A stretch of 64,000 nt of DNA from Polyangiaceae bacterium. Its GTDB lineage: Bacteria > Myxococcota_A > Polyangia > Polyangiales > Polyangiaceae. Every line of letters begins with the position of its first letter. Positions within the stretch are counted from its first letter, which is position 1. Position numbers and translations under genes: made by a program. Under the pieces are notes generated by a model, which worked only from the letters and a program-made list of their open reading frames with translations, had not been told where the DNA came from and ran no database searches. Positions 1 to 64,000 of this stretch are shown in pieces. The DNA lies in assembly GCA_020846005.1 (NCBI GenBank), contig JADLEQ010000096.1:1-64000 (forward strand), read 5' to 3'.

Positions 1-240
1 GAGCGGGGGCGGGGGCGTGAGCGGGGGCGGGGGCGTGAGCGGGGGCGGGGGCGTGAGCGGGGGCGTGAGCGGGGGCGTGAGCGGGGGCGGGGGCGTGAGC
101 GTGGGCGTGAGCGTGGGCGTGGGCGTGGGCGTGGGCGTGGGCGTGGGCGTGGGCGTGGGCGTGGGCGGGGGCGGGGGCGTGAGCGGGGGGCGGGGGCGTG
201 AGCGGGAGGGCGGGGGCGTGAGGGCGGGGGCGGGGGCGTG
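1..240. repeat. G-rich hexamer-based minisatellite
   Basis: The first 240 bases are built from a 6-bp unit of form G(A/G)GCG(G/T). It expands into 18-bp blocks (GAGCGGGGGCGGGGGCGT, three exact copies at 1-54), 12-bp blocks (55-78), and then a run of about eleven GTGGGC hexamers (about 101-165) before it degenerates. Spacing stays a multiple of six over most of the tract, as expected from slippage. The plus strand has many runs of four or five G separated by single C, so it could form G-quadruplexes. It ends only a few bases before the carbonic anhydrase start and continues off the left edge of the window. Confidence 0.9.
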
Positions 241-253
241 CTAGGCGGCGGGT

Positions 254-886
254 GTGGAGCTCCTCGAAGACTGCCTCGACGCCAACCGCAGGTGGGCGGC
301 GGCGCGACGCGCCCAGGATCCGGCGTTCTTCCGCCGCCTCGAGGCGCTGCAGAGCCCGGATCTGCTCTGGATCGGCTGCTCCGACAGCCGGCTGCCCCCG
401 AACGAGATCATCGGCCGGCAGCCCGGCGAGCTGTTCGTGCACCGGAACGTGGCGAACATCGTCGAGCACACCGACCTCAACTGCCTCGCCGTGCTGCAGT
501 TCGCGATCGACGTGCTGAAGGTGCGGCACGTCATCGTTTGTGGGCACTACGGCTGCGGGGGCGTGAGGGCCGCGCTCGACTCCCGGCGCCTGGGGCTCAT
601 CGACACGTGGCTCCGCAACATCCGCGACGTGCGGGTGCGTCACCGTGAGGAGCTGGCGGCGCTCGCGGGCGCGCCGGCGCGCGCAGATCGGCTCGCCGAG
701 CTGAACGTCCTCACGCAGGTGGCGAACGTCTGCCACACCAATATCGTGCAGGACGCGTGGCGGCGCGGCCAGTCGCTCAGCGTGCACGGGTGGATCTACT
801 CCCTCGCCGACGGCCTGCTGCGCGACCTCAGCCTGAACGTCGACTCGCCGGACCAGATCGCGCCGGAGCATCGCTTCGACCGATGA
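254..886 (+). CDS. can: Beta-class carbonic anhydrase
   Basis: Zinc enzyme interconverting CO2 and bicarbonate in the cytoplasm. The 210-aa protein aligns over nearly its whole length with E. coli Can. Zinc ligands are Cys42, His98 and Cys101, with the Asp44-Arg46 dyad in the CSDSR motif, and HYGCGG follows at 98-103. The GTG at 254 is the first possible start after an in-frame TAG at 242. The protein begins a few residues short of the usual N-terminus, and no clear ribosome binding site is visible because the G-rich repeat lies directly upstream. The repeat may have eroded the original start and promoter. It stands alone in front of hemB on the same strand. The family assignment is secure. 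Confidence 0.95.
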   Translation: MELLEDCLDANRRWAAARRAQDPAFFRRLEALQSPDLLWIGCSDSRLPPNEIIGRQPGELFVHRNVANIVEHTDLNCLAVLQFAIDVLKVRHVIVCGHYGCGGVRAALDSRRLGLIDTWLRNIRDVRVRHREELAALAGAPARADRLAELNVLTQVANVCHTNIVQDAWRRGQSLSVHGWIYSLADGLLRDLSLNVDSPDQIAPEHRFDR

Positions 887-974
887 CGCCCGCGGCGCGG
901 CTCGCCAGGCGCCCCTTTGCGCCCGTGGCCGGGTCTGGTAACGACGGCGCCGCGCCCCCGCTCGGAACCCCACC

Positions 975-1961
975 GTGACCCAGCCGCTCCCCTCCCGCCC
1001 ACGCAGGAACCGCGTGAGCTCGGGGATCCGTGGCCTGGTCCGCGAGACGACGCTCGGCGCCGAGCACCTCGTGCTGCCGCTGTTCGTCCAGGAGGGGCGC
1101 GCCGCGCGGGCTCCAATCGCGTCGATGCCGCGGCACGCTCGGCTGAGCGTCGACCTCGTCGTCGAGACGGCCGGTGAGGCGCTGGCGCTCGGCGTGCCCG
1201 CGGTCGCGCTCTTCCCTGCGCTCCCCGACTCGCTGAAGGATCCGCTCGCCCGCGAGAGCACGAACGACGATGGCCTGCTCCAGCGGTGCGTGGGCGAGCT
1301 GAAGCGGGCGCACCCCGAGCTCGTCGTGATCACGGACGTAGCGCTCGACCCGTACTCCTCGGATGGCCACGACGGCGTCGTCCGCGACGGACGCATCGTC
1401 AACGACGAGACCCTCCCGATCCTGGCGGCGATGGCCGTGAGCCAGGCGCGCGCGGGCGCCGACGTGGTCGCGCCGAGCGACATGATGGATGGCCGCGTCG
1501 CGGCGATCCGCCGCGCGCTGGACGCCGCCGGCTTCGTCGACGTGCTGATCTGCTCGTACTGCGTGAAGTACGCCTCGGCCTTCTACGGGCCGTTCCGCGA
1601 CGCCCTCGACTCCGCGCCGCGCCACGGCGACAAGAAGTCGTACCAGATGGACCCAGCCAACTCGCGCGAGGCGCTCCGCGAGGTCGCGCTCGACGAGACC
1701 GAGGGCGCCGACTGGCTCATGGTGAAGCCGGGGCTCCCGTACCTCGACGTGATTCGCCGCGTCCGCGACGCGACCTCCCTGCCGGTCGCGGCGTACCACG
1801 TGAGCGGAGAGTACGCGATGCTGGAGGCCGCGGCGGCCCTCGGTGTCCTCGACCGCGATCGCTGCTTGCTCGAGAGCATGACGTGCCTGCGTCGCGCCGG
1901 AGCCGACCTCATCTTCACCTACGCGGCGATGGACGTGGCGCGACTGCTCCGCCGGGGCTGA
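975..1961 (+). CDS. hemB: Porphobilinogen synthase (delta-aminolevulinate dehydratase), Mg-type
   Basis: Condenses two 5-aminolevulinate molecules to porphobilinogen in heme, siroheme and corrinoid synthesis. The length of 328 aa is normal. Schiff-base lysines are Lys198 (SYCVKYASAFYGPF) and Lys251 (WLMVKPGLPYLD). The metal loop at 121-133 reads DVALDPYSSDGHD, with Asp121, Asp125, Asp130 and Asp133 where zinc enzymes have cysteines; this is the signature of the Mg2+-dependent subclass known from Pseudomonas. GTG start at 975. The gene converges on glnE with only 4 bases between the two stop codons, so their 3' ends must share any terminator. Confidence 0.96.
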   Translation: MTQPLPSRPRRNRVSSGIRGLVRETTLGAEHLVLPLFVQEGRAARAPIASMPRHARLSVDLVVETAGEALALGVPAVALFPALPDSLKDPLARESTNDDGLLQRCVGELKRAHPELVVITDVALDPYSSDGHDGVVRDGRIVNDETLPILAAMAVSQARAGADVVAPSDMMDGRVAAIRRALDAAGFVDVLICSYCVKYASAFYGPFRDALDSAPRHGDKKSYQMDPANSREALREVALDETEGADWLMVKPGLPYLDVIRRVRDATSLPVAAYHVSGEYAMLEAAAALGVLDRDRCLLESMTCLRRAGADLIFTYAAMDVARLLRRG

Positions 1962-1965
1962 GCCG

Positions 1966-4908
<2,943 letters not shown>

Positions 4909-4938
4909 GCCCGCAGGGGCGCGCTATCTGGTCGTCGC

Positions 4939-5571
4939 ATGCGTTTCCTCTGCGTGTCGGACATCCACGGTCGAGCGGACGCGCTCGAGGCGGTGCTCGG
5001 GCACGCCGGGGTCCATGGCTGGGACCAGCTCGTGGCGTGCGGGGATCACCTGTTCCCGGGCCCGGAGCCGCTGCGCGTGTGGCGCCGGCTCACCGAGCTC
5101 AAGGCCGTCGCCGTGCAGGGGATCGGCGATCGCGCGCTCGCGACGCTCTCGCCGGATTCGCTCCACCCGCTCGACGACACGCAGCGCGCGCGCTTGCGGC
5201 GCCTGCGCGAGATGCGGACGGAGCTCGGCGAGCTGATCGTGGCGAGGCTCGCGCGCCTGGAGCCCGTGGTGCGCCTGCGACTCGAAAACGGCACCCACGT
5301 CGCGTTCGTCCACGGCGCTCCCGCGGATCCGGGCGAGGCGCTGGCGCTCGAGCTGGAGGACGCGGAGCTCGAGGCGTTGCTCGGCGACGAGACGGCCGAG
5401 CTCATCGTCTGCGGCGGCAGCCACGTCCCGTTCGACCGGGACGTCGCGGGGCGGCGCATCGTGAACGTGGGGTCCGTCGGGGAGTGCCCGACGGAGGGCT
5501 TCGCTCACGCCACCCTGCTCGAGTCCACGCCTTTCGGCGTGGTGGTGACCCAGCTCGACGTGCCGCTCTGA
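4939..5571 (+). CDS. Calcineurin-like metallophosphoesterase, active site partly degenerate
   Basis: A 210-aa protein of the YfcE/MJ0936-like phosphoesterase fold. It keeps Asp8-x-His10 (SDIHG), Gly35-Asp36 (CGDH), His125 (VHGAP) and His162. The canonical GNHD motif is GIGD at 61-64, losing the Asn and His, and the GHTH motif is GGSH at 159-162, losing its first His. Three expected metal or catalytic residues are therefore missing, which could mean altered chemistry or a binding-only role. The ATG at 4939 begins MRFLCVSDIHG, the typical N-terminus; the open frame upstream is antisense to glnE and is not part of it. Divergent from glnE across a 30-bp gap. Substrate unknown. Confidence 0.85.
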   Translation: MRFLCVSDIHGRADALEAVLGHAGVHGWDQLVACGDHLFPGPEPLRVWRRLTELKAVAVQGIGDRALATLSPDSLHPLDDTQRARLRRLREMRTELGELIVARLARLEPVVRLRLENGTHVAFVHGAPADPGEALALELEDAELEALLGDETAELIVCGGSHVPFDRDVAGRRIVNVGSVGECPTEGFAHATLLESTPFGVVVTQLDVPL

Positions 5572-5648
5572 GCCGCTCGCTCGGCGCACCCTCGCTCGGC
5601 GCGCGCCCCGGGGACCGGGGCTCGCGCGTCGTGTAGTACGCTGCCGCG

Positions 5649-6623
5649 ATGCCGAGCGCGCTCCAGTGCCGCGGGGACTGCGTCGAGTCCGTGCACCCCT
5701 GGTCGGCCGTCGCGGTCGACGGCGGGGCTGGCGAGGTGGTGTGGTCGACGGGCTCCGACCCCATCACGACCTGGCGCTCGAGCCTGAAGCCGCTCCAGCT
5801 CGCGTGCGCCCTCGAGGTGCTCGACGATCCGCCGATCGAGGACGAGCTGCTCGCCGTCGGCGCCGCCTCGCACTCGGCCGAGGCGACGCACGTGACCATC
5901 GTCGAGCGCATCCTGGCGCGCTTCGAGCTGACCGAGCGTGACCTGCGGTGTGGGGCTCACGCGCCGATGTCGGCCGCCGCTGCCGGGGAGCTGCTCCGCA
6001 CCGGACGCGCGCCGACGCAGCTCCACAACAACTGCTCGGGCAAGCACGCGTTCATGGCGGCCGCGACGCGCCGCGCCGGGTGGCCCGCGGACTACCGCCC
6101 CGCAGCGCACCCGCTGCAGGCGCGGGTGCTCGCCCGGACGGAGCGGGCGTCCCAAGCGGCTGCGCCCTTCGCCATCGACGGCTGCGGCGTCCCGACCCCG
6201 TTTCAGCCGCTGTCCGCGATCGCGCGGGCGTGGGCGTCCATCGCCGCCGCGATGCGGGCGTCGGACGGAGACGCGAGGCCATCACCCGACGAAGCCCGCC
6301 TCGGCCGGATCGGCTGGGCGATGGCGCGCCGTCCCGACCTCACCAGCGGCTCCGACCGCTTCGACCGCGAGCTCGTCCGGCTCGCGCGCGAGCCGATGGC
6401 GGTGAAGATCGGCGCCATGGGGCTGTTCTGCCTTGCGCTCCCCGCGCGGGGCCTCGGGATCGCGGTAAAGGTCGAGAGCGGGAACGCGGACGCGCTGGCC
6501 GTAGCGGTCCCGGAGTGCCTCGCGGCGGCGGCGCCGGGCGCGTGGGAGGCGCCCCCCGGCTGGCCGCTCCGCGAGGTGCGCAACGTCGTGGGCGATCCGG
6601 TCGGGGCCTGGCGCGCGGTCTGA
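5649..6623 (+). CDS. L-asparaginase II (Rhizobium etli ReAV type)
   Basis: Hydrolyses asparagine to aspartate and ammonia. It belongs to the asparaginase II family (PF06089), unrelated to the classical bacterial type I/II threonine enzymes. All residues assigned to the R. etli enzyme can be placed: Ser44-x-x-Lys47 (RSSLKP), Ser76 (ASHSAE), the metal-site trio Cys129, Lys132 (NNCSGKH) and Cys179 (DGCGVP), and Lys253 (AVKIGAMG). The 324-aa length is close to the family norm. ATG start at 5649, 77 bp after the phosphoesterase. It sits two genes from glnE, so a shared role in nitrogen handling is possible but is inference only. Confidence 0.9.
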   Translation: MPSALQCRGDCVESVHPWSAVAVDGGAGEVVWSTGSDPITTWRSSLKPLQLACALEVLDDPPIEDELLAVGAASHSAEATHVTIVERILARFELTERDLRCGAHAPMSAAAAGELLRTGRAPTQLHNNCSGKHAFMAAATRRAGWPADYRPAAHPLQARVLARTERASQAAAPFAIDGCGVPTPFQPLSAIARAWASIAAAMRASDGDARPSPDEARLGRIGWAMARRPDLTSGSDRFDRELVRLAREPMAVKIGAMGLFCLALPARGLGIAVKVESGNADALAVAVPECLAAAAPGAWEAPPGWPLREVRNVVGDPVGAWRAV

Positions 6624-6693
6624 GCCCCAGGCGGGCCACGGCCTCCGCTGCAAGAAAGTTGCGCCGCGTCGCCAGGCCCTCCAAGGTCGGTCC

Positions 6694-7896
6694 GTGCTCG
6701 CCGAGCCCGAGACGCGCGCGCGGGACGCCCGCCACCGGATCCAGGCGGCGCTGCGCGAGCGGCTCCTGCCGATCTCGCCGCTCGGGGACGAGGGCCACCA
6801 GTCACTCGTGCTCGAGGCGGGCGAGGCGGGGACGTTCACCATCGCGACGCGGGCGGGGCGTGTCTTCGTGAACGAGGGGCGCGCGGCCCGCCCGGGCGCC
6901 GTCGTGCGCACGGACGCCGAGACGCTCCTGGAGATCCTGACCGGCGCGCGCTCCGGCGCGCAGACCTGGCTCTCGGGGCACCTGTCGCTGCGCGGGAGCA
7001 TCGCGCTCGCGCTCCGCCTGGAGGGTCTGCTGGACCCAGCGCGCCGCCCGCGTCACTTCGCCCAGCCGAGGCGGGTGCTCGCGGGGGGCGTCGACACCTT
7101 CCTGTTGGAGGCCGGGGAGGGCCCCGCGGTGGTCCTCCTGCACGGTTTGGGTGCCACGAACGCCTCGATGCTCACGACCTTCGTGGAGCTGTCGCGCGAC
7201 CACCGCGTGATCGCGCCCGACCTCCCCGGCTTCGGCGACTCGGCGAAGCCCGTCGCGCGCTACGATGCGCGGTTCTTCGCCCAGTGGGCGGTCGCCCTGC
7301 TCGACGCGCTCGGGATCGAGCGCGCCCACTTCATCGGCAACTCGATGGGCGGCCGCATCTCGCTCGAGGTGGGGTTGCTCGCCCCGGCGCGCGTCGACCG
7401 CCTCGTCCTCTTCGCGCCCGCCGTCGCGTTCCGCAAGCTTCGGCAATTCGTTCCGCTCGTTCGTATGCTGCGCCCGGAGCTCGCCACCTTGCCGGTGCCG
7501 CTGCCTCGCCGCACCGTGCTGCGCACGCTCCAGCAGTGCTTCTCGCGCCCCGACCGCCTCCCCGCGGCGTGGTACGAGGCCGCGGTCGACGAGTTCATCC
7601 GCGTCTTCGGGACGGCGCGCGGCCGTGTGGCGTTCTTCTCATCTGCTCGGCAGATCTACCTGGACCCGCCGTGGGGCGCGGCGGGGTTCTGGGCGCGCCT
7701 GCGTGAGCTCGAGCCGCCGGCGTTGTTCGTCTGGGGCGATCGCGACGTGCTGGTCCCGTCCCGCTTCGCGCGGCACGTCGAGCGGATGGTGCCGCACGCG
7801 CGCTCGGTCGTGCTGCGCGACTGCGGCCACGTCCCCCACTTCGAGCTCCCCGAGACGACCCACCGCCTGGTGCGCGAGCACCTGCGCACCGGGTGA
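6694..7896 (+). CDS. SCP2-like lipid-binding domain fused to alpha/beta hydrolase
   Basis: A 400-aa two-domain protein. Residues about 25-115 look like a sterol-carrier-protein-2 (SCP2) lipid-binding domain. Residues about 125-398 are an alpha/beta hydrolase with oxyanion motif LHGLG (149-153), nucleophile Ser217 in GNSMGG, acid Asp351 (WGDRDVLVP) and His379 (CGHVPH), so the triad is complete. The hydrolase half resembles the lipase/esterase and C-C hydrolase branch of the superfamily. The fusion suggests action on a hydrophobic substrate held by the SCP2 part; that is inference. GTG start at 6694 after a 70-bp gap from the asparaginase gene. No signal peptide is evident, so it is probably cytoplasmic. 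Confidence 0.85.
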   Translation: MLAEPETRARDARHRIQAALRERLLPISPLGDEGHQSLVLEAGEAGTFTIATRAGRVFVNEGRAARPGAVVRTDAETLLEILTGARSGAQTWLSGHLSLRGSIALALRLEGLLDPARRPRHFAQPRRVLAGGVDTFLLEAGEGPAVVLLHGLGATNASMLTTFVELSRDHRVIAPDLPGFGDSAKPVARYDARFFAQWAVALLDALGIERAHFIGNSMGGRISLEVGLLAPARVDRLVLFAPAVAFRKLRQFVPLVRMLRPELATLPVPLPRRTVLRTLQQCFSRPDRLPAAWYEAAVDEFIRVFGTARGRVAFFSSARQIYLDPPWGAAGFWARLRELEPPALFVWGDRDVLVPSRFARHVERMVPHARSVVLRDCGHVPHFELPETTHRLVREHLRTG

Positions 7897-8014
7897 CCCG
7901 CCCCCGCGCGCGACACGCGGGCCGGTCTGCCGGGAGGGCGCCCCGCCGCCGGAGATCCGCGGGAGCGAGCGTCACGCTTGGCGCCGCGACGAATTCGGGT
8001 AATCGAGCCGAGCG

Positions 8015-9904
8015 ATGCTCGCGCACTCGACGATCGAGAGGATCCGAGAGGCGACGCCGATCGTGACGTTCATCGGCGAGCACGTGAAGCTCGTCCGCCG
8101 CGGGCGCAGCCACGTCGGGCTGTGCCCGTTCCACTCGGAGCGCACGCCGAGCTTCCACGTGAGCGACGAGCGCGGCTTCTACCACTGCTTCGGCTGCGGC
8201 GTGTCCGGCGACGTGTTCCGCTTCCTCATGGAGACGGAGGGGCTCGGGTTCATCGACGCCGCGCGCCGCCTCGCCGAGCGGGCTGGGATCCAGATCGAGG
8301 AGACGCGCACGGCGGCGGAGCGCCAGGCGGAGGACGCAGCGCGGCGGCGCGACGACGAGCTCTACGCGGCCACCGCGGCGGCCGCCGAGTGGTTCGAGCG
8401 GATGTTGCGCGAGCACCCGCTGGCGCACCACGCACGCGAAGAGCTCGCGAGGCGCGGCCTGGTGCCGGAGTCCCCCACGGACGACATCGCCGACGCGTTG
8501 CAGGCGTTCCGCGTGGGCTACGCGCCTTGGGGCTGGGACGCGCTCACCAAGCACCTGCGCGACGCCGGGATCTCCCCGGTCGCCGGCGAGCGCGTGGGCC
8601 TGATCGTCCCGCGGTCGAGCGGCAGCGGGCACTACGACCGCTTCCGCCATCGCCTGATGTTCGCGGTCGTCGACCTCGCCGGGCGCCCGATCGCCTTCAG
8701 CGGGCGGACGCTGGCGGAGCCGCAGGCGGACGAATGCCGTGCGCACGGCCTGCCCGTCCCCGAGTCGGAGCGCGCGGACCCGCCAGCGAAGTACGTCAAC
8801 TCACCCGAGTCGGGCATCTACCGCAAGCGCGAGACCGTCTTCGGCTTGTTCCAGGCGCGCCAGGCGGTGCGCAGGGCCGGCGAGAGCACGATCGTCGAGG
8901 GCAACTTCGACGTGGTGGGTCTCCACGCGCGCGGCGTGCGGAACGTGGTCGCCCCGTTGGGGACGGCGTTCACCTCGGAGCAGGCGCGGCTCGTGCGCCG
9001 CTACGCCCCAGCCGCCGTGCTGCTGTTCGACGGCGACGCCGCGGGGCGCCGCGCGACGGTCGCCGCGCGGGAGCCGCTCGCCGAGGCCGGGCTCGTGGCT
9101 CGCGTCGCGCGGCTCCCGGACGGCGTCGATCCGGACGAGCTCGCGCGGGGCGGGGGCGCCGAGGCGGTCGCGCGACTGGTGAGCGCGGCGAGGCCGCTGC
9201 TCGAGTACCTGATCGAGACCGCGCTCGAGGACCTGCCGGCGGGCGACGCGCGAGCACAGGCTGCGAAGGTCCAGGAGGTCGCCCAGCTCCTGGCGCGCGA
9301 GGAGGACCCGGCCGTCCGCGCGATGGCCGAGACGCACGCCGATCGGCTCGTGGAGCGGCTGGCCCAGCGGTTCGATCTGCGGGACGCGACGAGTTTTCGC
9401 AGCCTGCACAGGGCGGTGCACGCCGCGGCGCGCCGCGCGCCAGGGGCGCCCACCGCTCCGCGGGCGCGGCCCCCGGCGGGCCGAGAGCGCATCCAGCTCG
9501 CGCTCCTCGGCGCGGTGCTGGACTTCCCCGAGCTCTTTGCGACACCGGACGCCGAGGAAGCAGCGGCGCTGCTGGAGGGCGACGCCGCCGCGCTGTTTGC
9601 CGCGGCGCGTCAGTCGTGGGAGACCCGCGGGGCGCTCGACCCGGACGTCTTGCTTGCGAAGCTCCCCCCCTCGACTATCTCCTTCGCCGCGTCGCGGCTG
9701 GTCGCGCCCGGGCACGAGCGCGTCGAGAGCGCCCGCATGGACCTAGCGTTGAACGTCGAGAAGCTGAGCGTGCTCGAGCGGAAGCGGCGGCGGTCCGAGG
9801 CGGCGACCGAGGTCTCGCGTGCGGCGAGCATGGGCGACTGGGATCGGGAGCTCGAGCTCCTGCGCGAGCAGCAGGAGCGCGCGGCCCGCGGCCGCGCGGG
9901 GTGA
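8015..9904 (+). CDS. dnaG: DNA primase
   Basis: Synthesises RNA primers at the replication fork with DnaB helicase. The 629-aa protein has the CHC2 zinc-binding domain (Cys37, His40, Cys58, Cys61), the RNA-polymerase-like basic motif RFRHRLMF at 209-216, and the TOPRIM catalytic core with Glu295 (EGNFD) and Asp339/Asp341 (FDGDAAG). The C-terminal 180 residues correspond to the helicase-interaction region and are poorly conserved. ATG start at 8015. It lies directly upstream of rpoD, as in the classical macromolecular-synthesis operon, but rpsU is not in front of it; the 118-bp upstream gap contains no ribosomal gene. Confidence 0.97.
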
Positions 9905-9936
9905 GGACGACGGGTCGATCGAAGACGAGGTGCGTG

Positions 9937-11736
9937 GTGGCGAAGCCCAAGATTCAGACGAAGAAGAAGAAGGCGGCAGCTCGCACCAGCGGCGCCGCGC
10001 GCCCCTCGCGCCACGCCAAGGTGAGCCGCGGCACGAGCTCGGCGGGGAGCTCCGCGCGCCAGGCGACGCGGGCCGCGGCGCCGGCGCCGGAGCTCGACGA
10101 GGAGGTCTCGGACACGGCCGTCGCGGACAGCGGCGCGGAGCCCCCCCCGCACGAGGCGCCGGCCGAGGAGTTGGGCGTCACGTTCGAGGAAGACTCCGAC
10201 GACGAGCCCATCGCGGAGCCGGTCGAGGACGCGTCGCTCGAGGAGCCCTCGCCCCGGCGGCCGTCTCCCCCCGCGCGCGAGCCGGCCGTCGGCCCCCCGG
10301 TCCGGGCGCGGTCCGGCGACGAGGAAGCGCAGCGGAGCAGCGACCCGGTGCGCCTCTACCTGCGCAAGATGGGGAGCGTCCCGCTCCTCACGCGCGAGGG
10401 CGAGGTCGCCATCGCGATGCGGATCGAGGACGGCGAGCACCAGGTGCTCGACGCCATCCTCGGGACCCCGATCGCGCTGCGCGAGATCATCGAGCTCGGC
10501 GAGCGCCTCGAGCAGCGCAAGTCGCGCATCCGTGAGATCGTGAAGGACGGCGACGACGAGGAGCAGGCGTTCGACGAAGCCGAAGCGGAGCGCAGGTTCC
10601 ACAAGGTCACCGCGCGCGCTCGGGAGCTCGAGGCTCGCCTCCGCGACGCACCTGCGCGACGCGCCGGCGGCCCCGGGGGACGCAAGGCCGCGGGGGACCT
10701 CGCCGGTGAGCGCAAGGAGCTCGTGACCGCGCTCCACGCCATGCGCCTGAACAAGCGCACGGTGGACCGCATCGTGGGCAAGCTGAAGGCGCTCGTCGAT
10801 CGCGTCGAGCAGCTGGTGGGCGGAACGCGGGAGGCTTCGTTCGCCGCCGGGGCGCGCGCGGAGCTGGCGAGGCTGCTCGAGGGCGGGACGGTCGCAGCGC
10901 CTTCGGCGGCCGCTGACGCGAGCGATCGCAAGGCAGACGAGTCGGTTCGAGCGGCCGTCCAGGAGCTCCGGGCGACCTACGAGGCGCTGCGGCAGGGCGA
11001 GCGACGCGCGGAGGCGGCGAAGGCGCAGCTCGTCCAGGCGAACCTCCGCCTGGTCGTGAGCATCGCGAAGAAATACACGAACCGCGGCCTGCAGTTCCTC
11101 GACCTCATCCAGGAGGGGAACATCGGCCTGATGAAGGCGGTCGACAAGTTCGAGTACCGGCGGGGCTACAAGTTCAGCACCTACGCGACGTGGTGGATCC
11201 GGCAGGCGATCACGCGCGCCATCGCCGATCAGGCGCGCACGATCCGCATCCCCGTGCACATGATCGAGACGATCAACAAGCTCATCCGCACGTCGCGCTA
11301 TCTCGTCCAGGAGCTCGGGCGCGAGCCGACGCCGGAGGAGATCGCGACCAAGATGGAGCTGCCGCTCGACAAGGTCCGCAAGGTGCTGCGTATCGCGAAG
11401 GAGCCGATCAGCCTCGAGACTCCCATCGGCGAGGAGGAGGACAGCCACCTCGGCGACTTCATCGAGGACAAGAGCGCGGTGAACCCGGCCGACGCCGTGA
11501 TCAACCTCAACCTCTCCGAGCAGACGCGGCGCGTGCTCCGCACGCTGACGCCGCGCGAGGAGAAGGTGCTGAGGATGCGCTTCGGGATCGGCGAGAAGAG
11601 CGACCACACCCTCGAGGAGGTCGGCCAGGATTTCGAGGTGACCCGGGAGCGGATCCGCCAGATCGAGGCGAAGGCGCTGCGCAAGCTCCGGCACCCCGCT
11701 CGGGTGAAGCAGCTGAAGACGTTCGTCGAGGGCTGA
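9937..11736 (+). CDS. rpoD: RNA polymerase primary sigma factor (sigma-70)
   Basis: Directs RNA polymerase to housekeeping promoters. From the GTG at 9937 (protein begins MAKPKIQ, with a GAGG 6 nt upstream) it is 599 aa. Region 1.2 starts near residue 136 ([11 protein letters not shown]). A long non-conserved insert follows. Regions 2.1-2.4 start near 365 ([12 protein letters not shown], then [16 protein letters not shown]). Region 3 follows, and region 4.2 is near 555-590 ([17 protein letters not shown]). The first 130 residues are a Lys/Ala then Asp/Glu/Pro-rich low-complexity tail in place of a recognisable region 1.1. An in-frame GTG at 9901 overlaps the dnaG stop codon and would add 12 residues. 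Same operon as dnaG. Confidence 0.96.
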
Positions 11737-11771
11737 GCTCGCGGGCGAGGGCGCCCAGCGGGCTCCGGCGA

Positions 11772-14700
11772 TCAGTCGCCCTGCCAGGGGCGACCCGCCG
11801 CGGCGAGCGCCCGCTTCGCCTCGTCCCGGTAGGGCGAGTCGCGGGGGCCGTCCCGCAGGAACGCCTCCCAATGGCGCGCCGCGTCCTTCCCGGTGCCGAG
11901 CGCCCGCGCGTAGAGCAGGTGGGCGTCGGGCAGCCACCGAGGCTTGGACTCGGCCGCCTCGCCGAGCTGGATCGCGCGTCCGAGGTGATCGGCAGCCTCC
12001 CCGGCCCGGTTGTTCGCCGCGAGGAGGCGTCCGTAGCGGTAGCGCCACATCGCGTTGTCCGGGTGGGCGCGGACGGCGAGCTCCCACTCCGCGATGGCCT
12101 GGGCCTCTTTGCCTTCATCATAGTAGGCCTCGGCGAGCGTCGCGTGCGCCTCGTGGCGGCTCGGCCGGAGCTCGAGCGCCTTCCGCAGGTCGGCGATCGC
12201 GTCGCGGACGCGCCCCTGCCGGTACGAGAGCACGCCGCGCTGCCAGTAGGCGTCGGCGAGCCCCTGGTCGAGCGCCAGCGCCTTGCGCAGCGCCTCCTCT
12301 GCCTTCGCTACCCTCCCCGCCTCGTTCGCTGCCCAGCCGACGTACAGGTAGTACTCCGCCCGGTTCGGGTCGAGCTCCACGGCGCGCTCGAGCGTCCGCA
12401 ACGCCTCCGCGAGGTTCTGCCCCTTGAGCAGCATGGCGCGCCCGAGGCAGTGGTTCGTCTCCGCCGACTGCTGGCGTTGGGACAGCACCTTGCGCAGGAG
12501 CTCCTCCGCCTGCTCGGGGCGCCCGGCAGCCACCTTGCTGCATCCGACGCGGAGCATGAGGTCCGGGTCGTTCGGCGCCTTGGCGAGCGCTCCCTCGTAA
12601 GCGCGAAGCGCCTCCTCCGTGCGACCCGAGGCCTCGAAGAGCAGACCGCGCTCGAGCGCCAGCCCCGGGTAGTCGCGATCGACCGCGGCGACGGCGTCGA
12701 AGGCCTTGGTCGCGTCCTCGAAGTTGCCCTTCCGGCGGTGCGCGATGCCGAGCTTGAACCTCGAGTCGAGGTCCGTCGGGTCGATCCCCACCGCGCGAGC
12801 GAGCTCCGCGAGCGCGTCGTCGTACCTCCCTTGCGCGAGCGCCAGCTCGCCGAGCGCGCGGTGGATGAGCGGCGAAGTCGGCAGCTTCTCCTTGGCGTCG
12901 GCGAGGATCTTCTGCGCCTCCTCTCCGCGCCCCTGCTGGTTCAGCACGAGCGCGAGCGCGACATAGGCGAGCACCGCGTCGGGCTCGGTGGGCCCGGCCG
13001 CGACCGCCGCGCGATAGGCCGCCTCCGCCTCCGGGCGCATCCCGAGCGCCTCCTGGACCTTGCCGTCCCAATACGCGACGATCACGCTCTTCGGGTGCGC
13101 GACGCGCAGCTTGCGCAGCATCTCCTTGGCGTCGTTCAACCGCTCGAGCGCGATGGTCGTCTTCGCGACGCCGACCTGCGCCAGGAGGAAGTCGGCATCC
13201 GCCTCCGCCGCCGCCTGGAAGCGCGCGAGCGCCTCCGAGTATCGACCGGCGCGGTAGAAGGCGTCGCCCAGGCCGGCGAGCGCGCGCGCCCACTTGGGAT
13301 CGATCTTGAGCGCCTCGCCGTACGCGGCCTCCGCCAGCGACACCCGCGAACGCCCGAGGTGGATGTCCCCGAGCAGCGTCTGCGCGCGCACGACCTCCTC
13401 GGGGCTGGCGCCGGGGCTGCCGACCACCTCGGTGAGCAGCGCGGACGCGGCCTTCTCGTCCGCCTGGGTCGCCCAGAGGACACCGGCCTCGAGCAGCCGC
13501 GCGCCCACGTGGGCGGGGTTGCGCGCGAGCGCCTCCTTCGCCCGCGCCGACGCGCCGGCACCGTCACCAGAGAGCTGGAGCGCACGCGCCAGCCCAAACG
13601 CGGTGCGAGGGCTCTTCTCCAGCGCCTCGGCGGTCGTCCACGCAGCCACCGCAGCCCCGGCGTCGCGCGCGCGGAGCGCCAGCTCCGCCTCAAGGACGAC
13701 CACGTCGATCTTCTCCGGCTCCCGACCGGAGGCCTGTTGCGCGAGCTGAACGGCGCGGGCGAGCTGACCGCCGACGCCGGCCTGGGCCGCGAGCGCCAGC
13801 CCGTAGTGCGGCACCCCGTCGCCGCCCTCGAGGGCCTTCAGCGCGACCTGAGCGCGGGCGTTCACGTCCGGCGCGGCGCCGAAGCGAAGCTCGTGGAGGA
13901 ACGCGGCGTACGCACCGTACGCCGCGAGACCCTTGATCCGCCGAGCGCCCTCGCGCGCCGCCTCGAGATCCTGCAGCCCGGTTCGCGCGGTGTCGAAGGT
14001 GTCGCGCGCGAACGCGACGCGGGCCCGGGCAGCCTCGTCGCGGAGGCGCTGGTCGTACTCGCCCTTCCGCAGCGTGTCGTTGATCACGTGGTAGCCGAAC
14101 GGGCCCACGTCGGGCAGCGTGGCGAGGGCCCCGCCTCCGACGACGAACAACACCGCGGCGACGACCGCGTAGCGCCCCCCCCTGCGCGACCGCGGCGCCT
14201 CCACCGGCGCGGTCGGGGCGGTCGCGACCGGCGCGTGGAGGGGCCCGCCCGGCGGCGCCATCGACGCCTCCGCGGAGGCGTCCCGCTCCTGCGGGATCGC
14301 CCCGAACTCCATCTCGTCGCCCAGCCCGGCCTCTTCACCGCCGCCGAGGTCGACCTCGCCGAAGCTCACGCCCCCCCCAGCCTGCCGCGTGAGCGCCTTC
14401 TGATCCTGCGGGACGGATTGAGACGGGGGTTGCGACGGCCCTCCCGGCGCGGGCGGGGCCGAGGAGGGCCCCCCGAACGGATCGGACGCCGGAGGCTCGA
14501 AGGACGAGCGGGCCGGCATCGCGAACTCGCCGCTCGGGGCTCGCATCCGATCGCCGGGGAACTCGCCGGAGGGCACGGCCGACGGCGGCCCGCCGGAGCC
14601 CCCGCCGCCGAACGCCGCGAAGGCGCCGACGCTCGACGCGGAGGCGCGCGGCGGAGTCGGCTGCGGCCACGCTGCGCCGGCGTCACCCCGCCCGAGCGAA

Positions 14701-15899
14701 TCCGGCGCCTCGAGATCGCCGAAGGCCGCGAGCCCGCCGCTCGGCGGCGCGGCGGTGGCAGGCAGCGCGGCGCCGCCCAGCGCGGGGAGCCCGGAAGACG
14801 AGATCGCGGGGAGGGCCGCCCCGCCCAACGCGGGGAGGGCCGCCCCACCCAACGCCGGGAGCGCAGCCCCACCCAACGCGGGGAGCCCGGTCCCGCCTAC
14901 GGTGGGGAGTTCTGCACCGCCCACGCTCGGCAGGTCCGCGCCGCCGAGGCTCGGCAGCTCCGCGCCGCCCAGGCCCGGCAGGTCCGCGCCGCCGAAGCTC
15001 GGCAGCTCGACGCCACCCAGGCTCGGCAGCTCGGCGCCGCCCACGCTCGGCAAGTCGAGCGAATCCGTACCGGGGAATCCCACATCAGGGAGCGCGGGGA
15101 GATCTCCCGCGGGCCCGGCCAGCGCAGGGAGCTCGAGATCGTCGAAGCCACCTCGGGGAGGGGCGCCGAAGGCGGCGGCTCCGCCGACCGTCGGGAGATC
15201 GAAGTCGCTCGCGGCGGGTGCTCCGCGCGTCGGCTGCGCCGCCCCGTGCCCGCCCAGGGACGGGAGGTCGTCGTCGAGCAGGTCGAAGGCGTCGGGCGCG
15301 GCCGGAGAAGGCGCGGGGCCGCCCGCCCGCGGGGCACCGCCCGCCGCGAAACCCGCCGGGCTCGGAAGCTCCGGGGCGTCGAGATCGATCTCGCCGAACG
15401 CTGCCGGCGCCGGTGGGTGGGGCGCCGCCGGGGCCGGCGGCGCCGCCGCCAGGTCTCGCGCGCGCGGGGCGTCCGGCGACGTGCGGTGCGCGGAGGGCCG
15501 CGGGGGCGGCGCGGGGCGCCCCGGAGCGCGGGGCGCGGACACGCCCACGACGGGCAGATCGAGCTCGTCTCCGCTCGCCGGAGGCGGTGGGGCGGCGGGC
15601 ACCGGCGTGGGCGGCGGAGGCGCCGCCGGCGGGCGCTGCGCGCCGCCCCCCGGCGCGGCGACGCCGACGATGGTGGCCGCGCGCGGGCGGCGCGGGACGG
15701 GCGGCGGACCGGCCGGCGCGCCGCGCGGCTCGGCCTGCAGGACGGGGCTCGGGCCCGTCTGGCGCGGATCCCTGGGCGGTGGGTCCACGCGGAACGACTC
15801 CCCACACTTCGGGCAGCGCATCTTGAGTCCAGCCGCGGGGACCCGGCGCTCGTCGACCTGGAACGGTGCCTTGCACCCGGGACACTCGACCTTGAACAC
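11772..15899 (-). CDS. MJ0042-type zinc ribbon, octapeptide-repeat and TPR membrane protein
   Basis: A 1375-aa protein of unknown specific role. In order it has an N-terminal MJ0042-type zinc ribbon (Cys6, Cys9, Cys29, Cys32), a Pro/Ala-rich region, about twelve copies of an LPxLGGxx octapeptide at about 280-381, a further Pro/Ser-rich linker, one transmembrane segment near 575-597, and a C-terminal domain from about 670 to the end with many tetratricopeptide repeats. This places the zinc ribbon in the cytoplasm and the TPRs in the periplasm. The ribbon-linker-TM-TPR order resembles myxobacterial trans-envelope scaffold proteins, but I cannot name an orthologue. It converges on rpoD across 35 bp and starts divergently, 98 bp from the parvulin-like gene. 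Confidence 0.88.
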   Translation of the reverse strand: MFKVECPGCKAPFQVDERRVPAAGLKMRCPKCGESFRVDPPPRDPRQTGPSPVLQAEPRGAPAGPPPVPRRPRAATIVGVAAPGGGAQRPPAAPPPPTPVPAAPPPPASGDELDLPVVGVSAPRAPGRPAPPPRPSAHRTSPDAPRARDLAAAPPAPAAPHPPAPAAFGEIDLDAPELPSPAGFAAGGAPRAGGPAPSPAAPDAFDLLDDDLPSLGGHGAAQPTRGAPAASDFDLPTVGGAAAFGAPPRGGFDDLELPALAGPAGDLPALPDVGFPGTDSLDLPSVGGAELPSLGGVELPSFGGADLPGLGGAELPSLGGADLPSVGGAELPTVGGTGLPALGGAALPALGGAALPALGGAALPAISSSGLPALGGAALPATAAPPSGGLAAFGDLEAPDSLGRGDAGAAWPQPTPPRASASSVGAFAAFGGGGSGGPPSAVPSGEFPGDRMRAPSGEFAMPARSSFEPPASDPFGGPSSAPPAPGGPSQPPSQSVPQDQKALTRQAGGGVSFGEVDLGGGEEAGLGDEMEFGAIPQERDASAEASMAPPGGPLHAPVATAPTAPVEAPRSRRGGRYAVVAAVLFVVGGGALATLPDVGPFGYHVINDTLRKGEYDQRLRDEAARARVAFARDTFDTARTGLQDLEAAREGARRIKGLAAYGAYAAFLHELRFGAAPDVNARAQVALKALEGGDGVPHYGLALAAQAGVGGQLARAVQLAQQASGREPEKIDVVVLEAELALRARDAGAAVAAWTTAEALEKSPRTAFGLARALQLSGDGAGASARAKEALARNPAHVGARLLEAGVLWATQADEKAASALLTEVVGSPGASPEEVVRAQTLLGDIHLGRSRVSLAEAAYGEALKIDPKWARALAGLGDAFYRAGRYSEALARFQAAAEADADFLLAQVGVAKTTIALERLNDAKEMLRKLRVAHPKSVIVAYWDGKVQEALGMRPEAEAAYRAAVAAGPTEPDAVLAYVALALVLNQQGRGEEAQKILADAKEKLPTSPLIHRALGELALAQGRYDDALAELARAVGIDPTDLDSRFKLGIAHRRKGNFEDATKAFDAVAAVDRDYPGLALERGLLFEASGRTEEALRAYEGALAKAPNDPDLMLRVGCSKVAAGRPEQAEELLRKVLSQRQQSAETNHCLGRAMLLKGQNLAEALRTLERAVELDPNRAEYYLYVGWAANEAGRVAKAEEALRKALALDQGLADAYWQRGVLSYRQGRVRDAIADLRKALELRPSRHEAHATLAEAYYDEGKEAQAIAEWELAVRAHPDNAMWRYRYGRLLAANNRAGEAADHLGRAIQLGEAAESKPRWLPDAHLLYARALGTGKDAARHWEAFLRDGPRDSPYRDEAKRALAAAGRPWQGD

Positions 15900-15997
15900 G
15901 ATACCCAGTGTCGCACACCCGCGCCTCCGCCGGGAACGGCAAAGTGCGCCCCGCCCCGCGCGAGTGTCCCCCGATCCGTGCTAGCCGTCCCGCCCGG

Positions 15998-16552
15998 ATG
16001 GAACTCTCGTCCCGTGTCGCGCTGGGTGCGCTGCTCTTTGCCGCGGTGGGCGCGGTGGTTCTCGGGACTCGCCAGGGCGCGGTGAGCGCGCCCGCCGCGC
16101 CGCCGGCGCCGCCGAGCGCCTCGGCGAGCGCCTCGGCGGAGCCGGACGCGCCGGGCGACGCGGGCCTGGACGGTGAGGTCGAGGCCGAGGAGGCAGAGAC
16201 GACGCTCGGCGCGACGGCCGACGGAGGCAGCTTGCCCGCCGGCGCGCCCAAGAGCGTCCGCTTCGGCGTCATCTTGGTGACCTACGAGGGCGCCCAGCTC
16301 GCGCCCCGCGGCGCGCGCTCCAAGCAGGCCGCGCGCGCGCTCGCCACCGAGCTGGCGACCGAGGCGCAGACCCAATTCGCGAAGGCCGTGGAGCGGGGCG
16401 ATCGAGGCTCGCTGGCCGACGCCGGCCGGATCCCGCGCGGGATCCTCGAGCCCCATATCGAGTTCGCGCTGTTCACGCTGAAGAAGGGCGAGGTGGCTGC
16501 CGAGCCGGTCGACACGCCGCGCGGCTTCTGGGTCGTCCGGCGGCTCGAGTAG
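15998..16552 (+). CDS. Membrane-anchored parvulin-like (PpiC) domain protein
   Basis: A 184-aa protein with an N-terminal hydrophobic anchor (about residues 6-23), an Ala/Pro/Ser-rich spacer to about 85, and a C-terminal parvulin-type rotamase-like domain. The domain shows the family pattern: RFGVILVTYEGAQ at the start, a SKQAARALATEL helix, a GILEPHIEFALFTLKKGEVA block, and a terminal GFWVVRRLE. It is probably a periplasm-facing peptidyl-prolyl isomerase or a chaperone-like relative; the catalytic residues cannot be judged without alignment. ATG at 15998 chosen because the anchor follows it directly. It lies between the zinc-ribbon TPR protein and the giant TPR pair, 75 bp before the latter. 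Confidence 0.7.
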   Translation: MELSSRVALGALLFAAVGAVVLGTRQGAVSAPAAPPAPPSASASASAEPDAPGDAGLDGEVEAEEAETTLGATADGGSLPAGAPKSVRFGVILVTYEGAQLAPRGARSKQAARALATELATEAQTQFAKAVERGDRGSLADAGRIPRGILEPHIEFALFTLKKGEVAAEPVDTPRGFWVVRRLE

Positions 16553-16627
16553 TCGGAGCGCGCCGGGGCGCCGTCAGCGCACCTGTTGCTTCGCCGCGGG
16601 CCGTGCCATCCTCTCGCGCCGCTCCGC

Positions 16628-19600
16628 ATGACGACCCGCCCCCCTGCACCCACGGAGCCGGCGCTCGCCGCAACGGTCGACCGCCTGCGCGCCGAGCACG
16701 ACGCCGCCGTCGAGGGCGCCGTCCGCGCTGCGCTGCTCCACGAGATCGGGCTGCTGGAGGAGGCGCTCGGCGACGAGGCCGGCGCCGCGCGAGACCACCT
16801 CGCGGCCGTCAACGCGGAGCCTGAGTTCCGCGAGCCGCTCGAGCGCCTGATCGCCATCATCGAGCGGCGCCAGTCGTTCAAGAACCTGGGCAAGCTCCTC
16901 GAGCGGCTCTCCCGCGTGGCGGACAGCGCCGAGGAGCGGGCGAGGGCGCTGCACGCGCGCGCCGCGTTCGCGCTGGACCACGACGACGACGCCACCGGCG
17001 GCCGCGAGTTGGCCGAGGAGTGGGTCGGCGAGGCGCCGGACGACGCCGCGGCGTGGCTGCTGCTCGAGTGCGCGGCAGGGCGGCTCGAGGACGCGCCGCT
17101 CCGCCTGCGCGCGATGACGGAGCGAGCCGAGCGCGCGCGCGACCCGGAGTGGGCGGCGCTGCTCTGGGCGGACCTGTCGAGCCTTGAGCTCGACGCTGAC
17201 GCACCCGACCGCGCGTTCGAGGCGGCCGAGCGCGCCGCCGGCTTCGAGTCGGGCGCGACGTGGGCGGCGCTGCGACGTCTCGAGGAGCTGGCCACGCGCG
17301 CCCAGCGCCCCGACCGCCTGGCGCGAGTGCTGGAGACGCAGGCGGCGCTGCTCGAGCGGCGCCGCGAGGCGCCGGCGGAGGGCGACCGGCTCGGTGTCCC
17401 CCGGTGGACCACCGGGACCGGTCCCATCGCCGACGCGCTGCTCCGCGCCGCCGCGGCGGCGCGCGCCCACGGCGATGTGGGCCAGGCGACGACGCTGCTC
17501 GACCGCGCGCTCGAGGCCGCGCCCGACGAGCCGTCCGTGCTCGCGGCGCGGCTCGCGGCCGCCGAGGCGGTCGGTGATCTGGAAGGCGCGTCGGTGATCG
17601 CCCGCAAGGCACTCGAGCGAGGCGCCTCCGGCGGCGTCGCCGCGGCGCTGTGCCTCAAGCTGGCCGAGGCGGCGTCGGCAGCGGGCGACGCCGCCGGCGC
17701 GCTCGCCGCCGCACAGGCGGCGCTCGGGCACGACCCGGGCTCCATCCCGGCGCGGACACTCGCGCTGGACCTCCTCGCCGGCGCGAGCGACCCGCCGGCG
17801 CTCGCCGGGCTGCTCGAGAGCACAGCCGAGCGGTGCGGGGCCGACCCCGCCAGGGCTCGCGGATTCCTGCTGGCCGCCGACGCGTGGGCCCGGGGGAACG
17901 AGCCGCAGGCCGCGCGGGCGGCGCTGTCGCAGGCCGGCATGTACGGCGCGAGCCCCGGCGTGGTGGCGCGAACGGCCCGCATGCTCGCCGGCGCGGCGGC
18001 AGACACGGCCTGGTACGACGAGGCGACGCGCCGGCTGATGGCCGCCGGCGCCGACGCCAGCGAGCAGGCGTCGCTCGCCTTCGAGCTCCTCCGCGGTCGC
18101 CTGCAGCGCGGCGACGCGACCGGCGCGCAGACGGCTGCGTCCGCCATCGCCGCCGCGCCGGGCGGCGAGTGGCTCGGCCACGCGCTGCGCGCGTGGCTCG
18201 TCGTGGATGGCGACGGCGCCTCGGCGGCGAGGGATCTCGCGGGCACCGTGGGCGACGACGACCACGCCGCGGCCCTGCGGGTCGTCGCGGCCGCGAGGGC
18301 GCTCGCCGGCGGGCGCGCCGACGAGGCGCACGGCGACCTCGTCGCGCTCGCGGCCGAGCCGGGCCCGGGCCTGATCGCGGCCGTCGCGGCAGCCGCGCTC
18401 GATCGCGAGGCCGGCGCCACGACGGCCGCCGCCGAGCTCCTCGCCGGGGCGGGCGATCGCGCCGAGGACGCGCCGCTCGCCGCCGCGCTGCTCCTCGAGG
18501 CGGGGCTGCTGCGGTGGCGCGCCGGGGACCGCGCGGGGGCGCTCGAGGCGTTCCGCGGCGCTGCCGACCGCGACCCCACAGGCGCTGGCGCGGTCCTCGG
18601 GTGGGCGCTCCGGTCGGCCGATCCAGAGTCCATCGAGGCCCGTCGCGCGGCGCTCGCTTCGGCGCCAGCGGACGACACCCTCGCGACGCTCGAGCGCTAC
18701 GGACTGGAGCTCGCGACCAGCGACGGGGCGGAGGCCGCGCGCGCCGCGCTCGAACAGCTCGCCGCCGCTCCCTCGCCGCTGCCCGAGGTCGCGACGCTCG
18801 CTCGCGCCCTCGAGCCCGGCGTCGAGCACGCAGACGACCGCATCGCGGCCCTCGACGAGCTAGCGCTGCTGCCGGGGACGACCGCGCTCGTCGCCGGCGA
18901 GCAGCACCTCGCGGCGCTCGCGGGCGGCGCCGCCGGCACCGCGGAGCTCGCCGCGAGCGCCGCCGCCTGGGCGGGCGCGGACGAGTCGAGCGCCGCGGCG
19001 GCGCTCGAGTGGGTCGCGCGCGCGGTCGGGGCGGCCGATCCGGCGGCGGAGCTCGACGCGCGACGCGCGCTCGCCGCGCGGCTCACCGAGCCGGCGTCGC
19101 TCGAGATCGAGTGCGGCGTGCGCATGGCCTCCGCGCTCCGCGGTGAGAGCGAGCCGCTGCTCGGGCGACCCCAGGCGTCGGCGCGCGCGGCGGACCTCGA
19201 GCTCGCGCCGCCGGGGTCGGACCCGGCGCGGCGCGCGGCCGCGCTTCGGCGCGCGAACGTGCTCTTCGGGGCGGAGACCGGGCCGGTGTTGTCGGCGCTG
19301 GCGGGGTGGAACCAGCTCGCCCGCGGGGACCTCGAGGGCGCGCAGAGCTCGTTCCGCGCGGTCGCCGAGGCCCACCCGACGGACGTGTTCGGGTGGGACG
19401 GGCTGCGCGCGGCGTCCGAGGCGCTGGGCGACCGCGCGAGCGTGGCAGAGGCGCTCGCGGCGCTGGGCGACGCACTGGCGGACGCCACGACGGGCTCGGA
19501 GGCGTGGGAGCGCGCCGCCGCGATCCTGATCGACGAGCTGGGCGACCACGGCCGCGGCGAGCTCGCGCTCTCCCGAGCGGTCGAGCGCGACGTCCGTCGC

Positions 19601-21307
19601 TTCAGCTCGTTCGATCGTTTGTTCCGCATCGTCCGCAGCCGCAAGGACGGCGCGCGACTGCTCGAGCTCGTCGAGGCGCGCCTCGCAGTCGCCGAGGAGC
19701 CCGACGAGATCGCCAAGCTGTTCTGGGAGCGGGCACGCGTGCTGCGCGAGGCGGGGAACCTGGAGGGCGCGCTCGCAGCCCTCGAGAACGTGACCATGCT
19801 CGAGCCGGACCACGTGGGCGCGCTCGCGCTGTCCGGCGAGATCTGCATCAAGACCGGCAATTTCGTCGAGGCAGCGCGCAACCTGGGTCGGCTCGCGGCG
19901 CTGGACGAGGCTCCGCAGAAGCAGCGCTTGATGAGCGGTGTCGCCGCCGTCGACCTCTACGAGAACAAGGTCGGGGACCCGGCCGCCGCCCTCGAGGTGC
20001 TGGTCGAGCTCCACCGCGCCGGGCTGTCTACGCTCGCGGTGCGCGAGCGCCTGGCGCGCGCCGCCACGCGCGTGCAGTCGTGGGAGCACGCGGTCGCCGC
20101 CCTCGAGCTGCTCATGGAGGAGCGCGAGACCCGCGAGGGGCGGATGGAAGCCGCGCGCCTGGCGCTCGCCGTGCGGCGCGACGAGCTGCACGCGCCCGAG
20201 GGCGCGCGCTCGGCCGCGGCGCGCCTCCTCGCCGAGGCGCCGGAGGACGCCGAGGCGCTCGATTTCGTCCTCAGCGGCGCCCTCCCGGCCGCGAGCGCCG
20301 CGCCGCTGCTGCAGGCTGGGCAGCAGGCGCTCGTCGCCGCGCTGGCGCAGGAGCCGCTCGACGCGGAGCGTGTGAACCGGTTGGCGAGGATCGCCCTTCA
20401 TTTTGGCAACTCGCCGCTCCGGCAGGCGGCGCTCGGCGCCCTCGTCGCGCTGGGGCGCGGCTCGCCGCAGGTGGACGCCGAGCTGCAGCGCCTGGACGAG
20501 CGAGTGGCGCGGCTACCGCAGATCGCCGTCGACGCGGCCGCGCTCCCCGAGCTGTGCGATCCTTACGACGGCGGCCCGGTCGGCGAGCTGATGGTGGCGC
20601 TCGCGACGACGTTCGCCGAGGCGGTGGGGCCCGGGCTCCAGGCCTTCGGCGTGGGCAAGCGCGAGCGCGTCGACCCGCGCGCCGGGCTCCCGATCCGCAA
20701 TGAGGTGGCCGCGTGGGCGGGCGCCCTCGGCGTGGGGGACTTCGAGCTCTACGTCGGCGGGACCGACCCGCACGGCATCGCCGCTGTGCCGCTCGAGACG
20801 CCGTGCGTCGTCATCGGGGCGTCGGTGACAGCGCCGCTGGCCGCACCGCACCGCGCCGCGCTCGCGCGTGAGCTGTTCGGGCTGCGCCGCGGGACGACCC
20901 TCTTGCGCCACCGCGAATCGGCGGACGTCGCTGCGCTCGTCGTCGCCGCGTGTCGCGTGGGCGGGGTCGACGTGCCGAGCCCGCCCTACGCGATGCTGGC
21001 GGAGTTCCAGCGCCAGCTCGGCAAAGAGATCTCCCGCAAGGCGCGCAAGGTGCTACCCGACCTCGCTCGCGCCGTCGCGCACTCCGGACAAGACCCGGTG
21101 GTCTGGGCGCAGGCGGCGCGCGCCAGCCTCGATCGCCTGGCGGCGATCGCGGCAGGTGACGTGTCCTGGGTGCTGGCGGGCGTCGGCGTCCGCGGGCACT
21201 TGGGCGCGTCGGACGAGGCCCGGAGCCGCGCCGCGCGGCTCCTCGGGTTCGTGCTGTCGCCGAGCTACCTCGCGATCCGCGAGCGACTCGGGATGGGAGT
21301 GCGATGA
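16628..21307 (+). CDS. Giant TPR protein with M48-like C-terminal domain lacking HExxH (first of pair)
   Basis: A 1559-aa Ala/Glu/Leu/Arg-rich protein made almost entirely of helical TPR-like repeats. No signal peptide or membrane segment is evident, so a cytoplasmic scaffold is likely. The last 250 residues differ: they have a beta-strand FELYVGG near 1373 and, about 40 residues later, LARELFGLRRG near 1413. Spacing and sequence recall the core of M48 metallopeptidases, but the zinc-binding HExxH is replaced by ARELF. The next gene has a matching domain. ATG at 16628 preferred; a TTG at 16586 would add 14 residues. Its stop overlaps the next start (ATGA), so the two proteins are probably made together. 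Function unknown. Confidence 0.85.
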   Translation: MTTRPPAPTEPALAATVDRLRAEHDAAVEGAVRAALLHEIGLLEEALGDEAGAARDHLAAVNAEPEFREPLERLIAIIERRQSFKNLGKLLERLSRVADSAEERARALHARAAFALDHDDDATGGRELAEEWVGEAPDDAAAWLLLECAAGRLEDAPLRLRAMTERAERARDPEWAALLWADLSSLELDADAPDRAFEAAERAAGFESGATWAALRRLEELATRAQRPDRLARVLETQAALLERRREAPAEGDRLGVPRWTTGTGPIADALLRAAAAARAHGDVGQATTLLDRALEAAPDEPSVLAARLAAAEAVGDLEGASVIARKALERGASGGVAAALCLKLAEAASAAGDAAGALAAAQAALGHDPGSIPARTLALDLLAGASDPPALAGLLESTAERCGADPARARGFLLAADAWARGNEPQAARAALSQAGMYGASPGVVARTARMLAGAAADTAWYDEATRRLMAAGADASEQASLAFELLRGRLQRGDATGAQTAASAIAAAPGGEWLGHALRAWLVVDGDGASAARDLAGTVGDDDHAAALRVVAAARALAGGRADEAHGDLVALAAEPGPGLIAAVAAAALDREAGATTAAAELLAGAGDRAEDAPLAAALLLEAGLLRWRAGDRAGALEAFRGAADRDPTGAGAVLGWALRSADPESIEARRAALASAPADDTLATLERYGLELATSDGAEAARAALEQLAAAPSPLPEVATLARALEPGVEHADDRIAALDELALLPGTTALVAGEQHLAALAGGAAGTAELAASAAAWAGADESSAAAALEWVARAVGAADPAAELDARRALAARLTEPASLEIECGVRMASALRGESEPLLGRPQASARAADLELAPPGSDPARRAAALRRANVLFGAETGPVLSALAGWNQLARGDLEGAQSSFRAVAEAHPTDVFGWDGLRAASEALGDRASVAEALAALGDALADATTGSEAWERAAAILIDELGDHGRGELALSRAVERDVRRFSSFDRLFRIVRSRKDGARLLELVEARLAVAEEPDEIAKLFWERARVLREAGNLEGALAALENVTMLEPDHVGALALSGEICIKTGNFVEAARNLGRLAALDEAPQKQRLMSGVAAVDLYENKVGDPAAALEVLVELHRAGLSTLAVRERLARAATRVQSWEHAVAALELLMEERETREGRMEAARLALAVRRDELHAPEGARSAAARLLAEAPEDAEALDFVLSGALPAASAAPLLQAGQQALVAALAQEPLDAERVNRLARIALHFGNSPLRQAALGALVALGRGSPQVDAELQRLDERVARLPQIAVDAAALPELCDPYDGGPVGELMVALATTFAEAVGPGLQAFGVGKRERVDPRAGLPIRNEVAAWAGALGVGDFELYVGGTDPHGIAAVPLETPCVVIGASVTAPLAAPHRAALARELFGLRRGTTLLRHRESADVAALVVAACRVGGVDVPSPPYAMLAEFQRQLGKEISRKARKVLPDLARAVAHSGQDPVVWAQAARASLDRLAAIAAGDVSWVLAGVGVRGHLGASDEARSRAARLLGFVLSPSYLAIRERLGMGVR

Positions 21308-24300
21308 GCGACGACGAGCCGCCGAACAAGGGAGGGCCCGAGGCGCGGCGCCCGCTGGGCGCGGGCCGGAGCGGCCCCGCTGCCAGCATCGGCGCCGAGC
21401 TCGGCGCGCTGGACTTCGAGCCGGACGCGCTGCTCGACTCCCTGTTGACGGAGGACGACGCGCTCCCCGCCTCGCCGCGAGTGGCCGTCCGAGCTCCGTC
21501 GTCGCCGGGCTCGCAGAGCGGGGGTAGTGCTCCTCCCCCTACCCCCGATCTTGCGCCGCGCCCTCCGGCGGCGCCCCGGCCCGCGCCGACGCCGGCCGCG
21601 GCGCCGGCAGCGCCGCGGCCGGCCGTCACGGCGGCGGCGCCGCCCGCGCCCCGCCGAGCCTCGCCGACCCCCCCGGCGCCGGCCTCCAGCGCGGGCGGGC
21701 TCCCGCGGCCGGCACCCCGCACGCCGCTCGATCGGACGCAGAAGCCACCCGCGGTCAACCCCGCGGGCCCCCCGCCTCGGGAGCCGTTCCTGCCGGCGCA
21801 CAGCCCGGTGGCCCCCGTGGCAGCAGACGTCGGCGCGGGCGAGCTCGACTTCGAGCTGATGGACGCCGGCTCGTTCGAGCCTCCGCCGGTCGCCGCGGCG
21901 GGCGAGGCGCCGGCAGAGCCTCCCGCGGATCCGGTCGAATTCGAGGCGAGCGGCGAGCTGTCGGCGGCCGAGGCCGCAGAGCTCGAGGCGCTGGCCGCCG
22001 CGAGCGAAGACGCTGGCGCAGAGGACGTCGAGGTGCCGAGCGAGGACGCCGGGCCGGCCGCGGCGCAGCTCGCGAGCATGGGTACGCTCGACGCGTTCGC
22101 GGAGCGCGCACGTTGGACGGAGGAGCGCGCGAGGGAGCTGGTGGACACGCCCGCGCGCGCCCGGGGGCTCCTCATCGCGAGCGAGCTGTGGGCGCTCACG
22201 GGCGAGCTCACCCACGCCCGCGAGCTAGCGGGTGAGGCCGCTTCACTCGTCCCTTCGGGCTACGGCGCGAGGCAGCAGCGGGCCCTCGCGGCCGTCGAGG
22301 GGGACCTGCCCTCGGTCGTGAAGGCGCTCGACGTCGAGGCGCGCGCGGCGGCGACCCCCGAGCTTCGCACGCACGCGGCGACCCTGGCGGCCGACATCGC
22401 GCGCCTCCTGCTAGAGGACGCGGCCGGCGCGGAGCGGCGGCTCGCGGTGGCGGCGAAGCTCTCACCGAGCGACGCGCGCGCCCCGCTCCTCCAGGTCGCG
22501 GCCGCCCTGGGGCAGGCCCGCCCTGCCCGCCCGAAGCTCCCTGAGGGCGCGCCGCTCGCCGGGCTCCGTCACGCCGTGGACGCCCTCCTCGTGCTCCGAG
22601 GGCTCGCGGCGGGCGACGCACCGCCGTCGCCGCTCTGGGCGTTCGAGCGAGCGCGCCGCGCCCTCGGCGCGCACGATCGGGCGACCGCGGCCGCCGCGTT
22701 GCTCGATCTCGGGGGTCTCGCGCCGCTCGGCGTCACGTCGCGCTGGTTGGCGAGCGCCGTCGCCGCGCCGACCGCGGCCTCTCGCGGCCTCTCCACACGC
22801 GCGCTCGAGGAGCTCCTCCAGATCGAGCCGAACGAGACCGCGCGGCGAGCGCTCGCCGCGCGTGCCCTCGAGAGCGGCGACGCGACCGCCGTCCTCGCAG
22901 CGCTGGAGAGCGACGTCTCGAGCTCGCCGACGTTCGGGCCAGCCGACGCCCTGGCGCTGGCGGTGCTCGCAGGTGCCGACGGCGGCAAGCTCCGAGACCG
23001 GGCGGCCGCGGCGCTGGGCGTGGTGGAGCTGGAGCCTCTCGCGGCGGCGGTCGACTCGTGCGCCGCCGGCGCCCTCGACGCCCCGGCGGTGCTCGCGGGC
23101 ATCGAGTCGAGCCGCGCGCGCGTCGCCCTGGGCCGCGCGCTGGCGGGCGCGACGCGCGAGGGCGGCGCGGCGCGCGTCGCTGCGGCGGTCGACGCCGCGG
23201 CGGCGGCGCTCCCGGGCGACCCCGCGGCGACGCTCCTCGCGCTCGAGCTCGCGCGGCGAGCCGGCGACTACGGGGCGCTCGCGACCTCGTTCACCAGCGG
23301 CTCGGGCGCCGGCGTGGGCGGCGACGAGCGGAGCCGCCGGCTGGCGGCCGCGCTCGCGAGCGAGCTCGCGCAAGACTCGGAGGGCGCCGTCGAGCAGTAC
23401 CGCGGAGCGCTCGAGGCCGATCCGCGCTGCGAGGCGGCGACGCGCGTGCTCGCGTCGGTGGCTGGCGGCGAAGGTGCGGCCGATCTGCTCGCCTCGCTCG
23501 CCGCCGCCTGGGGTGAGGGTCCCCCGGCCTCGCTGCTGCTCGTCGAGGCGGCGCTCGGCGCAGGCTTCGGCGCGCCCGATCGGATGAGCGAGCTGCTCCT
23601 CGAGGCCGGCACGACGCCGGAGGTGCCGTTCGCGGCGCGCTGGGGCGAGCTGCTCGGTCGCATGCGGGGCGACACGGACGCCGTGCTCGGCTGGCAGCGC
23701 GCCCGGCGCGCCGCGGCGGACGACCCGGTCGAGCGCGCCCACGATCTCGTCCGCGAGGCGTTGCTGGTGGCCGAAGCAGATCTCGACCAGGCGGCGAGCC
23801 TGATCGGCGAGGCGGTCCAGGCGCGCCCCGAGGACGTCGCCCTCCGTGAGCTGCACGAGCGCCTCGCGCCCGGTGACCCGGCCGCGCAGGCCGCCTGGCG
23901 TGACGAGGTCGCCCGGTCGGCGTCCGACCCCTTCAGCCGGCGCTGGCTGCTCGAAGCCGCCGCCTTCGCCCACGAGCGCGCCGGGCAGTTCGAGGCCGCG
24001 GCGGCGGCGGCGCGCGCGGTCACCCCCGAGCCGGGCACCCTCGCCGACCTGCTCGCCGAGCGGTGCAGCCGCACGGGGCCGCAGGCGGCCCTGCTCGCCG
24101 AGCGCCTGCTCGCCTCCGCGCGCGCGACCGAGGACGCCCGTGAGCAGCGAGAGATCTACGAGCGGCTGGCGGCGCTCGACGAGGCTCGCGGCGAGGCCTC
24201 GAGCGCGCTCCTCTGGCAGCAAGCGATCCTCGAGGGGACGCCGGGGCACCTCCCCGCCCTCCGCGCGCTCGAGCATGCCCGGATCGGCGCCGGGCGCGAC

Positions 24301-26598
24301 GCCGAGCTGGAGGCGGTCGCCGCGGCGCTCGCCGAGCGCCTGGGCACGGATCCCGAGGCCGAAGCGCACGCGCTCTGGGCGGCCCGCCTGCGCGCCAAGG
24401 ACTCCGGCTGGGAGAGCGCGGCACCGCTCGCGGAGCTCGCCTGCCGCGGAGCTCGCCCCTCGTTGCTGGCGCTGCGCCTCGCGTCGGCGCTGTCGCGCAG
24501 CCGGGGCGAGGACGCGAAGCAGCTGCGCCTCGACGTCGCGCTCGCCGAGCGCTCCGCGCGCGCGCTCGATGCCTCGACGCTCCGCCTTCGCGCCGCGGAG
24601 GCCGCGTCGCGGCTGGGCCAGCAGGACACCGCGCGCTCGCTGCTCGCCGCGGCGGTCGACCAGTGCGCCGAGCACTTCGTGGCCCTCACCACCTACGCCG
24701 ACGTGCTGGAGGCGGAGGGAGAGGCGGCCCGTGCCGCCGAGGCGCAGGAGCGGATCGCGGAGCGGAGCGGCGTCGCGATCCATCAGCTCGCCGCGTGGCA
24801 CCACGCCGCGCTCCTCTGGCTCGACAAGGTGGGCGACGCCGCGCGAGGCGTGCGAGCGCTGGAGCAGGCGTTCGAGCGAGACACGACCCACGAGGACGTC
24901 TTCGCGCGCCTGCAGGCCGCGTACATCGCCGCCGGCGAGCGCGCCAAGCTGGCCGAGCTCCTGGAGCGGCGGCTCGAGCGGGTCGAGGACCCGGCCGAGC
25001 GCGTCGCGTTGGAGGTGACCCGGGGGCGCGCGCTCTACGAGATCGGGGACGCCGCGGCCGCCAAGCACGCCCTCGCCGCCGCGCTCGAGCAGGCGCCCGA
25101 TCACATCGACGCGCTCCGCGCCTACGCGGACCTCTGCGCCGCGGAGGGTGACTGGAGCGGCGCAGAGCAGGCCTGGTCGAGCCTGGCTCGTCAGCTCAAG
25201 GAGCCGCTCGCCCAAGCCGAGATCTACCGCCGGTTGGGCGCGCTCTACGAGGCGGACCTCCCCAACCCGGCCCGAGCGGAGCTGGCGTACCGCGAGGTGC
25301 TGCGCCGCCTTCCGGGCGACGTGGCCGCGAGCGAGCGCCTGGTCGAGGTCTACGCGCGGCTCGGCGACGCGACGAAGGCGCAGGAGATCGTCGAGGCCTT
25401 GCTCGGCGCCGCGTCGACACCGGAGGAGACCCGCGACCGCACCTTGTTGCTCGCGCGGGTCCAGGAGGAGGTCGCGGGAGATCGCAAGGCGGCCGAGGCC
25501 ACGCTGGAGAAGCTCCGTAAGACGCACCCGCACGACGGACTCGTGCTGCGCGCGCTCGCCGGCTACCACCAGCGCGGCGGCGCGCAGGGGCCGCTCACGG
25601 TGCTCCTCGATCGCTCCGCCAACGAGGTGCGCCGCGCGCTCGGCACGGGGCGCTTCGAGGCGTCGTTCTTCGAAGTGCTGGCGACAGTCGCCGAGCTGCG
25701 CGGCCACGCGGACGCCGCGAGCGTCGCGCGAGCGACCCTGGCGATGCTGGAGGGCGCGCCGGTCGAGATCGCTGGGGCCGGGTTCGCGGCGGGCGATCCG
25801 CGCCTGGACGAGCTCCTCGCGCCCGAGCTCTTCACCCTCCCGTACCGGGCGCTGCTGAAGAAGAGCGGCGACCTGCTCGACGCCGCGTTCCCGGTCGACC
25901 TGCGGGGGCTGCGAGCGGCGCCGCTGCCCGCGGAGTACCAGGCCTTCGTCGCCCAGCTCCGCGAGGCGGCGACGGCGTTCGGGCTCGTGAACCTCGACGT
26001 CTACGTCTCGCCGTCGCTCGGCCCGGTGTGCATGCCCGCCTGCTCGTCGCCGGCCCAGATCGTGTTCGGGAAGGTGCTGCTCGAGTCCGAGGACGCCCTC
26101 GCGCGTACCGTGCTCGTGCTCCGCGCGCTCAAGATCCTCCAGGCGCGGCTGGGCGCGTTCGCGCGCACCGCGCCGGTGGATCTCTGGCCAGTCGCCGCGG
26201 CGCACCTCGCGGTCTTCGCGCCCGGCTGGCAGCCGCAGGGGGCCGACGCGAGGAAGTTCGCGGAGGCGCGGGCGAAGATTCAGGCGGCGATGACCCAGCG
26301 CCTCGACGACGACGTGCCGGTGCTCGCCCTCGAGGTGATCGGCAGCATCGGCAACCGAGCGAGCCAGCTCTCGACGGCCGCAAACCAGTGGGGCAACCGC
26401 GCGGCGCTCCTCGCGGTGGGCGATCCGAACGCCGCGCTGCGCGCGCTCGCGCTCTCCGCAGGGCAGACCGCGGGCCCCCCGGCGGAGCGAGCCGAGCGCC
26501 TGAAGTGGGTGACGCGGAACCCGGAGGCGCGGGATCTCGCGGTGTTCAGCGCGAGTGACGCCTACGCGGAGGCCCGGCGCCGGATCGGTCTCGGCTGA
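21304..26598 (+). CDS. Giant TPR protein with M48-like C-terminal domain lacking HExxH (second of pair)
   Basis: A 1764-aa protein, apparently paralogous to the preceding one. Residues 1-30 are basic and polar, 30-250 are a Pro/Ala then Glu/Ala-rich low-complexity region, and about 260-1500 are degenerate TPR repeats, clearest near the C-terminal end (for example ERLVEVYARLGDATKAQEIV). The C-terminal domain has LDVYVSP near 1564 and ARTVLVLRALKIL near 1599, the same arrangement as its neighbour and again without a zinc-binding HExxH. It starts inside the preceding stop codon (ATGA at 21304), so translation is coupled. No membrane segment is visible. A role in large-complex assembly is plausible but not demonstrated. 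Confidence 0.85.
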   Translation: MSDDEPPNKGGPEARRPLGAGRSGPAASIGAELGALDFEPDALLDSLLTEDDALPASPRVAVRAPSSPGSQSGGSAPPPTPDLAPRPPAAPRPAPTPAAAPAAPRPAVTAAAPPAPRRASPTPPAPASSAGGLPRPAPRTPLDRTQKPPAVNPAGPPPREPFLPAHSPVAPVAADVGAGELDFELMDAGSFEPPPVAAAGEAPAEPPADPVEFEASGELSAAEAAELEALAAASEDAGAEDVEVPSEDAGPAAAQLASMGTLDAFAERARWTEERARELVDTPARARGLLIASELWALTGELTHARELAGEAASLVPSGYGARQQRALAAVEGDLPSVVKALDVEARAAATPELRTHAATLAADIARLLLEDAAGAERRLAVAAKLSPSDARAPLLQVAAALGQARPARPKLPEGAPLAGLRHAVDALLVLRGLAAGDAPPSPLWAFERARRALGAHDRATAAAALLDLGGLAPLGVTSRWLASAVAAPTAASRGLSTRALEELLQIEPNETARRALAARALESGDATAVLAALESDVSSSPTFGPADALALAVLAGADGGKLRDRAAAALGVVELEPLAAAVDSCAAGALDAPAVLAGIESSRARVALGRALAGATREGGAARVAAAVDAAAAALPGDPAATLLALELARRAGDYGALATSFTSGSGAGVGGDERSRRLAAALASELAQDSEGAVEQYRGALEADPRCEAATRVLASVAGGEGAADLLASLAAAWGEGPPASLLLVEAALGAGFGAPDRMSELLLEAGTTPEVPFAARWGELLGRMRGDTDAVLGWQRARRAAADDPVERAHDLVREALLVAEADLDQAASLIGEAVQARPEDVALRELHERLAPGDPAAQAAWRDEVARSASDPFSRRWLLEAAAFAHERAGQFEAAAAAARAVTPEPGTLADLLAERCSRTGPQAALLAERLLASARATEDAREQREIYERLAALDEARGEASSALLWQQAILEGTPGHLPALRALEHARIGAGRDAELEAVAAALAERLGTDPEAEAHALWAARLRAKDSGWESAAPLAELACRGARPSLLALRLASALSRSRGEDAKQLRLDVALAERSARALDASTLRLRAAEAASRLGQQDTARSLLAAAVDQCAEHFVALTTYADVLEAEGEAARAAEAQERIAERSGVAIHQLAAWHHAALLWLDKVGDAARGVRALEQAFERDTTHEDVFARLQAAYIAAGERAKLAELLERRLERVEDPAERVALEVTRGRALYEIGDAAAAKHALAAALEQAPDHIDALRAYADLCAAEGDWSGAEQAWSSLARQLKEPLAQAEIYRRLGALYEADLPNPARAELAYREVLRRLPGDVAASERLVEVYARLGDATKAQEIVEALLGAASTPEETRDRTLLLARVQEEVAGDRKAAEATLEKLRKTHPHDGLVLRALAGYHQRGGAQGPLTVLLDRSANEVRRALGTGRFEASFFEVLATVAELRGHADAASVARATLAMLEGAPVEIAGAGFAAGDPRLDELLAPELFTLPYRALLKKSGDLLDAAFPVDLRGLRAAPLPAEYQAFVAQLREAATAFGLVNLDVYVSPSLGPVCMPACSSPAQIVFGKVLLESEDALARTVLVLRALKILQARLGAFARTAPVDLWPVAAAHLAVFAPGWQPQGADARKFAEARAKIQAAMTQRLDDDVPVLALEVIGSIGNRASQLSTAANQWGNRAALLAVGDPNAALRALALSAGQTAGPPAERAERLKWVTRNPEARDLAVFSASDAYAEARRRIGLG

Positions 26599-26602
26599 CA
26601 CG

Positions 26603-26621
26603 GGCCCGCCCCGATCGGGCC
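26603..26621. terminator. Possible hairpin after the giant TPR pair
   Basis: GGCCCG at 26603-26608 and CGGGCC at 26616-26621 form a 6-bp stem with a 7-nt loop in the 33-bp gap after the second giant TPR gene. There is no T-tract, and the hairpin sits immediately before the ribosome binding site of the next gene. It could therefore attenuate rather than terminate. Confidence 0.3.
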
Positions 26622-26631
26622 GGAGGGGAGG

Positions 26632-27468
26632 TTGCGCAGCCGGCGCGTCGGGCCATGCTGGTGCGTGCCGCGGTGGCCCTGGCTGTGTGCGCTCGCCGCC
26701 GGCGGGCTGACGGGCCCGTCACGCGCCGTGCCCACCGCCCGGTTCGACGAGCTGCCGCCCGCGCCGCCAGCCCCGCCGCCCGCGCAGAGCGAGCCCGCGT
26801 CGGTCTCGCCCGCGCCCGCTCCGCCCGCGCCGCCGGCCAGGCCGCCTCGCGACACCGCGCCTCCCGTCCCCGCGGCCCGCGCGTCGGGCGAGTGCCTGCC
26901 GAGCGCCTTGCGACTGATCGCGCGCGCGCGCCAGCACGAGGCGCGCGCCGACGCCGCGTTCGCGATCCGCGCGTACACTGACGCCGTCCAGGTCGATCCG
27001 GGCTGCGGCGAGGCGTGGCTCGGCCTCGCGCGGGCACGCGAGCGGAGCGGGGACCGCGTCGAAGCGGAGGCGCTCTATGGCCGCGCCGCGCGGATCCGCG
27101 GCGCAGCGCCGGACGCGCTCGGGGCGCGCGGGCTCCTGCGCTGGGGCGAAGCGCGTCACGAGGAGGCGCTCGCCGATCTCGGCGCAGCGTACGAGCTCTC
27201 CGGCGCCGAGCGGTGGCGCCGCGAGCTGGTGAGTCGGTACGTGGAGCGGCGGCTCTGGGTCGCGGCGCTCGCGCTCTGGCGGCGCCGGCTGGCCGCTGTC
27301 GAGCCGGGCAGCGCCGAGCACACCGAGGCGAGCATCCAGGTCCAGGCGCTCACGCTGCTCTCGGGCGAGCTGGATCCGGTGCGGGACCCGACCGCTCCTC
27401 GCTGGGAGCGTCGCGCGATGGCGCGGATCGCCGCGCGGACGGCGACGCCGCTCACGAACCGGCGCTGA
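26632..27468 (+). CDS. Secreted or membrane-anchored small TPR protein
   Basis: A 278-aa protein with an N-terminal signal-like segment (basic start, then WPWLCALAAGG), a Pro/Ala-rich linker to about residue 85, and a TPR region from about 95 to 230 (FAIRAYTDAVQVDPGC, EAWLGLARARERSGD). It starts with TTG at 26632, justified by the strong ribosome binding site GGAGGGGAGG immediately upstream and by the signal sequence that follows. It is 33 bp downstream of the giant TPR pair on the same strand and may belong to the same transcription unit. It probably acts in the periplasm. Function unknown. Confidence 0.72.
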   Translation: MRSRRVGPCWCVPRWPWLCALAAGGLTGPSRAVPTARFDELPPAPPAPPPAQSEPASVSPAPAPPAPPARPPRDTAPPVPAARASGECLPSALRLIARARQHEARADAAFAIRAYTDAVQVDPGCGEAWLGLARARERSGDRVEAEALYGRAARIRGAAPDALGARGLLRWGEARHEEALADLGAAYELSGAERWRRELVSRYVERRLWVAALALWRRRLAAVEPGSAEHTEASIQVQALTLLSGELDPVRDPTAPRWERRAMARIAARTATPLTNRR

Positions 27469-27487
27469 GCGCGGCGGCACGCACAAC

Positions 27488-27503
27488 GCGAGATCGCTCT
27501 CGC
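27488..27503. terminator. Hairpin between convergent TPR and thioesterase genes
   Basis: GCGAGA at 27488-27493 and TCTCGC at 27498-27503 form a 6-bp perfect stem with a TCGC loop. It lies in the 41-bp gap between two convergent genes and could serve both strands. There is no T-tract. Confidence 0.35.
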
Positions 27504-27509
27504 TCGTGC

Positions 27510-27914
27510 TCAGGCGAGGTGCGCGAGCGCGACGCTTCGCACGTCCTCCGGGAGCGGCACGCTGCACATTCGCGCGAGATCGGTCGCCACCACCACCTGC
27601 TCGAACGCGGCGACCTCCCCTCCCCCGTCCCGGAAGAAGGCGTAGCGGAGCGACAGGCTCCGCTCACCGACGCGCGTCGCCTCGACACGCACGGCGACGG
27701 TGTCACCGTAGCGAAGCGGCGCCCTGAAATCGCTCACCAGCCGGACGGCAGGGAGCCCCACGCGTCGCTCGTTGATGAGGCGCGCGTACCCGCCCTCGAG
27801 CCCGCCGAAGAACGCATCCATCGCCTCGTGGAGGTAGACGTGAAACCACGGGAAGAAGACGATCCCAGCGGCGTCCACCTCGTGGAACGCGACCTGCCGC
27901 CGGTGCTCGAACAT
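27510..27914 (-). CDS. Acyl-CoA thioesterase, 4-hydroxybenzoyl-CoA thioesterase (hotdog) family
   Basis: A 134-aa single hotdog domain, the usual length for this family. The signature FHEVDAAGIVFFPWF contains Asp14, the catalytic aspartate of the 4HBT/YbgC branch, followed by the helix HEAMDAFF and the strands LRYGDTVAVRVEATRVGERSLSL. It should hydrolyse a short- or medium-chain or aromatic acyl-CoA thioester in the cytoplasm; the substrate cannot be predicted. ATG start at 27914, 22 bp downstream of the VWA lipoprotein gene, so the two are probably co-transcribed. No Tol-Pal genes, the common partners of YbgC, are present nearby. Confidence 0.88.
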   Translation of the reverse strand: MFEHRRQVAFHEVDAAGIVFFPWFHVYLHEAMDAFFGGLEGGYARLINERRVGLPAVRLVSDFRAPLRYGDTVAVRVEATRVGERSLSLRYAFFRDGGGEVAAFEQVVVATDLARMCSVPLPEDVRSVALAHLA

Positions 27915-27936
27915 CGACCGTGGAGCGGCGGTCGCC

Positions 27937-29244
27937 TCAGCTCCCGAGGCAGCCGAGCTGAACGTTGATCTTCGCCGCGTTGTCCGCCTGAACGACGCCG
28001 CAGGTCGCCGGGCAGAGCAGGATTCGCTGGGGGCTAGCGTTGTTGTCGTAGTACCAGCCGCCTGCGCCGCAGGCGCTCGCGTCGTTCACGCGGGGGATCT
28101 GCTGGGGCGGCGGGTTGCCGCCGGAGAGGTACTCGACGGAGATGTTCGCCGGATTGATCACGCCGCCCGACGAGGTGGGCATCTGGTAGTCGCAGCCGAT
28201 CGCCGACGCCTGGATCGACTGGAGCGCCGAGATGAACGCCGCCGCATCGCCGTTGCCGACGTTGTAGAAGTGGCACGGCGAGTACGAGCCGCCGCAGAAG
28301 TTGGTGTGCGGAGCAGCGCCGGCGCCGTCGGCCAGGTTCTCGAGGCTGGAGAACGTCGCGCCCGTCATCCCTACGATGAACGTGGGGATGCCGGTGTTCA
28401 GGTAGTGGTTGTCGCCGATGTTATCGAGCGTCCCGATGCTCGTCTCGCAGCCGCTCGGATCACCGTCCGTCACCAGGATGCCGATGATGCGCCGGCCCGG
28501 ACGCTGGTTGGCGGCGGTGTAGTCGCGGAGGCCCTCCAGCGCGCCTTCCATGTTGGTGCCTCCGTTCGGTCCCGTCGCGTTCATCGCGTTGTCGAGCTGC
28601 GTGAGGTGGCCGGGCAAGTCCTGGAGCGGCACGGCCGGCGTGGCGAGCGCGCTGCACCCGGTGCTGGCGAAGAAGTGCAGCGCGACGCCCATCCCGACGG
28701 AGGTGGGCGCAGCGAAGAACCCGTGGAGCGCGTTGATCGCCTTGCACCACTTGGAGTTGGTGGTGTCCCCGACGTTGCAGTCGCCGTTCGTCTGGGGATC
28801 GTCCATGCTGCCGGACGAGTCGAGGATGATGTACATGTCGAGCAGGACCGGCTGCGCCTCCGCGCTCGCCGTCGCGCACGCCTCCGTGGCGGCCTCGGTG
28901 GAGCCGGCGTCGTACGGGAACTGCACGTCCGGCGGGCCCGCGTCGGGGATGCTTCCCCCGGTACCTCCCGTCGCGATGCCACCGCCCGACCCGGCGCTCC
29001 CGCCGCCCGCGCCACCTGCCCCGGCCGCGCCTCCACCGGCCCCGCCGGCGCCCGCGCCCGACGCGCCGGACGAACCCGACGAGCCACCCGCCTGACCGCC
29101 AGCGCCAGCAGCGGCGGAGGTGCCGCCGTTCCCCACCGCACCGAATGCGCCGGTGCCGACGGCCTCGGTGCCCGGATCGCTGGAGCACGAAGTGGAGAGC
29201 GCGATCGCCGACGAGAGACCCGCTAGGAACACGTACCGTCGCAT
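27937..29244 (-). CDS. VWA-domain surface lipoprotein with Gly/Ala/Ser linker
   Basis: A 435-aa probable lipoprotein. Starting at ATG 29244, it has a short signal sequence ending in LSTSC (Cys20, an approximate lipobox). A Gly/Ala/Ser-rich flexible linker spans about residues 25-100, followed by a von Willebrand factor A domain with a complete MIDAS start (DSSGSM, Asp-x-Ser-x-Ser) and LVTDGDP. The C-terminal part is Cys-rich (for example ALQSIQASAIGCDY, LLCPATCG), typical of disulfide-bonded exported myxobacterial VWA proteins. An upstream in-frame ATG at 29286 would place 14 extra residues before the signal and is disfavoured. It is probably displayed on the outer membrane for adhesion or metal-dependent binding; the ligand is unknown. 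Confidence 0.85.
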   Translation of the reverse strand: MRRYVFLAGLSSAIALSTSCSSDPGTEAVGTGAFGAVGNGGTSAAAGAGGQAGGSSGSSGASGAGAGGAGGGAAGAGGAGGGSAGSGGGIATGGTGGSIPDAGPPDVQFPYDAGSTEAATEACATASAEAQPVLLDMYIILDSSGSMDDPQTNGDCNVGDTTNSKWCKAINALHGFFAAPTSVGMGVALHFFASTGCSALATPAVPLQDLPGHLTQLDNAMNATGPNGGTNMEGALEGLRDYTAANQRPGRRIIGILVTDGDPSGCETSIGTLDNIGDNHYLNTGIPTFIVGMTGATFSSLENLADGAGAAPHTNFCGGSYSPCHFYNVGNGDAAAFISALQSIQASAIGCDYQMPTSSGGVINPANISVEYLSGGNPPPQQIPRVNDASACGAGGWYYDNNASPQRILLCPATCGVVQADNAAKINVQLGCLGS

Positions 29245-29350
29245 GCCCGAGAGGATGCCACGCAAGCGGCGTCCAGGCGACCGCATTCGGCGTCAAGGAC
29301 CGGCCACCCCGGCCGCGGTCGCGCGGCCCCCCCCCGACCGAGCGGCAGCC

Positions 29351-30706
29351 TCAGGGCCCGTGGAACGTCGCGCCCTGATCGTCGGAGAAGAGCACCGGGT
29401 AGGCGCCCTCGCGCGCCGCGCCATGGAGCAGGATCCGCGAACCCAAGACCAGCAGCCTGCCCGGCGGGGGGAGGCCAGCGCGCGCGGGCGGCTGCTCGCC
29501 AGCGTCGTACGCGACGGCCCACGGCGTCCACGGGGCGCCGTCCCGGGCCGAGGTCACCCGCACGATCCCGCGGTGCGTGGCGGCGAGCACGGTCGTCCCC
29601 CGGACGCGCGCCACGTCGAGCGGGAGCCTGGGTGGGAGCCCAGGTCCGTATGCGTCCGGGAGGGGCGCCTCGACGCAGGCGCCGCGGTGGCGACAGAGGT
29701 GGAGCGTGACGCTCCGCGATCCCTCGTCGGCCACCAGCGCGGCGAGGGCCGTCTCGTCGCAGCTCGTCGCGGCGATGACGCGGGTCGCGGCGGTCAGGTC
29801 GGCCGTCTGCGGCGCGCCGTCCGGGTCCATCGACGTGACGACGACGCGCTTGCCGTCGTCGCTCTCGGCGATGACCCAGGACCGGGTCGAGCCGGTGGCC
29901 GCGCAGCGCTCGGCGAACGCCTCGAGCGGGACGCTGCGCGCCGGCGCCGGTCGCCAGCGAACGCCACCGTCCACCGACCGGAAGGTCGCGAGGTTGGCGC
30001 CGGAGCCCATCGCGAGCTCCCAGCCGCCGGGGGCTGGGCGGGTCGCCCGGTAGTGGGCCCGCCACGCGGGGAGGCCGGCGCCGACCCCCGGCGCGGGGAG
30101 CTCCACCGGATGGACGGCCTCGCGGGTGCCGATGGACGGCTTGACGAGGTGCACGTACCCGCCGCGCACGAACGGCCAGGCCGCCCGCGCCAGCTCGCCC
30201 AGGCGCCGCGTGCCCACGCGCAGCGCGTCGAGCTGCGTCGGCTCCACTCCGGCAGCGCTGGGCGCGCCCCACTCCACGAACGACGGGGCGGTCGCGGCGT
30301 GAGGTCGCTCGAGCTCGGGCCGGCCAGCGGCCGCCGCCGCCAGGCGAGCGCACGCCTCGAACGGCCGCTCCGTGGGCGCCGCCGCCACCAGCCGGCGCCG
30401 CAGCAGGCGGTTGAACTCCTCCGGGTTGTCCCGCGCCAGCGCCGGCCCCGTCGGCCCCACCATGCAGCGCGCGTGGTCGGCGAGCGCAGCGGCGGCGGTG
30501 TGCAGCTCCCACGTCGCGCGGACGCGCGGGTAGGCCACCGCGCCGAGCCCGCCCAGCAGCCCGAGCGCCAGCAGCGCTCGGAGGCGGAGGATCGGCTCCG
30601 GCGGCGTGGACGCGGCCGTCTCGACCGGCTCGATCGGGTCGGCCGGGAGAGCTGGGGCGGGACGGCGACGGTTCCGGGAGAGCGGCTCGCCGGGAGCAGC
30701 AGGCAT
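29351..30706 (-). CDS. Membrane-anchored protein with Asp-box (BNR) motifs
   Basis: A 451-aa protein of unknown function. An N-terminal Pro-rich stretch is followed by one transmembrane segment (about residues 42-60, LLALGLLGGLGAVAY), so the bulk is outside the cytoplasm. The C-terminal part contains Asp-box-like motifs characteristic of beta-propeller sialidase/BNR proteins: FRSVDGGVRW in the middle and LFSDDQGATFHG at the very end. This suggests a beta-propeller-like fold. No sialidase catalytic residues could be assigned. The ATG at 30706 was chosen; the open frame extends upstream into the glycosyltransferase gene but loses plausible sequence. It lies 83 bp downstream of that gene on the same strand. 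Confidence 0.65.
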   Translation of the reverse strand: MPAAPGEPLSRNRRRPAPALPADPIEPVETAASTPPEPILRLRALLALGLLGGLGAVAYPRVRATWELHTAAAALADHARCMVGPTGPALARDNPEEFNRLLRRRLVAAAPTERPFEACARLAAAAAGRPELERPHAATAPSFVEWGAPSAAGVEPTQLDALRVGTRRLGELARAAWPFVRGGYVHLVKPSIGTREAVHPVELPAPGVGAGLPAWRAHYRATRPAPGGWELAMGSGANLATFRSVDGGVRWRPAPARSVPLEAFAERCAATGSTRSWVIAESDDGKRVVVTSMDPDGAPQTADLTAATRVIAATSCDETALAALVADEGSRSVTLHLCRHRGACVEAPLPDAYGPGLPPRLPLDVARVRGTTVLAATHRGIVRVTSARDGAPWTPWAVAYDAGEQPPARAGLPPPGRLLVLGSRILLHGAAREGAYPVLFSDDQGATFHGP

Positions 30707-30789
30707 GCCAGCGAGAACGTACGAAATCCTCGCGATCTCGGCCAAGTGCGCGGCGTGCGGCGCCGCGCGCACTTGCCGCGGGGCGACGG

Positions 30790-31785
30790 CTAGCGCGGCG
30801 CGCGCGCACCGCATCCCGCGCGAGAGACGACCGACAGGCCGCCATCGAGCGCGGCCCACGCGGCCAGGTCCCCGGCGCTCGAGGCGACGACGGTGGTCCC
30901 GAGCGCGCGCGCCTCGCGGACGGCGGTCGGGGCCCCTTCCCGCCAGGACGCGGCGAGCAGGACGTCCGCCGCGGCGATCCACTCGAGCGCCTCGTCCCGC
31001 GGGACGAGCCCGCGGAGCTCGGCGGCGGGGTGCGCCGCCGCGAGCTGCGCGCGGAGCGGCCCGTCCCCGAGCACCACGACCCGCGTACCCGGCACGAGCG
31101 CGGCCGCTCTCAGCGCCACCGCCACCCGCTTCGCCTCGATGAGCCGCGCCACGATCACGACCACCCGCGCGCCCTGCGCGACGCCGAGGCGCGCCCGCGC
31201 GCCCTCCCGGCTCAGCCCGGGCGGCACCTCGAACCGCGCCGGCTCGACGCTCACCGCGCCCCGCACGTGGACAGGCGCGATCGCCACGAGCCGCGCCGCC
31301 AGGTCGGCGGACACGCAGCGGTAGCGCGCGCCTCGCCCCGCCAGCGAAGCGAACAGCCGATCCCTCGCGAACGCCGGGAGCGCGGCGACCAGCTCGACGT
31401 CGGTCCCGTGACACACCACCTCCAGCCGCCCGCGGGCGCGCGCGGCGATGGGCCACGCCGCGGGGAGCAGCCAGTGCGCCACGACCTCGTCGAGCGCGGC
31501 GCCCGAGACCGCCCGCCGCGCAGCGGCGACGAAGCGCGCCACGCCCACCGCGCGCCGGGGCGCCTCGCGAAGCCGCGCGAGGGCCCCGGGCCACCCGAAC
31601 GCGTCGCCGCTCCGCAGCCACACGATCCGGGGGTTCCCGGGCTCGACGGCGCCCCACTCGGCCGGCGCGAAGACGGTGACCTGGTCCCCCGCGCGCGCGC
31701 GGGCGCGCGCCTCCGCTGCGACGAAATGCCCCGCTGGATCGCCCGGATGTCGCGGGTACGAGGTCGTCACCAGCGCGACGCGCAC
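30790..31785 (-). CDS. Glycosyltransferase, GT4 family
   Basis: A 331-aa GT-B fold glycosyltransferase. The N-terminal half starts RVALVTTSYPRHPGDPAGHFV, the acceptor-domain strand typical of GT4 enzymes. The C-terminal half has the nucleotide-sugar binding pattern: VVIVARLIEAKRV, VVVLGDGPLRAQL, and LLAASWREGAPTAVREARALGTTVV, which contains the ExxxxxxxE-type segment with the first Glu in REGAPT. The GTG at 31785 is preferred because AAGGAG (complement of 31794-31799) lies 8 nt upstream. The GTG at 31794 overlaps the DUF971 stop but touches the ribosome binding site. Probably transfers a sugar to a cell-surface glycan; donor and acceptor unknown. Downstream of and coupled to the DUF971 gene. 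Confidence 0.85.
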   Translation of the reverse strand: MRVALVTTSYPRHPGDPAGHFVAAEARARARAGDQVTVFAPAEWGAVEPGNPRIVWLRSGDAFGWPGALARLREAPRRAVGVARFVAAARRAVSGAALDEVVAHWLLPAAWPIAARARGRLEVVCHGTDVELVAALPAFARDRLFASLAGRGARYRCVSADLAARLVAIAPVHVRGAVSVEPARFEVPPGLSREGARARLGVAQGARVVVIVARLIEAKRVAVALRAAALVPGTRVVVLGDGPLRAQLAAAHPAAELRGLVPRDEALEWIAAADVLLAASWREGAPTAVREARALGTTVVASSAGDLAAWAALDGGLSVVSRAGCGARAPR

Positions 31786-31790
31786 CGAGC

Positions 31791-32138
31791 TCACTCCTTG
31801 GGGAGCTCCCCGAGCGCGATCACTCCAGCTTCCCCGTGCTCGGCGAGCAGCGCGGCGAGCCGCCGCAGGTAGACGAACGTGTAGATCCCGGACGCGTGAC
31901 CGTCCGCCCAGGCGAGGCCGAGCGCGTAGGTGCCCACCGCCTCGACGCCGGAGAGCTCCTCGTCCCCGCCGGGGATGAAGCGGATACCGCCACCGTGGCC
32001 CTGGCAGCCGGCGCAGGGGCAGAAGCCGCGGAGGACGCGGTGCGGGAGCTCGGACCTGAGCCCGTCCGCCCACTCGACGACGAAAGTGCGCGCGCCGTGA
32101 GGTGCCCGGACGGCGCGCGGCTTCGGGACGGCATGCAT
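31791..32138 (-). CDS. DUF971 domain protein
   Basis: A 115-aa protein of the DUF971 family (PF06155), the fold also found as the N-terminal domain of gamma-butyrobetaine hydroxylase. Recognisable blocks are FVVEWADGLRSELPHRVLR, CPCAGC (probable metal-binding cysteines near residue 41) and LAWADGHASGIYTFVYLRRL. Stand-alone members are common in bacteria, often near Fe-S or heme proteins; their role is not settled. It starts at ATG 32138 and is divergent from rpsU across 127 bp. Its 3' end carries the ribosome binding site of the glycosyltransferase gene, so the two are translationally linked. Confidence 0.85.
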   Translation of the reverse strand: MHAVPKPRAVRAPHGARTFVVEWADGLRSELPHRVLRGFCPCAGCQGHGGGIRFIPGGDEELSGVEAVGTYALGLAWADGHASGIYTFVYLRRLAALLAEHGEAGVIALGELPKE

Positions 32139-32265
32139 AATGGGCTTCTAAGGCACCATCGGCGGTCGCCGCCAGCGACCCGGCGCGGCGCCCGGCCCCG
32201 GGGCTGCGGGCCGGCGGGGCGAGGCCTTGCGCACCGGGCGACCGTCTGACAAAGTGCGCGTCCCC

Positions 32266-32493
32266 GTGGCGAACCCTACCGAATCCATTCAGTGTAAGCC
32301 GCTCGAGGTCCAGGTCGGCGACAAGGGCATCGAGCGCGCGATCAAGCACCTCAAGCGGAAGATGGCCGCGGAGGGCATCCTGCGCGAGCTGAAGCGCCGC
32401 CGGCACTACATGAAGCCGAGCGTCAAGCGCCGAAAGAAGATGAGCGAGGCCGCGCGCCGTCGGCGCAAGCGCGTCCGTCCCGAGATCCTGTGA
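32266..32493 (+). CDS. rpsU: 30S ribosomal protein S21
   Basis: Small basic protein of the 30S subunit that helps initiation on mRNAs. From GTG 32266 it is 75 aa. The core matches S21: AIKHLKRKMAAEGILREL, then RRRHYMKPSVKRRKKMSEAARRRRKR with the typical basic tail. Another in-frame GTG at 32254 would add four residues. No strong Shine-Dalgarno precedes either start. In many bacteria rpsU precedes dnaG and rpoD; here it is about 22 kb downstream of them, followed instead by a PLP enzyme whose GTG overlaps the rpsU stop codon (GTGA). Confidence 0.93.
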   Translation: MANPTESIQCKPLEVQVGDKGIERAIKHLKRKMAAEGILRELKRRRHYMKPSVKRRKKMSEAARRRRKRVRPEIL

Positions 32494-33674
32494 GCCGGCC
32501 CGGCGGGTCGCCCGGCCTCTCGACGCTCGCGGTCCACGCGGGAGACGAGCGCGACTCGACCCACGCCCTCGAGGCGGGGCTGGTGCTCGCCAGCGCCTTC
32601 GACCTGGGGACGGCGGACGAGGCCGCCGCGGCGTTCCGCTTCGAGAACGATCGCCACGTCTACGGCCGTTGGGGCAACCCGACGGTCGCGGCGCTCGAGC
32701 GCAAGCTGGCCGCGCTGGAGGGGGCCGAGGCGGCCGTCGCGGCGGCGAGCGGGATGGGCGCGGTCGCCGGAGTGCTGCTCGCGTTCCTCCGCGCGGGCGA
32801 CCACGTCGTGGCGCCGCTGGCGCTGTACGGCGAGACAGCCCGGCTCCTCCGGGAGCGCCTGCCCGCGTTCGGAGTCGAGACGACGTTCGTCGACGCGACG
32901 GCGGACGGCGCCTACCTGGAGGCGCTCCGGCCGACGACGCGCGTCCTCTACGTCGAGACGCCGGCCAACCCGACGCTCGGGCTGACGGACGTGCGCGCGA
33001 TCGCGGCGCTCGGGAGGGAGCGGGGGATGATCGTGGTCGCGGACAACACGTTCGCGACCCCGCACTGCCAGCGCCCGCTCGAGCTCGGCGCGCACCTGGT
33101 GCTGCACTCGCTGACGAAGTCGCTCGGAGGCCACGGCGACGCCCTGGGGGGGGTCGTCGCGGGCGACGCCGGGCGGATCGCGACCGTCCGTGAGCAGGTC
33201 GTCAAGTCGTTCGGCGCGGTCCTCGCGCCGTTCAACGCGTTCTTGGTCGCGCGCGGGCTCCGCACGTTCGCGCTGCGCCAACGGCAGGCGTGCGCGTCGG
33301 CCCTCGAGATCGCACGCTTCCTCGAGGGGCACGCCGCGGTCGAGCGGGTCCACTACCCGGGGCTCGCCTCCCACCCTCAGCATGGGCTGGCGCAGCAGCA
33401 GATGCGCGCGTTCGGATCTCTGGTCGCGTTCGAGCTGCGCGGCGGGCGCGAGGCGGGCCGCCGGCTCGTCGAGTCCGTGCGCTGCATCTCCCACGCCGTG
33501 AGCCTCGGCGACGTGCGGTCCCTCATCACCCACCCCGCGAGCACCACGGCCTCCACGCTCCCCGCGGAGATCCGGCGACGCGCCGGCATCGCCGACGGCC
33601 TCCTCCGTCTGAGCGTCGGGATCGAGGACACGCCCGACCTCATCGACGATCTCGCGCAGGCGCTGTCGGCCTGA
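32490..33674 (+). CDS. Cys/Met-metabolism PLP enzyme (cystathionine/methionine gamma-lyase or synthase type)
   Basis: A 394-aa fold-type I PLP enzyme of the Cys/Met metabolism family. The PLP lysine is Lys210 (LHSLTKSLGGHGDALGG). Asp185 (ADNTFATP) contacts the pyridine nitrogen, the substrate/phosphate residues are in YGRWGNPT (58-65), and Tyr113 (ALYGET) stacks on the cofactor. A complete C-terminal domain (SLGDVRSLITHPAST) is present. The family includes cystathionine gamma-synthase, O-acyl-homoserine sulfhydrylase and methionine gamma-lyase; residue inspection alone does not separate them. The GTG at 32490 overlaps the rpsU stop by 4 nt, so translation is coupled to a ribosomal protein gene, an unusual pairing. 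Confidence 0.9.
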   Translation: MSRPGGSPGLSTLAVHAGDERDSTHALEAGLVLASAFDLGTADEAAAAFRFENDRHVYGRWGNPTVAALERKLAALEGAEAAVAAASGMGAVAGVLLAFLRAGDHVVAPLALYGETARLLRERLPAFGVETTFVDATADGAYLEALRPTTRVLYVETPANPTLGLTDVRAIAALGRERGMIVVADNTFATPHCQRPLELGAHLVLHSLTKSLGGHGDALGGVVAGDAGRIATVREQVVKSFGAVLAPFNAFLVARGLRTFALRQRQACASALEIARFLEGHAAVERVHYPGLASHPQHGLAQQQMRAFGSLVAFELRGGREAGRRLVESVRCISHAVSLGDVRSLITHPASTTASTLPAEIRRRAGIADGLLRLSVGIEDTPDLIDDLAQALSA

Positions 33675-33695
33675 GCGCCGCGTTCTCGCGGCGCT
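33674..33695. terminator. Strong bidirectional hairpin between convergent genes
   Basis: AGCGCCGCG at 33674-33682 and CGCGGCGCT at 33687-33695 form a perfect 9-bp GC-rich stem with a TTCT tetraloop. It begins at the last base of the PLP-enzyme stop codon and lies between two convergent genes. No T-tract follows on either strand, so it may act as a bidirectional terminator or as a 3'-end stabiliser. Confidence 0.5.
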
Positions 33696-33708
33696 CCCTC
33701 CTCGAGGC

Positions 33709-35169
33709 TCAGAGCGGGTTGTCCTCGGCGAGGCCGTGCTGCCCGGCGCGGGTCGCGCCCGGCGCCCTCCCCGGGGTCGCCGACGCGTTCACCCGAGGGC
33801 CCGCGCCCTTCGACGACGCCGCCGGGATCGCGCCGCTCACCGAGGCCGCGCCCGTCACCCCGGCGCCCGCGGAGGCAGCGGCAGATCCGACCGGCGCGAC
33901 GGCCACCTCGGGGGACGCGACGGCCCCGACCTCGACCAGGACGGCGCTGGACGCCGCCGCGGCGGACGCTGCCGCCGAGCCGGACGGGGCGATCGAGCCG
34001 CCGTCCGTTCCCGACCCGCGCGACGCGAGCGCGACCAGCGCCGCCGACAGCGCGATCACCGCCGCGCCGATCGCGAGCGGCACGACGCGGCGCGGCGCCG
34101 CGGGCTCGACACCAGCGGCTGCGGTGGGCACCGCGACGCTCGCGGCCGCGTGCGTCGTGGCGGCTAGCTCGCCCCCCCCCGCGCCGCCGAGCGAGGGCGC
34201 GGCGGGCGCGGCGCGCACGACCACCGGCGCGGCAGTGGCGGGCGCGGTCCCGGGCGTCCCCTGCGCCACCGTCGCACCGAGCAGGTCGCGGCTCGACCAC
34301 CCCTCGGCGCCGCGCTCCAGCGCCCGGAGGGCCTCGCCGAGCGCCGTCGCCGTCGGGAAGCGGTCCTCACGCCGGGGCGCCATCGCGCGCGCGATCACGG
34401 CGTCGACTCCTGACGGGAGCTCGGGCACGAGCTCCGTCGCTGGAGTGTATCGCCCCTCGTGGATGAGCACGCTCAGGTGAGGCAGCGACTCCGCGACGAA
34501 GGGCCGCCGACCGGTGATGCACTCGTAGAGCACGACGCCGAGCGCGTAGACGTCGGCCTGGGGCGCCACGGTCGCGTCGCCGCGGACCTGCTCCGGCGGC
34601 ATGTAGAAGGGTGTGCCGAGCGTGGAGCCCTCCTGGGTGAGGGCATGATCCCCGGTCAGCGCGGGATCGAACTTCGAGATCCCGAAATCGAGGATCTTGA
34701 CGAACGGCTCCTCGGTGGCGCCGGTGAGGAACAGGTTGTCCGGCTTCAGATCCCGGTGGACGATCCCGGCGGCGTGGGCCGCCTCGAGCCCTTCGCACGC
34801 CTGCTGCAGGAGGCGGGCCGCCTCCGGGAGCGCGAGCCGCCCGCGCTCCCGGAGCAGCTCGGTCAGCGAGCGCCCCCGCAAGAGCTCCATCACGAGGTAC
34901 GGCTCGCCCGAGTCCAGCCGACCGGCGTCGAAGGACTCGACGATGTGCGGGTTGCCGATGCGCCCCGCGGCGGACGCCTCGCGGAGGAACCGCGCGACGA
35001 TGGCGGGGATCCGCGCCATGTCCCCATGCAGGAGCTTCAGCGCTCGCCGGTGCTTCGTGTACTCGTGCTCCACCTCGTAGACGGCCCCCATGCCGCCCGC
35101 GCCGAGGAGCCGGACGACGCGCAGCTTGCCGGCGAGCACGTCACCTTCCTTCGGCAGGGCGCTCGACAT
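33709..35169 (-). CDS. Membrane Ser/Thr protein kinase with Ala/Ser-rich C-terminal tail
   Basis: A 486-aa eukaryote-like (PknB/Hanks-type) kinase. Key residues are all present: glycine loop GAGGMG (23-28), Lys45 (ALKL), Glu64 (REAS), HRDLKPDN from His138, DFG at 161-163, and the APE-like PPEQ. The kinase domain spans about 14-275. An Ala/Pro-rich segment follows, then one transmembrane helix near 360-380 (PLAIGAAVIALSAALVALA), and a roughly 100-residue Ala/Ser/Val-rich tail facing the periplasm without an identifiable sensor domain. ATG at 35169 chosen; an ATG at 35178 adds three residues. It lies 32 bp downstream of a diguanylate cyclase gene on the same strand, so the two signalling proteins may be co-expressed. 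Confidence 0.92.
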   Translation of the reverse strand: MSSALPKEGDVLAGKLRVVRLLGAGGMGAVYEVEHEYTKHRRALKLLHGDMARIPAIVARFLREASAAGRIGNPHIVESFDAGRLDSGEPYLVMELLRGRSLTELLRERGRLALPEAARLLQQACEGLEAAHAAGIVHRDLKPDNLFLTGATEEPFVKILDFGISKFDPALTGDHALTQEGSTLGTPFYMPPEQVRGDATVAPQADVYALGVVLYECITGRRPFVAESLPHLSVLIHEGRYTPATELVPELPSGVDAVIARAMAPRREDRFPTATALGEALRALERGAEGWSSRDLLGATVAQGTPGTAPATAAPVVVRAAPAAPSLGGAGGGELAATTHAAASVAVPTAAAGVEPAAPRRVVPLAIGAAVIALSAALVALASRGSGTDGGSIAPSGSAAASAAAASSAVLVEVGAVASPEVAVAPVGSAAASAGAGVTGAASVSGAIPAASSKGAGPRVNASATPGRAPGATRAGQHGLAEDNPL

Positions 35170-35201
35170 CGCGTGCATGGTAGCGCCCGCCGGTGCGGGC
35201 G

Positions 35202-36047
35202 TCAGCGCGCAGCCGCTCCACCGCGCCCGGCACCGCCCGCGCCGTCGCGCGCCGGTGAGCCGCTGCGGGCAGCGTCGACCTCGGCGTCTGGCGCCACGAC
35301 GACGCGGTTCCTGCCGGCGGCCTTGGCCTCGTAGAGCGCGCGATCCGCGGCCGCGCAGAGCGCCTCGGCGCGGGGCGCGGACTCTCGCGCGCCGGGTGGC
35401 ACGCCGGCTACGCCGATCGACACGCTCATCCGATGGTCGCCGCCGAGCGATCCGTCGACGGCGGCCCGGATGCGCTCGGCGAGCGCGGCCGCGCTCGCCG
35501 CCGGTGTCCCGGGGACCAGCACCGCGAGCTCGTCCCCGCCGTAGCGCGCCGGGACGTCCGCGACGCGACACGTCGCCCGGAGCGCCGCAGCCACACGATC
35601 GAGCGCCGCGTCGCCCAGCGCGTGCCCACCGCGATCGTTGATCAGCTTCAGGTGGTCTACGTCGACCAGGAGGAGCGCGAGCGGCACGCCCTGCCGCCGC
35701 GCGCGCGAGAGCTCGTGTTCGAGCCGCTGGGCGAGGTAGCGGCGGTTCCACAGCCCGGTCAGCGCGTCGCGCAGAGCGCCGTCGCGCAGCGAGTCGTCCT
35801 TGCGGCCGAGCCGCCACCCGAGCCACACGAGCACAGCGAGCGTCGATGCGGTCACGTACGCGTAGTCGCCCGCGTGCGCGGCCAGTTCGGCGGCGATCCA
35901 CGCGGGCGCGGGCAGAGCACCGTCGCGGAGCGCGTGGAGCGCGAGCAGCCCGCCCGGCGCGCCGAACGCCAGCACGGCCCCGATGAGCGGGTACGCGCGG
36001 CTCCGCGGGAGCGCACGCCAGCGCGACGACCAGACCTCGTTGGCCAC
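35202..36047 (-). CDS. Membrane diguanylate cyclase (GGDEF domain)
   Basis: A 281-aa protein predicted to make cyclic di-GMP. Two N-terminal membrane segments (about 20-40 and 62-80) are followed by a GGDEF domain with DALTGLWNRRYL, LLVDVDHLKLIND (metal-binding Asp129/Asp131), and the active-site loop GGDEL at 170-174, a variant found in active cyclases. An RxxD inhibitory site (Arg161-Val-Ala-Asp164) lies five residues upstream, so product inhibition is likely. The C-terminal tail is Gly/Ala-rich. No separate sensory domain is seen apart from the membrane hairpin. ATG at 36047. Upstream of the Ser/Thr kinase gene and divergent from a small lipoprotein gene. Confidence 0.92.
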   Translation of the reverse strand: MANEVWSSRWRALPRSRAYPLIGAVLAFGAPGGLLALHALRDGALPAPAWIAAELAAHAGDYAYVTASTLAVLVWLGWRLGRKDDSLRDGALRDALTGLWNRRYLAQRLEHELSRARRQGVPLALLLVDVDHLKLINDRGGHALGDAALDRVAAALRATCRVADVPARYGGDELAVLVPGTPAASAAALAERIRAAVDGSLGGDHRMSVSIGVAGVPPGARESAPRAEALCAAADRALYEAKAAGRNRVVVAPDAEVDAARSGSPARDGAGGAGRGGAAAR

Positions 36048-36226
36048 TTCCGCTCGAGCCTACCGCGGATGACTCTCGCGGCCGCGCCGTGCCGCGCGGG
36101 TCGGACGGCGCTGCGCAAGCGGTGCACCCCGGCGCGCGCCGGGCGAATCGGGTGCGGAGCGCGCACCGCAGGAGGCGCGCAACGGAGCCCGCGGCTCCGG
36201 GCACGGCGCGTGCAGTGGGGTCGAGC

Positions 36227-36640
36227 ATGATGCGTCTCTCGGCGTCGCTGATCCTCTTGGCCGCGCTCGGCGGGCCCGGCTGCGCGTCCGGCGTGGCCAG
36301 TGGTCCGCCGGCCGCCGCGACGGTGCCCGTCGAGACGCTGGACGGACAGGTCGTGGGCGCGGACGCCGTGGCCCCCGGCGACCGGCTCGCCGCGAGCGCC
36401 CGCGTGACGGTCCGCGCCGGGGATCGGTCGGTCCGCGTCGAGCTGGCGCCGGGCTGGGTGCTCGACGAGCGCGGGCTCCGCCTCGGCGAGGGCGATCCGG
36501 TCCTCCTCCGCGGGCGGCGGGTGGGGACGACCTTCCAGGCGTGGGAGGTGACGAAGTCCGGACGCACCGTGCGCCTCCGAGACGAGCAGGGAGCTCCGAC
36601 CTGGCCCGCCACGCCACCGGCGGGTGACGCGGGGCGCTGA
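36227..36640 (+). CDS. Small putative lipoprotein
   Basis: A 137-aa protein, not recognised. The N-terminus MMRLSASLILLAALGGPGC is a signal sequence ending at Cys19, with a weak lipobox (GPGC). The mature part is a compact beta-rich sequence (VRAGDRSVRVELAPGWVLDERGL, DPVLLRGRRVG) that may resemble an OB-like or SH3-like fold, but this is a guess. ATG at 36227; a second ATG follows immediately. It is divergent from the diguanylate cyclase gene across a 179-bp region that must hold both promoters. The 108 bp downstream lead to the TPP-enzyme gene. Confidence 0.6.
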   Translation: MMRLSASLILLAALGGPGCASGVASGPPAAATVPVETLDGQVVGADAVAPGDRLAASARVTVRAGDRSVRVELAPGWVLDERGLRLGEGDPVLLRGRRVGTTFQAWEVTKSGRTVRLRDEQGAPTWPATPPAGDAGR

Positions 36641-36737
36641 GCCGCGCAGCGCCCTCCCGCGCCTCCGCGCGACCACGACACCCGGGGCGTCCTGGGGTAG
36701 CGTGCGGCCTCGCTCCGGAGCGCTCCGCTCCCGGGTC

Positions 36738-36743
36738 AGGAGG
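36738..36743 (+). promoter_or_regulatory. Strong ribosome binding site for the TPP-enzyme gene
   Basis: AGGAGG lies 5 nt before the GTG at 36749, one of the few perfect Shine-Dalgarno sequences in the window. It fixes that start and suggests high translation of the operon. Confidence 0.75.
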
Positions 36744-36748
36744 CGATC

Positions 36749-38500
36749 GTGCGACAGGTACTCGGCGGTGAGATGGTGGCGGCGATGTTGGCCGCCGAGG
36801 GCGTGGAGAAGGTCTTCGGCATCGTGGATGGCACGTACCTGGGCCTCTACGCGAGCTTCGAGAAGTACGGCATCGAGCTCGTCTCGCCCCGTCACGAGAC
36901 CTGCGCAGCGCACATGGCAGGGGCGTACGCGCGGCTCACGGGGCGCCTCGGGGTGTGCATCGCGAGCAACGGGCCGGGCGTCGCCAACATCCTCCCGGGC
37001 GTCGCCGTCGAGAACGGCGAGGGGCACCGAGTGCTCCTGCTCACGAGCTGCCGACGCCAGGGCATCGCCTACCCGGACCGCGGCGGGACGTTCCAGTACT
37101 TCGATCAGGTCGCCGTGACCCGCCCGATGACGAAGTGGAGCGGCGCCGCGCCCAGCTTCGAGCGGATCCCGGAGCTCCTCCGCCGAGCCTTCCGCATCTC
37201 GTACCGCGGGCGGCCGGGCGTCGTGCACGTCGACCTGCCGGAGAACGTGCTGAACGGCACCTTCCAGACGAGCGAGCCGCTCGATCGCGCCCCGGCGACG
37301 TACCGGCGAACGGAGCCGCTCGGGGCTTCGGCCGCCGAGGTGTCGCGGCTCGCCGACCTGCTCCTCGGCGCCGCGCGTCCGCTGCTCCACGCCGGCACGG
37401 GCGTGGTCCACGCGCTCGCGTTCGACGAGCTGGCGCGCGTGGCCGAGCTGCTGGAGGCGCCGGTGAGCACGAGCTGGGGCGGTCGCGGCTCGCTCCCGGA
37501 GACCCATCCGCTCGCTCTACCCACGAACGCGCTCGAGGCGGTCCAGCACGCCCGCGCGAACGCCGACTTCGTCCTCGTGCTCGGGTCACGCCTCGGCGAG
37601 ACGGACTTCTGGGGCAAGGCGCCCTACTGGGGGAAGCGGGACGAGCAGCGCTTCGCCTTCGTCGACTCCGACGAGGAGTCGCTCGGGCTGAACCGCGCGG
37701 CCGAGGCGTGCGTGCTCGCCGACTGCCGCGCTCTACTCTCCGCGCTCGCCGACGAGCTCGCGCGCCGCGGCGGGCGCGGACCGTCCGAGGCGCGCCGGGC
37801 GTGGCTGGCGAGCGTGACCGAGCTCCGCGCCGGGGCCGGCGCCACCCTCGACGCCGCGCTCGAGTACCGGGGCGCGCCGATGGCGCCGGCTCACGTGCCC
37901 AGCACGCTCCGGCGACTCCTGCCCGACGACGCGATCGTCGTCGCGGACGGCGGCAACACCGCGGTGTGGACGCAGTTCTTCCACCAGGTGCGGCGCCCCA
38001 ACACGTTCCTCGCGACGTTCAAGTTCGGGATGCTGGGCGCGGGGATCGGGCAGGCCCTCGGCGCGAAGCTCGCCCTCCCCGACCGGCGCGTCGTGTGCGT
38101 GATCGGGGACGGCGCCATGGGCTTCCACGCTCAGGAGCTGGAGACGGCCGTGCGACATCGCCTCGCGGTCACCTTCGTGGTGCTCTGCGACCGGCAGTGG
38201 GGCATGGTGAAGCTCACGCAGCAGATCGGGCTCGGGACGATGCGCGAGGTCATCGGTTCCCCGCGGGAGGGCACGATCAACACCGACTTCGCGGAGATCC
38301 GGTTCGACGACCTCGCGCGAAGCATGGGAGCGCACGGGGCGCGGGTCGCCTCCCCGGACGATCTCGAGAAGACCCTGCGCGAGGCGATCGATCACGACGG
38401 CCCCTCGGTCGTTCATGTCGACGTGGACCCAGGGATGCACCTCTGGGCGCCCGGGCTGCAGCTCTTCAAGGACATGCACCAGGAGCCGGCGGGCGGATGA
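36749..38500 (+). CDS. Thiamine-pyrophosphate-dependent enzyme, acetolactate-synthase-like
   Basis: A 583-aa TPP enzyme with the three-domain layout of the acetolactate synthase/pyruvate oxidase/oxalyl-CoA decarboxylase group. The cofactor-activating Glu50 is in SPRHETCAAHMAGAYAR. The diphosphate/Mg motif starts GDGAMG at 453-458, but the usual terminal NN is Cys480-Asp481 (VLCDRQWGMV), so Asp481 may replace the metal-binding Asn. This variant, with KLTQQIGLG after it, argues against a canonical branched-chain acetolactate synthase, as does the lack of an adjacent ilvN-like regulatory gene. First gene of a coupled trio; its stop overlaps the next start (ATGA). Substrate unknown. Confidence 0.88.
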   Translation: MRQVLGGEMVAAMLAAEGVEKVFGIVDGTYLGLYASFEKYGIELVSPRHETCAAHMAGAYARLTGRLGVCIASNGPGVANILPGVAVENGEGHRVLLLTSCRRQGIAYPDRGGTFQYFDQVAVTRPMTKWSGAAPSFERIPELLRRAFRISYRGRPGVVHVDLPENVLNGTFQTSEPLDRAPATYRRTEPLGASAAEVSRLADLLLGAARPLLHAGTGVVHALAFDELARVAELLEAPVSTSWGGRGSLPETHPLALPTNALEAVQHARANADFVLVLGSRLGETDFWGKAPYWGKRDEQRFAFVDSDEESLGLNRAAEACVLADCRALLSALADELARRGGRGPSEARRAWLASVTELRAGAGATLDAALEYRGAPMAPAHVPSTLRRLLPDDAIVVADGGNTAVWTQFFHQVRRPNTFLATFKFGMLGAGIGQALGAKLALPDRRVVCVIGDGAMGFHAQELETAVRHRLAVTFVVLCDRQWGMVKLTQQIGLGTMREVIGSPREGTINTDFAEIRFDDLARSMGAHGARVASPDDLEKTLREAIDHDGPSVVHVDVDPGMHLWAPGLQLFKDMHQEPAGG

Positions 38501-39492
38501 CCCCTCCAGCGACCCGCACGCCCGACGGTAGGGTCCCGTCGGTCCTCGTCACGGGCGCCACGGGGTACCTCGGCAGCCTGACGCTGGCGGCGCTCGCCGA
38601 GCGCCGCGCCGAGCTCGGCGGGCTGGTCGGCGTCGACGTTCGGGCCCCCGCGAGCGTCCCCGCGGGCGTCACCTGGCGCACCGCGAGCGTCACCGACTCC
38701 GCGCTGGGCGAGTGGCTCCGCGCCGGCCGGATCGACACCGTCGTACACCTCGCGTCGATCCTGAAGCCCCCGCGCGACGGCGGCGACGCGCTCGCGTACC
38801 AGGTAGACGTGGAGGGGACCCGCAACGTCCTCGCCGCGTGCGCGAGCGCGGGCGTACGCAAGCTGATCCTGACGACCAGCGGCGCGGCGTACGGCTACTA
38901 CCCGGACAACCCGGCGTGGATCACCGAGGACGCCCCGATCCGTGGCAACCCGGAGATCGCCTACGCGTTCCACAAGCGCCTCATCGAGGCCGACCTCGCG
39001 CGGCACCGGCGCCGCCATCCGGAGCTCGCGCAGCTCGTGTTCCGCCCCGGCACGGTGATCGGCCCCGGCGTCTCCACCCCGGTCACCGCGCTGTTCGAGG
39101 CCCCGGTCGTGCTGGGCGTCCTCGGCTCCGAGTCCCCCTTCGTGATGATCTGGGACGCCGACGTGGTCGCGTGCCTCGTCCGTGGGATCTTCGGCGGCGC
39201 GACGGGCACCTACAACCTCGCGGGGGATGGCGCGCTCCCGCCGCGGGAGATCGCGCGACGCCTGCGCAAGCCGTACGTCCCCGTCCCCGCCGCCGCCCTG
39301 CGCGCGACCCTCGCGGCGCTTCAGCGCCTGGGTCGCTCCGCGTACGGCCCCGAGCACGTCGACTTCCTCCGCTACCGCCCCGTGCTCTCGAACCGGGCGC
39401 TCAAGGAGCGCTTCGGCTACGCGCCGCGCAAGACGTCGCGCGAAGCCTTCGAGCTCTGGGCGTCCGCCCGCGAGGGCCGCCCCACCCCGTGA
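38497..39492 (+). CDS. NAD-dependent epimerase/dehydratase (extended SDR)
   Basis: A 331-aa extended short-chain dehydrogenase/reductase. The nucleotide-binding motif GATGYLG is at 20-26, Asp48 (GVDVRA) after the second strand suggests NAD preference, and the catalytic residues are Ser128 (TTSGAAYG), Tyr156 and Lys160 (YAFHK). C-terminal substrate region from about 200. The family covers sugar-nucleotide epimerases and dehydratases as well as sterol- and flavonoid-type reductases; the FRPGTVIGPG segment does not decide. It starts inside the TPP-enzyme stop and its own stop overlaps the next start (GTGA), so all three products are likely made together. Confidence 0.87.
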   Translation: MTPPATRTPDGRVPSVLVTGATGYLGSLTLAALAERRAELGGLVGVDVRAPASVPAGVTWRTASVTDSALGEWLRAGRIDTVVHLASILKPPRDGGDALAYQVDVEGTRNVLAACASAGVRKLILTTSGAAYGYYPDNPAWITEDAPIRGNPEIAYAFHKRLIEADLARHRRRHPELAQLVFRPGTVIGPGVSTPVTALFEAPVVLGVLGSESPFVMIWDADVVACLVRGIFGGATGTYNLAGDGALPPREIARRLRKPYVPVPAAALRATLAALQRLGRSAYGPEHVDFLRYRPVLSNRALKERFGYAPRKTSREAFELWASAREGRPTP

Positions 39493-40697
39493 GCTCCGCC
39501 CGCCGCCCCCCGCCCGAGGCGTCGCGGGCCGGCGCGCTCGCGCTGCTGGCGTGTCTGGCGACCGGGTGCTCACGCGGTGGCGGGTCCGGGACCGCCCCGC
39601 CAGACCCCGTACCGCCGAACACCGGGTCGAGCGCCAGCGCCGCGCCGAGCGCGCGGCGGCCGTCGACGGCCGCACGTAGCGGCGACGCGCTCGCGATCCC
39701 CGAAGGCGCGTTGCTCGTCGGGAGCGCGCCGGGCGACCCAGGACGAGATCCGACGCTCGAGCCACGACTCCAGAGCGTCTCCCTCGGCGCCTTCCGCATC
39801 GACCGGCTGCCGTACCCGAACGATCCCGAGAAGCCACCGCGCACCGGGGTGACGCGCGAGGAGGCCGCCGAGCTCTGCGCGGAGCGGGGCGCCCGGCTCT
39901 GCACCGAGCTCGAGTGGGAGCGGAGCTGCAAGGGACCCGAGAACCAGGACTACGCCGGGGCCGCAGCGTGGGATCCGCGCTGCGCGGTGACGCCAGGCGA
40001 GTGTGCGAGCGGGTTCGACGTCGTCGCGCTGGGCTGCGCGCTCCGCGAGTGGACGGCGAGCAGTCGCGGGCCGGGCGACGCGGCCCGCGCCGTCGCGAGG
40101 GGCGCGCCCACGCGAGCCGCGGCCGAGGCGCATCGGTGCGCGGCTCGCTCCCCGCTGGCGCCGGACACGAAGGCCGACGACCTCGGCTTCCGGTGCTGCC
40201 ACGGCGCGCCGAACGCGGCCGTCGTCGCCGAACCCGCGCTCGGCCGCGTGTTCAGCAAGGTCCGGGTCACCGCCGAGCGGCTGGAGAAGCTCCTCGCCGA
40301 GTCCCCGGAGACGGCCGAGCTCGCCAAGGACGTCAAGCTGTTCCGCGATCCTGAGGCCGCGACCACCGTCGTCGCCCGTGGCCCGGGGGATCGGCAGGGG
40401 TTCGATTTCACCGTCGCGCCCCTCTCCTGGTCGCCGGTGCCCGGCGCCGAGTACCTGCTCGTGGCGGCGCGCTCCGGGGAGTCGACGTCGTTCGTGGTCG
40501 CGTATTGGGCCCTCGGTGACGATCGCTACCGCCTCGCCGCCAGCTTCGTGATGAAGAACGAGCCGGGGCCCGTGGCGCTCGCGTACAGCGAATCGATCCG
40601 CCCTCGGCTCCACTTCTCGACGTGCTGGGGCTGCCCCGGCGAGACCGGCAAGATCCTCCACCGCCCCCCCGACCGCGTCGCGATCGTGCAGCCGTGA
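39489..40697 (+). CDS. SUMF1/FGE-like domain lipoprotein
   Basis: A 402-aa probable lipoprotein starting with GTG at 39489, in a 4-nt overlap with the SDR gene. The signal ends LACLATGC (Cys27). A Pro/Ser-rich linker follows, then a formylglycine-generating-enzyme-like (SUMF1) domain from about 75 to 230: IPEGALLVGS, FRIDRLPYPN, EEAAELCAERGARLCTELEWERSCKG, and a final LGFRCCHG. The C-terminal 170 residues are not recognised but include a CWGC motif near the end. Most bacterial SUMF1-domain proteins are not true sulfatase activators; binding or lectin-like roles are also known. A secreted product in an operon with two cytoplasmic enzymes is odd. Confidence 0.78.
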   Translation: MSSARRPPPEASRAGALALLACLATGCSRGGGSGTAPPDPVPPNTGSSASAAPSARRPSTAARSGDALAIPEGALLVGSAPGDPGRDPTLEPRLQSVSLGAFRIDRLPYPNDPEKPPRTGVTREEAAELCAERGARLCTELEWERSCKGPENQDYAGAAAWDPRCAVTPGECASGFDVVALGCALREWTASSRGPGDAARAVARGAPTRAAAEAHRCAARSPLAPDTKADDLGFRCCHGAPNAAVVAEPALGRVFSKVRVTAERLEKLLAESPETAELAKDVKLFRDPEAATTVVARGPGDRQGFDFTVAPLSWSPVPGAEYLLVAARSGESTSFVVAYWALGDDRYRLAASFVMKNEPGPVALAYSESIRPRLHFSTCWGCPGETGKILHRPPDRVAIVQP

Positions 40698-40699
40698 GC

Positions 40700-40712
40700 C
40701 GACGCCCCGTCG
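40700..40712. terminator. Small hairpin between convergent genes
   Basis: CGACG at 40700-40704 and CGTCG at 40708-40712 form a 5-bp stem with a 3-nt loop in the 24-bp gap between the SUMF1 lipoprotein gene and the convergent hydrolase gene. Weak, with no T-tract. Confidence 0.25.
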
Positions 40713-40721
40713 CCCGCCCGC

Positions 40722-41624
40722 TCACGCCGAGGGAGCTGGTGACGGGATCCCCCGGCCCGCGAGGAACCGCGCGATGCGGTCCCGCACGACCTCACGGTGC
40801 TCGAGCGGCGTCACGTGGGTCCCGCCGGGGAGGAGGAGGAGCTCGGCGTCCGGCAGCGCCTCCACCATCGCCTCGGAGAGCGTGGGCGGCGTGAACGAGT
40901 CGCGCTCTCCCGCGACGACGAGGACGGGCACGCGGACGGACGCGAGCAGGTCCTGGGCGGAGTGCTCGCCCGCGTGCCGCAGCATCCGGAGGAACATGGG
41001 GAAGTCGAGGTTGGCCGCGTGAACGAAATACGGCTCGACGTCGGCCGGGTCGATCCGACTCGCGTCGAGATCGCCGGTGAGCATCGCCGCCCGGAGCGCC
41101 ACGCGGGGCGGGAAGTTCCCCCACAGCGCGCGCGCCATGCGGGGATGCGCCTCCACCCAGTCGATCAGGGACGGCAGGACGTTCGCGAGCAGATCCGTCC
41201 CTCGGAAGGTGTGCGTGACCCGCCCGAACGATCCGCAGATCAGCACCAGCGCGCGGATCCCCTCGGGGCGCGCGCGGTACGCCTCGAGCGCGATCTGCGT
41301 ACCGAACGAGTGACCGACTAGGACGACGTCCGGATCGCCGAGGGCGTCCCGCACCGCGCCGAGATCGGCGACGTGCGCGGGCACGTCCACGCGATCGGGG
41401 TCCACCGGCGCGCCGCTCCGGCCATGCCCCCGGTAGTTCCAGTGCGCGACGCTCGACCGCGCTGGAAGGTCATCCCACAGATACTTCCAGATGAAGCCGT
41501 CGCACGCGATCCCATCGCAGAGGACGATCGTGGGCCCGGGCGCTCCGGGGCGCGTCCGCAGGTACAGCCGCGTGCCGTCGGGCGCGGCGACGCTGGTCTC
41601 CCTCGTCTCGCCCGCGATCGGCAC
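40722..41624 (-). CDS. Alpha/beta hydrolase
   Basis: A 300-aa alpha/beta hydrolase, probably cytoplasmic. Nucleophile Ser106 lies in GHSFGTQ, the acid is the Asp in AGERDSFTPP, and the base is the His in GGTHVTPLEH, so the triad is complete. The oxyanion region reads CDGIACDG rather than the usual HG motif, so the hole may be formed differently. The WNYRGHGRSG segment is typical of esterase and lactonase-like members. GTG at 41624 chosen by family start; the open frame continues upstream over the RHH gene, which is on the same strand in another frame. Substrate unknown. Confidence 0.85.
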   Translation of the reverse strand: MPIAGETRETSVAAPDGTRLYLRTRPGAPGPTIVLCDGIACDGFIWKYLWDDLPARSSVAHWNYRGHGRSGAPVDPDRVDVPAHVADLGAVRDALGDPDVVLVGHSFGTQIALEAYRARPEGIRALVLICGSFGRVTHTFRGTDLLANVLPSLIDWVEAHPRMARALWGNFPPRVALRAAMLTGDLDASRIDPADVEPYFVHAANLDFPMFLRMLRHAGEHSAQDLLASVRVPVLVVAGERDSFTPPTLSEAMVEALPDAELLLLPGGTHVTPLEHREVVRDRIARFLAGRGIPSPAPSA

Positions 41625-41662
41625 GGCTCGAGGCCCCGCGGGGCGCCGGGGCGCCCCGCTGA

Positions 41663-41875
41663 TCAGCCCGACGACTCCTCGTCCTCGAGGTCGTTCACGC
41701 TCGGGATCCGCTTGATGTCGAGACGCGCCACCTTCCACGCGCGCTGCACCACCCACGAGAGCGATCGATCGAGGCGCGCCGCCTCCTCCTTGATCTCCTC
41801 GAGCATCGCCTCCGGGAAATAGAGGCTCTGCTTGCGCTTGTCGCTGCCGCCTGGCTTGTCGTCTTTCTCGGCCAC
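41663..41875 (-). CDS. Small ribbon-helix-helix-like protein (TIGR04563-type)
   Basis: A 70-aa protein starting at GTG 41875. The core SDKRKQSLYFPEAMLEEIKEEA, then LDRSLSWVVQRAWKVAR, has the strand-helix-helix pattern of RHH/CopG DNA-binding folds. It matches a small uncharacterised family that I recall as TIGR04563, seen mainly in myxobacteria and relatives; the name is from memory. The C-terminus is acidic. It lies 38 bp upstream of the hydrolase gene on the same strand and is divergent from the C-terminal processing protease gene across 157 bp. It could be a transcription factor; no toxin partner is adjacent. Confidence 0.75.
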   Translation of the reverse strand: MAEKDDKPGGSDKRKQSLYFPEAMLEEIKEEAARLDRSLSWVVQRAWKVARLDIKRIPSVNDLEDEESSG

Positions 41876-42032
41876 ACCGACCTCGTCGCGTTCTCGGGTC
41901 CGCCGAGTATGGCGCGAAAGCGGCCCGGGGATCAATGCCCACCCTCGCCGGGCAGCGCGGGCGGCCTCGCGCTGCGCCCGAGGCCGCCCCCCGACGGGGC
42001 GGAGGGGCGGGGGCTGCCGTATCCTCTGGCGC

Positions 42033-43361
42033 ATGTCGCTCGCCCGCCACGTTTCGCTCGCCCTGGTCGCGTTCGCCGGGGGCGCCGTGACCGGGCGCCT
42101 CGCCGACGCGCGCCCGAAGGATGCCTCGGCGTACGCGCTCCTCGATCAGCTCGCCCGGGTGCTCGTGCTCGTCGAGAACGAGTACGTGGAGCCGGTGGAC
42201 CGCCGGCGCCTCGTCGAGGGGGCGCTCTCCGGGATGGTGAGCGCGTTGGATCCCCACTCGTCGTACCTCCCGAAGGAAGACTACTCGCTGTTCCAGGCAG
42301 ACACCGAGGGTCGCTTCGGTGGAGTCGGCATCGAGATCGAGCTCCGCGCGGACCACCTCGTCGTGCTCGGCACGATGGAGGGTTCCCCCGCGGAGCGCGC
42401 GGGGCTCCGCCCCGGCGATCGGATCGTCGCGATCGACGCTCAGCCCGTGCGTGATCGCAAGCTGGACGAGCTGCTACGCCGCATGCGCGGCGCACCGGGG
42501 ACGAAGGTCGACCTCACCGTCGAGCGAGACGGGCGCGAGGGCAGCTTCGGTGTCGCGCTCGTACGGGAGGTGATCCGGGTGGTCTCGGTGGTGGGCAAGC
42601 TCCTGAAGGGCGAGGTCGCGTACGTGCGCGTCCGGCAGTTCCAGGAGGGGACGCACGACGAGCTGCTACGCGTCGTGGGGCGCTTGCGCGCCGAGGCGCC
42701 CGGCGGGCGCTTCGCCGGAGTCCTGCTCGATCTGCGAAACAATGGCGGCGGGCTCGTGGACGAGTGCGTCGCGGTGGCCGACGAGCTGCTCGGGCCGGGG
42801 GTGGTGTACACGGCGCGGCAGCGCGGCAAGGTCGTCGATGAGGCGCGCTCGGCGGCGGGCGGCGCGCTCGGGCGGGAGCCGCTCGTCGCGCTGGTGAACG
42901 AGTACAGCGCCAGCGCCGCGGAGATCGTCGCGGGGGCGCTCCAGGACCATCGGCGCGCGACGCTCGTCGGGTCGCGGACGTTCGGCAAGGGGAGCGTCCA
43001 GAGCATCATCGACCTCCCCGACGGCTCCGGGCTGAAGCTCACCACGATGCGCTACTACACGCCGAACGGGCGGGCGATTCAGGCGCAGGGTGTCGAGCCC
43101 GACGTGCTCGTGCCAGCGAGCGGCTCCGCTCCGCCCGCCGTCACGCGCGAGGCCGATCTCGAGGGCCACCTGCCCGCCGAAGGCGTGACCCCACCGGCGC
43201 CCGCAGCGACGCCGGCCGCAGCGGCGTCCGCCACGCCGGGCGAGAGCGGCGACGTGCTCGGCGTACCCCGCGACGTGCCCGAGGACCCGACCCACGGCCG
43301 CGACACCGCCCTGAGCGTGGCGTACCGCGTGCTGCTCCGGGTCGTCGGCCAGCGCCGCTGA
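42033..43361 (+). CDS. ctpA: S41 family C-terminal processing protease
   Basis: A 442-aa periplasmic serine protease of the Prc/CtpA type, which trims or degrades envelope proteins after recognising C-termini. There is a signal or anchor segment at residues 6-22. The PDZ domain is about 92-170 (GVGIEIEL, GSPAERAGLRPGDRIVAID). The protease core carries Ser294 in EYSASAAE and Lys319 in FGKGSVQ, the Ser/Lys dyad. A Pro/Ala-rich C-terminal extension follows from about 385. ATG at 42033 precedes the hydrophobic segment directly. It converges on the aconitase gene across a 9-bp gap, with a hairpin spanning both stop codons. Confidence 0.93.
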   Translation: MSLARHVSLALVAFAGGAVTGRLADARPKDASAYALLDQLARVLVLVENEYVEPVDRRRLVEGALSGMVSALDPHSSYLPKEDYSLFQADTEGRFGGVGIEIELRADHLVVLGTMEGSPAERAGLRPGDRIVAIDAQPVRDRKLDELLRRMRGAPGTKVDLTVERDGREGSFGVALVREVIRVVSVVGKLLKGEVAYVRVRQFQEGTHDELLRVVGRLRAEAPGGRFAGVLLDLRNNGGGLVDECVAVADELLGPGVVYTARQRGKVVDEARSAAGGALGREPLVALVNEYSASAAEIVAGALQDHRRATLVGSRTFGKGSVQSIIDLPDGSGLKLTTMRYYTPNGRAIQAQGVEPDVLVPASGSAPPAVTREADLEGHLPAEGVTPPAPAATPAAAASATPGESGDVLGVPRDVPEDPTHGRDTALSVAYRVLLRVVGQRR

Positions 43362-43375
43362 GGTGCTCCCTCAGC
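43357..43375. terminator. Hairpin spanning the stop codons of two convergent genes
   Basis: GCTGAGG at 43357-43363 and CCTCAGC at 43369-43375 form a perfect 7-bp stem with a TGCTC loop. Each arm contains the TGA stop of one gene (ctpA on the plus strand, aconitase on the minus strand), so the palindrome serves both 3' ends symmetrically. Confidence 0.45.
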
Positions 43376-46058
43376 TCGCCAGGAGCTGCCGGAGAACGAA
43401 CTGCAGGATCCCGCCGTGGCGGTAGTAGTCGAGCTCGACCAGGGTATCGATGCGGCAGCGCACCTGGAACGACTTCTCGCCGCCCGTCGCGCCGCGTGCC
43501 GACACGTCGAGCCGCTTGCCCGGGGTGAGCGCGTCCGCGATCCCGCGGAGCTCGTAGAGCTCGTCCCCCGTCAGCGCTAGCGACGCGCGCGTCGCGCCGT
43601 CGAGGAACTCGAGCGGCAGGACACCCATGCCGATCAGGTTCGAGCGGTGGATGCGCTCGAAGCTCTCGGCGAGCACCGCGCGGACGCCGAGCATCATCGT
43701 GCCCTTGGCCGCCCAGTCGCGGCTGGACCCGGAGCCATACTCCTTGCCCGCGATCACGAGCAGCGGCACGCCCTCGCCCCGATATCGCTCGGCGGCGTCG
43801 AAGATGGAGAGCTGCTCACCGCTCGGGAGGTGCCGGGTGAAGCTCCCCTCGACGCCCGGGACGAGCTCGTTGCGGAGCCGCGTGTTGGCGAACGTGCCCC
43901 GCATCATCACCTCGTGGTTGCCCCGGCGGGCCCCATAGCTGTTGAAGTCGGCCGGCGCCACACCGCGCTCGACCAGATAGCGCGCCGCAGCGGAGCTCTT
44001 CGCGATGTTCCCCGCGGGCGAGATGTGGTCCGTCGTGATCGAGTCCCCCAGCATCGCGAGCACGCGCGCGCCGGAGAGCTCGCGGAGCGGCGCCGGCTCG
44101 CGCGGCATCCCCTCGAAGTAGGGCGGGTGCCGCACGTACGTGCTGGCGTCGTCCCACGTGAAGCGGTCCCCCTCGGGGATGGGGAGCGCGCGCCACCGGG
44201 CGTCGCCCTCGAACACCGAGGCATACTCCCCGCGGAAGAGCGCGGTGTCGCAGTGCTTCGCGACGGCGTCCGCCACCTCGGCGGGCGTGGGCCACACGTC
44301 GCGCAGGAACACTCCGCGGCCCTCCGGATCGACGCCGAGCGGTTCGGCCTCGAAGTCGATGTTCATCCGGCCGGCGAGGGCGTACGCCACGCAGAGCGGG
44401 GGGCTCGCCAGGTAGTTGGCGCGCACGTCCGGGTTCACGCGACCCTCGAAGTTGCGGTTGCCGCTCAGCACGCTGACCGCCACGAGGTCCTGCGACTGGA
44501 TCGCCTGGCTCACCGCATCGGGCAGCGGGCCGCTGTTCCCGATGCACGTGGTGCACCCGTACCCGACGACGTGGAACCCGAGCGACTCGAGCTCGGACAG
44601 CAGGCCCGCGCTCTCGAGATACCGAGTGACGACCTTCGAGCCCGGCGCGAGGCTGGTCTTGACCCACGGGCGCGCCCGCAGGCCGCGCGCCACCGCCTTC
44701 TGCGCCACGAGCCCGGCCCCCATCAGCACGTAGGGGTTGGAGGTGTTCGTGCAGGAGGTGATCGCGGCGATGACCACCGACCCATGGCCGATCGACTCGC
44801 CCAGCCCCTCGACGGGGACGCGCACGTCCGCCGGGGCCTGGCGCTTCGTGGCGGCGATCATCTTGGGGAGCGCCCCCTCCCAGGTGCGTCGCGCGTGCTT
44901 CAGCGCGACCCGATCCTGCGGCCGCTTCGGCCCGGCGATCGTCGGCTCGATGCTGGCGAGATCGACCTCGATGCGGCTCGAGAACTCCGGATCCGGGGTC
45001 GCGTCGGTGCGGTAGAGCCCTTGCGCGCGCGCGTAGGCCTCCACCAGCGCGGCCCGATCCGCTGAGCGTCCGGTGAGGCGCAGGTACGCCAGCGTCTCGT
45101 CGTCGATGGGGAAGATGCCGCACGTCGAACCGAACTCGGGGCTCATGTTCCCGAGCGTCGCGCGATCCGCGAGCGGGAGACCCGTCAGCCCGCTGCCGTA
45201 GAATTCGACGAACTTGCCGACGACGCCATGGTCGCGCAGCAGCTGGGTGACGGTGAGCACGAGATCCGTGGCGGTCGCGCCCGGCGGCAGCTTGCCGTGC
45301 AGCCGCACGCCGACGACGCGGGGGACGAGCAGGTTGACCGGCTGCCCCAACATCGCGGCCTCCGCCTCGATGCCGCCGACGCCCCAGCCGAGCACCCCGA
45401 GGCCGTTCACCATCGTCGTGTGGCTGTCCGTCCCCACGACGGTGTCGGGGTACGCGACGCCGTCCTTCTCGAAGACCACGCGCGCCAGGTACTCGAGGTT
45501 CACCTGGTGGACGATGCCCGTCTCGGGAGGGACGACCTCGAAGCCCTGGAACGCCTGCTGTCCCCAGCGCAGGAACGTGTAGCGCTCGCGGTTGCGGAGG
45601 TACTCGAGCTCTGTGTTCCGGACCAGCGCGTCCGCGGAGCCGAAGTGATCGACCTGGACGGAGTGGTCGATCACGAGCTCTGCGGGGAAGAGCGGGTTGA
45701 TCCGGCTCGGATCGCCCCCCATCGCGGCCATCGCGTCACGCATCGCGGCCAGGTCGACCACGCAGGGGACGCCCGTGAAGTCCTGGAGCACGACCCGCGC
45801 CGGGTAAAAGGCGATCTCGTCGTTGGGCTCGGCCGCCGGGTTCCAGCGTGCCAGCGCCAGGATCGCCTCGCGGGTCACGGCGTTGCCGTCCTCCATCCGG
45901 AGGAGGTTCTCGAGCAGGATGCGCAGCGAGAACGGGAGTCGGTCGAGCTCGACGGCCGCGCGCTCCGCGAACCGGGGCAGGCTGAAGTAGTCGAAGGTGC
46001 GCCCGCCCACGGAGAGCGAGGCGCGAGCACCGAACGAGTCGAGAGAACGGGACGACAT
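43371..46058 (-). CDS. acnA: Aconitate hydratase A
   Basis: TCA-cycle enzyme isomerising citrate to isocitrate through an iron-sulfur cluster. The 895-aa length and motif spacing match E. coli AcnA (891 aa). Cluster ligands are Cys436 ([10 protein letters not shown]), Cys502 and Cys505 ([14 protein letters not shown]). The substrate-binding [20 protein letters not shown] and the swivel-domain [12 protein letters not shown] are intact. AcnA-type (IRP-like) enzymes can bind RNA when the cluster is lost; nothing here tests this. ATG at 46058, with the hybrid-kinase gene starting divergently about 140 bp away. Confidence 0.97.
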
Positions 46059-46197
46059 GCCGCGCGAGGTATCGCGACGGGCGGAGCGGCGCAACGCCTC
46101 GCTGCGCTCCGGGCGCGGCGGGCAGCCCGCGCGTGACGGGCCCGCGAACCTGGGCCGGCTTGCGGCGGCCCTGGAAATCGTGCGAGAAGTCCGGAGC

Positions 46198-47910
46198 ATG
46201 GCGGCAGCTGGCGCGCCCGACCCGCTGGAGGCCACGCGGGAGCGCGTCCGCGCCGGGGTTCGCTGGGCCGTCACCGCCTGGGTCCCGCTCCAGCTCGGGC
46301 TGCTCGCGTCGGAGCTCGCGCCCGGCTCCGTCCCGAGCGTCGGAAGCTGGGCCGTGGCCGCCATCGACGTGAGCTGGGCCGCCGCGCTGTGGGCAGCCCG
46401 CCGTCGGCCGCGCGCGGCCGACCATGTCCTCTTGGCGGGGCTGGTCGGCGCTGGGAGCCTCGAGCTCATCGAGCACGGCACGTCGACGACCGCGGGCGCG
46501 CTGCTGGTGGCGGGCGCGCTGTTCGCGAACTTCCTCACCGGCCGCCGCGCGCTGCCGATCGCGCTCACGGGCGGGCAGCTCCTCGGCGCGGGCGCCCTCG
46601 CGTGGGGCGCCCCCGCGCTGGCGGGCGGCGCGTGGCGGGGCCTCGCGCCCGTCGAGTGGGCTCGGACGAGCGCGGGCACGCTCCTCGTGGCGGCGCTGGT
46701 CGTGACGTTGTTCGACGCCATCCTGGCCAGCCTGGCGGAGGCGCTCACCCTCGAGCGGCGCGCGCGCCAGCGGGAGGACGCCGCTCACGAGGAGCGCGTG
46801 CAGTCGCTCACCGCGATGGCGGCGAGCCAACGGCTGGAGTCGCTCGGACGGATGGCGGGCGGCGTGGCACACGACTTCAACAACGCGCTCACTGTGCTCG
46901 TGTCGGGTCTCGCTTCGCTGCGCGGTGACCCCCAGGGGCGGGCGCGAGGCGAGATCCTGGAGGACATGGACCGCGCGCTCGGCCGGGCGCTCGACACCTC
47001 GCGCCAGCTCCTGTCGTTCGCGCGGCAAGGCACGGCGCCGGGAGGCGACGCCGATCCGAGCCAGGTGGTCACCGATCTCGGCCGCCTCCTCGAGCGTTTG
47101 TTGCCGGACCAGATCCGGGTGGAGGTGTCGGCCGCGCCGGTGCGGCGCGTCGCGCTGGCGGGCGGGGAGCTGGAGCAGGCCCTGCTCAGCGTGGCGCTGA
47201 ACGCCCGAGACGCGATGCCGTCGGGCGGGCGGCTCGCGCTGCGGGTGCGGCCGGATCCCGAGGACGATCGGGTGGTCGTGGAGGTCGCCGACCGGACCAG
47301 CGTAGCGCCCGCGGCGGGCCGCCCGTCCGGCAAGTTCCTCGTCCGGCAGGCGCGCACCTACGGCACCGGGCGGGGCCTCGATCGGATCCGCGAGGTGGTG
47401 GAGGGGGCTGGGGGTAGGATTGAGGTGGACGAGGATGAGGTCGCCGGCACGACGGTGCGCTTCGTCCTGCCGGTGAGCACCCGGCCGCTGCGGACGCTCC
47501 CCCCGGTGTCAGCGAGGACGCCGCCCGAGCGGCAGCGCCTCCTCTTCGTCGAGGACGACGCGTACGTCCGCCGCTCGGTCGCCCGGGTGCTCGAGCGTTC
47601 GGGCTTCGAGGTCGTGCAGGCCGGCTCGGTCGGTGCGGCGGCCGAGCGGCTGGAGGCCGACACTCGCTTCGACGTGCTGCTCACCGACGACCAACTCCCC
47701 GACGGCAACGCGGACGCGGTCATCGACCGCTATCGCGCGGTGGGCGGCGTCGCCGCGCTCGTGTACTCCGGGTACCTCGACAACCCGACGATCCTGGCGG
47801 AGGTCGAGCGCGGGAAGCTCTCGTTCTTGCAGAAGCCAGCGCCGCCGGACGTGCTCGTCCGCACTCTGCGCGCGATCGCGCGCGGCGAGGACGGCGAACC
47901 GCCGTCGTGA
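46198..47910 (+). CDS. Hybrid histidine kinase with receiver domain; ATP-binding motifs divergent
   Basis: A 570-aa protein. About six hydrophobic segments (25-200) form a membrane domain. HisKA follows with His225 in [14 protein letters not shown], then a GHKL ATPase domain with N-box [10 protein letters not shown] near 334, then a C-terminal receiver with phospho-acceptor Asp497 ([10 protein letters not shown]) and the conserved Lys in LQKPA. The G1 box, normally DTGxG, reads [10 protein letters not shown]. The F-box FEPFFTTK is absent, and G2 is GTGRGL. ATP binding is therefore doubtful; the protein might act as a phosphate acceptor or phosphatase. ATG at 46198 chosen ahead of the first membrane segment; the frame is open further upstream. 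Confidence 0.85.
47890..47906. terminator. Hairpin at the 3' end of the hybrid kinase gene
   Basis: GACGGC at 47890-47895 and GCCGTC at 47901-47906 form a 6-bp stem with a 5-nt loop overlapping the last codons. A second self-complementary 12-mer (47920-47931) lies in the short gap before the convergent TonB-receptor gene. No T-tract. Confidence 0.3.
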
Positions 47911-47935
47911 CGGCGGCCCGCGGCGCGCCGCACGA

Positions 47936-50896
47936 TCAGAAGGACACGGTCGCCGACGCGAGCAAGGTGCGGCCGGGCTGCACGAGGCGGGTCATCCGAA
48001 ACTCGGTGCTCGGCGGCGCCGAATAGCGCCAGTCGAAGAGGTTGTAGACGCCGAAGCTCCACCGCAACCGTTCGCCGGACGCCTCGCCGGAGAACACGAG
48101 ATCGGCGACCACCGCCCCCTCCGTCTTCCCCTGCGGTGGATTCGGCGTGACGCCGTCCGGGGCGAGGTCCGTGTCGTTCCGATCGAAGCGCGAGCTCTCC
48201 GCGCTCACCCGAGCGGACAGCACGAACGCGGGCTCGAGCAAGGGCACCGAGCCCCGGACACTGGCCAGGTGCATCGGCCAGTTCGGCACCTCGCGCAGCC
48301 CCTCGCCGCCCACGAAGCGAGTCCGCTGCACACCGTAGGATCCGGCGAGCATCCAGCCGTCCCGCCAGTCCCGGCGGAGCTCGAGCTCGCCCCCCATCGA
48401 GAGGATGGGCGTGTCGGAGCTCACGTAGCGCCGCGGCGCTTCCCCCTCGAAGACGATGGGGCCGCTCACGTAGTTCGCCCACCCCGCCGTGGTGCCGGTG
48501 ACCGTGCTCGAGAACCGGTGCGTGTGCTCCAGCTCCCCGCTCGTGACGCGCTCCGGCTCGAGATCCGGGTTGGGATCCTGGTCGCCGGGGAGCGAGTAGT
48601 AGATTTGGTACGCGCTCGGCGCTCGGAACGCCTGCCCCACGATGAGCTTCGTCGTGCCGCGCTCGTACGGCCGGATCACGAGCGCGACGCGGGGGCTGAG
48701 CGCGCTGTGCTCGGGGGTGATCCCGGCGACGGCCGACGACCAGCGGAACACGTCGAAGCGGGCGCCGGCCGAGAGCTTCAGCCAGTCGGTGGCGACGACG
48801 TCGCCGACCCCGTACAGCCCGAGGGCGGTGAAGGCGTGGTCGTCTGCGCCGTCGAGGTACGGCCCCGCGTCGTCGCGCCCCGCCATCCTCGCGCGAAGGT
48901 GGCGCTGGCCCTCGCCGCCCAGCGTGAACCGGATGGCGTCCGCCGGCTTCCACACGAAGCGCTGCTCGAGGCCGATCCAGCGCCCGTCGTAGTGCTCGAC
49001 CGTGGGACCGCCGTCGGCGACGTCGTACGGATTCACTCCCTCGAACGACGCGACGTTGGCGTGCGCCCGCGTCAGCAGGTCGACGTGCTCGCCGACCTCC
49101 GGCTCCCACCGGAGCTCGACGAACCCGCGCCGATCCACGAAACGCGCCCGCGGATCGCCGAACAGCGCCTCGTACTCCCCGGTGGGGAGCTGCTTGTCCC
49201 GGTGGTGCCAGAACCACTGCAGGCTCACGCTCCGCCACCACCAGCGGCCCTGCACCGTCGCGGCGTCGAAGCCATCCAGCCCGCGCGCCTCGCCGTCGAG
49301 CCCGGACGGGTCGCCCCGGTAGTCCTCGAACACGAAGTCGCGCCCGCTGGCCTTGGCCGCGGCGACGGACGTCCAGACGCCGGAGTCGTCTCCGAGCCGC
49401 GCGTACCCGAGCGCCCTGCCGCGCCCCACCCCGTACTCGGAGGTGCCGAGCCCCACCTCGCCACGCGTGCGGCCGTCGCGCCCGTGGGTGACCAGGTTGA
49501 CGACCCCGAGGAACGCGCCCGTGCCGTACAGCGCGGAGCCGGGACCGCGGATCACCTCGACGCGCTGCACGTCCTCCAGATCCACCCGACCATCGAACGC
49601 GGGGAAGGACTGACCGAGGATGTTCTCGTTCAGCGGGTGCCCGTCCTGCAGGACGAGCACCTTGTTGCCGTAGTCGCCCGGGTAGGAGTATCCACGGAAG
49701 CCGAGCGTGGTGTAGCTGCGATCGTCGCTGATGTGGATGCCCCGAGTGCCGCGGAGCGCCTCCGCCAGCGTCGGGTAGCCGAACGCGCGGAGCTCGCGCG
49801 CCGGGAGGATGGTCACCGACGCAGGGGCGTCCTCGGCGGCCTCGTCCGCGCGAGACGCGGCGGTCACCTGCTCGCGTCGGGCGAGCTCGAGCGTCACGCG
49901 AGTGCCCTTGCGCGCCGCGACGCGCACGCGCCGGGTGACCGGCTGGTACCCCGGGAGCGAGAGCGTCAGCTCGTGCTCCCCCACCGGAACGGCCAGGACC
50001 GCGGGCGTGAACCCGAGCACGCGGCCGTCGACCGAGATCGCGGCGCCACGGAGATCGGACGCGACCACCAGCTCCCCGGTCAGCGTCTGGAAGCGCGGGC
50101 GGACGACCGTCTCCCTGCGCGCCACTACGTCCACCTCGAGCTCCACGGGGTGGGCGCCGGGCTTGTGCAGGAACAGCCGCTGGCGTCCCGGCGGCAGCGA
50201 GAGCACGAGCGGCGCGACGCCGACCGGCGGCGCCGAGTCGTCGCCGACACGGACCGTCGCGCCGCGCGCGGTCTCCGCGAGCCGGACGCGGCCGACGATC
50301 TGTCGCATCGGCAGCTTCACCGGCGTGTTGGAGCCCGCGACGATCTCGAGCGCGCCGGACTCGACGGGCTCGAAGCCGGGGCGCTCGAGCAGCACGCGAT
50401 ACTTACCGGGCGCCAGTCCCAACCGCCGTGGCGTCTCGCCGCGGGGCCCGAGATCGCGACGATCCAGGTACACGGTGGCGCCCGGCGGGTCGCTCTCGAT
50501 GGAGAGCACCGCGACGTTCGGTCCGATGCGCGCCAGGGCCTCCTCGATGCGCCTGCGTGCGTCCGCGCCCTTCTCGGCGTCGAGCGCCAACGCGTAGTAC
50601 CTCCACGCGCTCGGGTAGTCGCGGAGCTGCTCGTAGCAACGAGCGATGTTGAACACGACGTTCCGGTTCGGCACCAGCCGGTTCGAGCGCAGGAACTGCT
50701 CGAGGGCGCCCCGGAAGTCGCCGGCCTGGTAGCGTTCGGCGCCGACGCGGAACGCGAGGTCCGCCTCGTCCGCGAGATCGTCGGCGCGCGCGGGAGGAGC
50801 GGCGAGCGCTGCGACCGCGAGGCCACAGGCGAGCGCGACGCCCCCCACCGACACGACGCGGCGGATCCGGCCCAGGCGACTCATCGTGGGGGCCAT
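47936..50896 (-). CDS. TonB-dependent outer-membrane receptor with N-terminal TPR and three PEGA domains
   Basis: A 986-aa protein with a rare domain order. A signal peptide (1-38, ending ARADD) is followed by a TPR segment at about 44-122 (AERYQAGDFRGALEQFLRSN, FNIARCYEQL). Three PEGA-type beta domains follow at about 128-195, 200-268 and 272-338; the first (SDPPGATVYLDRRDLG and GKYRVLLERPGFEP) and third (ISVDGRVLGFTP and GEHELTLSLPGYQPV) are clearest. The TonB plug spans about 355-470 (VTILPARELRAFG, VEVIRGPGSALYGTGAFLGVVNLVT). A beta barrel runs to the terminal aromatic residue (ASATVSF). It is probably an outer-membrane transporter whose periplasmic extension binds other proteins. The upstream kinase gene ends 3 bp before this start. 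Ligand unknown. Confidence 0.9.
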   Translation of the reverse strand: MAPTMSRLGRIRRVVSVGGVALACGLAVAALAAPPARADDLADEADLAFRVGAERYQAGDFRGALEQFLRSNRLVPNRNVVFNIARCYEQLRDYPSAWRYYALALDAEKGADARRRIEEALARIGPNVAVLSIESDPPGATVYLDRRDLGPRGETPRRLGLAPGKYRVLLERPGFEPVESGALEIVAGSNTPVKLPMRQIVGRVRLAETARGATVRVGDDSAPPVGVAPLVLSLPPGRQRLFLHKPGAHPVELEVDVVARRETVVRPRFQTLTGELVVASDLRGAAISVDGRVLGFTPAVLAVPVGEHELTLSLPGYQPVTRRVRVAARKGTRVTLELARREQVTAASRADEAAEDAPASVTILPARELRAFGYPTLAEALRGTRGIHISDDRSYTTLGFRGYSYPGDYGNKVLVLQDGHPLNENILGQSFPAFDGRVDLEDVQRVEVIRGPGSALYGTGAFLGVVNLVTHGRDGRTRGEVGLGTSEYGVGRGRALGYARLGDDSGVWTSVAAAKASGRDFVFEDYRGDPSGLDGEARGLDGFDAATVQGRWWWRSVSLQWFWHHRDKQLPTGEYEALFGDPRARFVDRRGFVELRWEPEVGEHVDLLTRAHANVASFEGVNPYDVADGGPTVEHYDGRWIGLEQRFVWKPADAIRFTLGGEGQRHLRARMAGRDDAGPYLDGADDHAFTALGLYGVGDVVATDWLKLSAGARFDVFRWSSAVAGITPEHSALSPRVALVIRPYERGTTKLIVGQAFRAPSAYQIYYSLPGDQDPNPDLEPERVTSGELEHTHRFSSTVTGTTAGWANYVSGPIVFEGEAPRRYVSSDTPILSMGGELELRRDWRDGWMLAGSYGVQRTRFVGGEGLREVPNWPMHLASVRGSVPLLEPAFVLSARVSAESSRFDRNDTDLAPDGVTPNPPQGKTEGAVVADLVFSGEASGERLRWSFGVYNLFDWRYSAPPSTEFRMTRLVQPGRTLLASATVSF

Positions 50897-50899
50897 CGA

Positions 50900-52438
50900 T
50901 CAGCGCTCGCCGCGGATCTCAAGCGGGGACGGCTTCGCCGGGGTGGCCGCCGCAGGCTCGGTGGCGCGGGGCCGCGGCGCCGGCCGCTGCCGCGCCGTCC
51001 GCTCGGGCAGCGGCGCGATGGGCGGCGCGGGCGCGGAGGCGGGAGGCGCGACCTCGGTGGACGCCGCGCCGTGGACCGCCGCGGCGGCGGCGCTCGGGAT
51101 CGCGGGCTGGACGTCGACGGGCGCCGTGCCCGCCGCCACGGGCGCCGACACCGCCGTGGGCGAGCCCACGGGCGGCGCGGGCGCGGCCGGGCCGGCGGCC
51201 TGACCCCTCCCGAGCAGGAACACCGCGAGCGCGGCACCGGCGACCGCGACGCCAGCGCCGATCACCAGCGGGGCACGCGTGGATGGACGCTCGCTGCCAC
51301 CGTCCGTCGAGCCGCCGCTCGACCGCGCCGTGACCATCTGCGTGGGAGACGACGGGCGCGAGGGGAGCGTGAGCTGGATGTCGGGCGAGGACCGCACCGT
51401 GGGCGCCTCCACCACCCGCAGCGCGGGGATGCTGCCGAGGTCCGGCGTCTCCACGCCGACCTTCGCGAGCATCGCGCCGATCCGCTCCACGGACGCCTGC
51501 GTCCGCGGATCGGCGTAGGCGAACAGCGCGACCGCGAGCTCGGCGACGGACTGGAAGCGGGCCGAGGGATCCTTCTCGAGACAGCGGCTGACGATGCGCG
51601 AGAGCGCGTCGCCCACCTCGGGGCGGAGCTCGTGCACCGGCACCGGCCGGTTCTCGAGGACCTGGGCGCACACCTCCATCACGGTCGCCCCCGTGAACGG
51701 CGGGCGCCCCGCCAAGAGCTCGTACAGGACGGCGCCGAGGGACCAGATGTCCGTCCGCGCGTCGACGGCTCGGGTCGACCGCACCTGCTCCGGTGACATG
51801 TAGATCGGCGTGCCCAGCATCTCGCGCGTCTGGAAGACGTTCGGGTCGTCGAGCGGGCTGACGCCGATCGCGACCTTCGAGATCCCGAAGTCGAGCAGCT
51901 TGATCGACCCGGGCCCGTGCCCGGTGTCGACCAGGAAGAGGTTCTCGGGCTTGATGTCACGATGAACGATGCCCCGCGCGTGCGCCTCCGCGAGCGCCTC
52001 GCACGCCTGGATCACCCACCCGACGATCTCGCGGATCGGCAGCGGGGCGCCCTGGAGGAGGTTCCCGAGGTCCTGCCCCTCGAGGTATTCCATGACGATG
52101 TACGGCACCTGACCGGGCTCCGTGACGCCCACGTCGAGCACCCGCATCACGTGCTCGCCCTTCAGCTTCGCCGCGGCCTTGGCCTCGCGCTTGAAGCGCT
52201 GGAGGACCGTCTCGTTCTCGAGCGCCTCTGGCTTGAGGAACTTGAGGGCGACCCGCTCGTCGAGCTCGAGGTGCATCGCCTCGACCACGATGCCCATGCC
52301 GCCGTGCGCGATCACGCGGTCGACGCGGAACTTCCCCGCGACGACGTCGCCGAGACGCACCGGCAACCCGCCGCTCGCGGGAGCCGAGGCGCGCCTGTTC
52401 GCGCGGGCAGACTCGTGCTCGCTCACGTCGCCTGACAC
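50900..52438 (-). CDS. Membrane Ser/Thr protein kinase upstream of the TonB receptor
   Basis: A 512-aa Hanks-type kinase. The glycine loop is AHGGMG (first Gly replaced), followed by Lys66 (ALKFL), Glu85 (KREAK), HRDIKPEN from His159, DFG at 183-185, and MSPEQ in the activation segment. The domain spans about 32-300. A linker follows, then a transmembrane helix at about 395-415, and a Pro/Ala-rich periplasmic tail with no recognised sensor. Its stop lies 3 bp before the TPR-PEGA-TonB receptor start, so one mRNA and related roles are likely; direct phosphorylation of the receptor is unlikely because they sit in different compartments. GTG at 52438; a GTG four codons later is also possible. Confidence 0.92.
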   Translation of the reverse strand: MSGDVSEHESARANRRASAPASGGLPVRLGDVVAGKFRVDRVIAHGGMGIVVEAMHLELDERVALKFLKPEALENETVLQRFKREAKAAAKLKGEHVMRVLDVGVTEPGQVPYIVMEYLEGQDLGNLLQGAPLPIREIVGWVIQACEALAEAHARGIVHRDIKPENLFLVDTGHGPGSIKLLDFGISKVAIGVSPLDDPNVFQTREMLGTPIYMSPEQVRSTRAVDARTDIWSLGAVLYELLAGRPPFTGATVMEVCAQVLENRPVPVHELRPEVGDALSRIVSRCLEKDPSARFQSVAELAVALFAYADPRTQASVERIGAMLAKVGVETPDLGSIPALRVVEAPTVRSSPDIQLTLPSRPSSPTQMVTARSSGGSTDGGSERPSTRAPLVIGAGVAVAGAALAVFLLGRGQAAGPAAPAPPVGSPTAVSAPVAAGTAPVDVQPAIPSAAAAAVHGAASTEVAPPASAPAPPIAPLPERTARQRPAPRPRATEPAAATPAKPSPLEIRGER

Positions 52439-52553
52439 TCCGTGCCCCTACGGTGGCCCCTCGGCCTGGCGTTCGTCAAGCAGATACGGCACGGCGCTCG
52501 CCGTTGCCCTCCGTCGCCGACCGGCCGCGACGCGCGGTGCCCACCGGCCCGAC

Positions 52554-52577
52554 AAAAAAACTCTCGGGAGGCTGAGA
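52554..52577 (-). terminator. Probable Rho-independent terminator of glpAB
   Basis: Read on the minus strand, a short stem (TCTC paired with GAGA, complements of 52574-52577 and 52562-52565) is followed directly by seven T (complement of A at 52554-52560). A 7-T run is exceptional in this GC-rich window and lies about 80-100 bp downstream of the glpB stop. The stem itself is weak. Confidence 0.45.
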
Positions 52578-52654
52578 ATCACCCCCGCCCACCCCCACTA
52601 AGGCCCCGCCAGGTACGCGCACTGCAAGCCGGCGGCTCATGATCGCGTGAACCC

Positions 52655-53848
52655 TCAGGCCGCAGCCGCGGACGCCGCGCGCTCGCCGGCGTCGAGGCCG
52701 GCGCGGACCGCCTCGAGCACCGTCCTCGGGCGGCCGGCCACCACGTCCCCCGCCGCGAGGAGCGCGTCGACCTCCGGGCCACAGGGCGAGACGATCCCCA
52801 CCCGCTCGAGCGCGCCGAGCCCGCGCGCCGCGAGATCGATCCCGAACAGCGACGAGGCCGCGTCCCGCTCCCGCCCGTCCAGCTCCATCCTCACGGGCGC
52901 CCGGAGGCCGAGCTCGAACCCGACGCCGACGCCCCGCTCCTCGCTCGGCGACGTGAGGACGATCCCTCCCGCTCCGACGCCTCCGACCGCCAGCACGACG
53001 CGCGCGCAGACGTGGCTCTCCTCTCGCCGCTCGGCGCGCACGCGGACGGCCCAGCCGGCGCTCGCCCGGGTCACCTCGAGCGCCGCGCCGCGCACGACCT
53101 CCACGCCCTCGGCGGCCAGCAGCTCGTCCCGCGCGTGGGCGAAGCGCGCGCCGGCGGGACCGCCCACCGGTGAGACGCTCTCCCCCACCGCCACCTCGAG
53201 CCCCTCGCGGAGCCGGGTCGCCACGCCCGACGCGGTACCGAGCCACGGCCCGACGAGCCAAGCGTCCCAGGCGCCGGATGCTCGCGCGAACGCCTCGCGC
53301 AAGCGCTCGACGCGGGCCGGCTCGTCGAAGCGGCGGGCCAGCTCCCAGGCGCCGAGATCCGCATCGCCCGCCGCGCCAGCCAGATCGAGCTCGACGATCC
53401 CGATCTCGGTCTTCGTCGATCGCACCCACTCCGAGGATCGGGCGACGGCGGCGAGGGCGCGCGCGTCCCAGTCACCCCGGGCCACGTCCGCCACGGCGAT
53501 CCGCCGCCCGGCGAGCGGCGCCAGATCGAGCAGCGCGTGATCCCGCCCGGCGGCGGGCCTGACGATCCCCGCCCCCGTCACCACCACCGCCTGGCGCGGG
53601 CCGACGTGCCACGCGCCGAGCGCCGCCACGAACGCGGCCTCGAGCGGCGCGAGCCCCGCTCCTGGTGACCGGTCGCCCGCGAGCGACGGGCCAGGCGCCT
53701 CGTGCCAGGGCTCGCGATCGAGCGCGCCGCACATCAGCTCGCTGGCGCCTGCCCGATCGTGGACCAGCGCGACCGCCGCGCCGCGCCGCCGCGCGGCCCA
53801 CGCCGCGGCCGTCCCGGCGATCCCGCCGCCGATCACGATCACGCTCAC
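52655..53848 (-). CDS. glpB: Glycerol-3-phosphate dehydrogenase subunit B-like flavoprotein
   Basis: A 397-aa flavoprotein with an N-terminal FAD-binding GGGIAG at 7-12 and a second dinucleotide-binding region near the end (VVAGRPRTVLEAVRAGL). Overall pattern and length fit GlpB, the subunit that works with GlpA in the anaerobic glycerol-3-phosphate dehydrogenase that oxidises glycerol-3-phosphate to dihydroxyacetone phosphate. The assignment rests partly on position: its ATG overlaps the stop of the glpA-like gene by 4 nt. The third subunit gene glpC, an iron-sulfur membrane anchor, does not follow; a T-rich terminator comes next. Electron transfer may use another partner. Confidence 0.8.
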   Translation of the reverse strand: MSVIVIGGGIAGTAAAWAARRRGAAVALVHDRAGASELMCGALDREPWHEAPGPSLAGDRSPGAGLAPLEAAFVAALGAWHVGPRQAVVVTGAGIVRPAAGRDHALLDLAPLAGRRIAVADVARGDWDARALAAVARSSEWVRSTKTEIGIVELDLAGAAGDADLGAWELARRFDEPARVERLREAFARASGAWDAWLVGPWLGTASGVATRLREGLEVAVGESVSPVGGPAGARFAHARDELLAAEGVEVVRGAALEVTRASAGWAVRVRAERREESHVCARVVLAVGGVGAGGIVLTSPSEERGVGVGFELGLRAPVRMELDGRERDAASSLFGIDLAARGLGALERVGIVSPCGPEVDALLAAGDVVAGRPRTVLEAVRAGLDAGERAASAAAA

Positions 53849-55572
53849 GGAGGCCCCCCCCCGAGCCCCACCGCCTCGAGCACGCTGCGCTCGTCGCCCG
53901 GCTCATCGAGCCGCTTGATCCCGAGCTCCGCGCGCACGCTCGCCAGCGCGAGCGCCTCCATCCTCGCTTGCTGCGGCCCGACCACCGCGAGACGCCGGCG
54001 CGCCGCTCCCTCGAGCAGCTCCACGGCCATGAGCACGCCCTCCGCCGGCGTCCGGCCCGTCTCCTCGGCGACGATCCGCCCGCACCGCGCGGCGCACCGC
54101 ATCCCGCCGCACGCCCCCGACCCGAGCCGCGTCCGCCTCGAGACGTCGTCCGCCGTCCGCGCGCCCTCTTCGGCGCACGCCCAGCGGATCTCCGCCTCGA
54201 TCACCGGCTCGCATTCGCAGACCACCGCCGCCTCGCGGCGATCCTTGCGCACCCGCTCCACGACCTGCGCCGCCCGCGCGCCGTGCCGGTACGCGAGCCG
54301 CGCGACCACGATGGGATCGAGCCCGGAGCTGGCGGCGAGCGCCAGCGGATCCGCTCGCGCCTCGCCGCCGGGCAGCGGAGACGTGTGGGTGCGGCACGCC
54401 GACGTCACGCCGAGCCGCGCGCCGAGGAGATCCGTCATCTCTTGTGCGAACATCCGGTAGCTCGCGAGCTTGCCGCCCGTCATCGAGAACAGGCCGGGCG
54501 CGCCGTCCGCCGCGTGATCGACGATCGCGTGCTCACGAGAGAGCCGATCTTCGTTCACGCCCCATGCGTAGAGCGTCGGCCGCACCCCGCCCCAGGTGCC
54601 GATGGGGCGCGCGGCGGTGATCGATGGGAACACCCGCGCCACGGCCTGGACGAGGTAGCGGGCCTCGTCGGTGGTGGCGACCACGTCGTCGAGGTCGCCA
54701 TAGTAGTCGTCGTCCGTCGTGCCGATGACGGTGGTGTTCTGCCAAGGCATCAAGAAGACTTGGCGCCCGTCGATCGCGCGGGCCGTGATCGCGTAGTTGG
54801 AGAGGCGCTGCGGGTAGTAGACGTGGATCCCCTTGCCGGGTCGGATCCGAGCCTGGCGCGCGGCGAGCCCGCCGAGGGTGGCGGTGATCGGCGCCCAGGC
54901 GCCCGTCGCGTTGACCACGGCGCGCGCCCGCAGCTCGCCCGTCTGGCCGGTGATGCGGTCCCGGTAGCGCACGCCGGTCGCCTCGCCCCTGGGGCCGCGG
55001 AGCACGGCGGTGACGGTCGTGTGGACCCGCACGTCGGCCCCGCGCCCCCGCGCGTCCACGGCGTTCCCGACGCACAACCGGACGCCGTCGATGCCCCACT
55101 CGTCGAAGCTCACCCCGCCCACCACATCGCCCGCCAGGCCCGGCTCGAGCCCCCGGAGATCGGCAGGGGTGAGGCGGACGTGGGGCTTGCCCCGTTTCAG
55201 CGGCTGGTACCGGTCGTAGAGATCGAAGAAGGCGTCGAAGAGCGCGAGGGAGACGCGCGTCGGGAGCCGGCTGCGGTGGACCGTGTAGAGGAAGGGGATG
55301 CGGAAGAGCAGGTGCGGCGCGATGCGCTGGATGTGCCCGGAGTCCTCACAGGAGCTCTGGGTGACGGACGGGTCGTACGTGAGGTAGCGCGGCCCGCCGT
55401 GGATCATGCCGCTGGAGTTGCCGCTCGCGCCAAAGCCCAGGTCGTTGCGCTCGAGGAGCGCCACCCGGAGGCCCCGGAGCGCGCAGTCGCGGGCCACGCC
55501 GGTGCCGTTCACCCCCCCGCCGATGACGACCACGTCGACGTCGGGCCGCGGCTCGCTCGGGATCGCGCTCAT
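53845..55572 (-). CDS. glpA: Glycerol-3-phosphate dehydrogenase subunit A-like (FAD, BFD-type 2Fe-2S)
   Basis: A 575-aa FAD-dependent oxidase of the GlpA/GlpD family. FAD motif GGGVNGTG begins at residue 18, with further cofactor contacts in MIHGGPRYL and the C-terminal GLFSMTGGKLASYR. Unlike GlpD, it has a C-terminal BFD-like iron-sulfur domain with Cys452, Cys454, Cys488 and Cys493 (VCECEP, GACGGMRC), as in E. coli GlpA. It should oxidise glycerol-3-phosphate at the membrane. ATG start at 55572. The first gene of a two-gene operon; glpB starts inside its stop codon. The 477-bp region upstream holds a perfect palindrome about 20 bp before the start. Confidence 0.9.
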   Translation of the reverse strand: MSAIPSEPRPDVDVVVIGGGVNGTGVARDCALRGLRVALLERNDLGFGASGNSSGMIHGGPRYLTYDPSVTQSSCEDSGHIQRIAPHLLFRIPFLYTVHRSRLPTRVSLALFDAFFDLYDRYQPLKRGKPHVRLTPADLRGLEPGLAGDVVGGVSFDEWGIDGVRLCVGNAVDARGRGADVRVHTTVTAVLRGPRGEATGVRYRDRITGQTGELRARAVVNATGAWAPITATLGGLAARQARIRPGKGIHVYYPQRLSNYAITARAIDGRQVFLMPWQNTTVIGTTDDDYYGDLDDVVATTDEARYLVQAVARVFPSITAARPIGTWGGVRPTLYAWGVNEDRLSREHAIVDHAADGAPGLFSMTGGKLASYRMFAQEMTDLLGARLGVTSACRTHTSPLPGGEARADPLALAASSGLDPIVVARLAYRHGARAAQVVERVRKDRREAAVVCECEPVIEAEIRWACAEEGARTADDVSRRTRLGSGACGGMRCAARCGRIVAEETGRTPAEGVLMAVELLEGAARRRLAVVGPQQARMEALALASVRAELGIKRLDEPGDERSVLEAVGLGGGPP

Positions 55573-56049
55573 CGGGGGTGGACCAGCTCGGGGAGCCGTG
55601 GCTCCCGTAGCACGAGGCGGCGCCCTCCCCCGCGCCGAGGGCGCGGGCGCCGCGGGCGGCCCCGGCCCCGGCCCGGCCCGGTCCGGCCCTGCGCGGCCCG
55701 CCGGGGGGCCGGCGCCCCCAGCGCCGAGGGCAGGCCCAGTTGCGCCGCGAGGAATCCGCGCTAGTAGGAGCGCGTCCTACCGCTCGATGGTGTCCCGGTT
55801 CGAAGCTCGGCAGTGGGGGGCAGGCCTCGGCGCCCGGCTCTCTTGCGCACGCACGTGTCGCTCGGGGAGGCGTTCGCGCGCTTCCACGCGCGCCCGGGCG
55901 TGCGCTCGTGCCTCGCTCGCGCAAGCGGTGCTCGGTGCAGCGTTCGGTGGTGTGGTCGGCTCGCACAAGGCGCGCCGGCAGAGAATCGAACGCCCGCGCC
56001 CGGTGTTCGCTCATGGCTGGTTCGGGGGCGCATCGATCGGTGGTGTTTC
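55573..56049. other. 477-bp intergenic region between divergent glpA and RRM genes
   Basis: No credible gene is visible. Near glpA there is a perfect palindrome (GGGAGCC at 55591-55597, GGCTCCC at 55600-55606), placed where an operator or 5'-leader hairpin could act. A monotonous GGCCC-rich stretch lies at about 55655-55700, followed by a 6-bp inverted repeat (GTAGGA at 55764-55769, TCCTAC at 55775-55780, loop GCGCG). The remaining 270 bp before the RRM start contain no clear promoter hexamers and could be a long 5' untranslated leader. A GGTTCGAA at about 55797 looks like a tRNA T-loop but has no matching stem. Confidence 0.6.
55591..55606. promoter_or_regulatory. Perfect palindrome upstream of glpA
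   Basis: GGGAGCC at 55591-55597 and GGCTCCC at 55600-55606 are separated by 2 bp and centred about 26 bp before the glpA ATG (minus strand). The short spacer fits a protein-binding dyad better than an RNA hairpin. A repressor for glycerol-3-phosphate use is a reasonable guess; no regulator gene is adjacent. Confidence 0.4.
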
Positions 56050-56556
56050 GTGTCCAAGCGTCTGTTCGTAGGTAATCTGTCCTATTCCACGCGCGACGAG
56101 AGTCTGCGCGCAGCGTTCGAGCCGCACGGCTCGGTGGTGTCGGCGACCGTCGTGCTCGACCGCGCGACGGGCCAGTCCCGTGGGTTCGGCTTCGTCGAGT
56201 TCGGCAGCGACAGCGAAGCGGAGAAGGCCGTCGAGGCCATGAACGGCGCGATGGTCGACGGACGCCCGCTCGTCGTGAACGCAGCGCGCGAGCGCGAGGG
56301 TGGTCGTGGCGGTGGCTTCGGCGGCGGCCGGGGCGGCGGCGGCGGCGGCTTCGGCGGCGGCGGCGGCGGCTTCGGCGGCGGCGGCGGCGGCTACGGCGGC
56401 GGCGGCGGCGGCGGCGGCTACGGCGGCGGCCGGGGCGGCGGTGGCGGCGGTCGTGGCGGCGGCGGTCGCAGCGGCGGCAGCGGCGGTCGCGGCGGCGGTC
56501 GCGGCGGTCGCGGCGGCGGCGGCGGCGGCGGCCGCAGCTGGGGCGACGACGAGTGA
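56050..56556 (+). CDS. RRM-type RNA-binding protein with glycine-rich tail
   Basis: A 168-aa protein with one RNA-recognition motif and a low-complexity tail. RNP2 is LFVGNL at 5-10 and RNP1 is RGFGFVEF at 44-51, both with the RNA-stacking aromatic residues. Residues 84-168 are almost only Gly with Arg, Phe, Tyr and Ser, ending in SWGDDE. This is the layout of bacterial and plant glycine-rich RNA-binding proteins, often cold-induced and possibly prone to phase separation. GTG at 56050 is fixed by the family start MSKRLFVGNL. The upstream gap is long, so regulation through a 5' leader is possible. The tail is encoded by a GGCGGC-rich tract that may be unstable. Confidence 0.93.
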   Translation: MSKRLFVGNLSYSTRDESLRAAFEPHGSVVSATVVLDRATGQSRGFGFVEFGSDSEAEKAVEAMNGAMVDGRPLVVNAAREREGGRGGGFGGGRGGGGGGFGGGGGGFGGGGGGYGGGGGGGGYGGGRGGGGGGRGGGGRSGGSGGRGGGRGGRGGGGGGGRSWGDDE

Positions 56557-56621
56557 TCGCGCGAGCTGGCTGACCCGCCGGCGGGCGCCCCTCGCTCGCC
56601 GGCTGCGTCACTCCCCTGCGC

Positions 56622-58187
56622 TCACCGGACACGCTGCACGAGCAGGTCGACGATGACCTGGTCGTGCAGCGTCGACGGTCTCACTTCGTGCGCGGGGTGC
56701 GTGTCGGCCGGCGCGACCAGGCCGACCTCGAAGGTCATCGGATCGAGGAACCGGCCGCCCTCCAGGCGCGCACCGGACACCCGCGGGCGGTCGCGGCCCG
56801 CGAGGAGGAAGCTCCACTCCCCGAACGTCGTGACGGGCGCGCGGTAGCGGAGCGACACGAGCCCGGCCTCGCCGAGCGCCCGCTGGACGGACGCCGAGGC
56901 CGCCGGTGACGCGAAGGCGGAGAGCGCCTGGATCGCCGCAACGCCGCCGCGCGCGAGCCGCGCCGCGAGGCGCTCATAGAAGCCGACGGTGAAGCTCTTC
57001 GCTTCGAGGAAGCCGAAGGGCTCGGGCAGATCGACCACGATCACGTCCCAGAGCTCGGTAGACTCGCCCAGCCATACGATCGGCTCGGCCTCGAGGACCG
57101 TGACACGCGGATCGGCGAGGGCGTCCCGCGACAACGCGCGGAGCCAGGGCGCGCGCCGCGCGTACCGCGCGACCGGCGAGTCGCTGACGACGACCACACG
57201 CTCGACACCGACCGCCCCGAGCGCCTCACGCTCCAGCATGCCGTCCCCACCGCCGAGCACGAGGACGGCGCGCGGCCGCTCGACCGCCGCCATCGCGGGC
57301 CGCACCAGCGCCTCCGCGTAGCGGTGCTGATCGAGGCCCGAGACGCGGAGCCGCCCGTCGACGAACAGCTCCAGGTTGCGTTGGCCCGACGTAACGACGA
57401 TCTCGTGCGCGCCGTCGCGCGTTCCCCACACGATCTCGTTCGCGTAGGTGAGCTGTGTCGTGGCGGGCAGCGTCAGCTCGCGCGCCCCGAGCGCGCCGAG
57501 GAGCCCGACGAACACCGCGCCGCCGAGCCACGCGCGCCAACGTGGCGGAGGGGCGGCGCCGAGCCACGCGGCGAGCTGGCCGGACCACAGCGCGAGCACA
57601 CACGCCAGAAGACCGAGCGCGAGGGCCGTCCGCTGAGAGCCCAGCGCGCCCGTCCCGACCGACGCTGCTACGAACACGACGAGCCCGCCGAGCACGTGAT
57701 GCGGCGCGAGCGCGGGCTCGACGATCCCGATCAGGCGGGCGGGGCGCGCGAACACGCGGGTCGCGGCGACCGCTACGGCAGCGAGGAGCAGCCCGCACCC
57801 CCCGGCCCCGGAGAGCGCGGCGATCGGCATGCCCCCCGCGGCCAGCGCCACCGAACAGACACCGACCGCCAGCGGGAGCGCTATCGCGAGCCCACACGAC
57901 GACCCGAACAGCACCAGCTCGGGCCGGCGCGCGCGGCGCGCGACGAGCGCACCGACCGCTCCGCCGACCCCGAGCGCCAGCGCGACCGGCACACGCCACG
58001 CCGGCGCCGCCGTCGCCACGTAGAGCGCGGGGAGACGCACGGCGATCTCGTGGGCGGAGAGGAGCAGCACGCCGCCGAGGAGCGCGACGAAGCCGAGCAG
58101 CGGCCGCGCCGCGGCGTCTCGATCGGCGGCCTCGTGGGTCGTGGACGGCGCGGCCACGCCGGGCGCGGGCGCGCTACTTTCCGCCAC
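56622..58187 (-). CDS. Membrane polyamine aminopropyltransferase-like (spermidine synthase-like) protein
   Basis: A 521-aa protein with about seven membrane segments (residues 30-240) followed by a spermidine-synthase-type methyltransferase-fold domain. The SAM-type loop GGGDGMLEREALG begins near 312, the YANEIVWGTRDGAHEIVVT and LFVDGRLRVSGLDQHRYAEAL blocks precede it, and VVVDLPEPFG corresponds to the catalytic-Asp region. The canonical DE(x)YHE is altered to DQHRYAE, so the substrate may not be putrescine. The membrane-fused form is a known group often linked to DUF4178 genes, as here. Start uncertain: GTG at 58220, 58187 or 58157; the first two overlap the upstream DUF4178 gene. Confidence 0.82.
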   Translation of the reverse strand: MAESSAPAPGVAAPSTTHEAADRDAAARPLLGFVALLGGVLLLSAHEIAVRLPALYVATAAPAWRVPVALALGVGGAVGALVARRARRPELVLFGSSCGLAIALPLAVGVCSVALAAGGMPIAALSGAGGCGLLLAAVAVAATRVFARPARLIGIVEPALAPHHVLGGLVVFVAASVGTGALGSQRTALALGLLACVLALWSGQLAAWLGAAPPPRWRAWLGGAVFVGLLGALGARELTLPATTQLTYANEIVWGTRDGAHEIVVTSGQRNLELFVDGRLRVSGLDQHRYAEALVRPAMAAVERPRAVLVLGGGDGMLEREALGAVGVERVVVVSDSPVARYARRAPWLRALSRDALADPRVTVLEAEPIVWLGESTELWDVIVVDLPEPFGFLEAKSFTVGFYERLAARLARGGVAAIQALSAFASPAASASVQRALGEAGLVSLRYRAPVTTFGEWSFLLAGRDRPRVSGARLEGGRFLDPMTFEVGLVAPADTHPAHEVRPSTLHDQVIVDLLVQRVR

Positions 58188-59670
58188 CGTAGCTGCCGGA
58201 GCCGCTCCGGTAGTACCCACCGCCGGTCGTCGTCCCGCTCCCGCCAGACGACGAGCCGCTGCTGCCGTCGCCGAGGCACGCCCCGCACGCGCCGAGCATG
58301 CAGACCAAGAGGACGATCACGACGATCACCAGCAGCAGGACCGTCGCCCCCCCACCGCTGGACGGCGTGGCGGATCCCGCGCTCGGCGAGAACTGGGCGC
58401 CCGGACCATCGACGGGGAGGCCGAACGCCTGGGCGAGCATCGGCCATGGGATGGGCGACGAGTAGCTCCAGTTCACCTCGCCGTCGACGCCCTCGCGCGA
58501 CAGCACGTCGCTGCCATGGACGAAATCCTGGATCTCGACCTCTTCGCCGACCTGGCACTTCCAGTAGACCTCGCCGAGCACGTAGTCGACACGCGCCTCG
58601 TTCGAGTTGCGCGAGGTGAAGGTCCGGCCCCCCCACGTCACCTGCGCGGGCATCGACGTGAGGTCGAGCTCGGCGAGGTTCACCGGGACGACCCACATCC
58701 AGCTCGACTCGTCCTTCACGAGCCAGCGGTAGCCGACGCCCTGGCTCCAGAGCAGGAACTCCTCCCAGCCGAAGCGCTCGCCGTCGAAGTCGCTCGAGCG
58801 CTTGACCACCGCGATGCAGATGTACTCGACGCCTTCGATGGTGCCGCGCGAGCCGATGGGGATCATCGGCGTCTTCAGCATCGCCTCCTGCTGAGCGACG
58901 ACCTGCTGGAGCGCGATGTCGCTCACCGCGCCGCAGTACGGGCAACCGACTCGCTCGGCGCGATCTCCCGAGAGCTTGGGGATCTCGCCGCCGCACTGCG
59001 GGCACTTGATCTGCGCCGCCTTCACCTTCTGGACGCTGCGCTGCCCGAGCTGGGTGACCTGGAGCTGCGGCTCGCCGAACACGTACCCGATGAAGACGCT
59101 GTACGCGCCCGACCCGTCGCCGTAGTCGAGGGTGGCGAAGCCGTTGTTCTGCCCGTAGCAGTCCGCGTAGTACCGGGTGAACCCGGGCGGGAACGCGCCG
59201 GGGAGCTCGCCCTCGGCCGACCGGATGGATCCGGAGCGGACCTCCGCGACGCGGAAGTAGCCGTACTGGCCGAGCGGGATGTCCATCTCCGGGCGGAGCG
59301 CGCCGTAGGGTGGGATCGCGAGGCCAGGGACCGCGCTCGTGACGTACCAGTGGCCCTGCGCGTACGCGAGCCAGCCCCAGGCCTGCCCGTGGTCGAACGA
59401 GACGTAGTACTCGTCCCAGGGGCCGAGCCCGTGATCGAGCTGCACGCGCCCGAGCACCTCGAACGGCCGCCCCGCGAGGCTGCCGGAGTCCCCGACGGCG
59501 ATCAGGGACGGCGTGTTCGCGATCTCGGCGACCTTGCCCAGGTTCTGCAGCCCGCGATCGCTGCGAACGACCGTGGCGCGGCAGAACTCGCAGACCTTCG
59601 CGATCGACGAGCCGACCCCGAACTCGATCGGCGCTCCACAGCTCGGGCAGGTACCTTGGGCGACCGCCAT
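58174..59670 (-). CDS. Zinc-ribbon DUF4178 tandem-domain membrane protein
   Basis: A 498-aa protein with an internally duplicated layout. A zinc ribbon (Cys8, Cys11, Cys27, Cys30) and a DUF4178 domain come first (FEVLGRVQLDHG, WDEYYVSFDHGQAWGWLAYAQG). A second ribbon is near 222-247 (CPQCGGEIP, GCPYCGAVS), followed by a second DUF4178 domain (IEGVEYICIAV, WEEFLLWSQGVGYRWLV). One C-terminal transmembrane segment (VLLLVIVVIVLLVCMLGACG) and a short Gly/Ser/Tyr tail end the protein. The domains face the cytoplasm. DUF4178 proteins often neighbour membrane spermidine-synthase-like genes, as here. Molecular role unknown. ATG at 59670. Confidence 0.85.
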   Translation of the reverse strand: MAVAQGTCPSCGAPIEFGVGSSIAKVCEFCRATVVRSDRGLQNLGKVAEIANTPSLIAVGDSGSLAGRPFEVLGRVQLDHGLGPWDEYYVSFDHGQAWGWLAYAQGHWYVTSAVPGLAIPPYGALRPEMDIPLGQYGYFRVAEVRSGSIRSAEGELPGAFPPGFTRYYADCYGQNNGFATLDYGDGSGAYSVFIGYVFGEPQLQVTQLGQRSVQKVKAAQIKCPQCGGEIPKLSGDRAERVGCPYCGAVSDIALQQVVAQQEAMLKTPMIPIGSRGTIEGVEYICIAVVKRSSDFDGERFGWEEFLLWSQGVGYRWLVKDESSWMWVVPVNLAELDLTSMPAQVTWGGRTFTSRNSNEARVDYVLGEVYWKCQVGEEVEIQDFVHGSDVLSREGVDGEVNWSYSSPIPWPMLAQAFGLPVDGPGAQFSPSAGSATPSSGGGATVLLLVIVVIVLLVCMLGACGACLGDGSSGSSSGGSGTTTGGGYYRSGSGSYGGGK

Positions 59671-59751
59671 GCGAGGCGGAAGCCTAGCCCACGCCCCCGC
59701 CGCGCGCCTAGCGGTTCGCTTCGCGCGCTGAAATCGCGGGCGGCGCGGCGC

Positions 59752-60717
59752 TCACGACCGCGCGCGGCGGGCCGCGACCCCGCCGGCCGGACCCGCGGCG
59801 GCGCCCTCGCGGGCGACGAGCGCTTCCAGCTCCTCGAGCGACGCGCCGCGATCGAGCGCCTCGCGCGCGGACCGCGGCCGGCGCCGCCTCGCGAGGAGCC
59901 TCCCGAGCCAGCTCTTCGCCTCTGCCAGCGCGACGCCGGAAGCAGCCAGGGCGGCTGGCTCGAGCTCCAGGCGCACGGCGACGCCCTCGTTCGTCGCGGC
60001 CACCGCGCACGCGTCGTCGAACACCTCGCGCTGCGTCGGCGAGAGGTGCGGTCGCGCGGCGCCGAGATCCCACCCGGCGGCCGCGCCCTCGAACGCGAGC
60101 GCGCAGGCGAGCTCTGCCGGACCGAGCGCCGTCAGCTTCCCGACGCTCGGCCCGCCGCACCCCTTCCGGTACACGTGGCTGCCCTCGAGCAGCAGCACGC
60201 CCAGGCCGAGCAGCACGGCGGCGAGATCCGTGGTCGCCTCGACCGGTTCGTCGATCGTCTCGGCGGGCTCCCGCGACTCCTCGAGGAAGATCCGAGCCAG
60301 CGCGCGAGCCAGCGCTACGGTGAGCACGACCGGGTCGGCCAGCTCGGACTCGACGACGTGGACGCGCCAGCCATCGCCCTCCTCGAGCACGCGCGTCACG
60401 CCGCCACCGGCGGGCGTCGACCCGCAGGCGCCGGAGCCGCAGCCCCCCGTCCCGCACGCGCCCCCCGAGGGCTCGACCGGATCGCCGTTCGCGTCGACGA
60501 GCGACACGGAGATCGGGATGTCCTGGAGCCCCGCGTGGCGCTGGAGGCGGCGCGCGAGACGATCGACGGAGCGCTGGTCCCCCGCGAAGCGATCCGGGAA
60601 GAACGCGGCGTCGGGCAGCACGAGCGGGCGCGCCCCGGCGTCCCCGGCGAACCTCACGCGGACCCTCGCGAGCCTGCGCACCACCTCGCCCGCGTGCTGG
60701 AGGGACAGCGGTTCCAT
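59752..60717 (-). CDS. Uncharacterised protein with Cys/Gly-rich insert
   Basis: A 321-aa protein from ATG 60717. Not recognised with certainty. It has a Gly/Cys-rich insert near residues 86-97 (ACGTGGCGSGACGS) that could bind metal. A helix (PVVLTVALARALARIFLEES) is followed about 40 residues later by an acidic-hydrophobic helix (TTDLAAVLLGLGVLLLEGS) and YRKGCGGPSVG. This spacing recalls the helix pair of some zinc-peptidase-like myxobacterial proteins, here without the histidines; this is a weak impression. The C-terminus is Arg/Ala-rich. No signal peptide. The next gene upstream, also minus strand, ends 53 bp away. Confidence 0.6.
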   Translation of the reverse strand: MEPLSLQHAGEVVRRLARVRVRFAGDAGARPLVLPDAAFFPDRFAGDQRSVDRLARRLQRHAGLQDIPISVSLVDANGDPVEPSGGACGTGGCGSGACGSTPAGGGVTRVLEEGDGWRVHVVESELADPVVLTVALARALARIFLEESREPAETIDEPVEATTDLAAVLLGLGVLLLEGSHVYRKGCGGPSVGKLTALGPAELACALAFEGAAAGWDLGAARPHLSPTQREVFDDACAVAATNEGVAVRLELEPAALAASGVALAEAKSWLGRLLARRRRPRSAREALDRGASLEELEALVAREGAAAGPAGGVAARRARS

Positions 60718-60769
60718 CACCGCCGAGCCTGACAGATGGAGGCGCCGGTGCCAAGGCGCGTCGGGCTGC

Positions 60770-61273
60770 TCAGTCCGCGAGATCCGAGGACGGCGCGCGC
60801 ACCCGGCGGCGCTCGAGCTCGCCCCTCCGCACACGCTCGATCTCGGCCAACCGAGTGATCACGCCGCGCGCCACGATCTCCAGCACGCGGCGGACGGTCT
60901 CGTCGCGGCGGCGCGGGTCGCCTCCGAAGCTCAGCCGGCTACTGGCGCTCCTCCCACGGGGGAGACGCCCCGTCGCGGCGCAGGTCACGCGGAGGACGTC
61001 GTCCGCCACCGCCACCACCGAGAGCTCGGACACCTCGAAGCGATACTGGATCGTGCTCCCACGCCCGGCCCCCCACACGGCGCGCTTCGCCTCGCGCGCG
61101 AGCGACCGCCGGAGGTGCTGCTTGTACGCGGGCCAGCGCGGGTGGTCCGTGGGGAAGTCGAGCCGGTCGAGCTGGATGGTCGGGCGGCCGCGGGGCGCGG
61201 CGAGGGCGGGAGACGGCGCGGCGGAGGCGAGCGCCACGAGCGCGATCAGCCAGGCGCGGCGGGTGAGCGGCAC
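60770..61273 (-). CDS. Small secreted protein of unknown function
   Basis: A 167-aa protein with a clear signal peptide (MPLTRRAWLIALVALASA, cleavage likely after PALAAP). The mature domain has HPRWPAYKQHLRRSLAREAKRAVWGAG followed by beta-rich segments (STIQYRFEVSELSVVAVADDVLRVTCAATGRL) and an Arg-rich C-terminal helix. It resembles small periplasmic proteins of myxobacteria without assigned function. Probably co-transcribed with the downstream gene at 59752-60717. The 106 bp upstream separate it from the TetR gene end. Confidence 0.65.
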   Translation of the reverse strand: MPLTRRAWLIALVALASAAPSPALAAPRGRPTIQLDRLDFPTDHPRWPAYKQHLRRSLAREAKRAVWGAGRGSTIQYRFEVSELSVVAVADDVLRVTCAATGRLPRGRSASSRLSFGGDPRRRDETVRRVLEIVARGVITRLAEIERVRRGELERRRVRAPSSDLAD

Positions 61274-61379
61274 GGTCGCCGACGCTACGGCGCGGTGGTG
61301 GGGCGGGGCAAAGAAGCGGCGGACGGGCCCCCGGCGGCGAGCCGCGAGGGAGGTGGGCGCGAGGAGCGCTGGAGGGGCG

Positions 61380-62057
61380 TCAGCGGGGGCGAGCGCGGGC
61401 GGGGCGGGAGCCGGTCGCGAGGGAACCGAGCGGGAGGCGGACGCGGGGAACGTAGCCCGCTCCGCGGAGGAGGAAGTCGATCAGGGCCTCCAGCTCGGCG
61501 GGGGTCAGCGGATCCTCGCGGACGACGTAGCGCGTGTGCAGCGCGCCGCTCAGCGCGACGACGAAGGGCTCGACGGGCGAGCTCGCGGGCAGCTCACCGC
61601 GCTCGATCCCGCGCTGGAGCGCCCGCCGGAGACGGAGCTCCACGAGCTCGCGCGCGGCAGCGCCCACGGCGCGCACCTCGGGATCGAGGCGCTCTGCCAG
61701 CATCACCCGAGACACCGCGCGCCCGAATGGCTCCTCGATGTTGCGGATCGCCACCGTGATCACCACCGTCACGTCCGAGCGGACGTCGCCGGTCTCGGGC
61801 TGCGGGATCCGGTCGCTCGTCTCGCGCTCGAGCGCCCACCGGACGAGCGCCGCCTTCGTCTTCCAGCGGCGGTAGATGGTCGTCTTCGCGACCCCCGCCA
61901 GCTCCGCCACGCGGTCCACCTTGAGCTCGGCGTACCCCACGCTCGCGAGCTGCTCGCAGACGGCCCTCCCCACCCCCTGCGAGATGCGCTCGGACCGCGT
62001 CAGCGGCCCAGAGGCCGGCGCGAGCTCGGCGCGAGCGGGTGTGGTGCGAGTCGGCAT
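61380..62057 (-). CDS. TetR-family transcriptional repressor
   Basis: A 225-aa regulator. The N-terminal helix-turn-helix is at about 46-66 (LKVDRVAELAGVAKTTIYRRW), the best-conserved TetR signature. The C-terminal ligand-binding part (from about 75) is variable and resembles the AcrR-like TetR_C group (PVEPFVVALSGALHTRYVV). It is divergent from an RND efflux operon and shares with it a 112-bp intergenic region holding a strong palindrome, so it very likely represses both its own gene and the pump. An inducer cannot be predicted. ATG at 62057. Confidence 0.92.
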   Translation of the reverse strand: MPTRTTPARAELAPASGPLTRSERISQGVGRAVCEQLASVGYAELKVDRVAELAGVAKTTIYRRWKTKAALVRWALERETSDRIPQPETGDVRSDVTVVITVAIRNIEEPFGRAVSRVMLAERLDPEVRAVGAAARELVELRLRRALQRGIERGELPASSPVEPFVVALSGALHTRYVVREDPLTPAELEALIDFLLRGAGYVPRVRLPLGSLATGSRPARARPR

Positions 62058-62110
62058 GCGTGGCGTGGTCCCCCTTCAGGCCGCGGGACCACCGGGGGAG
62101 GATTACCACG

Positions 62111-62140
62111 AGTTGCAGAAACGCAACCACCAGTTGCGTT
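62111..62140. promoter_or_regulatory. Palindromic operator between tetR and RND efflux genes
   Basis: AACGCAAC at 62120-62127 and GTTGCGTT at 62133-62140 form a perfect 8-bp dyad with a 5-bp spacer. A third half-site GTTGC at 62112-62116 pairs with GCAAC at 62123-62127, and AGTTGC is repeated directly 21 bp apart (62111 and 62132). The site lies in the 112-bp gap between the divergent regulator and pump genes, 30 bp before the pump start. Two overlapping dyads would suit cooperative binding of two TetR dimers. Confidence 0.75.
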
Positions 62141-62169
62141 GAACCCCGTCCGGCGCTACGTGGCGGCCG

Positions 62170-63381
62170 ATGGCTTCGATGCCCCTCCCGCGCCCCGCGC
62201 TGCTCGCCGGGCTCGGTCTGCTCGCGTTGGCCGGCGCCCCGAGCGCCTGCCGGCGCGCCACGCCGACGAGCGAGCCCCCCATCGCCGCCAGCGCCGAGGC
62301 GCCCCGCCCCGTCCGGTTCGTGAAGGTGACGGCGGCCGCGCTCCCACGGGCGCTCGAGGTCGATGGCACCCTGGAGGCGCGCGAGCGCAGCCTGGTCGCC
62401 GCGCAGGCGGGCGGCGCCGTCCGGGAGACGAAGGTCGAGCTCGGCTCCCGCGTGAAGCGAGGCGACCCGCTCGTCGTCCTCGACACGCGCGGCGCCGCGC
62501 TCCGGGCGGCGAGCGCGGCCGCGGCGGCGCGGCAGGCGCGCGCCCGGGTGGGGGCAGCGAAGACGATCGAGGACTCCGCGGACGTGAAGGGGGCGCGCGA
62601 GGGCTACGAGCTCGCGCGCCGCGAGGCCGAACGCGCGGAGCGGCTGGCGAGCGAAGGCGCCATCTCTGCGAGCGCGCTCGATCAGGCGCGCACGGCACGC
62701 GAGCGCGCCGCCGCCGCGCTGGACATCGCCAGGAGCGGCGCCGAGCAGGCGCGCGCCATGGTGGTGGGCGCCAACGCGCAGCTCGCGCTCGCGCACAAGG
62801 AGCTGACGGACGGCCGCGTGCGCGCGCCGTTCGACGGCGCCGTCGTCGAGCGCCGGGTCTCGGTGGGAGAGTTCGTCGGGATGGGCCAGGTCGTGGCGAT
62901 CCTGGTCGACGACACCGTGCTCCGGCTGCGCTTCGATGTCCCCGAGGCCGACTCGGGTCGCATCTCCCTCGGCGCGAAGGTGACGCTGGGCGTGGCCGCG
63001 CAGCCAGGGCGGACCTTCGAGGCCAAGGTCACGCGGATCGCGCCGAGCGTCACGGCGACCTCGCGGCGCCTCCCGGTCGAGGCAGAGCTCCCGAACACCG
63101 ACGCCGCGCTGAAGCCCGGCTACTTCGCCCGAGCCACCGTGGAGCTCGGCGGCAAGCCGGAGGAGTCGCTCCTCGTCCCGCAGGCGGCGATCGGGAAGAG
63201 CGGCACGGCGAGCCGCGTGTTCGTGCGGGACGGCGGGCGCGTGGTCGAACGTCTGGTGGTCGTCGGGCGCAAGCAGGGCGACCTGGTCGCGGTCGAGGGC
63301 GACCTCCGCGCGGGAGACGAGGTCGCCACGTCCGAGGTCGAGCGGCTCGGCGACGGCGTCGCCGTCGCCGCCCAGGAGTGA
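62170..63381 (+). CDS. RND efflux periplasmic adaptor (membrane fusion protein)
   Basis: A 403-aa HlyD/AcrA-type adaptor that links the inner-membrane pump to an outer-membrane channel. The signal ends GAPSAC (Cys27), so it is probably lipid-anchored. The biotinyl-lipoyl-like halves (VDGTLEARERSLVAAQAGGAV, GRVRAPFDGAVVERRVSVGEFV) flank an alpha-helical hairpin at about 110-210. The beta-barrel and membrane-proximal domains follow (GVAAQPGRTFEAKVTRIAP, LKPGYFARATVEL). ATG at 62170 is 30 bp past the operator. The permease gene starts 4 bp after its stop. Confidence 0.93.
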   Translation: MASMPLPRPALLAGLGLLALAGAPSACRRATPTSEPPIAASAEAPRPVRFVKVTAAALPRALEVDGTLEARERSLVAAQAGGAVRETKVELGSRVKRGDPLVVLDTRGAALRAASAAAAARQARARVGAAKTIEDSADVKGAREGYELARREAERAERLASEGAISASALDQARTARERAAAALDIARSGAEQARAMVVGANAQLALAHKELTDGRVRAPFDGAVVERRVSVGEFVGMGQVVAILVDDTVLRLRFDVPEADSGRISLGAKVTLGVAAQPGRTFEAKVTRIAPSVTATSRRLPVEAELPNTDAALKPGYFARATVELGGKPEESLLVPQAAIGKSGTASRVFVRDGGRVVERLVVVGRKQGDLVAVEGDLRAGDEVATSEVERLGDGVAVAAQE

Positions 63382-63384
63382 GCG

Positions 63385-64000
63385 ATGCAGTGGCTCGCCG
63401 CCATCGCCGTTCGGCGCCCCGTCTTCGCGACGGTGATCTGTCTCGTCCTCGCCGTGGTCGGCGCCTTCTCATACGTCGGGCTCGGCGTCGACCGCTTCCC
63501 GAAGGTCGACTTCCCGGTGGTCATCGTGACCACCGTCGTCCCCGGCGCCTCGCCTGCGCAGATCGAGGCGGACGTGAGCGATCCCATCGAGGCCGCGGTG
63601 AACACGATCGGCGGGATCGACGAGCTCCGGAGCGTGTCCGTCGAGAGCGTCAGCCAGGTCATCGTGAGCTTCACGCTGGACAAGGACATCGACGTCGCCG
63701 CGGCCGAGATCCGTGAGAAGGTGAGCGCCATCCAGGCGGCGCTCCCCGCGGGCGCCGAGGCGCCCACCGTCGTCAAGCTCGACCCCGACTCCACGCCGGT
63801 CCTGGGCCTCGCCGTGACCGCGCCGGGCGACGTGCGGGACGTGACGGAGCTCGCCGACAAGGTGATCCGCCGTGAGCTCGAGTCGATCGCCGGCGTCGGG
63901 CAGGTGACGATCGTGGGCGGGCGAGCGCGCCAGATCAACGTCCGCCTCGACGGCGGCGCGCTGGAGAAGCATCGCATCACGGCCCCCGAGGTCGAGCGCG
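63385..64000 (+). CDS. RND efflux permease, 5' part (runs off the window)
   Basis: The first 205 residues of an HAE1/AcrB-type RND transporter; the frame is open to the window end. Residues 12-33 form the first membrane helix (FATVICLVLAVVGAFSYVG). They are followed by the typical DRFPKVDFPVVIVTTVVPGASPAQIEADV and the start of the porter domain (GIDELRSVSVESVSQV). RND pumps export drugs or lipids using proton flow. No outer-membrane factor is visible within the window; it may lie just beyond. Cotranscribed with the adaptor. Confidence 0.95.
   Translation, partial: MQWLAAIAVRRPVFATVICLVLAVVGAFSYVGLGVDRFPKVDFPVVIVTTVVPGASPAQIEADVSDPIEAAVNTIGGIDELRSVSVESVSQVIVSFTLDKDIDVAAAEIREKVSAIQAALPAGAEAPTVVKLDPDSTPVLGLAVTAPGDVRDVTELADKVIRRELESIAGVGQVTIVGGRARQINVRLDGGALEKHRITAPEVER

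Follow-up and report, generated by a model that had tools for sequence, protein, structure and literature searches.

Within the gliding machinery of myxobacteria, GltI (AgmK, MXAN_4863) is in our judgement poorly understood. In GltJ (AgmX), the zinc ribbon is the part contacted by MglA. GltI of M. xanthus is described in the accessible part of PMC3169522 as a protein of 4132 aa with TPRs and with neither a signal peptide nor a transmembrane segment (TM). The accessible part of a review counts GltJ among the gliding effectors contacted by MglA (PMC12288465). In BepA (YfgC), an edge strand of the M48 domain holds LptD, also in a chaperone-like role (PMC8423444, accessible part).

We analysed a stretch of 64,000 nucleotides (the window) from a Polyangiaceae genome of 5.7 Mb assembled in 119 contigs. 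At the core of one locus in the window stand two GltI-type scaffolds, here called TPRA and TPRB. This core is real and conserved, and it is not an unmatched island.

Layout of the locus

The initial annotation had described five genes within 15.7 kb next to rpoD: a zinc-ribbon/TM/TPR protein (ZnTPR), a parvulin-like membrane protein (PPI), two giant TPR proteins with an ATGA overlap (TPRA and TPRB) and a small secreted TPR protein. All five were recovered there by translation and Pfam (Table 1), the ATGA overlap of the two giant genes is present, and a coding-composition scan of 11772-27468 agreed that beyond the five there is no gene with coding composition. The + strand neighbour ahead of the five-gene block is dnaG-rpoD, with DnaG encoded by ORF 8015-9904 and RpoD domains found in the C-terminal part of ORF 7978-11736 (Pfam, NCBIfam). 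Among the NCBIfam matches listed for the five genes, no equivalog exceeded its cut-off.

Table 1. Features of the locus, with positions in the window.
Feature	Position	Strand	Description
ZnTPR	11772-15899	-	1375 aa: MJ0042 zinc ribbon, ~540-aa Pro/Ala-rich linker, one TM, C-terminal TPR array
Zinc ribbon of ZnTPR	15789-15893	-	residues about 3-37; PF13717 E 9e-12, TIGR02098 33 bits (cut-off 20.9)
Single TM of ZnTPR	14115-14171	-	residues 577-595, RSRRGGR on N-side; hydropathy
ZnTPR/PPI divergent intergenic stretch	15900-15999	.	candidate shared promoter region; sequence
PPI, N-terminally anchored parvulin-type PPIase	16000-16552	+	PF00639; ORF 15908-16552, likely ATG 16000
TPRA, large TPR protein	16630-21307	+	ORF 16586-21307 (1573 aa), likely ATG 16630; signal peptide not apparent
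TPRA C-terminal domain and last TPR helices	20255-21304	+	peptidase-like part about 20528-21304; AF2, hhalign to TPRB domain
ATGA stop/start overlap, TPRA/TPRB	21304-21307	+	4 bases; kept in relatives
TPRB, large TPR protein, Pro-rich N-terminus	21304-26598	+	1764 aa; signal peptide not apparent
TPRB C-terminal domain, degenerate M48-like predicted fold	25546-26595	+	peptidase-like part about 25828-26595; AF2, VIA-align, hhalign
Small TPR protein, possibly exported	26632-27468	+	278-aa ORF; TPR_19 25.7 bits

Pfam and hydropathy bore out the architecture of the first two proteins. ZnTPR has a CPGC...CPKC zinc ribbon at its N-terminus (Zn_ribbon_4, E 9e-12), many TPRs towards its C-terminus and one TM, and PPI has one N-terminal TM and matched Rotamase (PF00639) at 27.3 bits against a cut-off of 21.7, which makes it a parvulin (PpiC-type PPIase). 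The N-side of the ZnTPR TM was richer in K/R than the C-side in all 16 copies with enough sequence, and the zinc ribbon and linker of ZnTPR are therefore predicted to be cytoplasmic and its TPRs periplasmic, making it a predicted bitopic protein. TPR_19 was just above its cut-off in TPRA, TPRB and the small TPR protein. For the last of these the TPR assignment stood, and export was weakly supported, with no strong hydrophobic segment in the window copy by hydropathy.

TPR proteins are frequent throughout the source genome (109 TPR_16 matches), and the glt cluster on its contig C40 is likewise rich in them. A high density of TPRs does not by itself set the locus apart; what does is its conserved gene order together with a C-terminal domain common to TPRA and TPRB.

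Conservation of the locus

The last 600 residues of TPRB were used as the query in 59 genomes, the source genome included, and TPRB was found in 53 of them with a match covering most of the query (in G055 as two adjoining pieces). The six genomes lacking it (G002, G013, G018, G023, G047, G052) include some that are fragmented and some that are small. Loci were compared in 48 of the 52 TPRB-bearing relatives. Wherever both genes were covered in these 48 loci, tblastn placed TPRA immediately 5' of TPRB on the same strand, and a four-base TPRA/TPRB overlap, scored at the nearest in-frame TPRB start, was kept in 35 of the 42 relatives with both genes recognised. The exceptions were L052 (+3), L058, L076 and L080 (-7), L063 and L064 (+5), and L083. 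A second junction tally gave 38/47, a count that includes TPRB stops taken for TPRA at contig ends as well as L063 and L064, and the 35/42 is preferred. The arrangement has the look of translational coupling, as judged from the junctions. L083 went unscored by the overlap script, yet its junction reads ATGA.

The flanking genes are less constant. Within the window's family, 26 loci had TPRA and at least 1 kb upstream of it. A divergent ZnTPR, recognised by its zinc ribbon, was present in 18 of these (18/48 relative loci overall) and PPI lay 5' of TPRA in 23; in 17 same-family loci both genes were there in a constant divergent layout. Outside the family, 11 loci had 3 kb or more upstream, and neither ZnTPR nor PPI adjoined TPRA-TPRB in any of them. 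A homologue of the small TPR protein occurred in 7 of the 48 relative loci without constant adjacency, about 3 kb off in L041. The firm unit is thus TPRA-TPRB, since the tandem is kept across the order; ZnTPR-PPI was added at the level of the window's family, the only one in which the two adjoin it, and the rest is neighbourhood. The gene-neighbourhood comparison suggested by the initial annotation accordingly found the core genes in order and together, not scattered, with the TPRA-TPRB tandem present throughout the order. Its five-gene unit survived in part, that is, for TPRA-TPRB, with ZnTPR and PPI confined to the window's family and the small TPR protein to some near relatives.

The locus is old, vertically inherited and conserved. 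We reject a horizontally acquired block, or island, given the presence of TPRB in 53/59 genomes and the position of the locus among housekeeping genes.

The association with rpoD had a similarly mixed outcome. dnaG-rpoD does adjoin the locus in the window, and it is not part of the unit, being near in only some relatives: rpoD or dnaG was within reach in eight (G001, G005, G007, G010, G014, G021, G027, G029), and neither was seen in the stretch examined at most other relative loci. A meaningful link to rpoD was considered and is unsupported, with proximity in those eight relatives only among the loci read; the neighbour looks incidental.

A C-terminal domain shared by TPRA and TPRB

TPRA and TPRB are tandem paralogues, each consisting of a long TPR array followed by a C-terminal domain of one family. 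The two proteins matched each other by BLASTP at 5e-15, and profiles of their last ~350 residues aligned by hhalign at E 1.2e-25 over 345 columns. With few exceptions the domain closes the protein, a median of one residue following it. AlphaFold2 models of the C-terminal domains, built from input alignments of 39 and 44 rows, reached a pLDDT of 96.0 for TPRA and 96.4 for TPRB. This is a shared, confidently predicted domain that the initial annotation had overlooked. A PDB sequence search with the TPRA domain alignment returned nothing and one with the TPRB alignment only TPR-helix or marginal rows, and no domain recurred consistently when all members of the two alignments were run through Pfam.

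The TPRB domain resembles M48 zinc peptidases in its predicted fold. In VIA-align searches of the PDB, in which helical models may reach a Z of up to about 13 by chance, the top match of the TPRB model was HtpX (3cqb; Z 9.5, 95 residues, 2.5 A), with the M48 structure 3c37 at Z 8.4 (174 residues, 4.9 A), followed by BepA (7.9 and 7.8), Ste24 (7.8), ZMPSTE24 (7.7) and BlaR1 (7.0), and with unrelated helical rows starting at Z 5.7. Foldseek ranked ZMPSTE24 first for TPRB, at an E of only 0.13. The likeness to the M48 proteins HtpX and Ste24 lies in the predicted fold of the C-terminal domain, and that to BepA also in the combination of TPRs with an M48-type domain. For TPRA the link is weak: TPR parts of Fic proteins headed the VIA-align results, with Ste24, BlaR1 and ZMPSTE24 at Z 6.0-5.2, and Foldseek against the PDB found nothing usable (best E 0.68).

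After TPR helices had been trimmed from the TPRA and TPRB profiles, these were compared by hhalign with a cleaned M48 profile of 30 rows drawn from the relatives' genomes. TPRB matched with a probability of 46 in local and 65 in global mode, in a second run that followed an earlier one with a 17-row M48 profile, some rows of which were wrong, that had shown no relation (probabilities 0.1 and 0.2). The TPRB-M48 score of 34.5 compares with a best of 23.9 among 40 block-shuffles, none of which did as well, and with 12.4 for the reversed profile. The trimmed TPRA profile reached probabilities of 3.7 and 11, with 1 of 40 shuffles as good, and an M48 fold is assigned to the TPRA domain mainly because that domain is homologous to the TPRB one.

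The residues aligned by hhalign with the HExxH helix of M48 are LVLRALKIL in TPRB and ALARELFGL in TPRA, with an Arg in place of the first zinc-binding His and no His at the second in both. HExxH was absent from all 101 domain matches to the TPRA profile and all 87 to the TPRB profile (E 1e-5), two sets that overlap and include related strains, and Arg occupied the aligned first-His position in 70/101 and 79/87, respectively. We call the domain peptidase-like and, because the HExxH residues are missing, probably inactive.

Relation to GltI and the Glt gliding cluster

The TPRA-domain profile matched 77 of 140 sampled genomes of the phylum, many in ORFs of 3,400-4,100 codons. One such ORF lies in the source genome itself, on contig C40, where a protein of 3773 aa ends in the same domain as TPRA and TPRB (E 3.1e-28 by the TPRA-domain HMM). 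Preceding this giant on its 5' side are, in order, a 1159-aa TPR protein, a protein partially matching GltE, a CglF match (26 bits), GltG and a 347-aa TPR protein, the GltG match reaching 335 bits over 5-647 of a 650-position model, which is below the cut-off of 650. In G022 the same row of genes opens with a GltC match (286 bits), and in G059 and G065 a GltJ-like gene (zinc ribbon and GYF_2) follows the giant. None of the glt-cluster genes beside the giants scored above a curated equivalog cut-off, and the GltJ model was over its cut-off in 0/140 and 0/282 genomes of the phylum. The C40 cluster agrees in order and kind with gltD-E-F-G-I of M. xanthus. Since no M. xanthus-like glt locus was found among the phylum genomes, GltI was placed by synteny in related genomes, and the C40 giant is probably GltI/AgmK, as judged from synteny and profile matches below cut-off.

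The initial annotation had concluded that the locus was not matched to a known motility cluster, and this did not hold: the C-terminal domain of TPRA and TPRB is common to GltI, and the zinc ribbon of ZnTPR is of the GltJ type. Like GltI, TPRA and TPRB are long TPR proteins in which neither a signal peptide nor a TM is evident, TPRA having one marginally hydrophobic stretch (mean 1.64), and the synteny-defined GltI of the source genome ends in their domain family. They differ from it in that GltI is a single protein of ~3.4-4.1 kaa in the glt cluster, whereas TPRA and TPRB are two overlapping genes of 1.6-1.8 kaa at another locus and form clades of their own. In a tree of 91 domains TPRB was supported by an SH-aLRT of 99 (22 rows) and TPRA by 98 (28 rows, 24 labelled TPRA), a clustering that is in part to be expected, as profile scores had been used to label rows TPRA or TPRB. 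The giants formed a clade with an SH-aLRT of 100 comprising 29 rows, 23 of the 24 labelled giant in the tree, in which the giant domain of L193 was entered twice. Beyond the C-terminal domain, only TPRB was weakly similar to the TPR part of GltI (7e-7).

ZnTPR has in common with GltJ an MJ0042-type zinc ribbon at the N-terminus and a TM, and differs from it in ending in TPRs, its TPR matches reaching close to the C-terminus (Pfam), and not in an AgmX/PglI tail. GYF_2 was not among the best 25 of its 34 Pfam matches (weakest E 1.5e-4), nor was the AgmX/PglI tail among the best 25 of its 37 NCBIfam matches (weakest E 1.1e-5). The GltJ-like genes of L193 and L277 carried GYF_2 at 2e-12 and 3e-14, and that of L277 also the AgmX/PglI tail.

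GltG was detected at E 1e-20 or better in 59/59 genomes. The six in which TPRB is missing are among them, and the Glt core therefore does not depend on TPRA-TPRB; as every searched genome has GltG, the comparison bears on this direction of dependence. The TPRA-TPRB pair is INDEPENDENCE from the Glt core, which persists without the pair.

A possible platform parallel to GltI and GltJ

We propose that the locus encodes a duplicated, shortened cousin of GltI, with a cytoplasmic TPRA-TPRB pair docking on ZnTPR to form a platform parallel to GltI/GltJ, a proposal to which we give an even chance. TPRA and TPRB would be produced in matching quantities and would associate in the cytoplasm, where their peptidase-like domains may hold a partner instead of cutting it, as BepA does with LptD through its edge strand. 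The pair would bind ZnTPR on its cytoplasmic side, at the zinc ribbon or the linker; the periplasmic TPR array of ZnTPR could carry the link through the inner membrane, and PPI may assist folding or cycling on the periplasmic side. Such an assembly would then be a structural platform outside the Glt core, running parallel to GltI and GltJ in the gliding complex. Anatomy and evolution of the scaffolds were observed; their docking and purpose, including the clamp, we infer from the predicted topology, the contact between GltJ and MglA and the role of the BepA edge strand. The earlier suggestion that the scaffold proteins make up one complex from cytoplasm to periplasm is reasonable to the extent that ZnTPR is predicted to be bitopic with a cytoplasmic zinc ribbon (K/R bias in 16/16). 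Besides the poor Foldseek E-values, the weak M48 matches of TPRA and the placement of GltI by synteny, the following count against the proposal: PPI and TPRA/TPRB are predicted to be on opposite sides of the membrane, and in the other-family loci, all 11 of which lack an adjoining ZnTPR/PPI, the pair is either independent or has both genes elsewhere. More tentatively, TPRA-TPRB and ZnTPR might constitute a second envelope machine of Polyangiales, and the GltI-type class as a whole might work through a dead M48 domain as a partner-binding clamp.

Three other readings were weighed. TPRA and TPRB could be accessory parts of the Glt complex itself, for example GltI subunits that replace or supplement the known one at shared focal adhesions, as would fit the domain common to GltI, the glt cluster in the source genome and the GltG match at E 1e-20 or better in all 53 TPRB genomes. 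We regard this as unlikely, given that GltG is equally present in the six genomes without TPRB, that no gltD-E-F-G gene was found in the window locus or recurred as a neighbour in the 48 relative loci, and that TPRA, TPRB and GltI fall in separate clades. Equally, a peptidase-like domain and a parvulin might serve envelope assembly or quality control in the manner of BepA, acting in envelope protein folding and not in force or scaffolding. In BepA, M48 and TPR occur together and the edge strand is required for its chaperone-like activity (PMC8423444, accessible part), BepA is among the best folds for the TPRB model, and the parvulin gene adjoins in 23/26 same-family loci. However, unlike BepA and the M48 peptidases, TPRB is a giant, apparently cytoplasmic protein that lacks HExxH and has its TPRs first, the reverse of the BepA domain order, and neither TPRA nor TPRB has an evident signal peptide or TM beyond the one marginal TPRA stretch, which makes this reading improbable too.

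A cytoplasmic housekeeping or storage-granule scaffold with no envelope role, with ZnTPR and PPI as mere neighbours, seems very unlikely. It would account for the absence of ZnTPR and PPI beside the pair in other families, for a PHA_gran_rgn-like gene in the locus in 11 of the 48 relatives (one member confirmed by Pfam) and for the location of the locus near dnaG-rpoD, atpC-like or nucleotidyltransferase genes in various relatives, but the divergent ZnTPR-PPI arrangement is fixed in 17 same-family loci and the window's own locus has no PHA gene.

Literature searches, with subscription papers mostly outside their coverage, turned up no paper whose entry mentioned a peptidase-like domain for GltI or for the TPRA-TPRB locus; as far as these searches tell, the domain assignment and the paired overlapping arrangement are new. 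The recurring predicted C-terminal fold offers a specific handle on GltI, as a peptidase-type domain with its zinc motif lost that is open to expression, mutation and partner tests, and the separate location of TPRA-TPRB makes gliding parts and platform separable experimentally. Besides the Glt core, Polyangiales genomes retain duplicated GltI-type scaffolds at a location of their own. The named relatives of TPRA belong to Polyangiaceae (Sorangium, Polyangium, Minicystis, Byssovorax and Polyangiaceae MAGs).

C-Terminal Domain of TPRA and TPRB in Other Proteins

The C-terminal domain common to the giant tandem TPR paralogues TPRA and TPRB was also detected in a 664-aa protein of genome G166 (E 3e-30), the N-terminus of which carries zinc-ribbon-like cysteine pairs. 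Judged by sequence, this protein is a natural fusion of two part types known from the locus of TPRA-TPRB and the zinc-ribbon/TPR protein ZnTPR. In the window's own genome, a domain of the same type forms the C-terminal end of a Ser/Thr kinase-TPR protein.

A Possible tRNA in the Window and Additional Genes in Related Loci

The ARAGORN call of an odd tRNA with a four-base anticodon (gtcc) in the window may be a spurious prediction. Among the 48 TPRA-TPRB loci fetched from relatives, 11 (L043 and 10 more; Pfam run on L043) contain a small PHA_gran_rgn-type gene; the window has none. A protein of ~200 aa is common to seven of the 48 (L066 and six more), all from families other than the window's; Pfam, run on the L066 copy, gave no match. 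Homologues of the ATP synthase epsilon-type gene of L057 also occur in L058, L059 and L082.

Coordinates and context of the features (PPI, membrane parvulin)
Feature	Position	Strand	Context	Source
tRNA, anticodon gtcc	window 31212-31306	-		ARAGORN
664-aa fusion protein	L209:7984-9978		G166	
Kinase-TPR protein	L150:4419-9866		contig C107	
PHA_gran_rgn-type small gene	L043:17670-17966		adjoins PPI	Pfam
~200-aa protein gene	L066:15230-15838		directly 3' of TPRB	
ATP synthase epsilon-type gene	L057:2515-3039		upstream of PPI

What the first reader, a model, noticed from the sequence alone, without database searches (positions are those of the whole stretch)
20540..26598. Catalytically dead M48-like domain shared by two giant TPR proteins
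Seen: the last 250 residues of both proteins have an (E/D)-(L/V)-Y-V strand and, 38-40 residues later, a helix at the place where M48 peptidases carry HExxH, but reading ARELF in one and LVLRALK in the other. Known: M48 folds use HExxH plus a downstream Glu for zinc. Inference: the domain is a pseudo-peptidase used for binding, and the pair is a tandem duplication.
Basis: partly seen in the sequence, partly recalled or inferred. Interest (0 to 1): 0.6.

Follow-up and report, generated by a model that had tools for sequence, protein, structure and literature searches.

The report
Dead M48 peptidase cap on TPR giants
Two neighbouring giant repeat proteins of a myxobacterium-like bacterium both end in a domain folded like an M48 zinc peptidase that has lost its zinc-binding residues, and this unnamed dead-peptidase end turns out to be widespread in the phylum Myxococcota, so it is a new, unannotated pseudo-peptidase family probably used to bind other proteins.

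Summary
Observation and main inference hold up. Genes 16628-21307 (1559 aa) and 21304-26598 (1764 aa; 4-bp overlap) each end in a ~270-residue domain with ELYV/DVYV and, 39-40 residues on, ARELF/LVLRALK. The two domains are not alike pairwise, but their separate family alignments match at HHalign 99.9%. AlphaFold models are confident (pLDDT 93.9, 95.5). The closest solved folds are M48 peptidases: CTD2 HtpX Z 10.7, 3c37 9.0, BepA 8.5, Ste24p 8.1; CTD1 3c37 6.3, BepA 6.1, Ste24p 6.0. Profile comparison with true M48 of relatives gives 91-94%; reversed control 0.1%. No family member has HExxH; Arg replaces the first His in 92 of 110. The pair is ancient: type 1 then type 2 across the class. The domain is always C-terminal, has no Pfam family, occurs in most Myxococcota sampled (up to 11 copies per genome), and once ends a Ser/Thr kinase-TPR protein. 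Most likely role: a non-catalytic, edge-strand protein-binding cap of a cytoplasmic TPR scaffold; partner unknown.

The parts
16628..21307 (+). gene 1 (type 1): 1559-aa TPR protein with C-terminal dead M48-like domain
   Evidence: ORF; TPR by Pfam; no membrane or signal-like segment by hydropathy
21304..26598 (+). gene 2 (type 2): 1764-aa TPR protein with Pro-rich N-terminus and C-terminal dead M48-like domain; overlaps gene 1 by 4 bp
   Evidence: ORF; TPR by Pfam; the same 4-bp overlap in 9 of 21 other fetched pairs
20489..21301 (+). CTD1, residues 1288-1558: pseudo-M48 domain
   Evidence: HMM envelope; AF2 pLDDT 93.9, pTM 0.92 on residues 1293-1559; 3c37 Z 6.3, BepA 6.1, Ste24p 6.0
25735..26595 (+). 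CTD2, residues 1478-1764: pseudo-M48 domain
   Evidence: HMM envelope; AF2 pLDDT 95.5, pTM 0.94 on residues 1482-1764 from a type-2-only alignment; HtpX Z 10.7, 3c37 9.0, BepA 8.5
20744..20815 (+). three-stranded sheet of CTD1 (residues 1373-1376, 1384-1387, 1393-1396)
   Evidence: DSSP on model
20843..20890 (+). CTD1 helix at the HExxH place (residues 1406-1421), R1414 on the first His
   Evidence: DSSP, HHalign; R in 92/110 members
21095..21154 (+). CTD1 helix at the ExxAD (third zinc ligand) place (residues 1490-1509), with R1503 conserved in 106/110
   Evidence: DSSP, HHalign, counts
25996..26070 (+). three-stranded sheet of CTD2 (residues 1565-1569, 1576-1581, 1584-1589)
   Evidence: DSSP on model
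26095..26142 (+). CTD2 helix at the HExxH place (residues 1598-1613), R1607 on the first His
   Evidence: DSSP, HHalign of the family, column counts
26359..26418 (+). CTD2 helix at the ExxAD place (residues 1686-1705), with R1699
   Evidence: DSSP, HHalign, counts
15998..16552 (+). PpiC-type peptidyl-prolyl isomerase directly upstream; a neighbour only in close relatives
   Evidence: Pfam Rotamase E 4.9e-06; homologue upstream in 6 other fetched loci

Best explanation
The last ~270 residues of both proteins are a pseudo-peptidase: an M48-type (gluzincin) fold in which the zinc-binding positions have been replaced, so it should neither hold zinc nor cut peptides in the known way (loss of residues shown in sequence and model; loss of activity inferred). 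The domain closes the C-terminal end of long TPR superhelices that look cytoplasmic. Inferred mechanism: as in BepA, whose M48 edge strand binds its client also when it acts without cutting, the retained three-stranded sheet together with the TPR surface holds partner polypeptides; with the catalytic machinery lost the domain only binds and positions. Genes 1 and 2 are an ancient, translationally coupled pair (type 1, then type 2) and probably act as two parts of one scaffold (inference). The conserved arginines in the former active-site helices probably stabilise the metal-free core or make an anionic contact (inference).
For: Fold: two AF2 models, the second from type-2 sequences only; in the structure comparison the top 23 rows for CTD1 and the top 22 for CTD2 are zincin-fold or HExxH proteins, M48 first (the fold class of some of these entries is from my own knowledge). 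Sequence: HHalign to M48 of relatives 91.3% (110 members) and 93.8% (169 rows), against 0.1% for reversed M48 and at most 8.2% for 19 TPR windows; the best non-family hits of the family HMM are true M48 peptidases (8e-6, 1e-5, 5e-5). Dead: no HExxH in any member; first His is R in 92/110, second His is L/A/I/M/V in 86/110 and His in 2, third-ligand Glu kept in 6/110. End position: 0-7 residues from the C-terminus in 57/57 genes. Constraint: the C-terminal third is the best conserved part between close orthologues. Pair: type 1 upstream of type 2 on the same strand in every pair where both are typed. Binding precedent: BepA edge strand (PMC8423444) and TPR-M48 packing in BepA (PMC7950410).
Against: Foldseek alone gives no significant match (best E 0.16 for CTD2, 0.71 for CTD1), and the Z of CTD1 (6.3) is in the range that unrelated folds can reach. 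There is no binding partner and no expression or interaction data. Neighbouring genes differ between lineages, so context does not name a process. Some members keep single residues (Glu at the catalytic position in 19/110), and another metal or chemistry is not excluded.
Confidence: 0.7

Rival explanations
1. The domain is a purely structural cap that closes the end of the TPR solenoid and has no binding role of its own.
For: It sits at the very C-terminus in 57/57 genes, and most examined members carry TPRs.
Against: A 270-residue domain is much larger than a solenoid cap needs, and polar positions (R1414, R1503, R1551 and a basic stretch at 1466-1473) are conserved over very distant members, which a plain cap would not require.
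Confidence: 0.17
2. The domain is an enzyme with a different, metal-free or differently coordinated active site that reuses the zincin fold.
For: Strongly conserved Arg residues and a GD motif next to the old active-site helices; an HExxH-fold protein with non-peptidase chemistry is in the structure list (8s5f).
Against: No conserved set of nucleophile, acid/base or metal ligands was seen in the column counts; the residue at the catalytic position varies (A 46, E 19, S 11 of 110).
Confidence: 0.08
3. The resemblance to M48 is only a common helix-sheet arrangement reached independently.
For: Foldseek E-values are not significant; Z of CTD1 is only 6.3.
Against: The HExxH and ExxAD helices match in order and place in sequence profiles; Z 10.7 with 94 of 101 residues of HtpX at 2.4 A; only zincin-type rows at the top for both models.
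Confidence: 0.05

Closest known systems
M48 metallopeptidases (PF01435), soluble core as in HtpX domain 3cqb and Geobacter 3c37
   Same: Order and packing of helix, three strands, HExxH helix and ExxAD helix
   Different: HExxH and third ligand lost, domain fused after long TPR arrays, about 10% identity, no Pfam hit
BepA (YfgC), E. coli M48-TPR periplasmic protease and chaperone
   Same: M48 fold joined to a TPR superhelix; client binding by the edge strand without cutting is known (PMC8423444)
   Different: BepA is periplasmic, catalytically competent, with the M48 domain first and four TPRs (PMC7950410); here the domain is last, dead, and the proteins have no signal-like segment
Ste24p/ZMPSTE24 and BlaR1 (M48/M56 membrane peptidases)
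   Same: Same core fold (Z 8.1 and 7.4 for CTD2)
   Different: No membrane helices and no zinc site here
Non-catalytic zincin domains, such as the N-terminal domain of anthrax lethal factor (listed; its non-catalytic binding role is from own knowledge)
   Same: Zincin fold reused for protein binding
   Different: Another peptidase family, no sequence link shown

Membership tests
M48 peptidase fold (clan MA gluzincin) | core with three-stranded sheet, HExxH helix and ExxAD helix | tested here: met
   AF2 models and VIA-align, best match HtpX Z 10.7, 94 aligned, rmsd 2.4; CTD1 weaker, Z 6.3, rmsd 5.6, 172 aligned; Foldseek not significant
M48 peptidase (active) | HExxH zinc motif | tested here: not met
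   In none of 169 rows, about 155 distinct; R1414 and R1607 lie on the first His
M48 peptidase (active) | third zinc ligand Glu of ExxAD | tested here: not met
   Aligned residue is R in gene 1 and N in gene 2; Glu in 6/110. The position comes from HHalign and may be off by a residue
Pfam PF01435 or any named Pfam/NCBIfam family | score above curated cut-off | tested here: not met
   No Pfam hit for either domain and no family shared by more than 2 of 59 members; NCBIfam only one match far below its cut-off
Pseudo-peptidase (non-catalytic homologue) | homology to an enzyme family with loss of catalytic residues | tested here: met
   HHalign 91-94% to M48, reversed control 0.1%; residues lost
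Pseudo-peptidase (non-catalytic homologue) | no peptidase activity, binding role | not testable with these tools
   Needs purified protein
BepA-like M48-TPR proteins | secreted, N-terminal active M48 domain, short C-terminal TPR | tested here: not met
   Reverse domain order, no signal-like segment, dead domain

The most novel reading that the evidence does not exclude
A phylum-wide scaffold system of Myxococcota in which a dead M48 domain, with Arg in place of the zinc-binding His, has become the standard recognition end of giant TPR proteins and of TPR kinases, with many paralogues that each choose a partner or ligand through the former active-site cleft.
Probability: 0.25. Interest if true: 0.75.

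Novelty: new variant of a known kind. Interest (0 to 1): 0.55.

Why it matters
Myxobacterial genomes encode many giant TPR proteins of unknown role. Giving their shared C-terminal end a fold, an ancestry and a history of lost catalysis turns 'TPR repeat proteins' into one defined family with testable sites (the edge strand, the Arg that replaced the zinc His), and adds a large bacterial example of a peptidase fold kept without catalysis. In the open papers I could search I found no description of M48 pseudo-peptidases of this kind; subscription journals were not covered.

Tried and rejected
Pairwise BLASTP/phmmer of the two tails: nothing. Pfam on 59 single members: scattered chance hits. PDB sequence-profile searches with A1 and A2: chance matches only. 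PADLOC: no defence family. Foldseek against PDB alone was not significant. Gene context over 40 loci: PPIase in close relatives, an unnamed gene plus a NadD-like gene in other families of the order, an Ig/PPC-domain gene and a lipoprotein-like gene in others; no single process. Homologues with HExxH: none found. A long M48 open frame with HEYGH in the same genome (G000:C80) did not show up among the weak hits of the family profile. Literature searches for M48 pseudo-peptidases or giant TPR proteins of Myxococcota gave nothing direct.

Full report
Observation. The window lies in a 5.70-Mb, 119-contig high-GC genome; named relatives of the family are Myxococcota-type MAGs.

Are the two domains related? 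Pairwise comparison of the tails says nothing, while the TPR parts align at E 5e-15. Searches of 144 genomes of the class with each tail found 100 and 70 genomes, with shared hits. Iterated HMM searches from either tail reached all 61 loci, each other included. A test without that circularity, type-1-only against type-2-only alignments, gave HHalign 99.9%, E 2e-36, 246 columns. They are homologous.

Is it M48? No Pfam or convincing NCBIfam family matches. AF2 gave a helix-strand-strand-strand-helix core at pLDDT 93.9 for CTD1 (59 mixed sequences) and 95.5 for CTD2 (49 type-2 sequences only). Foldseek alone was not significant but ranked M48 structures high (3c37 and BepA for CTD1; ZMPSTE24 first for CTD2). 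Realignment of these candidates gave, for CTD2, HtpX Z 10.7 (94 residues, 2.4 A), 3c37 9.0, BepA 8.5, Ste24p 8.1, ZMPSTE24 8.1, BlaR1 7.4 and abylysin 6.0, with the first unrelated row (TRAP1) at 3.7; for CTD1, 3c37 6.3 (172 residues, 5.6 A), BepA 6.1, Ste24p 6.0, and zincin-type rows down to Z 3.3 before the first unrelated one. Independently, an M48 alignment built from PF01435 loci of 13 genomes matched the family at 63-79% (59 members), 91.3% (110) and 93.8% (169 rows), collinearly over up to 166 columns; reversed M48 gave 0.1%, and 19 TPR windows of the same proteins 0.5% or less except one at 8.2% over 23 columns. Type-1-only and type-2-only domain alignments gave 36% and 53%. In a set of about 420 proteins the best hits of the family HMM outside the family were real M48 peptidases, at the HExxH and ExxAD regions.

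Is it dead? HHalign places R1414, and the equivalent R of type 2 (R1607), on the first His of HExxH. Over 110 members that position is R in 92 and H in one; the catalytic-Glu position is A 46, E 19, S 11; the second-His position is mostly hydrophobic (His in 2); the third-ligand position keeps Glu in 6. None of the 110, nor of 59 further rows (about a dozen of which repeat the first set), has HExxH. In the 59 the first-His position is R 30, Y 13, K 7. R1503, close to the ExxAD site, is kept in 106/110 and 54/59.

Distribution and anatomy. The profile finds 159 of 282 genomes sampled over the phylum and 55 of 57 in another class, up to 11 copies per genome. The window's genome has eight. One of them (G000:C107) is a Ser/Thr kinase-TPR protein with the same end. 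In 57 of 57 called genes the domain ends within 7 residues of the C-terminus. A tree of 110 domains shows a type-2 clade of 51 rows (support 100/99) across the class; in every pair where both are typed, type 1 precedes type 2 on the same strand, often with a 1-4 bp overlap. The pair is therefore older than the class radiation sampled here. The root and the closest sister of type 1 are not resolved.

Mechanism. Shown: fold (by prediction and by profile), loss of zinc residues, C-terminal placement, paired genes. Inferred: no peptidase activity; a binding role. The precedent is BepA, where a TPR domain packs against the M48 domain (PMC7950410) and the M48 edge strand binds the client also in its chaperone-like role (PMC8423444). 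The three strands are kept in both models. No signal or membrane segment was seen by hydropathy, so I place the proteins in the cytoplasm. Gene context does not name the process.

Verdict. The function is inferred only.

Noticed in passing
L171:5544-10865 (own genome, contig C107): A paralogue in the same genome joins a Ser/Thr protein kinase domain, TPRs and the same dead M48 end in one 1773-aa protein.
   Followed up: partly
window 11772-15899, minus strand: Large protein with an N-terminal Zn_ribbon_4 domain, a long low-complexity middle, a membrane-like segment and C-terminal TPRs, next to the PPIase and the TPR pair; also present in four close relatives.
   Followed up: partly
window 1966-4866, 8015-9904, 9934-11736: glnE-like, dnaG and rpoD genes lie upstream of the pair.
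   Followed up: no
window 31212-31306, minus strand: ARAGORN reports a tRNA with a four-base anticodon (gtcc) inside a glycosyltransferase-like gene; probably a false call.
   Followed up: no
L115 (G000:C80:17942-18448): Intact M48 domain with HEYGH inside a 1313-aa open frame, with a homologue in G389; apparently a long, possibly membrane-bound M48 protein.
   Followed up: no
L138:6609-7211 and five other loci: An unnamed ~200-aa gene starts 3-38 bp after gene 2 in other families of the order and is followed by a NadD-like gene; no Pfam family.
   Followed up: partly
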